Assembly (NCBI GenBank): GCA_002686085.1
Contig: NZAC01000014.1
Location: 109,071-154,306, forward strand
Length of the DNA: 45,236 nucleotides
From: Roseibacillus sp.
Lineage (GTDB): Bacteria; Verrucomicrobiota; Verrucomicrobiia; Verrucomicrobiales; Akkermansiaceae
Direction of reading: 5' to 3'
Part shown: positions 1 to 45,236 of the stretch, one piece after another
Position numbering within the stretch: position 1 is the stretch's first letter
Layout: the number at the start of each line of letters is the position of its first letter
The notes under the pieces: model-generated
Seen by the model: only the letters and a program-made list of their open reading frames with translations
What the model was told of the DNA's origin: nothing
The model's database searches: none
Made by a program: the position numbers and the translations under genes

Positions 1-56
1 CTGCAATCGAGCAGGGAGGGGCAGTGGGTTGAGGTGCCCGGCTAGCGGTAGTGGCT

Positions 57-1025
57 TCAACCACTCTCCTCAGCCGGGCTGAGGGCACATCGGAAGCTGA
101 GATGGCAGGTCGTTGAGTCAGGAGTGACCTTGCTCCGGGCAGAGTTGCGGTAGCGATTGCAGTAGGACTCGTGGCAAAGAAACGATCCGCCACGGATGAC
201 CTTTTCGGTCCCGCTCCCTGGCCCTGCGGGTTCTCTGACCGGAGATTGGGTGTAATAGTGGGGATCAAACCAATCAGCAACCCAATCCCAGGTATTACCC
301 ATCATGTTGTAGAGGCCAAAATCGTTGGCTGGAAATGAACGCGCCGGGGCGGTGCCGCGGTAGCCATCAGCACCAAGGTCCTTTTTGGGAAATTGTCCCT
401 GCCAGATGTTACATCGATGCTTGCCCCCGGGACTCAGTTCATCGCCCCAAGGGTAAGTGGAACCCTCTTTTCCACCGCGGGCAGCGCATTCCCATTCCGC
501 TTCAGTAGGAAGACGTTTTCCTGCCCAGTGGCAGAAGGCCTCAGCATCATGCCACGAGATATGGACGACCGGATGGTTCATGATTTTCCGGATGTTGGTG
601 CCAGGCCCGCCCGGTTTTTTCCAGCTGGCACCCTCTACCTTTGCCCACCATTCGACGCCAAAGGCCCGGTCAAAGCGGAGGCGTTTGAAGTGAGCCTTGG
701 GGATCTGGTTGTGAAACACAAAAGACCATCCAAAGCGTTCCGCCTCAGACTGGTATCCGGTCGCATCGACAAAAGTAGAAAATGACTCATTGGTAACAGA
801 GGTTTGATCAATGAAATAGTCCTCAAGACTAACTTGGTGGACCGGTCCTTCTCCGTCTGCGCTCCAACATTCGGGTCCTTCAGCGCCCATGGAGAACATC
901 CCTTTTTTGACCATGGTCATCCCTTTAGATGAACCAGCGTCCGGTGAGCGGAGGAGGCATGATTTCTTGGTATTGGGATCGCTGTGATCTCTTGGAGGGG
1001 TGCAGCAGGGTTTTCCTTCCGGCAT
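57..1025 (-). CDS. Formylglycine-generating enzyme (SUMF1-type sulfatase-modifying factor)
   Basis: This 322-residue protein belongs to the FGE-sulfatase family, which oxidises the active-site cysteine of sulfatases to formylglycine. The sequence contains the expected order of motifs: an N-terminal MVKKGMFSMG strand, HPVVHISWHDAEAFCHWAGK, RLPTEAEWECAARGG, YPWGDE, and near the C-terminus GGSFLCHESYC followed by RNSARSKVTPDS and LSFRCA. The two cysteines C284 and C289 match the catalytic pair of human SUMF1 (SYMCHRSYC), so this is a true FGE rather than one of the many family members that lack them. The N-terminus has a CCTPPRD motif and no signal peptide, so it should act in the cytoplasm before sulfatase export. 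It is transcribed divergently from the sialidase-like gene. Two Cys-type sulfatases in this window (9088-10509 and 27757-29319) are likely clients. Confidence 0.93.
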   Translation of the reverse strand: MPEGKPCCTPPRDHSDPNTKKSCLLRSPDAGSSKGMTMVKKGMFSMGAEGPECWSADGEGPVHQVSLEDYFIDQTSVTNESFSTFVDATGYQSEAERFGWSFVFHNQIPKAHFKRLRFDRAFGVEWWAKVEGASWKKPGGPGTNIRKIMNHPVVHISWHDAEAFCHWAGKRLPTEAEWECAARGGKEGSTYPWGDELSPGGKHRCNIWQGQFPKKDLGADGYRGTAPARSFPANDFGLYNMMGNTWDWVADWFDPHYYTQSPVREPAGPGSGTEKVIRGGSFLCHESYCNRYRNSARSKVTPDSTTCHLSFRCALSPAEESG

Positions 1026-1081
1026 ATCTCTAGCTAGCGCCGGGTGGGGAGCATGTCGAATATGATTGCGATGCCTTTTAG

Positions 1082-1087
1082 AGGAGG
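1082..1087 (+). promoter_or_regulatory. Shine-Dalgarno site of the sialidase-like gene
   Basis: AGGAGG lies 11 bases upstream of the ATG at 1099. It supports that start over an in-frame ATG at 1066, which would put eleven charged residues before the signal peptide. Confidence 0.6.
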
Positions 1088-1098
1088 CAGTTTTCCGT

Positions 1099-2277
1099 AT
1101 GCTTAAAGCTTATCTCCTTCTGCTGATTTTGGGGGGATCGGCATGCGCGGCCCCGGAGGTTAGCTTTATTGACCTCAGTACTGATCAAAAGCGGATCACT
1201 GTGGTGGACCGGGAAAAGGATCAGTATCTGGGACATGTTTCTACCTGTCTACTGGATGACGGTAAAACCATTCTTGCGGTGTATCCCAAAGGGCATGGGC
1301 GGGGTGCTATCGTCTACAAGAAAAGTCCTGATGGGGGGCGCACGTGGGGGGAGCGGCAGCCGACTCCAGCGTCGTGGGCCACGTCACGGGAGGTGCCAAC
1401 CCTTCATCGCATGCAGGGCCCGGACGGCAAGAGGCGCATTATTCTCTGGTCAGGCTTATATCCCGCTCGGAATGCGATAAGCGAGGATGAAGGAAAAAGC
1501 TGGAGTGAACTGAAAAAAGCTGGGAACTGGGGAGGGATTGTTGTGATGGGAAGTCATCTTAAGATGAGAACCGGGCAAGGGCACTACATGTGTGTTTTCC
1601 ACGATGATGGGCGTTTTTTTTCGGACCGGGGCAAGCTGGCCAAACCAGTTGAGTTTTCCCTCTACCGGACCCTGACGAGGGACGGGGGATTGAGCTGGTC
1701 GTCTCCAGAGGTTCTGCAGAGGGACACCTCGGTTCATCTTTGCGAACCCGGTCTGGTCCGATCGCCTGATGGTAGTCAAATCGCGATGTTGTTGAGAGAG
1801 AACGCGAGGAGAAAGAACTCCCATATTATGTTCTCAGACGATGAGGGCTCTACTTGGAGCAGCCCAAGAGAGCTCCCCATCACTCTTACCGGGGATCGTC
1901 ATACTTGCCGCTACGCTGCAGATGGTCGATTGATTATAGTATTCAGGGGGCGTTATGCTGAAGGTAACGTCATTTCACCCGCCGATGGGGACTGCGTGGC
2001 ATGGGTTGGCCTCTACGACGATCTCGTGAAAGGTAATGCCGGCCAGTATCTCCTCCGCCTACTTGATAACAAGGTGGGCCATGACACCACATATCCCGGA
2101 GTGGAAGTCCTTCCAGATGATAAAGGCTCCATTGTCGTGACAACTTATGGCCATTGGATCAAGGGTGAGGCTCCGTTTATTCTGAGCACCCGATTTTCTA
2201 CGGAAGAACTTCAGGGCTACTCTCAAAGAGGTTCGAAGATTTTGTTGGAAGAAGATGCCATGAGGGTTCGCAAGTAG
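1099..2277 (+). CDS. Secreted sialidase-like BNR/Asp-box glycoside hydrolase
   Basis: A 392-residue exported protein of the six-bladed sialidase/neuraminidase fold. After an N-terminal signal peptide (MLKAYLLLLILGG, cleavage near the ACAA segment) it has four Asp-box motifs of the form SxDxGxTW: SPDGGRTW (about 76-83), SEDEGKSW (128-135), TRDGGLSW (193-200) and SDDEGSTW (246-253). Between the third and fourth lies EPGLVRSPDGSQIAMLLRE, the Glu/Arg segment typical of the family, and a later TTYPGVEVLPD carries a Tyr in the region of the sialidase nucleophile. Members of this fold remove sialic acid or other acidic sugars from glycans, and many verrucomicrobial paralogues have unknown substrates. 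The exact substrate cannot be read from sequence. An AEC transporter follows after 62 bases on the same strand. Confidence 0.85.
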   Translation: MLKAYLLLLILGGSACAAPEVSFIDLSTDQKRITVVDREKDQYLGHVSTCLLDDGKTILAVYPKGHGRGAIVYKKSPDGGRTWGERQPTPASWATSREVPTLHRMQGPDGKRRIILWSGLYPARNAISEDEGKSWSELKKAGNWGGIVVMGSHLKMRTGQGHYMCVFHDDGRFFSDRGKLAKPVEFSLYRTLTRDGGLSWSSPEVLQRDTSVHLCEPGLVRSPDGSQIAMLLRENARRKNSHIMFSDDEGSTWSSPRELPITLTGDRHTCRYAADGRLIIVFRGRYAEGNVISPADGDCVAWVGLYDDLVKGNAGQYLLRLLDNKVGHDTTYPGVEVLPDDKGSIVVTTYGHWIKGEAPFILSTRFSTEELQGYSQRGSKILLEEDAMRVRK

Positions 2278-2339
2278 GAATGTTGGCAGATTTGCGCTAA
2301 GGACTTTGAGTTTGGGGCCAAAAGGCTACTCTTCAGCCC

Positions 2340-3314
2340 GTGGAAGGAATCCCACAGATCCTTGTCGCAGTCGTTCCGATCTATTGCCTCATGGTCGTTG
2401 GCGGAGGATTGCGGCGGGCGCGGGTGCTGGGCCCGCAGATGGATGATGGACTCACCAAGCTGGTGATTCATGTGCTTTATCCGGCACTGATTCTCGACAA
2501 GGTTCTCCGGGCGGAGTTGTTGAGGGATTTCTCGGTAGTTGCGTGGGCAATCATCGTGGGATTTGCGGTGATCGTGATCGGTTTGATGGTTGCCCTTTTG
2601 ATAGGCCGTGCCATCGGTCTCAGAAAGGGTACGGGATGGCGTAGTTTTACTCTTACCGCCGGGGTCCAGAATTACGGCTATGTTGCAATTCCCTTGCTCA
2701 TGGTTTTTTTCCCGGAAAATGAAGCTGCCGTCCTGGGTGTGCTTTTCACTCACAGTCTTGGTGTAGAACTGGGAATCTGGACGCTGGGAATGTTTATCCT
2801 GCGGGGTAAGCCCATGAAGTCGCCTCGGGAGTTCATATCTGGTCCCATGGTGGCAGTTGTTGTTGGACTGCTCATGGTCCTTGCCCGGGTTGATACCCTC
2901 GTTGAGCACTCCAAAGTGACCCAATTTGTGTTCGAGATTTTTCTCAATCTGCTTCACTGGCTGGGACTGGCGGCGTTCCCTGTGGGCTTACTGCTGATCG
3001 GCACGGTGATATCAGATGTCCTGGGCAAAGAACGGTATTCGCTCCGGATCGGAGTCGGGAGCATCCTTGTGAGGATGATTGTGATGCCGATGGTGATCCT
3101 ATCGATCGCAAAATTCCTGCCAGTTGTTGTTGAATTTAAGCAAGTTCTCCTCGTGCAGGCCGCCATGCCGAGTGCGGTGGCACCGATCGTATATGCGCGG
3201 CACTACGGTGCGAATGCAGCTGCCGCGATGCATGTGGTGATTACCACCTCGATTGTCGCGATTATCACGATTCCGGTGACAATAGCATTTGGGCGAGTGT
3301 GGCTGGGGCTGTAA
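2340..3314 (+). CDS. AEC family (auxin efflux carrier-like) transporter
   Basis: A 324-residue integral membrane protein with about ten hydrophobic segments in the two-repeat arrangement of AEC permeases. Recognisable family features are the N-terminal VVPIYCLMVVGGGLRR, the VLYPALILDKV segment, TLTAGVQNYGYVAIPLLMV in the first crossover helix, and the C-terminal QAAMPSAVAPIVYARHYG, which matches the conserved M/P/S-rich stretch of the second half. Bacterial members move small organic acids and related anions across the inner membrane by secondary transport. The only workable start is GTG at 2340, because an in-frame stop lies at 2307-2309 and no ATG or TTG comes between. It is 62 bases after the sialidase-like gene, which suggests co-transcription, and could export or import a product of glycan breakdown. 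Substrate is unknown. Confidence 0.9.
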   Translation: MEGIPQILVAVVPIYCLMVVGGGLRRARVLGPQMDDGLTKLVIHVLYPALILDKVLRAELLRDFSVVAWAIIVGFAVIVIGLMVALLIGRAIGLRKGTGWRSFTLTAGVQNYGYVAIPLLMVFFPENEAAVLGVLFTHSLGVELGIWTLGMFILRGKPMKSPREFISGPMVAVVVGLLMVLARVDTLVEHSKVTQFVFEIFLNLLHWLGLAAFPVGLLLIGTVISDVLGKERYSLRIGVGSILVRMIVMPMVILSIAKFLPVVVEFKQVLLVQAAMPSAVAPIVYARHYGANAAAAMHVVITTSIVAIITIPVTIAFGRVWLGL

Positions 3315-3337
3315 GAGTAGCGCATGTGTCGCAGAGC

Positions 3338-3409
3338 GAGGTGAACTCGCAAGCCAGATAATGCATAACCTGCTAATAATTAGAGGGATGAGTTCACCTC
3401 TGTCCCTCT
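3338..3409. promoter_or_regulatory. Overlapping inverted repeats downstream of the AEC gene
   Basis: GAGGTGAACTC at 3338-3348 is the exact reverse complement of GAGTTCACCTC at 3390-3400 (11 bp, 41-base spacer). A second stem, AGAGGGA (3382-3388) with TCCCTCT (3403-3409), encloses the 3' arm of the first in its loop, so the two cannot form freely together. There is no T-run, so a simple intrinsic terminator is not clear. It could be a 3' end structure of the AEC transcript or a protein-binding site. Confidence 0.45.
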
Positions 3410-3760
3410 TCAAGGAATTGCGCCTTGGGGGGAAGTCAAGGATCCAGGGTTTGCGGCTCCAGCCCTGAGGCTTTTCTCCAGTCGAAAGGTTCAAATGCCC
3501 CGTCCCTAGTCTCCAACGCGGAGAGTTCAAAGGCATCGGCAGCTATCATCCAGTGATCTTAAGGCCTTCCGAAGGGTCCGATTCTTCAGTTGAGCGGCTG
3601 GGAGTTGGCTTTTACGGGTTTTGGCAGCCTGCAGCGGCTTACCATTTGCTCAGGAGGATCCGCCGAGGAGCTTCTCCTTTGGTCACACCGTCGTGGCACG
3701 TTTTTTCTGTATGTAGATGCCGAATTTTGCCCTAATTTCGATCGTGTGGGCTAGATAACA

Positions 3761-3789
3761 GATGAGGGCCTATTTAAACAGCCCTCATC
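3761..3789. terminator. 9-bp perfect hairpin upstream of the PSCyt2/PSD1 gene
   Basis: GATGAGGGC (3761-3769) pairs perfectly with GCCCTCATC (3781-3789) across an 11-base AT-rich loop. No U-tract follows. It ends 57 bases before the next start codon, so it may be either a terminator-like element or a 5' leader hairpin of that gene. Confidence 0.4.
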
Positions 3790-3846
3790 GTCTTCTGGAC
3801 GCGCCGCCGAAAAACCCAGCTCACGCTGCCATCTTTTGATCACTGC

Positions 3847-6471
3847 ATGAAGACCGCTCTGCCAATCCTGTTGGGACTCTCTCTGTTCCCAACCTTTTTG
3901 ACCGCCGAGGATGATATCACCAAGGTGAATGCCACCACTAAGGCATTCTGGTCCTATAAGCCGCTTCGTCGGCCCAGTGTGCCAGAGGTGAAGGACCCAG
4001 CGTGGAGCCGTAGCCCAATCGACGCTTTCCTTTTTGATCGCTTAGAGACCAATGGGCTCAAGCCTAATGGCCCAGCGTCGAGACGAGAGTTGATCCGGCG
4101 GGCAAGTTTCGACATCACGGGGTTACCTCCCACTCTTGAGGAGGTGGAGGCCTTCGAAAAGGATTCTTCTCCCGACGCATGGGAAAAGGTCATCGACCGG
4201 CTTCTGGCCTCGCCGCACTATGGAGAAAAGTGGGCGCGGCACTGGCTTGATATTGTTCGATACGCCGAGTCTAACGGTTTCGAGCGGGACTCGGATAAAC
4301 CACATATCTGGCGTTACCGTGACTATGTGATCGATGCGCTGAACGCGGATCTCCCCTATGATCAATTTCTTCTGGAGCAGCTGGCAGGTGATGAGCTCGA
4401 AAAGCCTACGTCGCAGTCCATGATCGCGACGGGATATCATCGCCTCATGCAGTGGGATGATGAACCTGCGGATCGGCTTTTGCACTTGTTTGATAATCTT
4501 GATGATGACCTGCGGATTACCACCGAGGGGATGCTGGGGATGACTGTGGGGTGCGCGCGGTGTCACGATCACAAGGGAGATCCCATTTCGCAGGAGGATT
4601 ACTACAGTTTCATGGCTTTTTTCCGCGGTGTAAAACAGCCGGGGAAGGGCGGAGCAAATATTGAAAATGTTGGTGGCGGTGAAGGAGATGCCGGATATCT
4701 AGCCTCTCTGGAAAAGCACGATGCGGAAGGCGAGAGGGTCAAGGAAGAGCTGGAAATTGCTGAGAAAAAGATCGGGCAGCAGTTGATTAAGACGTTTCCG
4801 AGCCTCAAGGGAAGACTCAGCAGCTCTGGGGATGAATTTCTGGTCTTGCTAGGTGATGGTCGCGAGCCGAGCCCCGGGAAGTGGTTTTACACTACCCGCA
4901 AGCCCTCGGCGAACTGGTCGGCGGTCAATTTTCGTGCTGAGAATGAGAAGTGGAAAAGGGGGGTCGCAGGCTTTGGAAAAGCGGGAACTCCCGGAGTCAA
5001 GGTGAACACGGAATGGAGTTCCAAGGAGCTCTGGGCTCAAGCTACCTTTTTGTTGGAGAGCATTCCCGAAAAGCTGAGGCTGTCGTTGATCCATGATGAG
5101 GACGTAGAGATTTTTCTGAACGGGCAGCTTGTCCTCAGGGAAAGTGGTGTTCTTGGAAATTATAAGGATTTCGATGCGGACAAGAAGTTCCTTTCTGCTC
5201 TCCAGACCGGCCGGAATGTGGTGGCAGCGAGGGTGACGCAGACGAAGGGCGGTCAATCCTTTGATTTTGGAGTCAAATCCTACCAAGGCGAAAAGTTTAC
5301 CATCGATGTGGCCCTCGCCATGGCGAAATCAAAGGGTGTTGATGGGGGCCTCCTCGCCAAGAGGAAGGACCTTAAAAAGCGGATTGCACAACACGCTCAG
5401 AGCCGGCCGAAGCCGACGAGCGTCAGCGCTCAGGTTGTGCAGGAGCATGGCAAAACACCGCCCCCCCTATACGTGCACTACCGAGGGAATCCCCACGTAA
5501 AGGGAGAAAAGGTCATGACCACGAGGATTCCAACAATCTTTGGAGGAGACGAGCTGGAACACGAGTCTCCTGCTCACGGTCGAAACACCAGCGGGCGTCG
5601 ACTGGCGCTCGCGAAGTGGATAATCAAACCCGACAACCCCCGGACCTCGCGGGTGATCATGAATCGCCTCTGGCAGCACCACTTTGGGCGGGGCATCTGC
5701 GCTACTCCCAATGACTTCGGTTATCTTGGAGAGCGCCCAACTCATCCGATTCTTCTCGACTGGCTCGCCACGGAACTGGTGAGTAAAAAGTGGAGCCTCA
5801 AGCAGATGCACAAGGTGATCATGCTTTCTCAGGCTTATCAGATGTCCTCAAAGGGGCAGGCTGCAAATTTGGCAAAAGATCCGGACAACAAGTTATTCTG
5901 GCGTTTCAACATGCGTCGTCTGACTGCCGAGGAGCTGCGTGATTCAGTGCTCGCCACGACAGGGCGGCTGAACAGGAAAATGGGAGGTCCGAGCGTCTTC
6001 ATCAAGCTCGCTCCGGAAGTGTTGGCGACGTCTTCAACAAAAGGTGGAAAGTGGGGAAATTCTCCCCCGGAAGAGCAGACTCGAAGGAGCGTATATATCA
6101 AGGTCAAGCGGTCGATTGTTCCACCTATTCTACAGGATTTTGACTTGGCGGATACAGATGGCACCTGCCCGGTTCGCTTCCGGAGCATCCTGCCCACTCA
6201 GGCCTTGGCCATGATGAACAGCGCCTTTGTAAACGAGGAGGCCGTAAGTTTCGCTGAACGACTTCGATCCGAGGCCCCTGATGATCCTCGCCGGCAGGTA
6301 GGTCTTGCTCTTGAAATTGCTCTCGCCAGGGCGGCTACCGTCAGAGAGCTGGACTATGGCATCGAATTTGTAGAGGTTATGATGCGTGAGCATAAGCTAT
6401 CCTCTGAAGACGCTCTCAATCGGTTCGCTCTTCTGGTCCTGAACCTTAATGAATTTTTCTTTGTCGACTGA
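3847..6471 (+). CDS. PSCyt2 (DUF1549) and PSD1 (DUF1553) domain protein, probable c-type cytochrome
   Basis: An 874-residue exported protein of a family abundant in Planctomycetes and Verrucomicrobia. A signal peptide (MKTALPILLGLSLFP, cut near LTAEDD) is followed by the DUF1549 domain with RRASFDITGLPPT, YGEKWARHWLDIVRYAES and a CARCHDHK motif, where C236, C239 and H240 form a CxxCH haem-binding site. Residues of roughly 330-480 look like an inserted beta-sandwich (KWFYTTRKPSANW to DFGVKSY), and the C-terminal half is DUF1553 with NPRTSRVIMNRLWQHHFG and the later RSILPTQALAMMNS. The N-terminal PSCyt1 domain found in some relatives is absent. Its partner DUF1501 gene follows after 39 bases, the usual gene pair of this family. 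The biochemical role is unproven; these pairs often lie beside sulfatases and glycan-degrading genes, as here. Confidence 0.92.
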   Translation: MKTALPILLGLSLFPTFLTAEDDITKVNATTKAFWSYKPLRRPSVPEVKDPAWSRSPIDAFLFDRLETNGLKPNGPASRRELIRRASFDITGLPPTLEEVEAFEKDSSPDAWEKVIDRLLASPHYGEKWARHWLDIVRYAESNGFERDSDKPHIWRYRDYVIDALNADLPYDQFLLEQLAGDELEKPTSQSMIATGYHRLMQWDDEPADRLLHLFDNLDDDLRITTEGMLGMTVGCARCHDHKGDPISQEDYYSFMAFFRGVKQPGKGGANIENVGGGEGDAGYLASLEKHDAEGERVKEELEIAEKKIGQQLIKTFPSLKGRLSSSGDEFLVLLGDGREPSPGKWFYTTRKPSANWSAVNFRAENEKWKRGVAGFGKAGTPGVKVNTEWSSKELWAQATFLLESIPEKLRLSLIHDEDVEIFLNGQLVLRESGVLGNYKDFDADKKFLSALQTGRNVVAARVTQTKGGQSFDFGVKSYQGEKFTIDVALAMAKSKGVDGGLLAKRKDLKKRIAQHAQSRPKPTSVSAQVVQEHGKTPPPLYVHYRGNPHVKGEKVMTTRIPTIFGGDELEHESPAHGRNTSGRRLALAKWIIKPDNPRTSRVIMNRLWQHHFGRGICATPNDFGYLGERPTHPILLDWLATELVSKKWSLKQMHKVIMLSQAYQMSSKGQAANLAKDPDNKLFWRFNMRRLTAEELRDSVLATTGRLNRKMGGPSVFIKLAPEVLATSSTKGGKWGNSPPEEQTRRSVYIKVKRSIVPPILQDFDLADTDGTCPVRFRSILPTQALAMMNSAFVNEEAVSFAERLRSEAPDDPRRQVGLALEIALARAATVRELDYGIEFVEVMMREHKLSSEDALNRFALLVLNLNEFFFVD

Positions 6472-6510
6472 TTGAGAAGTCCTTTTCCAATATAACTTTT
6501 CCCAAATATT

Positions 6511-7968
6511 ATGAACAAACCAGTGAACAGTTTTTGCGGTCAGATCAACCGGCGCGAGGCGATTCGCCATCTTGGTGGCGGTTTTACCTCGTTGGCTCTG
6601 ACTGGAATGTTGGCTCAGGATGGCTTCTTCAATAAGGCAAATGCAGCAAGTCTCCAGGGTAACCCTCTGGCCCCGAAGGACTCCATGCTCCCTCAGCGAG
6701 CTAAGTCAGTGATCTTCCTCTTCATGTATGGAGGTCCAAGTCACATGGATACCTTCGATTATAAGCCGAAGCTTTACCCCCTTGATGGAAAGACCATTGA
6801 CGTCAAAACATTTGGACGTGGTGGTAAGAAAAATAAAGGGAGGGTCGTCGGGCCCAAGTGGAAGTTTTCCCAACACGGCCAGTCTGGAAAACACATTTCT
6901 ACCCTGTTTCCTCATCTCGCTAAGAGAGCTGACGATATTGCGTTTATTCATTCGATGTCTGCTGAGTCGCCAATTCATGGATCAGCGATGCTGAATATGA
7001 ACTGTGGGTCTGTGGTGAGTGGAAAGCCCTCGCTTGGATCCTGGGTGAACTATGGACTGGGGAGTGTGAACGAGAATCTTCCAGGCTACGTGGTCATGCT
7101 TGAAAACAGTGGAGGACCTATTAGTGGAGCAAAGAACTGGACGTCCGGTTACATGCCTGCGAGCTATGCTGGAACGGTCTTCCGATCGCAGGGAGACCCA
7201 ATTCTGAACCTTAAGAATGCCCATAACATGCCACGGGAGCAGCAGCGGACTCTTCTCGATTACCTCAATACCATGAATCAGGAGCACCTTGGATTGCGGG
7301 GAGACCAGTCGGACTTGTCATCCAGAGTTTCCAGTTATGAATTGGCTTATCGGATGCAGACGACGGCGCCAGAAGCAATTGACTTGGATGGTGAGCCGGA
7401 TCACGTGAAGGAGCTTTACGGAGTCGGAGAAGGGCGGACAGATGACTTCGGCAGAAAATGCATGTTGGCGCGGAGACTCGTGGAGCGAGGAGTTCGCTTC
7501 ATTCAGATTTACTCTGGAGGTGCACACAATGATGCGAACTGGGATGCCCATGGCAACTTGGAAGCGAATCATAACAAGCACGCGGGAAATACCGACAAGC
7601 CTATCGCTGGGCTTATAGCTGATTTAAAGCAGCGAGGTATGCTGGATGAAACTCTGATCGTGTGGGGCGGAGAATTTGGACGCCAACCGACTGCGGAATA
7701 TGCCAAAGGAACGGGCAGGGATCACAACTCCTTCGGTTTCACGATGTGGATGGCAGGAGGTGGCATCAAAGGAGGAGTTTCTCATGGAGAAACGGATGAG
7801 CTGGGTTCCGCGGCGGTGGGGGATAGTCTGCATGTTCGAAACATGCATGCCACCGTGCTTGATCGGATGGGCCTTGATCCAAATAACCTAAGCTATTTCC
7901 ACGGCGGACTCGATGAGAAGCTGGTCGGCGTGGAGGGCGCCAAGCCCATCCATGAGATTATGGCCTAG
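6511..7968 (+). CDS. DUF1501 domain protein with Tat-type signal
   Basis: A 485-residue protein of the DUF1501 family, whose fold is related to sulfatases and alkaline phosphatases. The N-terminus contains twin arginines (NRREAIRHLGGG) followed by a hydrophobic stretch, which suggests export by the Tat pathway in a folded state. Typical family segments are VIFLFMYGGPSHMDTFDYKP, FGRKCMLARRLVERGVRFIQ, DETLIVWGGEFGRQPTAE and GRDHNSFGFTMWMAGGG. It starts 39 bases after the PSCyt2/PSD1 gene and ends just before a strong intrinsic terminator, so the two form a bicistronic unit. No Cys/Ser sulfatase signature (CxPxR) is present, so sulfatase activity should not be assumed. Function is unknown in detail. 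Confidence 0.93.
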   Translation: MNKPVNSFCGQINRREAIRHLGGGFTSLALTGMLAQDGFFNKANAASLQGNPLAPKDSMLPQRAKSVIFLFMYGGPSHMDTFDYKPKLYPLDGKTIDVKTFGRGGKKNKGRVVGPKWKFSQHGQSGKHISTLFPHLAKRADDIAFIHSMSAESPIHGSAMLNMNCGSVVSGKPSLGSWVNYGLGSVNENLPGYVVMLENSGGPISGAKNWTSGYMPASYAGTVFRSQGDPILNLKNAHNMPREQQRTLLDYLNTMNQEHLGLRGDQSDLSSRVSSYELAYRMQTTAPEAIDLDGEPDHVKELYGVGEGRTDDFGRKCMLARRLVERGVRFIQIYSGGAHNDANWDAHGNLEANHNKHAGNTDKPIAGLIADLKQRGMLDETLIVWGGEFGRQPTAEYAKGTGRDHNSFGFTMWMAGGGIKGGVSHGETDELGSAAVGDSLHVRNMHATVLDRMGLDPNNLSYFHGGLDEKLVGVEGAKPIHEIMA

Positions 7969-7990
7969 GCTCGTAGGAATATTCTGTGTC

Positions 7991-8022
7991 AAGGGAAGAG
8001 CAATACTGCTCTTCCCTTTTTT
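7991..8022 (+). terminator. Intrinsic terminator of the PSD1-DUF1501 operon
   Basis: A perfect 12-bp stem (AAGGGAAGAGCA at 7991-8002 with its complement at 8007-8018) closes a four-base ATAC loop. The T-run spans 8015-8022. It begins 23 bases after the DUF1501 stop codon. Confidence 0.92.
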
Positions 8023-8046
8023 ACAGCATCTAAACCCGGCAACAGA

Positions 8047-8076
8047 AAAGGGAGGGCCTTGCAGCCCTCCCCTTTG
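8047..8076 (-). terminator. Intrinsic terminator of the His-rich protein gene
   Basis: Read on the minus strand, AAAGGGGAGGGC pairs with GCCCTCCCTTT around a six-base loop, with one bulged base, and the transcript then runs into TTTTCTG. It lies about 30 bases beyond the minus-strand stop at 8106 and is back to back with the plus-strand terminator at 7991-8022. Confidence 0.75.
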
Positions 8077-8105
8077 CGGGAAAATTTGCAGAGAAAGGGT
8101 GAGGG

Positions 8106-8825
8106 CTATCGACCTCTCCTAGAAGATTGCTGTGGACCGAGTGGTCCCTCTTGCGGGCGTCGTGGTCCCTGTTGAGCGCGCTGCATCTCCTCCAGTCGCT
8201 CCAGTCGTCGCTCGATATGAGCAATGCGCTCCCCAAGTTGTCTCAGGAAGTGGTGTAGTTTCGCCTCCTCATGGTGGCGCTCGTGGTCTCCCTCATGGTG
8301 ATGCTCGTGGTCTCGCTCATGGTGACGCTCGTGGTCTCCCTCATGGTGGCGCTCGTGGTCTCCCTCATGGTGGTGCTCGTGGTCTCGCTCATGGTGGTGC
8401 TCGTGGTCTCGCTCATGGTGGCGCTCGCGGTGTCCCTCATGGTGATGCTCGCGGTCTTGCTCATGGTGGCGCTCGCGGTCTCGCTCATGGTGATGCTCGT
8501 GGTCTCGCTCATGGTGACGCTCGCGGTCTTGCTCATGGTGGCGCTCGCGGTCTTGCTCATGGTGGCGCTCGCGGTCTCCCTCATGGTGACGCTCGCGGTC
8601 TCCCTCATGGTGACGCTCGCGGTCTCCCTCATGGTGCTCGGGGCGACGACGCTCCTGACGTGGAGGCCTTGCAGCATTTTTGCCAGCTCTCCTGCCAGCG
8701 TTTTCACCGGCCCGGGATGGAGGGTCAGCGTCGCGGCCGCGTTTCTTGCCTCCGTCGCGCTCCTCTGACAGGGCAGGAAGAATGAGCAGGCTGCTCAGGG
8801 TAAGGATCAGCAGTTTGGTATTCAT
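8106..8825 (-). CDS. Exported His-rich octapeptide-repeat protein
   Basis: A 239-residue protein I cannot place in a named family. The ATG at 8825 gives a clean signal peptide (MNTKLLILTLSSLLILPALS); a longer reading frame back to 8879 would bury it. A basic linker (about 22-62) leads into 15 tandem octapeptides plus a partial one, consensus (R/H)E(R/H)HHE(G/Q/R)D. That block has 45 His among 126 residues, with alternating Arg and Glu. The C-terminal part (ERIAHIERRLERLEEMQ) looks like a short coiled coil, followed by a Gln/Pro/Arg-rich tail. Such His density suggests binding of Zn, Ni, Cu or Co in the periplasm, but no specific ligand geometry can be claimed. The gene has its own terminator and is divergent from the sulfatase. 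The opposite strand is also open across the repeat, but I take that as a by-product of the 24-base period. Confidence 0.75.
   Translation of the reverse strand: MNTKLLILTLSSLLILPALSEERDGGKKRGRDADPPSRAGENAGRRAGKNAARPPRQERRRPEHHEGDRERHHEGDRERHHEGDRERHHEQDRERHHEQDRERHHERDHEHHHERDRERHHEQDREHHHEGHRERHHERDHEHHHERDHEHHHEGDHERHHEGDHERHHERDHEHHHEGDHERHHEEAKLHHFLRQLGERIAHIERRLERLEEMQRAQQGPRRPQEGPLGPQQSSRRGR
8262..8639 (-). repeat. 24-bp tandem repeat encoding His-rich octapeptides
   Basis: About 15.75 copies of a 24-base unit, each encoding one octapeptide. Third positions and a few second positions vary between units (GGT/GGC, CGT/CGC, GAC/GAT), so copies are not identical. N-terminal units are of the RERHHEGD type and C-terminal units of the HEHHHEGD/HERHHEGD type, which suggests expansion of at least two subtypes by unequal exchange or slippage. 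Confidence 0.9.
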
Positions 8826-9087
8826 GGATCTGTAGTGGTTGTGGATGAATGGAACCAGCAGGGGCTGCTTCCGTTGCATACCGAAGCGGGCGGAGGTTGA
8901 GAGTTTTCTCTGGCCGGGTCCAGAATTGATCCTGAGCCACTACCCAAATTATGGGTAACACCCCTGAAAACCAGTAGGGCGGGACGGGTCAGTCCCTGTG
9001 AGCGGCATCCCCGACGATTTCGCTTCCGACCCCCACGGGGATGGCAAATACTGCGTCAAACGAACTATGATACGTCCGATTCAGTCC

Positions 9088-10509
9088 ATGAAAGTCCTCG
9101 CCCCCTTCCTCTCTATCTGTGTTCTTTTCAGCCTGTCCTTCGCAAGGGGGGAGAAGCCCAACATCCTCTTTATTTTCGCGGATGACATGACATACGATGC
9201 GATTGCAGCTCTGGGTAATGAGGAGATTGAGACTCCCCATCTAGACCAGTTGGTGAAGAGAGGGACAACGTTTACTCACGCGTATAATTCGGGATCCTGG
9301 AGTGGGGCAGTTTGTGTTGCGAGTCGTCATATGCTGATGACGGGACGCCAGCTTTGGAACGCCCAGAAAGTTGCCAATCGGAAAGGAATGAGTGCATTTC
9401 AAGAGCAGGGAAAGTGCTGGCCCCAGTTGCTCGAGCGCGCTGGGTATCGAACATACATGTCGGGTAAGTGGCATGTCCAGGTTGATGCGGGTAAGCTCTT
9501 CAACGTGGCAAAGCATGTCAGGCCGGGGATGCCGCGGTCGGTGAAAAAGGCATACAATCGCCCACTTGAAGGAAAGCCGGATCCGTGGGACCCCGCCGAC
9601 AAGTCAATCGGGGGATTCTGGGAAGGTGGTAAGCACTGGAGCGAGGTCCAGGCAGATGATGCGGTGGGCTTTCTTCAGGATGCGGACAAGTCAGAGCAGC
9701 CGTTCTTTATATATTTGGCTTTCAATGCCCCTCATGACCCACGTCAGGCTCCGCAGGAGTATCTCGATAAGTATCCGGCCAGTGAGATTATGGTGCCCCG
9801 GAACTTCCTGCCCCGGTATCCCTATTGTGATGAAATTGCAAATCCTCATCGGCTCCGGGATGAGAACCTTGCCCCCATGCCGAGGACCCGGCATGCCGTC
9901 CAGGTTCATCGGCGAGAGTATTATGCCATTATCACACACATGGATACGCAAATTGGACGTGTTCTCGATCAGTTAAAAAGCAGCGGGAAGGAGAAGGAGA
10001 CCTATGTGGTCTTTACCGCTGACCACGGCTTGGCGGTGGGGCAGCACGGTCTCTTCGGCAAGCAGAACATGTATGACCACAGTGTCCGGGTTCCGTTCAT
10101 GGTGACAGGGCCCGGGGTAGCGGCCGGTGCGACCAATGACGCTCCAATCTATCTGCAGGATATTATTCCAACTTCTCTGGATTGGGCGGGTGCGGATACC
10201 CCGGACCATGTCCAGTTTAAGAGTATTCAGCCTCATTTAGAGGGGAACGGCAAAAAGCGGGAATATGTATATGGCGCATATCTGGGAGTGCAGAGGTCGA
10301 TCACTGCTGATGGATACAAGCTGATGTATTATCCCAAGGCCAACAACATGCTGCGTCTCTATAAGGTTTCAGAAGACCCTCATGAAACCAACGATCTAAT
10401 GAAAAGCGACGACCCAGCGCTGAAGGACGTAGTGGCTAGACTGTGGAATCGTCTTATCGCGGTTCAGGGAGAATTTGGAGATACCCTGAAGCTGCAGAAG
10501 CCTGAGTAA
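9088..10509 (+). CDS. Secreted Cys-type sulfatase
   Basis: A 473-residue sulfatase (alkaline phosphatase superfamily). The ATG at 9088 starts a signal peptide (MKVLAPFLSICVLFSLSFA); an in-frame upstream ATG at 8998 would add 30 residues without export character. The metal-binding pair sits in NILFIFADDMTYD (D32, D33). The sulfatase signature is CVASR, with C76 to be converted to formylglycine and R80; Ala replaces the usual Pro, an accepted variant. SGKWH (about 126-129) and the C-terminal VVFTADHGLAVGQHG with the metal-binding DH are present. The overall pattern resembles choline-sulfatase/iduronate-2-sulfatase-like enzymes, but the substrate cannot be assigned. Activation requires the formylglycine-generating enzyme at 57-1025. 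The gene is convergent with the barrel gene at 10634. Confidence 0.92.
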   Translation: MKVLAPFLSICVLFSLSFARGEKPNILFIFADDMTYDAIAALGNEEIETPHLDQLVKRGTTFTHAYNSGSWSGAVCVASRHMLMTGRQLWNAQKVANRKGMSAFQEQGKCWPQLLERAGYRTYMSGKWHVQVDAGKLFNVAKHVRPGMPRSVKKAYNRPLEGKPDPWDPADKSIGGFWEGGKHWSEVQADDAVGFLQDADKSEQPFFIYLAFNAPHDPRQAPQEYLDKYPASEIMVPRNFLPRYPYCDEIANPHRLRDENLAPMPRTRHAVQVHRREYYAIITHMDTQIGRVLDQLKSSGKEKETYVVFTADHGLAVGQHGLFGKQNMYDHSVRVPFMVTGPGVAAGATNDAPIYLQDIIPTSLDWAGADTPDHVQFKSIQPHLEGNGKKREYVYGAYLGVQRSITADGYKLMYYPKANNMLRLYKVSEDPHETNDLMKSDDPALKDVVARLWNRLIAVQGEFGDTLKLQKPE

Positions 10510-10579
10510 GGCCTTGCGGATTTGAGAAGATAACGCTCTTCCGCGTGGCTATGACGGGAGATTATATCTGGATACAGAT

Positions 10580-10607
10580 GGGGCCGCGGGATTACACCCA
10601 CGGCCCC
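10580..10607. terminator. Hairpin between convergent genes, possible bidirectional terminator
   Basis: GGGGCCG (10580-10586) pairs with CGGCCCC (10601-10607), and an inner GGG/CCC pair extends the stem after one mismatch. It lies between the stop codons of the sulfatase (10509) and the barrel gene (10634). Neither side has a good T-run. Confidence 0.5.
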
Positions 10608-10633
10608 GTGTAGATGACTTGAATCCAGTTTGC

Positions 10634-11653
10634 CTAGAAAGCGAATTGAGCGCCAAGGACGGTCCACCATTCGGTTCCCAGTTGAGGGCCTTCGAGGTCC
10701 TGCCAGAGGGGCGTTCCTACCTCAAGCGCGATACGTGCTCCGGTTCCAGGAATCTTCATATTCACTCCCAGAGAACCATCGAGACGGGATCCACTGCGTC
10801 GTTTCGGATCAACAGTTGGAACCGGGAGAGGTATGAGGCTCGCATCGCGGCCCCTGATGTTTCCCCATGTAGAGCCATTCAACCGGGCTGAGACACTGAT
10901 CCCTTCCGTAATCTGGCGACTTGCCCACGCGGTAGCTTGCCAGTTGTTTCCGAGCCGATAATCTTCTCCGTTATCTCCAAGGTAGATCTTGGAGCTGACT
11001 TGCCCGCCCCAGGACCAATCGGGCTCCTGTGCCCAGTAGGTCAGGGAGGGGGAGATTCCCCAACTACCCGCGCCCAGTTGCATAGGATAGGGAAGCCGGG
11101 TAACTCCCGGTCCGGGGATAAAATCCCGTTTATCTACTTCAGCGGTGGGCAGAAGAATACCGAGGCCGAGGTGGGCTCTCTGGTTCCGATACTGTCCCTC
11201 TCCACCCCAGAAGTGGTAGAGGGCCGATAGAGAGGAGTCCCCAAGGCCTGATGATTCAGTTCGAAACTGCATCCCGTTGGCTAGATTGCTGTGATTCATG
11301 GAGAGGTCCACAAGGTTGAGCATGCCCATCAGGGTCAGGCGATCTGTAGGGGCATACATCGCACCTACCATGTGCATCTCCATGTCCATGTCGATGGGAG
11401 CGACACGGAATGGAGCGGGTGGAGGTCCCGCGAAACTCGTGTTCGCGATGGAGTCGCTACCATCGTAGTTATCCTCCATGCGCATGAACATATAGCGATA
11501 GGAGAGCATGAACTCACCGGCTTTGTGGGTATGGTCACCCATGACTCCAATCGGGGCATGGCTATCTGGACGGTCCGAGGACCAGGAGCCGCCTTCTGTG
11601 TGAGCGAAGGCGACGGGAATGAAGAGAAAAGAAATAAGATGAGAAATTTTCAT
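10634..11653 (-). CDS. Outer-membrane beta-barrel protein, possibly metal-related
   Basis: A 339-residue predicted outer-membrane protein. The ATG at 11653 gives a signal peptide (MKISHLISFLFIPVAFA), and the protein ends with Phe (GAQFAF), a usual barrel terminus. In between are many alternating aromatic strands such as GWGISPSLTYWAQ-type and ALYHFWGG segments, as in the Phenol_MetA_deg/transporter-like barrels. The N-terminal part is rich in His and Met: HTEGGSW, DRPDSHAPIGVMGDHTHKAG, and DMDMEMHMVGAMYAP. Such Met/His clusters are typical of copper or silver handling proteins, but I have no direct proof of metal transport. It follows the small CxxC membrane protein (11792-12178) on the same strand, after a leader with two hairpins, and could be co-transcribed with it. 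Confidence 0.8.
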   Translation of the reverse strand: MKISHLISFLFIPVAFAHTEGGSWSSDRPDSHAPIGVMGDHTHKAGEFMLSYRYMFMRMEDNYDGSDSIANTSFAGPPPAPFRVAPIDMDMEMHMVGAMYAPTDRLTLMGMLNLVDLSMNHSNLANGMQFRTESSGLGDSSLSALYHFWGGEGQYRNQRAHLGLGILLPTAEVDKRDFIPGPGVTRLPYPMQLGAGSWGISPSLTYWAQEPDWSWGGQVSSKIYLGDNGEDYRLGNNWQATAWASRQITEGISVSARLNGSTWGNIRGRDASLIPLPVPTVDPKRRSGSRLDGSLGVNMKIPGTGARIALEVGTPLWQDLEGPQLGTEWWTVLGAQFAF

Positions 11654-11679
11654 TGGGTAGTGTGTTAAATTAAATTTTT

Positions 11680-11729
11680 GGGAAGGAATAACTGCATCCT
11701 TCCCCGCGTCCCGGGAAACACCCGGGCGC
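11680..11729 (-). promoter_or_regulatory. Two adjacent hairpins upstream of the barrel gene
   Basis: GGGAAGGA (11680-11687) pairs perfectly with TCCTTCCC (11697-11704). Immediately next to it, GCG-T-CCCGGG (11706-11715) pairs with CCCGGG-CGC (11721-11729) around AAACA. On the minus strand they lie between the CxxC gene and the barrel start, and the second is followed by an A/T-rich leader rather than a T-run. They may attenuate or protect the barrel mRNA. Confidence 0.5.
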
Positions 11730-11791
11730 AATTTTAAGAGCGCGCGGGCCTGAGCGTTACGCAGAGGCCTTACGGAAAGTGAAGTGAGGTC

Positions 11792-12178
11792 TCACACTAC
11801 CCATGGAGGAGGGTGTGGAATATCACCCTGCCATTGGGATTTAACGGAAGTGGAAAGGGGAAGAGTATGTGGAAAGCGTGCCGGAGGAAAGAGGAGGCTT
11901 GCCGCGGATACCCTGAGCGGAATCATTTTGGCAATGGTAGTAGCCTCGGGGATGGAGGTGTGTTCCCTGTGCCTGCTACGCTCGATTTGGAGAAGGTAAC
12001 AAATCTCACAGGGATTTTTTCCGGAGAATGTAGTCTCGATAGATTCTTGGAGACCATGAGAGGGTGCCCGGTCCATGATCATTGTCAGCCATGCCACGGA
12101 TTGCCCAATCATAAGGTGCCCCTCAACTACAACTACAGCAGCGAGTAGCAGGAGCAGACGAGCAAGTAACTGCAACAC
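11792..12178 (-). CDS. Small membrane protein with a CxxC motif
   Basis: A 128-residue protein starting at GTG 12178. It has one hydrophobic helix near the N-terminus (LLARLLLLLAAVVVV), then QSVAWLTMIMDRAP and the segment ETTFSGKNPCEICYLLQ, where C57 and C60 form a CxxC motif suited to metal or disulfide chemistry. Residues after about 90 are low-complexity and Pro-rich. I recall similar short proteins with a TFSG..PC..C segment in Verrucomicrobia and Gammaproteobacteria but cannot give a named family with certainty. It precedes the Met/His-rich outer-membrane barrel on the same strand (138 bases apart), which suggests a shared role in metal handling. A plus-strand frame (11813-12148) overlaps it; I prefer the minus strand because of the helix, the CxxC and the shared direction with the barrel gene. 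Confidence 0.6.
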   Translation of the reverse strand: MLQLLARLLLLLAAVVVVEGHLMIGQSVAWLTMIMDRAPSHGLQESIETTFSGKNPCEICYLLQIERSRHREHTSIPEATTIAKMIPLRVSAASLLFPPARFPHTLPLSTSVKSQWQGDIPHPPPWVV

Positions 12179-12235
12179 GCAAGGATAGCGCCTGATGGGG
12201 GTGGACTTGTCAAGAACGAGACATAGAGTCCTCTC

Positions 12236-13294
12236 ATGCCTATCGATGTAGAGTTACTGTCACGTATCTGTAAGGAGCCGGGAGCTCCCGGTTTTGAGAC
12301 GCGGATTCGCAATGTAGTGCTGGAAGAACTGGATGGTCTAGCAGATGACGTAAGAGTCGATGCGATAGGCAACGTAATAGCTCTTAAACGCGGAAAGTCC
12401 TCGGAGATGAAGTCCATGGCAGCAGCCCACATGGACGAAATCGGCTTTATTGTCACTCACATCGATAATGATGGGTTTTTACGCTTCAACCCTCTGGGAG
12501 GTTTTGATCCCAAAACCCTGACGTCACAACGTGTCCTTGTGCATGGTCGTGAGGACCTCATTGGCGTGATGGGGTCGAAGCCCATTCATATCATGAGTCC
12601 CGAGGAGCGAAACAAGCCTCCGAAGCTTGAGGACTACTTTATTGACCTCGGACTGGAGCGAAGTGAAGTGGAGAAGCTTGTAGCGGTTGGTGATTCAATC
12701 ACGAGGGAGCGTGAACTGGTTGAGATGGGAGATTGCGTTAACGTCAAGTCTCTGGATAACCGGGCTTCGGTCTTTCTCCTGATTGAGACATTACGAGCGC
12801 TCAAGAAGAGCCGGCGGAAACCAGCCTACGATTTTTATGGGGTGTTTACGGTGCAGGAAGAGGTTGGACTGCGCGGAGCCCAAGCTTCAACTTTGGAGAT
12901 TCAGCCTGATTTCAGTTTTGGGTTGGATACGACGATAGCCTTTGACACTCCGGGGGCGAAACCTCAGGAGCAATGCACCAGGCTCGGAGAGGGAGTGGCC
13001 ATCAAGATTATGGACTCATCGGTTATCTGTGACCAACGGATGGTGGAGTTCATGAAAACCGTCGCTGATGAAAAGAAAATCGAATGGCAACCTGAGATTC
13101 TCAGAGCCGGGGGAACGGATACCGCCTCCTTGCAAAGAATGACCCCGGGCGGGTCAATCGCCGGGGCAGTTTCGTTACCTACTCGTCACATCCACCAAGT
13201 CATTGAGATGTGCAACAAGCACGACGTTGCGGAAGCAATCAAACTCCTGGCGGCGTGCCTTTGTGGCCTAGACAAGTATGACTGGGAGTTTTGA
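12236..13294 (+). CDS. M42 family metallo-aminopeptidase
   Basis: A 352-residue cytoplasmic peptidase of the M42 family (FrvX/glutamyl-aminopeptidase/TET-type), which forms large hollow dodecamers and trims peptides. The di-metal site is complete: H65 and D67 in AAHMDEIGF, D174 in KSLDNRAS, the catalytic/ligand pair E208-E209 in FTVQEEVGLRGA, D231 in FGLDTTIA, and H320 in SLPTRHIHQ. The inserted PDZ-like domain typical of the family lies between H67 and D174 (LGGFDPKTLTSQRVLVHG onward). The length matches the family. The start ATG at 12236 agrees with the expected N-terminus. It is divergent from the CxxC gene with 57 bases between them. No link to the neighbouring nrd genes is apparent. Confidence 0.93.
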   Translation: MPIDVELLSRICKEPGAPGFETRIRNVVLEELDGLADDVRVDAIGNVIALKRGKSSEMKSMAAAHMDEIGFIVTHIDNDGFLRFNPLGGFDPKTLTSQRVLVHGREDLIGVMGSKPIHIMSPEERNKPPKLEDYFIDLGLERSEVEKLVAVGDSITRERELVEMGDCVNVKSLDNRASVFLLIETLRALKKSRRKPAYDFYGVFTVQEEVGLRGAQASTLEIQPDFSFGLDTTIAFDTPGAKPQEQCTRLGEGVAIKIMDSSVICDQRMVEFMKTVADEKKIEWQPEILRAGGTDTASLQRMTPGGSIAGAVSLPTRHIHQVIEMCNKHDVAEAIKLLAACLCGLDKYDWEF

Positions 13295-13724
13295 TCTCTC
13301 CGTAGCCCAAGTTGAGGGCTCCTTGTGCTCTTCTCGTTGATCCTAGCCTAGTTTGCTTGGGCCTGATGAAGCAGGGCTCCGATAGATCTGGGCGCATTGG
13401 GGTGGCAGCACGGGCACTAGAAAGCGATTACCTCAATTGCGTTAAAATTCGCCAGATATGTCGGTTTTGTTAGAAATTTAAATTTTTTAATAAACGAAAT
13501 ACCGTATTTCAAGGCTTGGAAATGCGAAGATCCCGAAATTGGGGTGCGGTAATAGGCGTCTTTTTGTAAAATGTGAGTGACCGTGTCTACCTTTGGACTT
13601 CTTTCATTTTTTTGCACCGGATTGCCTGCACCAGTGACTTGTTAGAAAGTGATCTTTGAGGCCTGATTTGCTCGGGTGAGAGAACTCGCAAGCAAAATCT
13701 CGAACTGCTGCAGAATTCGCCAAG
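13295..13724. other. AT-rich intergenic region before the nrd genes
   Basis: This stretch is more AT-rich than its surroundings, with T- and A-runs near 13475-13500 and 13605-13613. A minus-strand frame of 66 codons (13417-13617) has no domain or signal features and I do not call it. A weak hairpin (TTTGCT with AGCAAA plus an inner GTGAG/CTCGC stem around 13668-13697) lies upstream of the NrdR-like boxes. I see no riboswitch of a class I can recognise; in particular no cobalamin-riboswitch core. Confidence 0.5.
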
Positions 13725-13772
13725 ACACAACATGTGGTATTGTGAATAATTTGATCATACAATATGGACAAG
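13725..13772 (+). promoter_or_regulatory. Candidate NrdR box pair and -10 element of nrdB
   Basis: ACACAACATGTGGTAT at 13725-13740 matches 12 of 16 positions of the NrdR palindrome acaCwAtATaTwGtgt. A second site, ATACAATATGGACAAG at 13757-13772, matches 9 of 16, nearly all in its left half. The two begin 32 bases apart, about three helical turns, the spacing usual for NrdR box pairs. TACAAT at 13758-13763 could serve as the -10 hexamer, so NrdR bound here would overlap the promoter. The consensus is from published regulon work; the match counts are mine. Confidence 0.5.
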
Positions 13773-13889
13773 ATTCCGTTGACGGAATTGATGAAAGGGC
13801 CTTACTCTCCCCACCGCTGCATCAAGCAGCAAATTTACTACGGAATCTTTAACTACCTGCAGAAAATTCGGGAAAACCGCCTCATTTAA
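13764..13889 (+). CDS. Possible 41-residue leader peptide before nrdB
   Basis: An ATG-to-TAA frame of 41 codons (begins MDKIPLTELMKG, ends LQKIRENRLI) ends one base before the nrdB ATG, an arrangement that would allow translational coupling. Against it, there is no Shine-Dalgarno site, and if TACAAT at 13758-13763 is the -10 element the transcript would begin inside the frame. I recognise no family. Treat as a candidate only. Confidence 0.22.
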   Translation: MDKIPLTELMKGPYSPHRCIKQQIYYGIFNYLQKIRENRLI

Positions 13890-13890
13890 G

Positions 13891-14988
13891 ATGTCAGAAA
13901 CCACCACAGTCCAGATCGGAGATCGATCCTTTGTTTTAGACCAAGAAAAAGCGCAGGAAGCGTTTGCTGCCAAAAGCGTGATCAATGGTAAGGACACCAT
14001 GTTTTTCAACATTCTTCCGCTGAAATATCAGTGGGCGTATGAGCTCTACAAGACCATGAAAAACAATCATTGGGAGCCCGAAGACATCCCAATGCAGAGA
14101 GACGTAGAGCAGTGGCGAGGGACCGACGAGATCTCCGATGTCGAGCGCTGGATCATCAAGATGGGGATCGGCTACTTTTCGGCGGCAGAGGGGATCGTTG
14201 GGGACAATATCATGCACGTGATTCGTGAGCTGGTGACTGCTCCCGAACTCAAAATGGTCCTTGGTCGTCATGCCCATGAAGAAAACATCCATGCGGATTC
14301 TCTCGTCTACATGATTTCTTCCCTGGGCCTCAATCCGCATGAGTGCGAGGCGATGTTCGAAGACATCCCTACGATTACGGCCAAAAACAATTTCCTGGTG
14401 ACCAATAGCCGAAGCATGCGTCGGGACGTCGATCTGACTACGACCGAAAATAAGCAGGCCCTTGCAAAGAACATGTTCATGTTCGGTCAAGTCATGGAAG
14501 GAACTCAATTTTATGGGCTCTTCGGGATGATCTTGAGTCTTTACAGGCAGAACAAGTTTCCCGGCATTGGACAAATGTTCCGCTACACCCTTCGGGACGA
14601 GTCCAATCATATCGAGCTTCTGCGGCAGCTTCTCAATGAGCTGGTCGTAGAAAATCCTGATATCTGGACCGAAGAATTCCGAAACGACCTCCGCGAAACG
14701 ATGCGGAAGGGTGTCGCTCTGGAAAAGCAGTTTATCCGGGATTGTCTGCCAGTGGATGCAGTAGGACTCAACGCGTCCGACTTTGAGCAGTATATCGATT
14801 ACATAGGTGACCGTCGTCTTGTGAACTGCCGCCTTGATCCTCTCCACGAGAATGCTTCCAACCCTTTCCCTTGGCTTGCTGAGATGATGGATATCAAGAA
14901 GGAGCAGAACTTCTTTGAAGGTCGTGTGACGGAGTACCAGAAGTCTTCAGCTCTGGAGCATGCAGGGTATAGTGACGACGACCTCTAG
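13891..14988 (+). CDS. nrdB: Ribonucleotide reductase R2 subunit, tyrosine-less (class Ic-like)
   Basis: A 365-residue radical-generating subunit of class I ribonucleotide reductase. The six metal ligands are all present with family spacing: E100 (SAAEGIV), E131 and H134 (EENIH), E203 (VMEGTQF), E237 and H240 (RDESNH). The residue four after H134, where E. coli R2 has the radical Tyr122, is L138. Chlamydia trachomatis R2 has Phe there and uses an Mn/Fe cofactor instead of a tyrosyl radical; published alignments of that subclass include Phe, Leu and Val. The distances E100-E131 (31), E131-E203 (72) and E203-E237 (34) fit the Chlamydia protein closely. The acidic C-terminal tail (EHAGYSDDDL) keeps a Tyr for radical transfer and R1 docking. 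It precedes nrdA by 175 bases, the reverse of the common order. Confidence 0.96.
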   Translation: MSETTTVQIGDRSFVLDQEKAQEAFAAKSVINGKDTMFFNILPLKYQWAYELYKTMKNNHWEPEDIPMQRDVEQWRGTDEISDVERWIIKMGIGYFSAAEGIVGDNIMHVIRELVTAPELKMVLGRHAHEENIHADSLVYMISSLGLNPHECEAMFEDIPTITAKNNFLVTNSRSMRRDVDLTTTENKQALAKNMFMFGQVMEGTQFYGLFGMILSLYRQNKFPGIGQMFRYTLRDESNHIELLRQLLNELVVENPDIWTEEFRNDLRETMRKGVALEKQFIRDCLPVDAVGLNASDFEQYIDYIGDRRLVNCRLDPLHENASNPFPWLAEMMDIKKEQNFFEGRVTEYQKSSALEHAGYSDDDL

Positions 14989-15163
14989 GACAATTTGAAA
15001 GCGGGTAGCCGGGAATTCCGGAGATGAGAAAGTCAGACGACCTCTTTCGTCACAAAGCTACCTATGCTGCCACATCTAAATTTCTCTAATTACCACGCTT
15101 CCTCAAGCAGACGAGCTAACCATCCCAACCCTTCCGTGAGCCTTCACACTCCAAAGACCTTTT

Positions 15164-18100
15164 ATGTATAGATCCATTACCCTCGAGGAAGATATCGCAC
15201 TGAAGCAAGTCATTGCGAATCGGCATGGCGACGAAACGAGTTGTCAGCGCTACAACTGGCGGGAGTCCCTCGCAAGTGAGCACCGTGCTCCAATACCCGA
15301 AATCATTGTAACGCGGGGTGCTGGGGAGGTGCAATTTTCCCTGGCGGATGTGACCGATACCATTGGGGAAGCGCTCACCGATCTTCTTCTTTCTCGCCAG
15401 GAGCAGGAGGAAAGGATCTTCAATGATGAGAATCGTAATTTCGTCACGGCTGTAGCCTTCAGTGTTGCCAAAAGCCTTATGCAGCAGGTGCAACGTGGGG
15501 GAACGATTAAGCTGAGCCATAATGATCTGAATCTCCTTATAGAGAAGGCTCTGATCGAAAACGATGCGCACGACGTCGCGAAGTCTCTTCTCTTTGCGCG
15601 GAGTTACGAGAAGAACGGAGAAATCTTGGTCAGTGAGGACCCGCATCTCATGCCTGTCCGACTCATTCGCAGGAACGGAAATGTTGTTCCATGGAGTGAA
15701 ACGAAGATCGAGACCGCAGTCCGTAAGGCCTTCCTCGACCTGCGCAAGGACCCTGAGCCTGCATCACGAATTGCTCATGGGGTCACCAAGAGAGTTCGGG
15801 GAGGAGATTCGGCCTTCGTGCATATCGAGGATGTGCAGGATCTCGTTGAGGAAGAACTGGGCCGGCAGGGCCAATATGAGGTCATGAGGGCCTACATGTC
15901 CTACCGGATCCAGCGTGCGGAAGTACGGAAGATCCATCAGGCTGAGGCGACCGAGGATCCCAATCAGGACTCCATGGTCGTGGTGACGAGGGAGGACGGG
16001 CAGAGTGATTTCTGGGACGGAACAGAACTCAAGAAACGAATTCAATTCGGAATGATTGGGTTGAATCTCTGTCTCAGCGAGGAAGAGATCGAGTTCGAAC
16101 TTCGAAGGTCGATTGGAGCCGAGATCGCGGAGAGCGAGTTGCAGAGAACCATTGTTCTCAACGCCAAGTCGCTCATTGAGAAAGACGCCGATTTTGCCAA
16201 GTTTGCTGCGCGAATTCTACTCAGTTATATTTACGAAGAGGTCCTCGACTGGTCGATTCAGCGGGATGGGATTGCCTCGCTGAAGGCGGCGCACCAGGAA
16301 CAGTTTCGGCGGTACCTGAAGCACGGAGTCGCGATTAAGAGAATCAGCCCTGAACTTGTTGAGCGCTACGATCTGGAGCGTCTTTCGGAGGCGTTCGACC
16401 CCTCCGCAGACCTCGATTTCGATTACTTGGGGATCCAGACCCTCTACGATCGTTATCTCGTAGTAGATAAGACCTCTGCGAAGCCGAGGAGGATTGAAAC
16501 CCCTCAATTTTTCTGGATGCGGGTGTCAATGGGACTCTTCAAGGCAGAGGAACAAAATCGGGAAGATTGGGTTATTCGACTTTACCAGCTGTACAAGGGC
16601 CGGAGGTTCTGCTCTTCCACCCCAACGCTCTTTAACTCCGGAACACTCCATTCCCAGCTGTCGTCCTGCTATCTTTACAAGGTCGATGATTCCATCGAGT
16701 CCATCATGATAAGAGGAATCTCCGAAAATGCCTTCCTTTCCAAGTGGGCCGGAGGCCTGGGGGGATCATGGACGAGTGTTCGGGGGACTGGTGCCTACAT
16801 TCAGGGGACAAACGGCGAAAGCCAGGGAGTCATACCCTTCCTCAAATTACACAACGACCAACTGGTCGCCGTTAATCAGGGTGGCAAGCGCCGAGGATCA
16901 GGCTGCGCTTACCTCGAGAGCTGGCACAATGACATTGAAGATTTTCTTGAGCTGCGAGTGAACACCGGGGATGAGCGCCGGCGGACGCACGACATGAATA
17001 CCGCGAACTGGATTCCGGATCTCTTCATGAAGCGGATGGAGGCAAGAGAGGACTGGACTCTTCTCAGGGCTAATGAGTGTCCCGACCTTCATGATCTCTA
17101 CGGGAAAGCCTTCGAACAGCGTTATCAGGAGTATGAGGAAAAGGCCGCCGAGGGGAAAATCTGGAGTCGTAAGGTCAAGGCTATCGATCTCTGGAAAAAA
17201 ATGCTCAAGATGCTCTTTGAGACAGGGCACCCATGGATCACGTTCAAGGATCCCTGCAATGTACGTAGTCCTCAGGACCACGTAGGGGTGATTCATTCCT
17301 CGAACCTGTGCACGGAGATTACCCTCAACACCAGTGATGACGAGACCGCGGTCTGTAATCTTGGTTCGGTCGTATTGGACACCCATGTGACCAAGGACGG
17401 CATGCTGGATCATGAAATGCTGAGTGAAACAATCACCGTTGCGATTCGGGCCTTGGACAATGTCATCGATATCAACTTCTATCCGACCGATGCGGCGAAG
17501 ACAGCCAATAGCCGCCACCGGCCGATCGGTCTCGGTGTCATGGGACTCCAGAACGCGCTGTTTAAGAAGGATCTCTCTTTCGCCAGTGACGACGCGGTAG
17601 CCTTCAACGATGAGTTCATGGAGGCGATAGCCTATTATGCTTACGGTGCGTCAAGTGACCTGGCGGCTGAGCGTGGTAGCTATTCAAGCTACAAGGGCTC
17701 CAAATGGGATCGGGGAATCCTTCCTCAGGACACTCTGGATCTCCTAGAAGACGAGCGAGGTGATGCTGTGACGGTGCCGCGTGGCGGTAAAATGGACTGG
17801 AAACCCGTTCGGGAGAAAATCATGAAGCATGGAATTCGAAATTCCAATGTCCTCGCCATCGCTCCGACTGCGACGATCTCAAATATCATGGGCACCACCC
17901 CGTGTATTGAGCCGAACTACAAGAACCTTTTTGTGAAGAGTAACCTCAGCGGGGATTTCACAGTGCTGAACAGACAACTCGTCCAGGATCTGAAGAAGGA
18001 AGGCCTCTGGACCCCCGACATGCTGGACCAGCTCAAGTATTTTGACGGGGAGTTGAGCGATATTGATGAGATACCAGAAAGTCTGAAGCAGAAACACCTC

Positions 18101-18436
18101 ACGGTGTTTGGAGTAGATTACAATTTCATCATTGATGCCGCATCTCGCAGACAGAAGTGGATTGATCAAAGTCAGAGTGTGAATCTGTTTCTGGCCTCAC
18201 CGGACATGAAGGCTTTGAGTCACATGTATCGCCATGCGTGGCGAACTGGACTTAAGACGACCTATTACCTGCGAACTCTTCAGGCCAGTAATATCGAAAA
18301 GGCAACAGTGCAGCTAAAGAAGGACAGTGCCCCTCAGGGCGAAAAACCCGGGGGGAAAACGTATACTCCTGAGGAGAAAACTGCCTGCTCCATCGAAGCC
18401 ATGATGAATGGCGGCGAGTGCGAGGCCTGTCAGTAA
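15164..18436 (+). CDS. nrdA: Ribonucleotide reductase R1 subunit with multiple ATP-cones
   Basis: A 1090-residue catalytic subunit that reduces ribonucleotides to deoxyribonucleotides. It is longer than E. coli NrdA because of an extended N-terminus with what appear to be three ATP-cone-like domains: a degenerate one at about 46-150, a clear one beginning PVRLIRRNGNVVPWSETKI at about 165-260, and a third starting VVVTREDGQSDFWDG near 270. Chlamydia NrdA also carries three, in agreement with the class Ic-like R2. Active-site residues are complete: redox pair C502 (SSCYLYK) and C731 (AVCNLGS), thiyl C716 with N714 and E718 (NLCTEI), Y1034-Y1035 (KTTYYLRT), and C-terminal thiols C1086/C1089 (GGECEACQ). 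No intein or frameshift is seen. It probably shares the nrdB promoter. Confidence 0.97.
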   Translation: MYRSITLEEDIALKQVIANRHGDETSCQRYNWRESLASEHRAPIPEIIVTRGAGEVQFSLADVTDTIGEALTDLLLSRQEQEERIFNDENRNFVTAVAFSVAKSLMQQVQRGGTIKLSHNDLNLLIEKALIENDAHDVAKSLLFARSYEKNGEILVSEDPHLMPVRLIRRNGNVVPWSETKIETAVRKAFLDLRKDPEPASRIAHGVTKRVRGGDSAFVHIEDVQDLVEEELGRQGQYEVMRAYMSYRIQRAEVRKIHQAEATEDPNQDSMVVVTREDGQSDFWDGTELKKRIQFGMIGLNLCLSEEEIEFELRRSIGAEIAESELQRTIVLNAKSLIEKDADFAKFAARILLSYIYEEVLDWSIQRDGIASLKAAHQEQFRRYLKHGVAIKRISPELVERYDLERLSEAFDPSADLDFDYLGIQTLYDRYLVVDKTSAKPRRIETPQFFWMRVSMGLFKAEEQNREDWVIRLYQLYKGRRFCSSTPTLFNSGTLHSQLSSCYLYKVDDSIESIMIRGISENAFLSKWAGGLGGSWTSVRGTGAYIQGTNGESQGVIPFLKLHNDQLVAVNQGGKRRGSGCAYLESWHNDIEDFLELRVNTGDERRRTHDMNTANWIPDLFMKRMEAREDWTLLRANECPDLHDLYGKAFEQRYQEYEEKAAEGKIWSRKVKAIDLWKKMLKMLFETGHPWITFKDPCNVRSPQDHVGVIHSSNLCTEITLNTSDDETAVCNLGSVVLDTHVTKDGMLDHEMLSETITVAIRALDNVIDINFYPTDAAKTANSRHRPIGLGVMGLQNALFKKDLSFASDDAVAFNDEFMEAIAYYAYGASSDLAAERGSYSSYKGSKWDRGILPQDTLDLLEDERGDAVTVPRGGKMDWKPVREKIMKHGIRNSNVLAIAPTATISNIMGTTPCIEPNYKNLFVKSNLSGDFTVLNRQLVQDLKKEGLWTPDMLDQLKYFDGELSDIDEIPESLKQKHLTVFGVDYNFIIDAASRRQKWIDQSQSVNLFLASPDMKALSHMYRHAWRTGLKTTYYLRTLQASNIEKATVQLKKDSAPQGEKPGGKTYTPEEKTACSIEAMMNGGECEACQ

Positions 18437-18603
18437 GAGAGCTTCTTTGAGAACTTTGGGCTCTCCTCGTTTTCTGCCATGCTGGGCTCTCTTAAGTGTC
18501 GCGGGGAAGTGGGGGCGTGGCTTGGAGAACAGGGTTTTACCAGTGGAGGCTTGATTGGCCTGTAGTCCGGGTCCCTGGTCCGCAAAGACTTCCGTTCCTG
18601 GTG

Positions 18604-18640
18604 CACTCCCGACTGGTTGTCAGTCCGGGAGTGACTTTGT
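18604..18640 (+). terminator. Terminator-like hairpin after nrdA
   Basis: CACTCCCG-ACTG pairs with CAGT-C-CGGGAGTG around a GTTGT loop (18604-18633), a 12-bp stem with one bulged base. The sequence after it is moderately T-rich (ACTTTGTCTTGT). It lies 167 bases beyond the nrdA stop and 44 bases before the next start, so it could also act in the leader of the DUF4432 gene. Confidence 0.5.
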
Positions 18641-18683
18641 CTTGTCATGTCCCTGAACCATGGGATTTGATTTGCTGGTAATC

Positions 18684-19895
18684 ATGAAAAGACCAACGCC
18701 AGTACTCTCTTTCCTTCTCTGCGCCAATCTTCTGCTTTCGGCCTTGCCGGGGTTTGCAGAGGAATTCCATGCAACCCTCACAGACACCTCCACCAATACC
18801 TGGGTGGAAGACTTCTCGGTTGACGGCGGAGCCGGCAGAAACGGCGATGTGGTCTGGTCAGTACGGAAATATACTCTCCGGGGAGGCAAGCAGGCTGGAG
18901 TGGATGTAGTAGAGGTCAACAACGGCAAGTTGCGTTTCACGGTGGTGCCAACCCGTGGAATGAACGTACATGAGCTTCACTGTGGGGACATTCGTCTTGG
19001 CTGGGACTCTCCGGTTACGGAGCTGGTCAATCCTCTTTTCATTAACCCGGCAGACCGTAGTGGTCTGGGGTGGCTTGATGGATTCAATGAGTGGATGACC
19101 CGATGCGGATATGAGTTTGCGGGTCACCCGGGTGAGGATGACGAGAAGATGCTCAGCCTCCACGGTAAGGCTTCAAACTTGCCGGCATCCAAGGTGGAGG
19201 TTTTTCTCAAGAACAACCGGATTCACGTGAGGGGCCGGGTTGAAGAGAAGATGTTCAAGTTTGTGAATCTGGAAATGGTCACGGACATCTCTACCGAAAT
19301 AGGAAGCACTTCGGTGCGCTTTGACGATACTCTCACGAACCGAGGCTCCAGTCCTCAGGAGTTTGAGATCATCTACCATGCCAATTATGGGGAGCCTCTT
19401 CTGGAAAAAGGTTCTCGTTTTATTGCCCCGGTCAAAAGTGTGACTCCCTTTGACGAGCGTGCCGTGGAGGAACTGGAGGATTACCAAGTCTACTACGGTC
19501 CGACCAAGGACTACGGAGAAACGGTCTATTGCATGGAGTTGAATTCAGGTGCGAATGGGAGAACAACCGTGATGCTCCACAACGCGGCTGCCTCTCAGGG
19601 CGTAGCGATGTCATATAATGTGGACAGTCTTCCCTTCTTCACGCTTTGGAAAAATACAGATGTGGGCGAGAAGGGTTATGTAACCGGGTTGGAGCCGGGT
19701 TCGGGCTTTCCCTATAATCGTTCGGTCGAAAGAGAGCGTGGGCGCGTGAAAACGATTGCCCCCGGGAAGGCGAAGCATTTTCACGTGGAGGTGGAGGTTC
19801 TTCCTGATGGAGCGGCAGTAAAAAAAGCCGCAGCGGTGATCTCTGCCATCCAGGGAGGCAGAAAGACGGTCGTGAACGACGAGCCAGAGCAATAG
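18684..19895 (+). CDS. Secreted DUF4432 (aldose-1-epimerase-like) protein
   Basis: A 403-residue exported protein of the DUF4432 family, which shares the galactose-mutarotase/aldose-1-epimerase beta-sandwich fold. The ATG at 18684 gives a signal peptide (MKRPTPVLSFLLCANLLLSA, cut near GFAEE). Family-like segments are VVPTRGMNVHELHCGDIRLGWDSP, LSLHGKASNLPA with the His expected in the sugar-binding cleft, EIIYHANYGEPLLEKGS, and the C-terminal GYVTGLEPGSGFPYNRSVER. These proteins probably bind or interconvert a sugar anomer, but no catalytic proof is available. The placement between the nrd genes and the Verru_Chthon gene shows no operon, although other sugar-related genes occur in the window. 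An in-frame ATG at 18660 would add eight residues and is less likely. Confidence 0.88.
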   Translation: MKRPTPVLSFLLCANLLLSALPGFAEEFHATLTDTSTNTWVEDFSVDGGAGRNGDVVWSVRKYTLRGGKQAGVDVVEVNNGKLRFTVVPTRGMNVHELHCGDIRLGWDSPVTELVNPLFINPADRSGLGWLDGFNEWMTRCGYEFAGHPGEDDEKMLSLHGKASNLPASKVEVFLKNNRIHVRGRVEEKMFKFVNLEMVTDISTEIGSTSVRFDDTLTNRGSSPQEFEIIYHANYGEPLLEKGSRFIAPVKSVTPFDERAVEELEDYQVYYGPTKDYGETVYCMELNSGANGRTTVMLHNAAASQGVAMSYNVDSLPFFTLWKNTDVGEKGYVTGLEPGSGFPYNRSVERERGRVKTIAPGKAKHFHVEVEVLPDGAAVKKAAAVISAIQGGRKTVVNDEPEQ

Positions 19896-20195
19896 CTCAG
19901 CTTGCCAACGGGCTTACTGGGAGTCTCGAACCCAGAATAGTGACCCAGTTGGGTTGTAATACCGGGCTTGGTTCGTGTGGTGGGGCAACCGCGGGGCAGG
20001 CGTCCCACTGGCTGCTTTGCAGAGGGAATGGAATAAAAAGACTAAAAAATAGGCCTTATAATGATTGCCAGCTCCGTGAGGTCTCGGGGAAAAAGAACAC
20101 TTGGTGAATACAGAGATTTTTCTGGCGTCGGGGGGGGCTGTCGTATGTATAATGCGAATACCCTGAGCCTTCGACCATTTAACATGCATGCCGCT
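19896..20195. other. Intergenic region before the Verru_Chthon A gene
   Basis: No gene is supported. It has small inverted repeats just after the DUF4432 stop (CTGGG at 19917-19921 with CCCAG at 19931-19935, and ACCCAGTTGGGT at 19943-19954), TATAAT hexamers at 20057-20062 and 20148-20153 without a good -35, and an eight-G run near 20130. In-frame ATGs exist upstream of the chosen start of the next gene (for example 20184). Confidence 0.5.
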
Positions 20196-23100
20196 ATGAC
20201 AACTACCAAGGATAGAGGGAGAAAGGGCTTCTCCCTTGTTACCACTGTCACGATTCTGGTGCTCCTTTCTCTTATCGCAATCGGGCTTCTTTCGCTGTCT
20301 GCTGTGACCCTGCGTAGCAGCACCTCTGAACTGGCCCAGTTGGAGGCGCAATCCAATGCTCGGCTGGCCCTGATGGTGGCGATTGGAGAATTGCAGGCAC
20401 ACCTCGGCCCTGATCAGCGGGTTTCTGCGGAAGCTGGTGTTCTCGACAAGGAGCCAGATCCCTACAACGCGGAGGGAATCCAGGGGATCAGGCATCCGCA
20501 TTGGGTTGGGGTGTGGAGCACTGAGTGGGTTCCTCCGGGCAGCGACGGCGTCAACAAGTCTCCGTGGGTCCGTGATGATGATGAGGGAGGCTTGAGTGAT
20601 CAGCGATTCACGGGTGCAGCAGGTAGGGGCTTTGACAGAGAGAGAGACATTCTTAGCTATCTCATCAGTGGCAATGAAGGGGGACGTGCCGAGCTGGGAG
20701 TCGACCTCATTGAAGCCGAGGCTTGGGAGGGAGACCAGATTGAGCTTGTTGGTGATGGAACCGTGTCAACCACTGAAGAATATGTTGTTGCCCCTCGGGT
20801 ATCCACGCGCAACGACCAGAACCGGGTGACCGGTGGCTATGCCTATTGGATTGGGGATTTGGGTGTGCGGGCCAATGTGGCCATGGTTGATGCCTACAAT
20901 CTCGACGATCCAGCACGGGGGCCCAATCCCGACGGCATGGAGCGCATCCTGAACCCTCAGGACACCGCAGCGAAGCAGCTTGATGGTATCAATAACGACC
21001 TCACCGACGAGGAAGTCCGCAAGCTCATCAGCCGTAAAACCGTTGAGCTGACTGACGGAGTGCCCAGCAGGGAAAATGCGCTGCGTAAGAAGCAGGCTTT
21101 CCACCACCTCACCACCCAGTCCAAGGCCGTTCTGTGTAACGTGCGGCAGGGGGGACTTCTGCGGGATTTGACTGCCTACATTCATGATCGTCGCGGCACG
21201 ATCAGAGACCTTCGGGCTGATGGGCGGATAACTTCCCAGGGTATCGATAATTTAGACAATATGATTGGGCCGGCAAACGCCAATGTGGCGAGGGAGCAGG
21301 GGACGACCTGGGGCCGGACAAAGTATCGGGACATCGCTCCGACCTTTGCTCTGGTTCGCAACTGGGCTCTTGCCGGCCGGGCTCTGCAATACGCCGAAGA
21401 GGATACCGCCATGGTAGACCCGGCGCCCCCAACCGCAGAGGACATCGCCAATGGAACCCTGCGGGGCATGAACGACGGGGTGAATGTCTATGACGGCGGC
21501 AATCTGCGGCCGGCGTCGTTCCTGCCTTTCGTCGAACCTAACCTCTTTCCGGTGATGACCGAGGCCTCGGTCTACTACAACCTTGCGACTTATCCGCAGT
21601 CTGAAAACAACCCCTCGTCTGGGAATGTGCTTCGGGTCTGTGTCTACCCCAGGGTCGCACTTTGGAACCCTTACAACGTGGCCCTCAATCTGCACAACAT
21701 GTGCGCCACAATGTTCGTTAACGGAAACAAAGATGTTCGTATCACCTACAGTGACCGCACGACCCGTAGCAACGTGCCGATTCCGTTTGGTCGGGGATCG
21801 ACGAGAGTTGGAGCGAGAGCTAGTGGTGCTGATCCCAGCCCGGGGCACTATGTCGGATGGCTGCTGGTGAAGTTGCAACCCACGACCATCCAGCCGGGTG
21901 AGACTCTCGTTTTCAGTCCGATGCGGACCGCAGAATATCAGACCTTTCAAGTGGACCGCAACGTTCTCTCGTCCTCGGTGGCCCCGGATCCGAGCATCTA
22001 CTTCTACCAGGACATGCAGGCGACCCATACCAAGCAGCCTACGAGCTTCATCGAGTTCCCGGGTCCAGGCAACCAGTCGGGTGGAGATAACTACATGATG
22101 TCGCTGAAGAGTGCGGGAAGGCAACGAACTTTCAATGACTCCTCCTTCAACTCGATGCAGTCCATCGTCTACGCTAACACCTCCCTTCAGGCAGGGGGTA
22201 GCGATGAGCTTCCTGTGCTGTGGGCCTCTGGGCGTGGACGACAGCCAGAGCCCCGGGTTCACCGGCTCGCTAATAGCCGGGACCGGCTTCCTGGGACCGC
22301 AATTCCTGACACCCGGACGAGGGATGGATTTCGCATCCGTTGGTGGGATGAGCATCGCTCCAATATCCTTGGCTCCGGCCAGTTACGTGGGCAACCGCAG
22401 CACCTCAAGACCTCCGTGATTGGAACGTGGAACCCCCGGGCCGCCTACTTCTGCCGGAACCCTTGGGACAATATCACGGACCTTCCTCCTCATTTCTATG
22501 GGATGTACACCCGCGATTTGTTCGACCAGAGAGTCAGCTGGCAGAATATGATGCCGCGCTCGGTAGATGGGAAAAACGTAAGCTGGCCCTTCGGCGAGCC
22601 TCTGGGTGCGCCGGATGATGGAGTGGTTCTTTTTGACGTGCCCCGCGAGGAGATCGGTATTCCCTCCCTCGGGTTTCTCCGTCATCTCAAGCTTTCGGAA
22701 TTCGGATGGCACCCGAGCTATGCGGTGGGTAACTCCCTCGTGGATCCCCGGGTAGGCCGCCTTCACACCAGTCCGGTCCTGCGCACCTCGCAGGAGAAGA
22801 GGAACAACGGGTGGAACCAGTATCTCTTTGGGCATCAGGGAGGTAGGACCTCTGGAAGGGGTGCTGACTACTGGGCCATGCTGACAAGGCAGATCCTGTT
22901 CAATCGACCTGATGACCACTTTGTGGTTTATGACCTGAGCTATGAGACCAACTTCAACCTGTGGGACAATTTCTTTGTGTCGACCGGTAATCCTTCCCGG
23001 AAGCAGGCCTTCGTGAGGAATCCCGAGGAGAACCCCCTGCCGAATGGACGTTTCCAATTGATTGGAACCGGCACGGAGGTAGAGCGCGATGTTGTCGATT

Positions 23101-23915
23101 TTCATCGATCGGCCAGCCAGCTCTGGCTCAATGGTGGGTTCAATGTGCACTCGGTCAGCGTGGATGCGTGGAAGGCTGTGCTGGCCTCTGCCATGAACGC
23201 TGGCGACTATGCTAGTGAGGACGCCGTTCCCTTTCCCCGGGTGATCAACCCACCCAACGGGGAGTATCTTGGGGGCAACTGGGATGACGAGGAAGCAACC
23301 TCAGGTTTCCTCAGTATCGACGGAAGTGATGCCACGGACAGTGAATTGGAGCGACTCGCCCAGGAAATCGTGCGGGAGGTAAAGGAGAGGGCACCCTTCT
23401 TTGGCCTCTCAGACTTTATCAACCGTCGGCTGGTAGCGAGTGAGCATGGCGATGCCGGTCCGATCGAGGCAGCGATCCAGCGGTCCGGAATTAACGCCGA
23501 GTTCGACGAGAATGAAATTCTTCGGATCCCCAATACCGAGGATGATCGTCTTCGGAATGTGAGCTTCGATAATATGCGTGACGCAACCCGCCTCGAGCAG
23601 ACCCAGAAGCCTGACTCCGTGGCATGGGGACTTCCTGGTTACCTGACTCAGGGGGACGTCGTACAGGCGATTGGTTCCGCCCTGCGACCACGGTCCGATT
23701 CCTTTATTGTCCGGGCTTATGGTGAATCCGTAGACGCACAGGGCGAAGTGGAAGCCAGAGCATGGTGTGAGGCGGTTGTGCAGCGTAGTCCGGAGCCCGT
23801 CAATCCGGACTCCAGTGGGTTGAATCCTGTGGCTAAGCGTAACCCCGACGATCTTGAATTTGGTCGCCGCTTCAAATTGGTGAGCTTCCGCTGGCTGAAT
23901 GCCGAGGAAGTCTAG
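20196..23915 (+). CDS. Verru_Chthon cassette protein A (prepilin-like giant secreted protein)
   Basis: A 1239-residue protein of the Verru_Chthon cassette type A family (TIGR02600-like), known from Verrucomicrobia and normally found with the smaller B, C and D pseudopilins. The N-terminus has a prepilin-like leader: basic residues and G-F (DRGRKGFSLVTTVT) then a single hydrophobic helix (ILVLLSLIAIGLLSLSAVTL). Unlike classic type IV prepilins there is no Glu at position 5 of the mature helix. The rest is long and non-repetitive, with the family-typical YAYWIGDLGVRANVAMVDA, VALWNPYNVALNLHNM and the C-terminal GDVVQAIGSALRPRSDSFIVR, close to the end of GspK-like domains. Start ATG 20196 is chosen to place the leader correctly. 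No B/C/D partners are seen in this window. It ends before a strong terminator. Confidence 0.85.
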   Translation: MTTTKDRGRKGFSLVTTVTILVLLSLIAIGLLSLSAVTLRSSTSELAQLEAQSNARLALMVAIGELQAHLGPDQRVSAEAGVLDKEPDPYNAEGIQGIRHPHWVGVWSTEWVPPGSDGVNKSPWVRDDDEGGLSDQRFTGAAGRGFDRERDILSYLISGNEGGRAELGVDLIEAEAWEGDQIELVGDGTVSTTEEYVVAPRVSTRNDQNRVTGGYAYWIGDLGVRANVAMVDAYNLDDPARGPNPDGMERILNPQDTAAKQLDGINNDLTDEEVRKLISRKTVELTDGVPSRENALRKKQAFHHLTTQSKAVLCNVRQGGLLRDLTAYIHDRRGTIRDLRADGRITSQGIDNLDNMIGPANANVAREQGTTWGRTKYRDIAPTFALVRNWALAGRALQYAEEDTAMVDPAPPTAEDIANGTLRGMNDGVNVYDGGNLRPASFLPFVEPNLFPVMTEASVYYNLATYPQSENNPSSGNVLRVCVYPRVALWNPYNVALNLHNMCATMFVNGNKDVRITYSDRTTRSNVPIPFGRGSTRVGARASGADPSPGHYVGWLLVKLQPTTIQPGETLVFSPMRTAEYQTFQVDRNVLSSSVAPDPSIYFYQDMQATHTKQPTSFIEFPGPGNQSGGDNYMMSLKSAGRQRTFNDSSFNSMQSIVYANTSLQAGGSDELPVLWASGRGRQPEPRVHRLANSRDRLPGTAIPDTRTRDGFRIRWWDEHRSNILGSGQLRGQPQHLKTSVIGTWNPRAAYFCRNPWDNITDLPPHFYGMYTRDLFDQRVSWQNMMPRSVDGKNVSWPFGEPLGAPDDGVVLFDVPREEIGIPSLGFLRHLKLSEFGWHPSYAVGNSLVDPRVGRLHTSPVLRTSQEKRNNGWNQYLFGHQGGRTSGRGADYWAMLTRQILFNRPDDHFVVYDLSYETNFNLWDNFFVSTGNPSRKQAFVRNPEENPLPNGRFQLIGTGTEVERDVVDFHRSASQLWLNGGFNVHSVSVDAWKAVLASAMNAGDYASEDAVPFPRVINPPNGEYLGGNWDDEEATSGFLSIDGSDATDSELERLAQEIVREVKERAPFFGLSDFINRRLVASEHGDAGPIEAAIQRSGINAEFDENEILRIPNTEDDRLRNVSFDNMRDATRLEQTQKPDSVAWGLPGYLTQGDVVQAIGSALRPRSDSFIVRAYGESVDAQGEVEARAWCEAVVQRSPEPVNPDSSGLNPVAKRNPDDLEFGRRFKLVSFRWLNAEEV

Positions 23916-23944
23916 GAGCACGCTTGGAAGAATTCCCTCTTAGG

Positions 23945-23976
23945 GCCCATGGATCGTCCTGATCCATGGGCTTTTT
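23945..23976 (+). terminator. Intrinsic terminator of the Verru_Chthon A gene
   Basis: A perfect 11-bp stem (GCCCATGGATC at 23945-23955 with its complement at 23961-23971) closes a GTCCT loop and is followed by TTTTTATT. Confidence 0.93.
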
Positions 23977-24106
23977 ATTGTCTTAATTCGGGAGGATCCG
24001 GGAAAACGGCGGGATTACTTGAAGAGCTCGGCGGGGTCAGATGTTGTTGTTCTGACGTTCGAGCTAAAGGAGAGCCTCAAGAATCGGTTTGACGCTCCTC
24101 CCGGAG

Positions 24107-24781
24107 ATGAGCGAGAGTGTGGAAGTGTTTATCTTGCACTCTTCAATCAGATTCCTGCTTCTTTTGGTGTTTGCAGTTCTGACTCTTCCCGCTCCTGCTG
24201 AGGACGAGCCGGCGGGAGAGAAACCGCGGGTCTGGACTAGTTCCGATGGCAGGAAACTGACTGGAACACTTGAGGAAAAGGGAGAGGGCTGGGTGAAGCT
24301 TAAGATTAAGGGCAAGGTCTACAATCTGAAGCTTGAGAAGCTGAGTAAAGAGGATCAGGACTATTTAAAGACTCACAAGATCCGGAAGCCTCTCGAGATC
24401 AGGACGGAGCTCAAGTCCTACAAGGACAACGATCTTGAGCAGACCGTTATGACTTTGGACGTGGAATTTGCCAACATGGAGGAGAATTCCGAGCTCTACC
24501 TTCTCCTGGTGTGGATCTCCAAGAAGAAGTCTGATCAGAGCGGTGGTTCTGTAGGTATCAAGGGGAAGCTGGAATGCTTCTACGATCGAGATGGGGTCTA
24601 CTCCCATGAGGCTAGCTTTTACGATAACAAGAATGGAGAGGATTTTCGTGGCTGGGCTATTCGGGTGATGGATATGAAAGGTGCGGTTATTACCGAGCGT
24701 GCCAGCGCATCCAGTTATCTTCGTTATCTCGAGACGGTAGTTGCCCGCAGGGCTCCATTGCCTCCTGAGGACGGCAAGTGA
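24107..24781 (+). CDS. Secreted SHD1-domain protein
   Basis: A 224-residue exported protein. After a signal peptide (hydrophobic core FLLLLVFAVLTLPAPA) it has an SHD1 (Sla1 homology 1-like) domain at about 41-90: RVWTSSDGRKLTGTLEE, then GWVKLKIKGKVYNLKLEKLS and KEDQDYL. This small domain is common in secreted proteins of Planctomycetes and Verrucomicrobia. The remainder (about 95-224) is a beta-rich region I do not recognise, with repeated acidic/aromatic segments such as ELYLLLVWISKKK. Start choice is uncertain: ATG at 24107 is used, but a TTG at 24089 or GTG codons at 24119 and 24125 are possible. It follows the Verru_Chthon A terminator, so it should have its own promoter. Function unknown. 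Confidence 0.75.
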   Translation: MSESVEVFILHSSIRFLLLLVFAVLTLPAPAEDEPAGEKPRVWTSSDGRKLTGTLEEKGEGWVKLKIKGKVYNLKLEKLSKEDQDYLKTHKIRKPLEIRTELKSYKDNDLEQTVMTLDVEFANMEENSELYLLLVWISKKKSDQSGGSVGIKGKLECFYDRDGVYSHEASFYDNKNGEDFRGWAIRVMDMKGAVITERASASSYLRYLETVVARRAPLPPEDGK

Positions 24782-24995
24782 CAGGTATGAACCAGCTGCG
24801 CACTCTTCGCTCAAGGGCTCCAGGGATGGGGCCGGGAGGTCCAGTTTGATGTTGCCGGTAGACCCGTTAAGCGGCTGGAGGAAGGAACTCTCGACCGTCC
24901 TTACGATTCTGATGCTGCCTCATCCGGTCGCCCACAGACTCCGACGATCAAGATCTCAATGATGGAGGGCATTCGCTCTGTGGCGTGATCTCCAA

Positions 24996-25412
24996 TCAGG
25001 GAGCTGGGGCGAGAGGAGCAAACGGCGCCTTCGGGTCGCGTCCAAAGGCGGGATCGAGAGTGATTTTGGAAGGGTTCACAGCTTCCACGATACCAGAGAG
25101 ATGGATGACTTCGCCCACCTTATATTGCTCGGCCGCGGCCTTCCATTTCCCGAAATGTGCGGTCACACCGTGATCTAGTTTCACGACACAACGCGCGGGA
25201 TCAGAGGTATCCACGCCGCTGACCCGGCCACGGACAGTGACCTTCTTCTTCAGGTAATCCGGGGCAAGGGCGATAGCATTGCGGGCCTCGAACTGAGCGG
25301 CCGGACGTCCGTAGTCCATAATCCACCCCTTGCAACTGCTAAGAAGGGGGAACAGAAAGGTGAGCCCTGCTGCGAGGAGCGTAGACTTCAAACAAAACGT
25401 CGGGATGGTCAT
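24996..25412 (-). CDS. OB-fold lipoprotein (tRNA_anti-like)
   Basis: A 138-residue lipoprotein. The ATG at 25412 opens a lipoprotein signal with lipobox LSSC (C27), after FPLL. The mature part is an OB-fold of the tRNA_anti-like type: KKKVTVRGRVSGVDTSD, then RCVVKLDHGVTAHFG, and GEVIHLSGIVEAVNPSKI. In this family the OB-fold is usually a ligand-binding platform in secreted proteins, with unknown ligand. A longer in-frame reading to 25610 would give a non-secreted N-terminus and overlap the divergent ATP-grasp gene, so it is not used. Divergent from the ATP-grasp gene with about 175 bases between starts. The end has a Pro/Ala tail (KAPFAPLAPAP). Confidence 0.72.
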   Translation of the reverse strand: MTIPTFCLKSTLLAAGLTFLFPLLSSCKGWIMDYGRPAAQFEARNAIALAPDYLKKKVTVRGRVSGVDTSDPARCVVKLDHGVTAHFGKWKAAAEQYKVGEVIHLSGIVEAVNPSKITLDPAFGRDPKAPFAPLAPAP

Positions 25413-25587
25413 TGATGGCAAGGATACACCTGCCTTTCTCTCTTGGGTCATCGAAAAGAATGATCCAATCATAGGTAGGAGTGATCTGCCGGGGTCCGCC
25501 TGACCATCGTGGCCGGGGATGGAATTTCTGATGAACTTGTAAAGAGAGGAGTTGAGGGGTCGCTCTCTTCTGACATCCTGCTCTCCA

Positions 25588-26568
25588 GTGCGTGTGTGCC
25601 TTCTTACCACCCAGGACCTTGATGCGGATCCCTTTCCGCCAGATGACTGGCCGTGCGATCCGCGACCCTTTCTTCCAGAGGCGGACTGGCATGTAGAAAC
25701 TCTGGTGAAGAAAAGCTCAGCAGAAGTAGTCGCTCAGCTGGTTCAGGAGGGAAACTACGACTTATTTTTCAACCTCTGTGACGGAGCGGCGGATCAGGAT
25801 GTTCCAGGAGTAGAGGTGGTGGAAACTCTTGAGAGGCTGGGAGTGCCGTTTACCGGAGCAACCTCACAGTATTATGAGCCAACCCGTGAGGAGATGAAGG
25901 AGGCCTGCCGAAAGGAGGGAATTGCCGCCCCGGCCGCGGTGCTGGCGCGGAACGAGAATGACGTGGAGCGGGCTGCACAAACTCTTCGTTTCCCTCTTTT
26001 CGTGAAACACCATAACAGCTACGCGAGTGTGGACCTGAGCCGGAACTCGAGAGTGCAGTCACGGGCGGGGTTGCTCCAGCAGGCCCAGAAGATGATTTCA
26101 CGCTACGGAGCCGCCCTGATTGAGGAATATATCGAGGGAATCGAGTGCACGGTGCTGGTGGCGGAAAATCCGGAGGATCCGGGTCGCCCGGTGAGTTATC
26201 TTCCAATGCAGTATCGCTTTCCGGAGGGGGAAGAATTCAAGCATGAAGACCTCAAGTGGGTCGATTACGATGCGCTCTCGAGTTTTCCGGTTGAAGACCC
26301 ATTACTTGCCGATCGCCTGCGGGACGAGGCGGGTCGATTCTTCGTCGCGCTGGGGGGAGCAAGTTTTGGCCGTTGCGATGTCAGGGTAGATGCCGGGGGA
26401 ACCCCCTACTTTTTGGAGATCAATCCGAACTGCGGGGTGTATTATCCTCCCTCCGATCCGGGGAGTGCGGATCTCTGCCTGATGCAGGACCCGGCCGGAC
26501 ATGAGGGCTTCACCAGGCAACTAGTGAGAGCTGCGTTTGCGCGTCAAGGGCGGCACTGGCCGGAATGA
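25588..26568 (+). CDS. ATP-grasp ligase, D-alanine-D-alanine ligase-like
   Basis: A 326-residue ATP-grasp enzyme. The N-terminal domain begins MRVCLLTTQDLDADPFPPD, consistent with a GTG start at 25588; a TTG at 25552 would add 12 residues and cannot be excluded. Family features are NYDLFFNLCDGAADQDVPG, TGATSQYYEPTREEMKEAC, FPLFVKHHNSYASVDLS (ATP-binding Lys), LIEEYIEGIECTVLV, and the metal-binding EINPNCGVYYPPSDPGSADL near the C-terminus. This is the layout of D-Ala-D-Ala ligase-like carboxylate-amine ligases, but no D-Ala-specific signature is certain and the usual ddl neighbours (mur/fts genes) are absent. So it is likely a ligase for another peptide or natural product. It is convergent with the nucleoid-associated gene, with 9 bases between stops. 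Confidence 0.85.
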   Translation: MRVCLLTTQDLDADPFPPDDWPCDPRPFLPEADWHVETLVKKSSAEVVAQLVQEGNYDLFFNLCDGAADQDVPGVEVVETLERLGVPFTGATSQYYEPTREEMKEACRKEGIAAPAAVLARNENDVERAAQTLRFPLFVKHHNSYASVDLSRNSRVQSRAGLLQQAQKMISRYGAALIEEYIEGIECTVLVAENPEDPGRPVSYLPMQYRFPEGEEFKHEDLKWVDYDALSSFPVEDPLLADRLRDEAGRFFVALGGASFGRCDVRVDAGGTPYFLEINPNCGVYYPPSDPGSADLCLMQDPAGHEGFTRQLVRAAFARQGRHWPE

Positions 26569-26577
26569 GAGAGCAGG

Positions 26578-27642
26578 TCAGCTTTCCTTGGAGTTGAAGT
26601 AGACCTTCAGAAACCCCATGGCGCGAGTCTCGTCGAAGCCGCGCTCGATGTTACCTTCCTTGAAGTCAGGAAGGAGGCGGACTTCCACCCCGGTATCAAA
26701 CTTCATGACTCCGCCGACCTTCTTGTGGATCTTGGTCAATTCTCCGGGGTTGATCCCGAAGTCGTCGGAGAGAGGCTGGTTGTTCTCCTCTTCGAATTTC
26801 GCTTTATATTCCTTGAACTGGCTAACCATCTCAGGGTCCTTGCGCAGGACCTCTTCCTCGAATTCCTGCATGCTGAAGTGGTCCCGATTCTCAAAAAATT
26901 CAATGGCCCGATTCGCTGCCACGGTTTTTTCTGCACCCCCGCCATTCTCGCCAGTTACTGGGCTCTTGGAGCCTTGCAGGAAGGAGACAGCAAGGTCAGC
27001 TACTTGATTGGTTAGTACAGATTCATCGGTGAAAAGACGAACTCCAAGAAACTCCTGGAGCCAGAACTTGGACTGAGCTCCGGCCCGGTCGAAAGTCAGG
27101 ACATGGTAGCCATTGGCTTCATCCACGTTCAGGATGAGGCAGCCTTTGTCGATCTTGTCAGGGTTGATTCCGTGTTCGGTGGTGATGCGGAGGTCTCCAC
27201 GGTCCGACGAGATGCTGAGGAATGGTTCTACTGTTTCAGACTTCAGGATGCAGAGGGCTTCGACAGACTGTTTGCTCACTGTAGCATTGCTGATCCGTGC
27301 AATACAGAGGTCTCCTGACTTGATATTCGGATGATCGGTCTTGGCGTAGAGACGCCGGGCAAGATCGCACCCTGTTTCGAGGAAGCGACTCTTCTCCGCG
27401 AAGATATCCCGGACACAGGAAAAGGTTTCATTCTTTTCAAGGGAAGCGTGGTGGTCAAAGCGATACCGCACGTGGCTCCTGAAAGGTTTGAGGATCAATT
27501 GAGAAAACAGTTCCTGGTCTTCCTCCCGGATTTCGCAGATTTCCCGTGAAGTCTCGAGAGGCTCGTCGTTTACCCGGTTGCCAACCCGCGCGAGAACAAC
27601 TTGCCCCACGGTAGCCTTCTTGAAGCCGATATCCAGAATCAC
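26578..27642 (-). CDS. Nucleoid-associated protein, NdpA/YejK family
   Basis: A 354-residue protein that resembles the 37-kDa nucleoid-associated family (NdpA/YejK). Supporting segments are SGDLCIARI, the middle DKGCLILNVDEANGYHVLTF and AQSKFWLQEFLGVRLFTDES, and the C-terminal GVEVRLLPDFKEGNIERGFD, with the domain order of that family. Members bind DNA in the nucleoid and, in phages and some bacteria, accompany systems that affect chromosome structure; its exact role here is not known. Start is GTG at 27642. No signal peptide or membrane segment. It is convergent with the ATP-grasp gene and separated by 114 bases from the sulfatase stop. The match is by remembered motifs, so moderate confidence. 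Confidence 0.65.
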   Translation of the reverse strand: MILDIGFKKATVGQVVLARVGNRVNDEPLETSREICEIREEDQELFSQLILKPFRSHVRYRFDHHASLEKNETFSCVRDIFAEKSRFLETGCDLARRLYAKTDHPNIKSGDLCIARISNATVSKQSVEALCILKSETVEPFLSISSDRGDLRITTEHGINPDKIDKGCLILNVDEANGYHVLTFDRAGAQSKFWLQEFLGVRLFTDESVLTNQVADLAVSFLQGSKSPVTGENGGGAEKTVAANRAIEFFENRDHFSMQEFEEEVLRKDPEMVSQFKEYKAKFEEENNQPLSDDFGINPGELTKIHKKVGGVMKFDTGVEVRLLPDFKEGNIERGFDETRAMGFLKVYFNSKES

Positions 27643-27756
27643 GGGGAGAAGGTAGAAAACCTGCCGCCTGCCAACACGGGAAAAGGAGGAAAGCCATTCC
27701 CAAGCTGCTCACATCTTTTCCACAGGCTGCCGACTGCGGTTCGCAGAGCTCGTTCT

Positions 27757-29319
27757 TTATTTGCTGCCAGGCTGCTTATTGGCATTCACTCCGATGGGGG
27801 CTTGTGGCCAAGGGGTCTCTCCGGGAGCCCACTTGGTGGGCTGTTTGGCTCGCACCGCATCCACGTGTCTGACCAGCCACTTCGGAGGCTTAGTGTTCTC
27901 TTTTTGACCGTAGATGTAGGGGAGAGGAGGATCCATCAGGAGCGGTTTGTTGCCGAGCGGTGGGCGCTCACTGTCCACCTGCGCGAGCCGGGCTGCGAGG
28001 CGCTTTACGATCCCAGGATGGTCGCCTGCAACGTCGTTCTTTTCGTAGGGGTCCTTCGCGATATTGAAGAGCATATCACCCATGAGTTTCCAGTCGCCAC
28101 TGCGGATGGTGGGAACCCGGACGCTGCCGGTAACCTCGAAGACGATTTCCTTCCGTGGGCTGGCAGCTCCCCCAAAGAGCATGGCGGTCATGTCGAGCCC
28201 ATCAACCTTGGTGTCCTGGAGTGCGTTCGCCCCGGCAAGTTGGATGAAGGTTGAATAGAAGTCGGCGATGAACATCATTCCATCATGAGAGCTACGAGGC
28301 TTGGTATGGCCGGGCCAGCGTAGAAGGCAGGGAACGCGGACCCCCCCCTCGAAGGTGGTGTTTTTGGTGCCTCGCCACGGGGTGCTCATGGACTCGAGCA
28401 CTGGACCGTTATCATTGGTAAAGATGAAGAGGGTGTTGTCGCGAAATCCGTGTTTGTCGATGGCTCCTGCGATTTTTCCCACCGCGGTGTCGAGAGATCG
28501 CAGCATGCCGTCGCGAATCGCAAGAGGGTCCTTTTCTCCAGCGGGAAAATCTGCGGGGGGATTGAGAGGTCCATGAACGGCGTTGAAGGGAACGTAGAGA
28601 AAGAAGGGCCGCTTGCGGTCCCGTGCCCGGGCCTCGATGACTCTCTCGGCCTCTGCGGCGAATAGGTCGGTCGCATAGCCTTCTTCCCGGAGGGGCTTCT
28701 GGTTACGATGCCAGTCGTAGACTGCGAAACGGGCGGGCGCATTGTGAACAATGGTCTTGGTGTAGTAGTCGATACCCCAGGCATAATGTCCGTACTGGTG
28801 CATGAAGCCCTGACCCATTGGAAGGTGTTCTTCGAGCCATTCACCACAATGCCATTTACCCACCAGAGCGGTAAAATAACCGGCTTCGCGCAGAGCCTCC
28901 GCTATCGTTCTTTCCTCAGTATCAAGCGCATGAATCCGCCTCGTGGGTTCTCCCCGTTCATTGTGTGCAAGAGTCAGGCCAAGGGCTTTCAGGTAACTGG
29001 GCTTGCCAAAATCCTCTGAGCGCCAGTCCATCCAGTTTCGGAAGGCATAGCGGCCGGTGAGAAACGCGCCGCGGGTTGGTGCGCAGACGGAGTGGGTGTA
29101 GAACTGAGTCAGGCTCAGGCTCTCTCCGGCGAGTTTATCGAGGTTGGGGGTGAGTCCCTTGGTGCTCCCGTTGAAGCCTGGTTGATTCCATCCCATGTCG
29201 TCCGACATGATAAAGACGATGTTGGGCCGACTCCCGGCTTCATCGGCAGCCAACCCGGGTATGGGGGCAAGGAAAAGGGGGAAGAGCCCAGTAAGGATGA
29301 CCTTCTTCATAGTGCGCAT
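27757..29319 (-). CDS. Secreted Cys-type sulfatase, arylsulfatase B-like
   Basis: A 520-residue sulfatase. The start ATG at 29319 leads into a signal peptide (MKKVILTGLFPLFLAPIPGLA from an inner ATG at 29310, which is an equally good start). The metal pair lies in NIVFIMSDDMGWN, the signature is SVCAPTRGAFLTGRY with C79 for formylglycine and R83, then VGKWHCGEW and the C-terminal FIFTNDNGP with its metal-binding Asp-Asn. The region GQGFMHQYGHYAWGIDYYTK resembles arylsulfatase B/I/J, enzymes for N-acetylgalactosamine-4-sulfate and similar, so a sulfated glycan substrate is likely. The second sulfatase (9088-10509) belongs to another branch. Activation needs the enzyme at 57-1025. It is separated from the upstream dehydrogenase gene by a terminator. 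Confidence 0.93.
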   Translation of the reverse strand: MRTMKKVILTGLFPLFLAPIPGLAADEAGSRPNIVFIMSDDMGWNQPGFNGSTKGLTPNLDKLAGESLSLTQFYTHSVCAPTRGAFLTGRYAFRNWMDWRSEDFGKPSYLKALGLTLAHNERGEPTRRIHALDTEERTIAEALREAGYFTALVGKWHCGEWLEEHLPMGQGFMHQYGHYAWGIDYYTKTIVHNAPARFAVYDWHRNQKPLREEGYATDLFAAEAERVIEARARDRKRPFFLYVPFNAVHGPLNPPADFPAGEKDPLAIRDGMLRSLDTAVGKIAGAIDKHGFRDNTLFIFTNDNGPVLESMSTPWRGTKNTTFEGGVRVPCLLRWPGHTKPRSSHDGMMFIADFYSTFIQLAGANALQDTKVDGLDMTAMLFGGAASPRKEIVFEVTGSVRVPTIRSGDWKLMGDMLFNIAKDPYEKNDVAGDHPGIVKRLAARLAQVDSERPPLGNKPLLMDPPLPYIYGQKENTKPPKWLVRHVDAVRAKQPTKWAPGETPWPQAPIGVNANKQPGSK

Positions 29320-29369
29320 CAAAGAGGAGCGAGCAGTAGATACAAGATTTCAGTTGCGTCCTCGCCGCA

Positions 29370-29409
29370 AAAGAAAGGCCCGCTTCCCTTTTTGGAGAAA
29401 AGCGGGCCT
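29370..29409 (-). terminator. Intrinsic terminator of the Gfo/Idh/MocA gene
   Basis: On the minus strand AGGCCCGCTT (from 29409) pairs with AAGCGGGCCT (down to 29376), 10 bp with a 14-base loop, then TTCTTTT follows. It lies 45 bases after the stop of the Gfo/Idh/MocA gene and before the sulfatase start. Confidence 0.8.
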
Positions 29410-29454
29410 GTGATGATTACTGGATAGAAGCCTCAGGGCCGGTAATCCGTGGGC

Positions 29455-30828
29455 TCAGGCCTTGAGGTCGTAGCCCTCGCGTGGATCGATGGTGACCCAC
29501 TTGTTGGCCTCGTCGTGATTGGTAAATTTTCCACTCTGATCGTCCCATTTGAGCTCTTGGCCCGGGAAACGCAGCGCTACAGCGCCAAGAGCAAGGGCGG
29601 CCGACATGGGTGCAGCATACATGAAGTTGCTCCCCGGCGCGTTGATATCGCCCTTCTTGGCTGCATCCACCCACTCTCGGTGGTGATCTGTTCCCTTTAG
29701 CTTGCGATGCTCTGCCTGCCACCGAGCCGATTCCCTTGCGATGGCATCCTTGTCAAATTTAGGTCCTACAGCGACCGGCCGTGGGGTTCCGGCATGTGAA
29801 CCTCCCATGGCAGACATCTTGCTGCCAACAATGAGGCAGCCATTTCCACCCATATTGAGGCCGGGGTCGGCGCCTGCCGGAGGCTTGGGTCGTTTGCCGC
29901 CGTCATACCAGACCATCTTGATTCCCTTGGGGCAGACTTTGGTAGCAGGGAAATGGAAATGAATTACCGACCACTTGGGGTAGGCGACGCCGGCCGGGGC
30001 AGAGGCCTCAGCGGTGATCGAGGTAGGCAATGTCAGGCCACAGGTCCAGAATGCGGGGTCCATGTTGTGGCAGGCCATGTCTCCCATGGCACCTGCGCCA
30101 AAGTCCCACCACCCCCGCCATGAGAAGGGGAGGAAGCCTTTTCCAAAGGCGCGCTTTTCCATTGGTCCGACCCAGGAGTCCCAGTCGAGTCCCTTTGGCA
30201 CTGGTGCTTCTGCGGGATACTTGGTCATGCCCTGAGGCCAGATAGGCCGATTGGACCAGGAGTGCAGTTCGAGCACTTCACCAAAGGCGCCGTCATCCAT
30301 CATCTTTTTCCAGAGTTTGAGCCCCGATCCTGCGTGACCTTGGTTTCCCATCTGAGTGACAACCTTGTATTTTTTGGTTGCTTCAAGAAGAGCCATGCAT
30401 TCGCCGTAAGTACGAGCGAGTGGTTTCTGGACGTACACATGCTTTCCAAGTTTCATGGCAGCAAGAGCTGCCACCGCGTGGACATGATCAGGAGTGGAGA
30501 CGACCACGGCATCGATCTCGTCCTTGTGCTTGGCGAGCATTTCCCGGTAATCCGTGTAACGGGGAACCTTGCTGTATTTGTTGAAGTGCCCCTTCGCGCG
30601 GCCTTCATCGACGTCGCACATGGCAATGAGCTTTCCTCCACTGGAAACGGTATTGTCGAGGTCGCTGCTTCCCTTTCCTCCACAGCCAATCTGGGCAAAG
30701 CGAAGAGGTTTTCCCTTATGGTGGTCCCCATAAACTAGTTCGGCAGAACCAAGCGTAGCCGCAGCAGCGGTAGTGGTTCCAAGAAAGCGACGGCGATTAG
30801 ATTGAGCCGGTTTGGATGGTTCGGACAT
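29455..30828 (-). CDS. Tat-exported Gfo/Idh/MocA family oxidoreductase
   Basis: A 457-residue NAD(P)-dependent oxidoreductase. The N-terminus has the twin-arginine signal NRRRFLG followed by an Ala-rich hydrophobic segment, so it is probably exported with its cofactor. The Rossmann fold begins LRFAQIGCGGKGSSD, and the family site that is usually EKP reads QKPLART, a common form in exported verrucomicrobial members. Other family segments are VVSTPDHVHAVAALAAMK, WWDFGAGAMGDMACHNMDPA (catalytic His region) and the C-terminal GQELKWDDQSGKFTN. Such enzymes oxidise sugars or inositols, and the exported class often works on glycan breakdown products. It is transcribed toward the sulfatase but isolated from it by a terminator. 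Confidence 0.92.
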   Translation of the reverse strand: MSEPSKPAQSNRRRFLGTTTAAAATLGSAELVYGDHHKGKPLRFAQIGCGGKGSSDLDNTVSSGGKLIAMCDVDEGRAKGHFNKYSKVPRYTDYREMLAKHKDEIDAVVVSTPDHVHAVAALAAMKLGKHVYVQKPLARTYGECMALLEATKKYKVVTQMGNQGHAGSGLKLWKKMMDDGAFGEVLELHSWSNRPIWPQGMTKYPAEAPVPKGLDWDSWVGPMEKRAFGKGFLPFSWRGWWDFGAGAMGDMACHNMDPAFWTCGLTLPTSITAEASAPAGVAYPKWSVIHFHFPATKVCPKGIKMVWYDGGKRPKPPAGADPGLNMGGNGCLIVGSKMSAMGGSHAGTPRPVAVGPKFDKDAIARESARWQAEHRKLKGTDHHREWVDAAKKGDINAPGSNFMYAAPMSAALALGAVALRFPGQELKWDDQSGKFTNHDEANKWVTIDPREGYDLKA

Positions 30829-30995
30829 GTAAGAACTAGAGCGGCTGGAAGAGAGGTTTTCAAGAGTAAGAGTACGCAGGTGTGGTCATGAGAGTAGTCC
30901 CTTTGTGAGGGCTGGACCCAGCGATCATGGTTTGTCAGGTCCTGTTGCGGTTTTTATTGACTGGACCCACGGAGTTACCAGCCTGTCCAGATATC

Positions 30996-32234
30996 ATGAA
31001 ACTTGGCATATATGGAACCATCGCTCTGCTCGTTTTTACTGCTACAGCCAATGCGGAATGGTTCCAGTTCCGGGGCCCCGGGGGGCAGGGAGTCTCGGTT
31101 GCCAAGAACGTTCCGTTGGAGTGGGGACTTAAAAAGGGCGTAGCTTGGAAGAAGAAACTTCCCGGGAAAGGTTGGTCCTCTCCTGTGATCGGAGAGGGAA
31201 AGATTGTCATTACGTTTTCCCGGCAGGAGGGAGAGAAAGTTAGTCTGGGCGTCGTCGCTCTGGATGTAGGGAGTGGGGAGGTAGCCTGGACTCAGGATCT
31301 CTTCACTCCTGAGGCGACTGAGGTGAGAAAGCGTCATTCCAAAAATGGCCTCGCCAGTGCGACTCCCTATCTCGAGAAAGGAGTAGCCTACGTTCATTTT
31401 GGACATATGGGCACCGCTGCTCTCCGGCTCAATGATGGAGAGGTCCTCTGGAAGAAGGTCGTCAAGTATCCACCGGTGCATGGGACCGGTAGCTCTCCTG
31501 TGGTGGCGGATGGTAAAATGATTTTTAATGCGGATGGAGCGTCGGACCCGATGATCGTGGCTCTTGATCAAAAGAATGGAGAGCTGGCGTGGAAAACTCC
31601 CCGCGAGCAGAAGGTAAAGAAAACCTTTTCCTTTGGAACTCCCCTTATGATCGAGGTCGAAGGCCGCATGCAGGTAATCAGTCAGGCGAGTGGAAAGGTG
31701 GCCGCCTACGACCCTGCGAATGGCAAAGAGATATGGAAGGTTCTCTACGGCGAGGGATATTCGGTTGTGCCTCGACCAGTCTACGCGAACGAAATGCTTT
31801 ATGTGGCGACGGGATTTGACCGGTCCTCGCTTCTTGCCATCCGCCCTAAGGGAGCCGCGGGTGATGTGACCAAAAGTCACGTGGTTTTCAAGGAGGACCG
31901 CTATATCCCAAAGACGCCCAGCTTCGTTGAGAAGGGAGGCTACCTGTATCTTGTCGATGATACGGGGTCGCTTACTTGCAGGGATGGCAAAAGCGGGGAG
32001 ATGAAGTGGAGAGAGAAGATTCCCGGGAACTTTTCCTCCTCCCCTGTCCTTGTTGACGATAAGCTCTATCTGGCCACCGAGGATGGTGTGGCTTACGTGG
32101 CGACGGTTTCTCCTGAGGGTTGCGAAATGGCCTTTGAGCTGGAGATGGAAGAGCGCATCCTCGCCTCACCAGCACTCATTGACGGAGCCTTGTTCCTGCG
32201 TTCCGAGGAGCACTTGTGGAAGATCGGAGGCTGA
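30996..32234 (+). CDS. Secreted PQQ-like beta-propeller repeat protein
   Basis: A 412-residue exported protein with the start at ATG 30996 (signal peptide MKLGIYGTIALLVFTATANA). The mature part is a run of about seven repeats of the PQQ/BamB propeller type, with recurrent W-K motifs: RGPGGQGVS, KGVAWKKKLPGKGWSSPVI, VVALDVGSGEVAWTQDL, LRLNDGEVLWKKVV, IVALDQKNGELAWKT, VAAYDPANGKEIWKV and LTCRDGKSGEMKWREK. No PQQ-binding quinoprotein dehydrogenase residues can be confirmed, and the protein is shorter than true PQQ alcohol dehydrogenases. So a binding scaffold or lipoprotein-type assembly factor is more likely than an enzyme. It is divergent from the Gfo/Idh/MocA gene. Confidence 0.88.
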   Translation: MKLGIYGTIALLVFTATANAEWFQFRGPGGQGVSVAKNVPLEWGLKKGVAWKKKLPGKGWSSPVIGEGKIVITFSRQEGEKVSLGVVALDVGSGEVAWTQDLFTPEATEVRKRHSKNGLASATPYLEKGVAYVHFGHMGTAALRLNDGEVLWKKVVKYPPVHGTGSSPVVADGKMIFNADGASDPMIVALDQKNGELAWKTPREQKVKKTFSFGTPLMIEVEGRMQVISQASGKVAAYDPANGKEIWKVLYGEGYSVVPRPVYANEMLYVATGFDRSSLLAIRPKGAAGDVTKSHVVFKEDRYIPKTPSFVEKGGYLYLVDDTGSLTCRDGKSGEMKWREKIPGNFSSSPVLVDDKLYLATEDGVAYVATVSPEGCEMAFELEMEERILASPALIDGALFLRSEEHLWKIGG

Positions 32235-32291
32235 TTGGGAGATGCTGCTCTCGTCTCAACAAGAGGGAAGTCCTGCTGGGTTTGAGAGAAG

Positions 32292-32936
32292 TTATTGGCC
32301 CGAACTGGTTTCCGGATCGACTGAGAGGAGAGATGACCTTCGGGGAGAAGGGTTCAGGGGAGAGGGGCCCCGGAGTCGCCGTCCAATCACCTCAAGCTGA
32401 ACTTCGCGCGCTTTTTTTGTGCCATCGCGAAGGACGATCTGCCACAGGCGGGTTCGATCGCTTGGAACGGAGGGGATAAGCAGGAGGCTGAGCACCCCGG
32501 CGTGGGTGATATCGCTTTTGCTAGGGGCGGCATCGCTGGACGGATGCGAGTGAAAAGACCCAATGATCTTGGAGTCGCGGTTGTCTGCGGCTTTTCGAAC
32601 ACGCTGGACGCTGCGAGGAGATAACTCGTAGGAGTGAGAACGATTACTTGCGTTTTCAACAAAGAATAGTTCAAGGGATCTGCTATTGTCAGCATGTTGG
32701 AGGATGGCTCCACAAACTTCACGGTTTCCCTCTGCAGCGGCCGCCCGGGCCTCTCGTTTGAGTCGGAGATTTTCTGGCAGCGAAAGTTGGTAGGAGGATG
32801 TTACCCATTGCGGATCAAGGTAGGGGCGGTCCGCATAGGGCGGTCGATGCTGGCACGCGGAAACCACGAAGGCGCAGGCCAGAACAAGACCAGTGGAACA
32901 AAATCGCAGGTTGTGTAGATGGTTATTTGTATTCAA
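32292..32936 (-). CDS. Secreted lipoprotein with a JAMM (Mov34/JAB1) metalloprotease domain
   Basis: A 214-residue protein if begun at TTG 32936; the frame stays open to 33185 but the extra part is not coding-like. The start gives a lipoprotein signal: hydrophobic GLVLACAFVVSAC with C28 as the lipidated residue. The mature protein has the zinc-metalloprotease JAMM motif HSHP (H129, H131) with S139 and D142 seven and ten residues later, and a preceding Glu (E73 in REVCGAIL), so all metal and catalytic residues are present. JAMM proteins cleave isopeptide or other amide bonds or remove ubiquitin-like tags in many systems, and bacterial ones are normally cytoplasmic. A lipoprotein form is unusual. 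The C-terminus is Ser/Pro-rich. It is convergent with the propeller gene. Confidence 0.78.
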   Translation of the reverse strand: MNTNNHLHNLRFCSTGLVLACAFVVSACQHRPPYADRPYLDPQWVTSSYQLSLPENLRLKREARAAAAEGNREVCGAILQHADNSRSLELFFVENASNRSHSYELSPRSVQRVRKAADNRDSKIIGSFHSHPSSDAAPSKSDITHAGVLSLLLIPSVPSDRTRLWQIVLRDGTKKAREVQLEVIGRRLRGPSPLNPSPRRSSLLSVDPETSSGQ

Positions 32937-33164
32937 CAACTCCGCCGTTCTAACCGTTTTCCTCGTTGTGAGCCTGGAGGGGATCTTCCGCGTGCCGCCG
33001 ATCTGGATTCCAGTGACTGGACCACGTTCCATTGACAGGCCGGTAAAGCGGCTCCATGTCAGAGTCTTTCGGGGACGACTTCGCGAAGGGGCTTCCACTA
33101 CATCTGGATTTGAGGGTCGATTCCGCCAAGATGACTGAGTCTCGAAAGATCTGAGTGGGAGCTT

Positions 33165-33197
33165 GCCTGACTGTAGTTTGCACAATCCGAGTCAGGC
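33165..33197 (-). terminator. Weak hairpin after the TPR-like gene
   Basis: GCCTGAC (33165-33171) pairs with GTCAGGC (33191-33197), a 7-bp stem with a 19-base loop, directly after the stop of the minus-strand gene at 33203. No T-run. It may be a terminator. Confidence 0.3.
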
Positions 33198-33202
33198 TGG
33201 GA

Positions 33203-35143
33203 TCAATTGACGGCTTCAGAGCGGGCCGATGGAGGGAGGAGGTCGTTATCAGGCAGCACCTTGTCGAGAAGGCGCTGGAATCCTTCTTCTGCCATTTCAC
33301 TGCCTGGATAGATCTTCAGGGCCTTGAGATACCAGGCGATTGCAGAGCCGGTCTGATCACGCCGGGAATCTTCCAGATTTTTGGCGCGTTGCAGGGCGTC
33401 CACAAAGGGAGAAACTTTGGGGATGATGGTTTCGATTTCTTCCCCGAGCTTTGGATCCTTGGAGTATTCCTGCTGAGAGCGAAGATCCGCAAGGGCCTCG
33501 TAGGCAGCATAGCTGTTGCCTCGTGTGGAAGCCTGACGGGCTACCGAGATCGCGGTATCAATTTTGAGAATATTGGTCACTACGGTGCGAAGAGCATCTT
33601 CATTGGTCGGGTTTCCCTTAACTGCGGGAGCAAATTCATACTGACGTTTGAAAATCTCCCGGAAGTTCTGTTCACGAAGAAGGCGGTCGAAGTCGTTCCG
33701 GGCAACCATGATCCCACCGCTCTTTTCGACAAGGTCGCTGAACTCAGTAAGCTTGGGATTCGTTGGCCAGATCTCGGCGGCAGTCTGAATTTCTTCCTTG
33801 GCCTTGTCTTTGTCTCCTTCCAAGAGTGCTGCCTTGGCTCCTTGGATAGCCATGTTACTGGCAAAGGTATAGCCAGTGATTGCGCTTTCCGCCTTGGCCG
33901 AGGGAAAATCCTTAGCACTTTCCTTGAGTGATGCTACGAGCTCTTTGGCTTGGGTGTAATTTTTGGCCTGCATTGCATCATACAGTTCAAACAGTCCCCT
34001 CACATAGATCTGGATGCGCCGTTTTTTATCAAGTTCGAGGGTGGCTACCGGGGCGAGATACTCCCCAATGAAGAAGGCTTCGAGAAGGCGCTTCTGGGCG
34101 GTGTGAAGTTCGTCGCGCTCAAGAAGAAAGTTGACGGCCTCGATGGCCTTGTTGACCTCCTGAATGGCCTCATTGGCGATGGAGTCGAGGGTAGAAACCG
34201 TTGGGTTTACCCCGAGACTTTCACTGAACATCTTGGAGACATCGGAGTTCTTATCAATATGGAGGGCGGAGTCCCCATCCTTCCAGATCTGGTTATAGAA
34301 ACGGGAGGCCATCAGGACGTGCTGATAGCGGCGCTGCATGGTCCAGAGTGCCATATTTGCCTGATATTGAATCTTGGAGCGAAGTTCCTGCACCTCTGAT
34401 TGAGCAAGATTCTTCTTCTTCATAGCTTCGACCTCGCCAATCCGGCGGAGAATCTCAGCGTATTCGAGAGACTGGGCTCCACGGCCTGTGGAGGTGGCTT
34501 CGGTTGTCTGCTTTCCATCCCCTTGGCCGCCTTCGCCATTCGTGGATTTTATCTCCCCAGTTTTCTGGTCGCGATCGTGGCGGGTTTTCCAGTCTCCATC
34601 GCGGATTCGCTTCTGTTTTTCCTCTTCGAGGGCCGTGTTCAGCTTCTGAAGATTGCGATTGTCACGTTTTGCCAGCATGGCCACATAGACTGCCTCAGCG
34701 AGGGTCATGCAGATCCGTGCATCTGCGGGGAAGGCAGAGGCTGCAGGCAGAGTCTGGTAGGCCGTCTTGATATCTGGTCCCCCTTTCCGGTAGGGAGAGA
34801 GGTCGCCAAGGATGCGGTCGATATTGTCCCGATAGGCTTGTGCGTCCTCGGAATTTTCCTCGGGCTGGCTCAGATACTTTTCAAACCGGGACCGCATGAT
34901 ACGATTATCACCCAGTGGAATCGTGATTCCTGCAACCGTGATGGTCTCGTCTCCAGGGTTGAGGAGGGGAATCTCCTCACCGAAGGGGGACTGGGTGTCG
35001 GGTTGTTGGCGGTTGACCGTGGTGGCGGTATCGGTTGGAGTGCGGTTCGGATTGGGTTCCGGAGCAGGAGGAGTATATACTTGGCCCTGAGCCACGCCGC
35101 TGAGAGCGAGGAGGAGTAGGATTCGGATCAGTTTGTTCTTCAT
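33203..35143 (-). CDS. Secreted TPR-like (helical) protein
   Basis: A 646-residue exported protein. The ATG at 35143 gives a signal peptide (MKNKLIRILLLLALSGVAQG). After a Pro/Thr-rich linker, most of the sequence is helical with repeated Ala/Leu-rich pairs of helices (for example AMQAKNYTQAKELVASLKES and AKAALLEGDKDKAKEEIQTA), like tetratricopeptide-type repeats, and a stretch near 190-230 is rich in Lys/Arg/Glu (KQKRIRDGDWKTRHDRD). I do not recognise a named family; the layout resembles large verrucomicrobial secreted proteins of unknown function. It follows the small membrane protein at 35178-35579 after 34 bases on the same strand, so the two probably form an operon. Confidence 0.75.
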   Translation of the reverse strand: MKNKLIRILLLLALSGVAQGQVYTPPAPEPNPNRTPTDTATTVNRQQPDTQSPFGEEIPLLNPGDETITVAGITIPLGDNRIMRSRFEKYLSQPEENSEDAQAYRDNIDRILGDLSPYRKGGPDIKTAYQTLPAASAFPADARICMTLAEAVYVAMLAKRDNRNLQKLNTALEEEKQKRIRDGDWKTRHDRDQKTGEIKSTNGEGGQGDGKQTTEATSTGRGAQSLEYAEILRRIGEVEAMKKKNLAQSEVQELRSKIQYQANMALWTMQRRYQHVLMASRFYNQIWKDGDSALHIDKNSDVSKMFSESLGVNPTVSTLDSIANEAIQEVNKAIEAVNFLLERDELHTAQKRLLEAFFIGEYLAPVATLELDKKRRIQIYVRGLFELYDAMQAKNYTQAKELVASLKESAKDFPSAKAESAITGYTFASNMAIQGAKAALLEGDKDKAKEEIQTAAEIWPTNPKLTEFSDLVEKSGGIMVARNDFDRLLREQNFREIFKRQYEFAPAVKGNPTNEDALRTVVTNILKIDTAISVARQASTRGNSYAAYEALADLRSQQEYSKDPKLGEEIETIIPKVSPFVDALQRAKNLEDSRRDQTGSAIAWYLKALKIYPGSEMAEEGFQRLLDKVLPDNDLLPPSARSEAVN

Positions 35144-35177
35144 GCCGGATTGCTTGGCTGAAATCTTACTCAGTACT

Positions 35178-35579
35178 TTAGGGCTTTTTGATCGCGGTTG
35201 CAACGTTTACGCCCCCTTCTCCCACGCGGATCTTAAAGGCGTATGTAACATCGCGTTCCAGATTGATGGTGGCGATCTCCTCAGGAACCTTGATGAAAAC
35301 AGCTTCTTCTTCGCCTCCCTCATTTCCTACCATGAGGCAAACGCCGACTCCGGAATCACGGCTCTCGATGCGAAAGACTTTCCCCTCCACCGTATATTCG
35401 TTGCGTCGCATCGCGGTGGCGTTGCTGAAGGTCTCTTCGACCGGAAGGGGTTGGCCGGTAAAGCCCTCAGTCTTTCCCTTTTTCAAAAGCATGGTCCCGG
35501 TCGCAACAAGGACCAGCACCACTGCCGCAATACCGATGAGAGCGGTGGCGTTGAGACCGGAGCTGGCGCGGCGACCCAT
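35178..35579 (-). CDS. Small single-span membrane protein with an OB-like domain
   Basis: A 133-residue protein. It begins with a basic N-terminus and one transmembrane helix (ALIGIAAVVLVLVATGTMLL at about 13-32), so it is anchored with the bulk outside. The outer part starts YTVEGKVFRIESRDSGVGVC and continues with beta-like segments (AVFIKVPEEIATI, VTYAFKIRVGEGGVNVATAI), which resemble an OB-fold-like mini-domain, but I cannot name a family. Its stop is 34 bases before the start of the TPR-like protein, so the pair is likely co-transcribed and may act together at the membrane. The function is not known. Confidence 0.7.
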   Translation of the reverse strand: MGRRASSGLNATALIGIAAVVLVLVATGTMLLKKGKTEGFTGQPLPVEETFSNATAMRRNEYTVEGKVFRIESRDSGVGVCLMVGNEGGEEEAVFIKVPEEIATINLERDVTYAFKIRVGEGGVNVATAIKKP

Positions 35580-35765
35580 ATACTTGATTCTAGGAATTGA
35601 AGGTGGAAGACAAGAGGAGTCTACGGGGAATTCGGAGATTGCTAAACTCAGGAATTCGAGATTTTCGACTCAGTGAGGTTCGGAGAAGGGAGTGAAGACG
35701 GCCCTGATCCACCCGTTCGGGTGACTTTGGAGTCCTCAATGGAGTGTTCTTCATGATGACTAGGT

Positions 35766-37532
35766 CTAATTGTCCCATTGGTGGCGCACCATCCCCATCC
35801 ACGCGACAATAACACCAACCAGAGTCTGGGCGCAAAGAGCGAAGAAACAGACATTGCCGGGGGAAAGTTCGGTTTCGGTAATTACATCGACGGCGGTATG
35901 GATATTGCCACCGAGAGCCTCAATGCTGCCGGACCATGCCCAGTAGGCCGAGACGAATGGTTGAGTCAGGGTTTCAAAGAACTCGGGAAGCGCGAGGACG
36001 GCTCCGCTGAGGGGGAGTTGAAAGCCGACCAGGTAGATGGAAAGGAGGGAAGACTGTTCAGGTGTCTTCATCACCGAAGAGATGGCCAGGCAGATCGCAG
36101 TGATAGAGGCGTTGACCAGGATAAGGAAGGCGACGTGGCTGGCAAAGGAGCCACTGAATTGCCAGAAGAACTCCACGAACATGGCCATCCAGAGTGACTG
36201 AGCAAGGATGAGACAGGTGAGGAAGGCGAGTTTGCTAAGGAGGTAGGAGACTGGACGGACGCCACCGAATTTCTCTTTCTCCATAATCTTGCGCTCCCCG
36301 GCTACTTCACGTGCTGCGTTGTTAGAGCCCATGAGCGCGAGGAGAATGACCTCGAACATGATCATTCCAGAGACCGCGGAGCCTACCCGGATCTGGTCCT
36401 CGCGGACCTCGACCCGGGATTGCAGTTCGAGGACGATATTCTCCTCGGGGATATCAGAGAGGCGCTTGATCGGTTCTTTTCCCCGCTCGGCAAAAAAAGT
36501 GACGAGGATGGGAAAGCAGAGCAGGATAGCGACTTGGAGAAGAACCTGGGTCCGATCGCGGAAGAAAATTTTCCAACGCCGGGCGAGTAGGGTTCCGAAT
36601 TGGCTAAAGGTGCTCGGCAGCCGAGGAGGTGTCGTTTTGTTTTTCTTCTTTGGTGACTGTTCATCGTCTCCGACAGCGGGCTCTTCGCTGGCAGGCAATT
36701 TGATCACACCAGCTTCGATGTGAAGTTCGCGCGTACGGGCGAGCTTCTGGTAGTAGGCTTGGCGGTGTTTTGCCCAGGACTCCTGCCACTCGGTGCCGCT
36801 CTGTTTTGCGAGGGTGGGGTAGACTTCCTCCGAGTCGTCGACGGAGAAGTAGTGAGTGAGCTGGTTGGGAGGGCCGTGGAAGGCTACGCTACCCTCGTGA
36901 TTGACAAGGATTGAGTCGTAGAGCTCGAGGTGAGCAAGGGAGTGGGTGACCAGAATGACAGTGCGGCCATCGTTGCGGGAAAGATCGTGGAGCAAATGAA
37001 CGATTTCGCGTTCGGAGCGGGGATCGAGCCCGCTGGTCACCTCGTCACAAAGGAGAAGTTTGGGATCAGAGACGAGCTCCATTGCGAGTCCAAGGCGTCG
37101 CTTCTGTCCGCCGGAGAGGACCCTGATGTGGCGGTCGGCAATAGGAGCGAGGCCGGTCTCCTCCAGGACGCGGTCAATACGCTGGTCGAGCTCCTCAGTA
37201 TTGCGACACTTGACGCGAAGGCGGGTTGCAGTCTCGACCGCTTCATCGACAGTGAGCTCGTCGTAGGCGATGGAGAACTGAGGAACGTAGCCGATCTCCC
37301 AGGGCTCCAAGTCGCCGTCCTCAGAGAGATTACGCCCGTCCCACCAGAGAGAGCCTCCGGATTCGGGATTCAGACCAGCGATTGTTTTAAGTAAAGTGGT
37401 TTTGCCGCAGCCCGATGGGCCGACGATGGCCATGAAATGGCCCCGGGGGACGTCGAAGCTGGCTTGGTTCACCAGATTAACGGGATCGCCGTCTTTCTGA
37501 ATAGTGAAACAGACCTCCTTGAGTTCGAGCAC
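35766..37532 (-). CDS. ABC transporter, fused ATPase and permease (ABCG-like half transporter)
   Basis: A 588-residue protein with an N-terminal ATPase domain and a C-terminal permease. GTG at 37532 gives the expected MLELKEVCFTI start; a TTG at 37592 would add 20 residues without domain character. The ATPase has Walker A GPSGCGKT (38-45), signature LSGGQ (139-143), Walker B LLLCDE (D163, E164) and the switch H197 (ILVTHS). The ABCG-type signature LSGGQKRR and the DEVTSGLD segment fit. Residues of about 320-588 contain six hydrophobic helices of the ABC2/ABCG type (for example IMFEVILLALMGSN and SLLSIYLVGFQLPLSGAVL). Such half transporters dimerise to export lipids or other hydrophobic substrates. 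Upstream of the small membrane/TPR gene pair on the same strand, 186 bases away; operon possible but unproven. Confidence 0.9.
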   Translation of the reverse strand: MLELKEVCFTIQKDGDPVNLVNQASFDVPRGHFMAIVGPSGCGKTTLLKTIAGLNPESGGSLWWDGRNLSEDGDLEPWEIGYVPQFSIAYDELTVDEAVETATRLRVKCRNTEELDQRIDRVLEETGLAPIADRHIRVLSGGQKRRLGLAMELVSDPKLLLCDEVTSGLDPRSEREIVHLLHDLSRNDGRTVILVTHSLAHLELYDSILVNHEGSVAFHGPPNQLTHYFSVDDSEEVYPTLAKQSGTEWQESWAKHRQAYYQKLARTRELHIEAGVIKLPASEEPAVGDDEQSPKKKNKTTPPRLPSTFSQFGTLLARRWKIFFRDRTQVLLQVAILLCFPILVTFFAERGKEPIKRLSDIPEENIVLELQSRVEVREDQIRVGSAVSGMIMFEVILLALMGSNNAAREVAGERKIMEKEKFGGVRPVSYLLSKLAFLTCLILAQSLWMAMFVEFFWQFSGSFASHVAFLILVNASITAICLAISSVMKTPEQSSLLSIYLVGFQLPLSGAVLALPEFFETLTQPFVSAYWAWSGSIEALGGNIHTAVDVITETELSPGNVCFFALCAQTLVGVIVAWMGMVRHQWDN

Positions 37533-37719
37533 GACTGATGGGAATCGGGGTGACAGTAGGTTCGGACAGGGTCCAGAAAGCGACGTGACCAAGATTCAAT
37601 CGGGTTCTACACGGAGTTGGAAGCACAAACGTGGTCCCGGGTAAGGGATGGTTCTTCGTTCGTAGGTGGGCAAGAGGATCCTTGAGCGAGTTTGCGGAAG
37701 TGTTACCCTATCCCGAGAA

Positions 37720-39522
37720 ATGGCCTCCCGAAGAGCACGTAGACGAGCCGGTTCCTCCGGGGGCAGCAGCACCGGGGTGTGGCTGGGGCGCCTTGCGATC
37801 GCGGTGTTCGTGTTGAGTATTCTGCTAATACCGGGCGGGTATATCTGGCTGAAAAACTATCTGCGTAGCGAGGGCTTCCGGTCCATGGTGAACCAGAAGG
37901 TAAGTCAGGTTCTGGAGGCAGAGGCCGCTTTCGATGAATTTCAATGGGATGGTATGGAAGTGACTGCGCCAACGTTCATCGCGGAAGGCCCGGACCTGAT
38001 CCGGAGGATCGAAGCTGATGAGTTAAAGGCAGAGGTTCGCTTCGGGCCTCTTCTGGGTAAACGGGTCGAGACCGACAGCCTTCGGCTCAGCCGATTGCAT
38101 GTTGAGGTCGATGTGGCAAAAGATGGACCGCAGCTCGAGGAAAACCGCCGACAGGTAGTGAAGTTTGAACATGCCCTGATTGACGAACTGAGTGGCACTG
38201 TAAATATGGGTGGGACTGCTCTGCGCTGGTCCGGGATAAGAGGCCAGTTGAGGCCGGGGCAGGGCAGGGGCTCCTATGAAGGGGCTCTTACTCGTGGGCA
38301 GTTGCTCACTCCGCTTACGCTTTTTCCCAGACTGGATCTTGAGCAGGCGGATCTGCGTTACACGGAGTATGGAGAGCTGATTCTCAAGAGCGGGTCGTGG
38401 AAGGTCTTCTCCTCGGGACAGTTGGAGACCGGAGGGTTCCTTGATTTCAGGGTTGGAGACTTTGACTTTGAGGGCAAGCTCAAGGGTGTGCAGTGTGACG
38501 AGGTCGTGCCCGAGGACTGGGCCAAGCGCATCACCGGTGAGCTGAGGTCCGACTTTACGGTTTCAGGCAAAATAGGAAAGATTCCCCTCATCACGGGGGA
38601 GGTTCAGTTGAGTAATGGCCATCTCACGGCCCTCCCTGTTCTTGATCGAATTGCGTCTTACACTTCGACTGAGCGCTTTCGTCGTCTCTCCTTGCGTAGC
38701 GCGAACCTCGAATTTATGCACAAGGGAGACCGGCTGGAGCTGACAAATATTGACATTGTCAGCGAGGGCCTGCTGAGGATTGAAGGCTCTCTCACCATCG
38801 ATGGGGGACAGTTGGATGGTGATCTCAGGTTGGGCCTGACGCCCTCGACACTCAGCCGTATCCCCGGAGCAGCGCACAGGGTTTTTGAGCCGGGAACAGA
38901 TGGCCTTCATTGGACTCCCGTGAAAATATCAGGAACAACCGATTCACCGCAGGAAGACCTGAGCGACCGGTTAATAGCGGCTGGCTTCGAGTGGATGTAT
39001 GAGATGGTCAATGGAGAACTTGTTCTCAAGTCTGGGGGAAAGGTTGCGGGAGACCTTGGGAGGGCGTTGTGGAATACTGGAGGGACCGCTGTTGATATCG
39101 GTGCTGATATTCTAGGGCGGGGGAGTGATATTCTTAGTGGCGTGGGGGGGCAGGTGAAGCCGCTGGGAGACGGAGTGAACAATATTATCGAGGGAATCCT
39201 CGGCCTGCCACTTGTCCCGAAAGGTGGGAAGCTGCCGGATTTGCCCGGGCTCCCTGGAGGCAGCAAGACACCGGGTAACGATCCTTTTGATAACACACCT
39301 GAGGAGACGGAGAGACCGGAACCCGGACTTCCTCTCATACGGGATCTGGGAACGATTCCCGGACGGGCTCTTGATCTGCTCGACCGGGGGCTAGGCGGCG
39401 ATCCTGCTGGGAAGAGGAAAACGGAAGATCCTGAGAACGCAGAAGAAAAGCAGTCCGAGGGAAGTCGAAAGACTCCTGATGCCGAGGAGAAGACGCTCCC
39501 TAGTCAGCCACCGAAGAAGTAG
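37720..39522 (+). CDS. AsmA-like envelope protein
   Basis: A 600-residue protein of the AsmA/TamB/DUF748-like group. From ATG 37720 (a GTG at 37666 is a less likely start) a basic N-terminus leads into one transmembrane helix (AIAVFVLSILLIPGGYIWL). The rest is long and beta-rich, with the repeated LRLSRLHVEVDVAKDG, LSGTVNMGGTALRWSGIRGQ and NGHLTALPVLDRIASYTSTE segments of AsmA-like proteins. These form hydrophobic-groove bridges that move phospholipids to the outer membrane, which may be its role. The C-terminal third has a Gly-rich segment (GRGSDILSGVGG) and a highly charged tail (TEDPENAEEKQSEGSRK) not seen in short family members. It is divergent from the ABC transporter gene. Confidence 0.8.
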   Translation: MASRRARRRAGSSGGSSTGVWLGRLAIAVFVLSILLIPGGYIWLKNYLRSEGFRSMVNQKVSQVLEAEAAFDEFQWDGMEVTAPTFIAEGPDLIRRIEADELKAEVRFGPLLGKRVETDSLRLSRLHVEVDVAKDGPQLEENRRQVVKFEHALIDELSGTVNMGGTALRWSGIRGQLRPGQGRGSYEGALTRGQLLTPLTLFPRLDLEQADLRYTEYGELILKSGSWKVFSSGQLETGGFLDFRVGDFDFEGKLKGVQCDEVVPEDWAKRITGELRSDFTVSGKIGKIPLITGEVQLSNGHLTALPVLDRIASYTSTERFRRLSLRSANLEFMHKGDRLELTNIDIVSEGLLRIEGSLTIDGGQLDGDLRLGLTPSTLSRIPGAAHRVFEPGTDGLHWTPVKISGTTDSPQEDLSDRLIAAGFEWMYEMVNGELVLKSGGKVAGDLGRALWNTGGTAVDIGADILGRGSDILSGVGGQVKPLGDGVNNIIEGILGLPLVPKGGKLPDLPGLPGGSKTPGNDPFDNTPEETERPEPGLPLIRDLGTIPGRALDLLDRGLGGDPAGKRKTEDPENAEEKQSEGSRKTPDAEEKTLPSQPPKK

Positions 39523-39556
39523 CGTCTCCCCAAGGTTGTGATGGTAATCGCAAGGT

Positions 39557-40099
39557 TTACTCGTTGACGATGAACTTGCGGCCCTTTCCGCTGATCCAGG
39601 CCCCTTTTGCGCTTCCTAGCAAGGCATCGAGGGTGCCGAGGTCCTTGACGCGAAATTCGATGGTCTTGGCGTGGGTGGTGGTGGGATATTGTTTCTGAAC
39701 CATGTTCGCGATATCGGCTCCGGTTCTTTGGCCTGCGCGGTCGAGGAGGTCCTTGCCTCGCTCGACAATTTTTCTTCCGGTCGCCAGCGTGCCGTACTGG
39801 GCCGCAGGGGTGAGCTGATAGACACGAAGAGTGGTCGAGCCAATGGTGTCGATGGTGACCTCGGTGACGATCAGGTTTCCATCGAGAAGGTATTCATGCT
39901 TGCTGATGGATGTAATCCGGCTGAGAGCAACCGCATAGCTGCCACCGGGCAGGGATCCCTGCCAGAATCCCTTCTCCCCGAGGGAGTCCTTGAAGGGCTT
40001 GTCATCCTGTCCTGTCGACGTGGAGTTTGGATTGGTGGTGTCTTGCGCCAGAGCAAGTACGGGCAGAAGAAGGAGAGAGAGGATGAAAATTAGTTTCAT
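39557..40099 (-). CDS. Secreted protein of unknown function
   Basis: A 180-residue exported protein with a signal peptide (MKLIFILSLLLLPVLALA). A low-complexity Thr/Ser/Asn segment (NPNSTSTGQDD) is followed by GEKGFWQGSLPGGSYAVAL, LDGNLIVTEVTIDTIGSTTL and YQLTPAAQYGTLATGRKIV. The pattern is beta-rich with no catalytic motif, and I recognise no family. It is convergent with the AsmA-like gene (34 bases between stops) and divergent from the Nudix gene. Similar proteins occur in other Verrucomicrobia as far as I recall, but I cannot confirm it here. Confidence 0.7.
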   Translation of the reverse strand: MKLIFILSLLLLPVLALAQDTTNPNSTSTGQDDKPFKDSLGEKGFWQGSLPGGSYAVALSRITSISKHEYLLDGNLIVTEVTIDTIGSTTLRVYQLTPAAQYGTLATGRKIVERGKDLLDRAGQRTGADIANMVQKQYPTTTHAKTIEFRVKDLGTLDALLGSAKGAWISGKGRKFIVNE

Positions 40100-40220
40100 G
40101 ATTTTCCGTCGGTTGTGTGGTGAGTATTAGGGTTGTCCGGTGATGCGTCAAAGGATCGTTTGGGGGATCTACTCTCTACTTCACGGTTGAAGGGGTCGTC
40201 AGGATCCGCTTTGCTCTGGT

Positions 40221-40697
40221 GTGCCTTGCTATCGCCCCAATGTAGCGCTTCTCCTTCTTGATGAGCAGGAGCGTCTTCTTATCTGCGAGCGAATGCAGGT
40301 TGAGGGGGCCTGGCAGTTCCCTCAGGGAGGAATAGATGATGGGGAGTCTGCTCAGGAAGCATTACTTCGTGAGGTCGAGGAAGAAATCGGCCTCCCTCCA
40401 CCGAGTTATGAAGTGATCGAGTCCCGGGAAGGGTATCGTTATCTTTTTCCTCCTGAGATCCTGAGCAAAAAGGGAAAGCACGGCCGTTTTGTCGGGCAGG
40501 AGCAGACTTATTTTCTTTGCCGCCTGAGGAAAGGTGCTCCCCCGATCAAAGTGGATCAGAATCCTCGGGAATTTCGTAACCACAGGTGGATTGAGCCGTC
40601 TCGGTTCAATCTTGATTGGCTTCCGGCCTTCAAGCGGCCCGTTTATCAGAATGTCCTCCGCGACTTTTTTGGAGTGGTATTAGAGCGCCTTTCCTAG
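40221..40697 (+). CDS. rppH: RppH-type Nudix RNA pyrophosphohydrolase
   Basis: A 158-residue Nudix hydrolase. The Nudix box is intact (GGIDDGESAQEALLREVEEE with the final IGL), and the segment GAWQFPQGG directly before it is typical of RppH/NudH proteins, which remove pyrophosphate from the 5' end of mRNA to start decay, or hydrolyse dinucleoside polyphosphates. Start GTG 40221 gives MPCYRPNVALLLL, as in the family. Later segments YRYLFPPEIL, RFVGQEQTYFLCRL and NPREFRNHRWIEPSRF match RppH. The length agrees. It is divergent from the secreted gene at 39557 and convergent with the PhnA-domain gene. Confidence 0.9.
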   Translation: MPCYRPNVALLLLDEQERLLICERMQVEGAWQFPQGGIDDGESAQEALLREVEEEIGLPPPSYEVIESREGYRYLFPPEILSKKGKHGRFVGQEQTYFLCRLRKGAPPIKVDQNPREFRNHRWIEPSRFNLDWLPAFKRPVYQNVLRDFFGVVLERLS

Positions 40698-40723
40698 CTC
40701 CGCGGCGTGATCCATTGCTGTGA

Positions 40724-41125
40724 TCAGAGGTCTGCTTCGTCTGCGCGCTCTATCACCTCCGGATCGAGGTAGGTTTCGTCGATGAGGTTTTGAGCCCATG
40801 GATTACTTCTTGCCAGCTGTCGCAGGATCCGCAGGGCCATGATCTGGACGGCAGGAACATCCGACCATATGACTTCTTTAAGGTGGTGCCACTCGTCGCC
40901 AACGAGGGATCGAGGTTTCTCCAGACGGGCAAGAACGTGCGCACTGACAAGAAGACAGCGATCGAAATCAGGCTCGCTGGGAATAGGTGGGATTTCATAT
41001 GTCACGAGGGGAACACCACTCACTCGGGTCAGTTCACATTTCGACTTGGCCCTTCGGGCGAGGTCTTTTCCAAGGAGTGAGAGGGAGTGTTTCCGCTCGC
41101 GGTCCGAATCGTATCCCCTAGCCAT
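40724..41125 (-). CDS. PhnA-domain protein with a degenerate zinc site
   Basis: A 133-residue protein with the fold of the PhnA family (alkylphosphonate-utilisation-associated protein). Segments SKCELTRVSGVPLVTYEIPP, FDRCLLVSAHVLARLE, IWSDVPAVQIMALRILRQLA and WAQNLIDETYLDPEV match the N-terminal PhnA domain of proteobacteria in order. In most members the first segment is CELCG and the second has a CxxC pair that bind zinc; here only C30 and C57 remain, so the metal site may be lost or altered. PhnA is widespread also in organisms without phosphonate pathways, and the function is uncertain. It is divergent from the M15-like gene and convergent with rppH. No phn genes are seen nearby. Confidence 0.78.
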   Translation of the reverse strand: MARGYDSDRERKHSLSLLGKDLARRAKSKCELTRVSGVPLVTYEIPPIPSEPDFDRCLLVSAHVLARLEKPRSLVGDEWHHLKEVIWSDVPAVQIMALRILRQLARSNPWAQNLIDETYLDPEVIERADEADL

Positions 41126-41228
41126 GACCGGTGCTATCTCTCTGAACGTTCTCGGGCAAGGCGTGGTTCCGTGAAAATCAAGAATACAAAATATTTCACA
41201 TCCATTGGCAGGGGTGGCCTTCTGTGGT

Positions 41229-41789
41229 ATGATTCGCCCTGTGAGGACCGGTTCTTCTCTGGCTGTAGTGTGTCTTGTCCTGGTGGCTGCCTGGACATCA
41301 GGAGCATGTAGCTCGGTTTCTGTGGGGTCTTTCCAGTCAGTTTCCCTGCGTCAGACTCTGGCGCACTCCCTCCTGAGAAATCCGCGTGTCGGTCTTGCAA
41401 ACTTTCATGTCAGTGGTCGCCGGGATCAGGCTACCGCTCTTGACAATATGCAGCAGGCGGAGCGTGGAACTCGGTCATTGCGGAGTTCTTATCAGAGAGC
41501 GCCGGGAGGTTCAGTCTACCTTGATATTCAGATGCTTTGGGGAATGCACTATCTGACCAAGGCGGGGTGGTCCTACCGGGTGACGGAATTGGCAGGAGGT
41601 TCCCATAGCAAGAAGTCGAGTCACTACCGTGGCGTGGCTTTTGATGTGGACTACATCAATGGGGTCAAAGTGGGGCGGGGGAACCCTCATCTGAAGGGGT
41701 TCATGTGGAAGTGCCGTCAGCTAGGGGCGCGAGAGGTCAAGGGGCCAGGCACGCCGGGGCACAGCAGCCATGTCCATGTCGAGTGGTAG
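41229..41789 (+). CDS. Exported M15-like peptidoglycan peptidase
   Basis: A 186-residue protein. The ATG at 41229 starts an export signal with hydrophobic LAVVCLVLVAAW and a Cys at 27 (SGACSS), which may be a lipoprotein cleavage site although the residue at -3 is not typical. The mature part has the zinc-peptidase M15/VanY-like motif SHYRGVAFDVDYI (His and Asp ligands) and a C-terminal GHSSHVHVEW with the third His, plus GAREVKGPGTPG between them, as in D-Ala-D-Ala carboxypeptidase-like phage endolysin relatives. It probably cuts peptide cross-links in peptidoglycan. It is convergent with the methyltransferase gene. An in-frame ATG at 41205 is a weaker start. Confidence 0.85.
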   Translation: MIRPVRTGSSLAVVCLVLVAAWTSGACSSVSVGSFQSVSLRQTLAHSLLRNPRVGLANFHVSGRRDQATALDNMQQAERGTRSLRSSYQRAPGGSVYLDIQMLWGMHYLTKAGWSYRVTELAGGSHSKKSSHYRGVAFDVDYINGVKVGRGNPHLKGFMWKCRQLGAREVKGPGTPGHSSHVHVEW

Positions 41790-41812
41790 AGTTTGCACGC
41801 CTGGCACTGTCA

Positions 41813-42661
41813 TCAGCGTTTGCTCTCCACCCAGAACGCGCTGTAACGGAGAACACCGGTCCGAAAGGCCAGAGTCATGGCGGGAATCGCCAAGGAGAGA
41901 AGGGGGTAGCGCCACCCTAGTCTCAGAGCGGAGGCTAAGAAGCGAGGCTGCATGAGGATTCGGAGAGTCTTGCGTGCTATAAGACTCCACGTCGGTGCGA
42001 CAAGTGCGGTAAGGTCGCGTGATTCTAGTGGGGAAAGGTCTGCGGCATGGGCAAATGTGCGGTAGTCGCTCATCGAGCCGAGGGATGGAAGGGATCCACT
42101 CAGGCAGAGTAGCCGAAGGAGTATGCGTTCTGCGCCAGAGGGCTCTGGATCGATGGTCCAGCAGGCGATAGCGGCCTTTCCTCCTGGCACGAGGACGCGG
42201 TGGATCTCTAAAAAGAATCCTTTTTTGTCCTGCATGTGCGAAAGGGATTCCATGGCGATTGCACAATCGAAATTCTTCGCAGGATAGGTATTCTTGAGCC
42301 AGTCGCCTTGTTCGATAGACACTTGCCCCTGACTTGGAGGGGGCGTTTCGCGTGCTTTTGTTGCCTGAGCTCGTGAAATCGTAATTCCTGATACCGAGGC
42401 GCCTGTCAGTTCAGCGATACGATGTGCGTCGGCTCCGTATCCACAACCTATGTCAACGAGGCGAATGCCCGGGGTGAGCGGGAGTGAGGCAACAAGCAGG
42501 TTGAGGAGCCGGTTAGTCCCTAGTTCCACGGAAGGAGAGTCACCGGGAGACCACAGTCCATGGTGAAGTGTTCTGCCCCATATCGAACGGTAGAATTCGT
42601 CCAGTCGATCATAGTGATCTCCAACGTTGTCAGGCGTGACCTGGACTGGGGCGCGCAGCAT
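41813..42661 (-). CDS. SAM-dependent methyltransferase (class I)
   Basis: A 282-residue class I methyltransferase. The AdoMet-binding loop is LVDIGCGYGADA, followed by GASVSGITISRAQATKA, the acidic VSIEQGDWLKN, and FDCAIAMESLSHM plus VLVPGGKAAIACW in the usual order. The N-terminal DHYDRLDEFYRSIWGRTLHHGLW resembles the gamma-tocopherol/cyclopropane-type subgroup, which acts on lipid-like substrates. No exact substrate can be given. It starts at ATG 42661 and follows the secreted gene at 42702 on the same strand after 40 bases, so an operon is possible. It is convergent with the M15-like gene. Confidence 0.88.
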   Translation of the reverse strand: MLRAPVQVTPDNVGDHYDRLDEFYRSIWGRTLHHGLWSPGDSPSVELGTNRLLNLLVASLPLTPGIRLVDIGCGYGADAHRIAELTGASVSGITISRAQATKARETPPPSQGQVSIEQGDWLKNTYPAKNFDCAIAMESLSHMQDKKGFFLEIHRVLVPGGKAAIACWTIDPEPSGAERILLRLLCLSGSLPSLGSMSDYRTFAHAADLSPLESRDLTALVAPTWSLIARKTLRILMQPRFLASALRLGWRYPLLSLAIPAMTLAFRTGVLRYSAFWVESKR

Positions 42662-42701
42662 TCGAGAACGTCAGCGATCCGTATTTTCGCAAGAGGGGGT
42701 C

Positions 42702-43226
42702 TTACTTCTTTTTACCCTTGGAAAGAAGAGGTGCCATCCGCTTTTTCATGCCCGTGGTGGCAGCTTCGGCGATGACTTCTTCATCCTTTGTCAGGGTGAT
42801 AATGTATCCGGCGTAACGAGTCCCACTATCAGGCTCTACGTCAAACTGGGGCCGGTCGGGGCGAAAGCGGTTCTCCCTGATCTCCCGGACTTCTCCTTCT
42901 TTTTTTGAAAAGGAGTAGGGAGAGGAAGTGACCTCGATCTCGTCGTCGGCCGGGATGTCGATCTGCTTGGAACCTCGGCTGGCGATCGATAGCTTCCGGT
43001 TACGAATATCGCGGGCGATGACCACCCACTCTAAGGTCACGCCCTCGTAGTCCTCACGGTCACGGTTATCTATTTCTATCTCCAATTGGCGCTGACTTTT
43101 ACGGGTGTCACCCTTGCGCTCGGAACCAAGAGTCGAGTTCTTGACCTTGAGTCTGATATCGGCTGCTCCGACGATTGCAGGTAAAAGGGTGAACGCTACC
43201 GCGAGGATAAAAATGAACCGATTCAT
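42702..43226 (-). CDS. Secreted protein of unknown function
   Basis: A 174-residue exported protein with a signal peptide (MNRFIFILAVAFTLLPAIVGA). The rest is charged and beta-rich: NRDREDYEGVTLEWVVIARD, SRGSKQIDIPADDEIEVTS, YAGYIITLTKDEEVIA, with a basic C-terminus (LLSKGKKK). I recognise no family, and no catalytic motif is visible. The layout is like short secreted verrucomicrobial proteins of unknown role. It is transcribed together with the methyltransferase (40 bases downstream) and divergent from the isochorismatase-ThuA gene. Confidence 0.75.
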   Translation of the reverse strand: MNRFIFILAVAFTLLPAIVGAADIRLKVKNSTLGSERKGDTRKSQRQLEIEIDNRDREDYEGVTLEWVVIARDIRNRKLSIASRGSKQIDIPADDEIEVTSSPYSFSKKEGEVREIRENRFRPDRPQFDVEPDSGTRYAGYIITLTKDEEVIAEAATTGMKKRMAPLLSKGKKK

Positions 43227-43359
43227 GGGGCAATCTTATGGTCTTTTGGTTGATCTGCAACGATGGATGAGCGGTTCGTTGCCCCAATCCAAGGCTTCCG
43301 TGGGGCATTTTGAGAGGCGAGACTTGTCCTGCGGACGCAGGGGCGGTTATCTCGCTGGC

Positions 43360-44937
43360 ATGAAGATGATTGGAAGGCTTTTCGTCACCCTGCTACTGCT
43401 GGCAGGCTGCTCTCCTGTTCTGGCAGAGGACTATGAAATGCGATTGAGGAAAGAGGTGGAGCACAGTCCCGGAAAATTCCGACCAGTGGAATCGAGGGAG
43501 GCATGGAAGCCTAGCGAGACGGCGGTGATCGTTTGTGACATGTGGGATCTTCATCACTGTAAGAACGCGGTGGTCCGGGCTAATCAGCTGGCGCCCAGAA
43601 TGAATGCACTTCTGAAAGCCGCAAGGGGCAGGGGGTCACTCATTATTCATGCTCCCTCCTCGTGCATGCAGTTTTATGAGGGCCATCCTGCCCGTAAGCG
43701 TGCGCAGTCAGCGCCAGACTCCGGCAATGTTCCGGAGGGGATTGAACAGTGGCTGACTTGGCTTGATAAGCGAGAGGAGCAGGCGGGCTATCCTATCGAT
43801 CATTCCGATGGAGGAGAAGATGACGATCCTAAGGAGCATGCCGAGTGGGCAGAGAAATTGAGGAAAATGGGGCGTAATCCACGTGCTCCGTGGACTCGTC
43901 AACTGGGTCTGCTTGAGATTGATGGTGACAGGGATGCAATCACCGACTCTGGAAGGGAAAACTGGAACCTCCTTGAGCAGCATGGAATCAAGAATGTGAT
44001 TCTCGTGGGAGTGCACACCAACATGTGTGTACTCGGGCGACCCTTTGGGCTGCGCCAAATGGCGAAGAACGGGAAGAATGTGGTCCTCATGCGGGATCTC
44101 ACGGATACAATGTACAATCCGGCGATGCCGCCTAAGGTCAGTCATTTTGAGGGAACCGATCTCATTGTGAACCACGTTGAGAGATATGTCTGCCCCACGG
44201 TTTCCAGTGACCAGATTCTAGGAGGAGCTCCCCATCGGTTTCCGGGAGACTTTCGCAAGCATATTGTCTTTCTGATCGGGGAGCGTGAATATGACACGAA
44301 AAAGACCCTGCCTGGATTTGTATCCAAACATCTCACTCCATCCTTCAGGACGACCTTTGTGTTTGCAGACCCAGAGGGTGCAGCTCGGAATAAGTTCCAC
44401 GGTATCGAGGCGGTCAGGGATGCGGACCTTCTCTTTGTCAGTGTTCGTAGGAGAGCCTTGCCACAGGCGGACCTTAAGCTAGTTCGAGACCATATTCAGG
44501 AGGGGAAACCCGTTATAGGAATCAGGACCGCCAGCCATGCGTTCTCCCTGAGAGGAAAGCCTGCACCGCAGGGTCACGCGGTCTGGGACGAGTGGGATGC
44601 GGAGGTGATTGGGGGAAATTACACTGGTCATCATGGCAACACGCTGACGACCGAGGTTCGTTCCACGGAGGAAGGCCTTCATTTCCTTGGTGATGAAAGC
44701 CCATTTCATTTCCAGAGTGGTGGGTCGCTCTATATTAACAGCCCGCGCCGTCCCGGTCAGAACATACTTCTCTTCGGCAAAGTGGCTGGAATCGATCGCC
44801 TGGAGCCCCTAGCGTGGACTTTTAAGCGCTCCGACGGGGGAAAAACGTTCTACACCTCTCTCGGACATGTCAGTGATTTTGAGCAGGAATCCTTCGTCAG
44901 GATCCTGCGCCGAGCGATTACCTGGTGCTTTGAGTAA
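43360..44937 (+). CDS. Lipoprotein with isochorismatase-like and ThuA-like domains
   Basis: A 525-residue fusion. ATG at 43360 opens a lipoprotein signal with lipobox LAGC (C17); an upstream open stretch back to 43105 has no signal and is not used. Residues of about 50-280 form an isochorismatase-like (nicotinamidase superfamily) domain, with AVIVCDMWDLHHCKN (D60 and metal-type H65/H66), GSLIIHAPSS and ILVGVHTNMCVLGRP with nucleophile C223. The catalytic Lys normally before the next helix is not obvious (the matching segment reads DAITDSGRENW), so activity is uncertain. Residues of about 305-525 are a ThuA-like (trehalose-utilisation/GATase-fold) domain: HIVFLIGEREYD, ADLLFVSVRRRALPQADL, GKPVIGIRTASHAFSL and FYTSLGHVSDF. 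ThuA-type proteins are common in these phyla. It lies divergent from the secreted gene at 42702. Confidence 0.85.
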   Translation: MKMIGRLFVTLLLLAGCSPVLAEDYEMRLRKEVEHSPGKFRPVESREAWKPSETAVIVCDMWDLHHCKNAVVRANQLAPRMNALLKAARGRGSLIIHAPSSCMQFYEGHPARKRAQSAPDSGNVPEGIEQWLTWLDKREEQAGYPIDHSDGGEDDDPKEHAEWAEKLRKMGRNPRAPWTRQLGLLEIDGDRDAITDSGRENWNLLEQHGIKNVILVGVHTNMCVLGRPFGLRQMAKNGKNVVLMRDLTDTMYNPAMPPKVSHFEGTDLIVNHVERYVCPTVSSDQILGGAPHRFPGDFRKHIVFLIGEREYDTKKTLPGFVSKHLTPSFRTTFVFADPEGAARNKFHGIEAVRDADLLFVSVRRRALPQADLKLVRDHIQEGKPVIGIRTASHAFSLRGKPAPQGHAVWDEWDAEVIGGNYTGHHGNTLTTEVRSTEEGLHFLGDESPFHFQSGGSLYINSPRRPGQNILLFGKVAGIDRLEPLAWTFKRSDGGKTFYTSLGHVSDFEQESFVRILRRAITWCFE

Positions 44938-44996
44938 GCTCTGGCCGGGCAGAGGCAATTCCTCTCGAGGGGGAGAGTATCTGAGATTTTGCGCGG

Positions 44997-45025
44997 TTGA
45001 CAGAACGGGTGCTAGGGCTGATTTT
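44997..45025 (+). promoter_or_regulatory. Possible promoter of the EPAPA-repeat gene
   Basis: TTGACA at 44997-45002 is a perfect -35 hexamer, but the element 17 bases later, GATTTT, is a poor -10. The start codon of the next gene is at 45036. Confidence 0.3.
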
Positions 45026-45035
45026 GCGCTCCATC

Positions 45036-45236
45036 ATGAAGAAAGGAATTCTCATTCAGCTCATTGCCTTCGCCCTATTCTGCGTAGGACTCTCTGCTCA
45101 GGAGGAGCCCGCGCCCGCAGAGCCCGCGCCCGCAGAGCCCGCGCCCGCAGAGCCTGCACCCGCAGAGCCCGCGCCCGCAGAGCCCGCGCCCGCAGAGCCT
45201 GCACCCGCAGAGCCCGCGCCCGCAGAGCCCGCGCCC
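45036..45236 (+). CDS. Exported protein with EPAPA repeats, truncated by the window end
   Basis: Sixty-seven codons are visible before the end of the window. The ATG at 45036 gives a signal peptide (MKKGILIQLIAFALFCVGLSA), followed by QEE and then a run of EPAPA pentapeptides that continues past the end. Such Pro/Ala/Glu linkers are elongated and often separate a signal peptide from a folded domain in envelope proteins. The folded part, if any, is outside the window, so no function can be given. Confidence 0.7.
   Translation, partial: MKKGILIQLIAFALFCVGLSAQEEPAPAEPAPAEPAPAEPAPAEPAPAEPAPAEPAPAEPAPAEPAP
45105..45236 (+). repeat. 15-bp tandem repeat with a 45-bp higher-order pattern
   Basis: Nine units (the last one partial) of GAGCCCGCGCCCGCA. 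Two variants alternate: the common form and GAGCCTGCACCCGCA at 45150-45164 and 45195-45209, which are 45 bases apart. The order is A A A B A A B A A, so triplets of units were duplicated as a block. Confidence 0.93.

Follow-up and report, generated by a model that had tools for sequence, protein, structure and literature searches.

The closest described relative of the enzyme reported here is NrdB of Chlamydia trachomatis (R2c; PDB entries 1syy, 4d8f and 4m1i), a class Ic ribonucleotide reductase (RNR) small subunit that works with a Mn(IV)/Fe(III) cofactor and carries a phenylalanine, Phe127, where the radical tyrosine is expected. All class Ic cofactor studies that we found in the open-access literature concern this Phe-containing enzyme. 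A second Tyr-less protein, R2 of Saccharopolyspora erythraea (6y2n), is reported only as a serial-crystallography test case (PMC7467353). Glutamate as the first metal ligand marks class Ic, against aspartate in classes Ia and Ib (PMC4118035), and residues other than phenylalanine are already foreseen at the radical site: in work based on RNRdb, NrdBz proteins count as subclass Ic if they carry ‘Phe, Leu, or Val’ (PMC6370689), class Ic reference sequences are given as having ‘phenylalanine or leucine’ (PMC12918982), and an earlier paper credits Leu, Ile and Val at this site to Hogbom 2010 (PMC3824934). By these definitions, the leucine variant is already a known part of class Ic. In the open-access literature, we found neither a description of a purified Leu-type enzyme nor a paper on a verrucomicrobial class Ic RNR.

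The window, that is, the whole 45,236-nucleotide stretch of Roseibacillus sp. DNA that was analysed, contains such a leucine variant. Its R2 gene (nrdB) occupies positions 13891–14988 of the forward strand, starts with ATG and runs without an internal stop codon for 365 residues. The protein matches the NCBIfam model NF005550 (PRK07209) with 354.5 bits against a cutoff of 309, and both this model and Pfam PF00268 name the open reading frame as the ribonucleotide reductase small chain. HMMER alignment with C. trachomatis NrdB and S. erythraea R2 places E100 (codon at 14188–14190), E131 and H134 (14281–14292), E203 (14497–14499), and E237 and H240 (14599–14610) on all six metal ligands, confirming a claim made in the sequence-only reading of this DNA; ligand 1 is thus a glutamate, as in class Ic. 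L138 (14302–14304), which the same reading had placed at the radical-tyrosine position, indeed falls on the phenylalanine column of 1syy/4d8f and 6y2n, with zero gaps between H134 and L138 relative to any C. trachomatis or S. erythraea chain. That reading had also named a tyrosine reaching the radical position through an alignment shift as an outcome that would overturn it, and in our alignment no shifted tyrosine replaces L138. Radical-transfer residues are likewise kept, namely W61, Y232 (C. trachomatis Y222), D236, which directly precedes ligand E237 and belongs to the electron-transfer chain, and Y349 (C. trachomatis Y338).

An AlphaFold2 model of R2, built from an alignment of 59 sequences, reached a mean pLDDT of 88.6 and a pTM of 0.86. 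The top PDB matches of this model are all C. trachomatis NrdB structures, including Mn/Fe forms (4m1i, 4d8f), with Foldseek E-values of ~1e-20, TM-scores of 0.80–0.84 and VIA Z-scores of ~41; S. erythraea R2 follows, and then class Ia enzymes at Z-scores of 37 and below. The model shows a predicted fold that matches C. trachomatis NrdB, a result that speaks to the fold and not to the metal.

We also compared the protein with the described R2 subclasses. As in class Ic, it combines a six-ligand dimetal carboxylate site, a glutamate at ligand 1 and a leucine at the radical site with the C-terminal tyrosine, the tryptophan and the aspartate of the radical-transfer path. It is not a class Ia or Ib R2, in which a radical tyrosine stands four residues after the first histidine ligand, a position held by leucine here and in every ortholog; with leucine at this place, no tyrosyl radical can form at its usual site. 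Class Id R2s have a conserved non-radical tyrosine at the radical position, which is absent here. Class Ie R2s have lost the ligand carboxylates and carry a DOPA-forming tyrosine; here, all four carboxylates and both histidines are kept, and the tyrosine is missing. Finally, R2lox proteins have an alanine in place of R2c Phe197 and lack the C-terminal radical-path tyrosine, and both corresponding residues, F207 and Y349, are present in this protein, for which no R2lox model scores above 52 bits, versus 354 for the R2 model.

The leucine is fixed well beyond this genome. The R2 gene is found in all 15 genomes of the genus and in ~60 further verrucomicrobial genomes at 67–83% identity, and every ortholog in the genus, the family and the phylum whose site is readable has leucine at position 138. 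Named relatives, such as Roseibacillus sp. SP242 at 90% identity, locate this DNA within or close to Akkermansiaceae, and Leu-type loci were also seen in the cultured Haloferula luteola and Pelagicoccus sp. Since all genus-level sequences covering the site carry the identical leucine, a sequencing error is excluded; the frame is open throughout and the same residue recurs in family and phylum, ruling out an assembly error or a pseudogene. Outside Verrucomicrobiota, the Leu type is present in Armatimonadota (Fimbriimonadaceae), in Rhodothermota (the complete genome of Roseithermus sacchariphilus), in a few genomes from the same phylum as a Pirellulales bacterium (Planctomycetota) and in four genomes of deep Chlamydiota, the phylum of a Chlamydiota MAG, from which the other 26 R2s fetched are of the Phe type. 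Scans of viral contigs returned zero Leu-type R2s and only Asp+Tyr and Glu+Phe combinations at ligand 1 and the radical site. A deep Leu-type subclade (L080, L145, L146, L147 and L304–L307), ~50–57% identical to the R2 of the window, takes in genomes of deep Chlamydiota; those members that were read have histidine as residue 140.

Gene content indicates that this R2 has to work. The genome of origin, which is 96% complete, contains one R2 and one PF02867 (class I/II) match, the latter being the R1 that adjoins nrdB; a second PF02867 match and a PF13597 (class III) match were both sought in this genome and not found, so that another RNR doing the work is rejected. As the sole class I/II RNR found, with no class III match beside it, the Leu-type R1/R2 pair must, on this gene content, be functional. 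Exactly one PF02867 match each was also counted in 11 single-contig Leu-type genomes (G251, G254, G018, G088, G091, G122, G274, G140, G223, G036 and G057), which indicates that the enzyme sustains life in these organisms.

The same data bear on whether the protein might instead be a non-catalytic R2 paralog resembling yeast Rnr4, or an R2lox-type oxidase. R2lox shows that R2-like proteins can lack the tyrosine (PMC4118035), and the same clade does include a dead R2 paralog in tandem, but here the genome has no other R2, and the protein lies beside the only R1 and keeps all six ligands. The R2lox variant is further opposed by the retention of Tyr349 and of F207, the place at which R2lox has alanine (PMC4118035), and by the far better scores of the R2 models. 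We therefore consider either of these identities highly improbable.

Two kinds of tandem R2 genes were seen among the relatives. In Persicirhabdus sediminis (L195, ~3693–4900), a second R2 (46% identical) lies directly upstream of the normal Leu-type R2; in this paralog, also found at G309:C8:97460-98449, the ligands are destroyed (E100Q, H134R, E237V, H240R) and the radical-path tyrosines are lost, and by its sequence it resembles a non-functional beta-prime partner of the yeast Rnr4 kind. L077 (G116, 4489–5529) and L079 (G207) each contain a further Leu-type R2 in tandem, which sits on a long branch, with six ligands kept, Y140 replaced by histidine and Y232 (C. trachomatis Y222) replaced by asparagine.

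Next, we compared ligand 1 and the radical site over 331 aligned R2 rows, among which some genes were fetched twice. Three residue combinations account for 327 of them: Glu with Leu (169), Glu with Phe (76) and Asp with Tyr (82). Of the rest, one row has an unreadable base in the ligand codon, one is a truncated fragment from a contig edge, and the others are a dead paralog fetched about twice; outside the fragment and the paralog, the combinations never cross. A sign test of the association between glutamate and the loss of tyrosine has only one or two independent pairs to draw on, and no p-value can be claimed from it, so the covariation is a clean pattern and not a statistical proof. A Glu+Phe R2 from a viral contig (L112), class Ic-like, falls within the Asp+Tyr proteins when distant outgroups are included in the tree, a placement that suggests one separate, possibly independent, switch of radical chemistry.

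Further positions separate the two Tyr-less types. Position 233 (T233, 14587–14589) is threonine in 169 of 169 Leu-type rows versus isoleucine in 76 of 76 Phe-type rows, and position 210 (L210, 14518–14520) is leucine in 167 of 169 Leu-type rows versus glycine in all 76 of the Phe type; T205, Q206, G199 and M229 divide the two types in almost the same way. By spacing, T233, four residues before ligand E237, matches E. coli Ile234, four before E238, and L210 corresponds to E. coli Ser211 when counted from ligand 3. E. coli Ile234, together with Phe208 and Phe212, makes up a hydrophobic pocket next to the radical site (PMC5623701). Because Thr233, Leu210 and the four other positions split with the Leu type, Leu138 is, judged from these residues, part of a remodelled radical-site pocket. 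No description of Leu138 coupled to Thr233 and Leu210 and to the nrdB-nrdA gene order was found in the literature searched.

Position-by-position comparison also addresses whether a tyrosyl radical might form on another nearby tyrosine, Y95, Y140, Y208 or Y232. Y95 attracts attention as it is present in all Leu-type rows (169/169) and replaced by phenylalanine in all 76 Phe-type rows, yet it stands five residues before ligand 1 and so corresponds by spacing to E. coli Tyr79, which is hydrogen-bonded to Glu283 (PMC5623701), and helix geometry points its side chain away from the metals. Some members of the Leu clade have histidine instead of Y140. Y208 and Y232 hardly vary, but they are the common residues in Phe- and Tyr-type enzymes too. 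A relocated tyrosyl radical is thus improbable in our assessment, if somewhat less so than a non-catalytic protein.

Two trees were calculated, one after removal of distant outgroups and other long branches, and one that kept the distant outgroups. In the former, the Leu type forms one clade (100/100), and the Leu and Phe types lie together on one side of a branch that separates them from the Tyr types (100/100). In the latter, the Leu clade falls outside a group of Phe and Tyr types with weak support (57/95). For the former tree, joining the Phe types with the Pseudomonas-type Tyr group instead fits worse (p-AU 0.038). A single loss of tyrosine shared by the Leu and Phe types is favoured, though not certain, with the separate origin of the Leu type weakly backed by the 57/95 placement.

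Taken together, we think it probable that R2 is a working class Ic (NrdBz-type) radical-generating subunit whose oxidant is held on the metals, most likely as Mn(IV)/Fe(III). In the mechanism that we propose by homology, the dinuclear centre held by E100, E131, H134, E203, E237 and H240 would react with O2, and the cofactor would take up one extra electron, leaving one oxidising equivalent stored on the metals, as Mn(IV)/Fe(III) in our best guess. In each turnover, the hole would pass from the metal site via D236/W61 to Y349, on to Y1034/Y1035 of R1 and finally to the catalytic C716. Leu138 and Thr233 would provide a redox-inert pocket by metal site 1, as Phe127 and isoleucine do in Chlamydia.

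The second sphere differs from that of Chlamydia at the fixed or nearly fixed positions T233, L210, T205, Q206, G199 and M229, and the same metal pair therefore cannot be taken for granted. A metal-centred oxidant might instead use another pair, either Mn/Mn as in class Id or a high-valent Fe/Fe centre, tuned by Leu138, Thr233 and Leu210. The many fixed differences between the Leu and Phe clades would fit such a cofactor, and class Id offers a precedent for a metal-only Mn2 oxidant in class I R2s (PMC6754362). However, the ligand set, the glutamate at ligand 1, the electron-path residues and the fold all best match the Mn/Fe enzyme, and the tyrosine that is kept and essential in class Id (PMC8463856) is gone here; we regard another metal pair as unlikely, while giving it clearly more weight than a displaced tyrosyl radical. 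Similarly unlikely is a broader possibility, namely that Leu-type R2s are a distinct Tyr-less branch that runs all DNA synthesis in much of Verrucomicrobiota and whose pocket (Leu138/Thr233/Leu210, with T205, Q206, G199 and M229) supports an oxidant unlike the Mn(IV)/Fe(III) of Chlamydia in its metals, its level of oxidation or the way it handles protons. The Mn(IV)/Fe(III) class Ic enzyme is the reading that we prefer over both.

Downstream of nrdB, the R1 gene (nrdA) lies at 15164–18436 of the forward strand, exactly where the sequence-only reading had put it, and encodes an NrdAz-type protein of 1090 residues. Its catalytic cysteines and Tyr-Tyr motif are intact: SSC (C502), NLC (C716), AVC (C731), the YY pair 1034–1035 and C1086/C1089, which are equivalent to the motifs of E. 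coli R1. The N-terminus, which had been read as a multi-ATP-cone arrangement, does contain three cone-like modules, of which only one is intact. Residues 28–162 (15245–15649) form a degraded ATP-cone-like module (Pfam E 0.012; profile-profile match with the intact cone at 77% probability, E 2e-5), residues 168–252 (15665–15919) the intact cone (PF03477, E 5.7e-20), and residues 272–390 or so (15977–16333) an innermost degenerate cone region, which aligns to the second cone of 5im3 within the full-length alignment and is weak on its own. In the deep Leu-type members L080, L145 and L146, R1 is without the extra N-terminal module.

The idea that a multi-cone R1 marks class Ic did not survive closer comparison. 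R1 scores 1236.5 bits against NCBIfam PRK07207 (cutoff 965) and 1062.6 bits against PRK12365, below the cutoff of 1350. Its closest solved relative is 5im3, aligned from residue 165 to the end, including the two-cone N-terminus (E 1.7e-281), which is the P. aeruginosa enzyme, whose R2 partner is class Ia. NrdAz includes both the P. aeruginosa class Ia enzyme, with two cones, and the C. trachomatis class Ic enzyme, with three (PMC9669993). As both subclasses fall within NrdAz, R1 is of no help in assigning the radical chemistry, its cones are rejected as class Ic evidence, and its architecture must not serve to assign a radical subclass. What stands of the class Ic-type pair first proposed from the letters is a Tyr-less, Glu-ligand R2 with a matching R1; the leucine is not outside the known definition of the class, and the cones are not diagnostic.

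Gene order is nrdB-nrdA at Leu loci, and nrdA lies upstream of nrdB at the Glu+Phe loci examined. Upstream of nrdB, on the forward strand, a candidate NrdR operator pair spans 13725–13772, with boxes at 13725–13740 (13 of 16 consensus letters) and 13757–13772 (10 of 16) placed 32 bp apart, and is conserved in most of the genus.

Elsewhere in the window, a JAB-domain protein (PF14464) adjoins a 666-residue open reading frame with no Pfam or PADLOC match (32292–35203, reverse strand), possibly as a ubiquitin-like conjugation or defence-type pair. A 1284-residue open reading frame at 20061–23915 (forward strand) matches nothing in Pfam, NCBIfam or PADLOC at the thresholds applied. Two sulfatases and a protein with a formylglycine-generating (FGE-sulfatase) domain are encoded at 57–1025 (reverse), 8998–10509 (forward) and 27757–29322 (reverse); such proteins are usual in polysaccharide-degrading Verrucomicrobiota.

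In many verrucomicrobial genomes, two single-contig ones of 0.9 Mb among them, no class I/II RNR other than the Leu type was found. The Leu type offers a natural test of which residue is needed beside metal site 1 for a metal-held oxidant, and of whether Mn/Fe chemistry is widespread or peculiar to the chlamydial lineage. The pairing of Leu138 with Thr233, fixed in all sampled members, points to a coupled double substitution.

Set against known systems, the proposed enzyme would share with class Id R2s (F. johnsoniae, L. blandensis) an oxidant located on the metals; class Id R2s keep a tyrosine, absent here, and use Mn2. In class Id, Thr191 hydrogen-bonds this tyrosine. Compared with the Pseudomonas-type NrdA (5im3, NrdAz), R1 has an extra, degraded N-terminal cone, and Pseudomonas R2 is a class Ia protein with a tyrosine (PMC9669993). 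RNRdb NrdBzc (PMC6370689), compared by definition alone, describes what is found here, an NrdBz-type beta subunit with leucine at the tyrosine radical site and an NrdAz-type partner, and nothing in its wording excludes a Leu-type R2. S. erythraea R2, the top PDB sequence match by E-value (1.2e-78), has the same glutamate at ligand 1 and is equally Tyr-less, with phenylalanine in place of the leucine. C. trachomatis NrdB, matched at E ~1e-77 in sequence and best in fold, shares the six ligands, the glutamate at ligand 1, a non-Tyr radical site and the equivalents of W61, D236, Y232 and Y349. With 36% identity to it over the structural alignment, the Roseibacillus protein differs in having Leu for Phe, Thr233 for Ile and Leu210 for Gly, an N-terminal extension and the nrdB-nrdA gene order.
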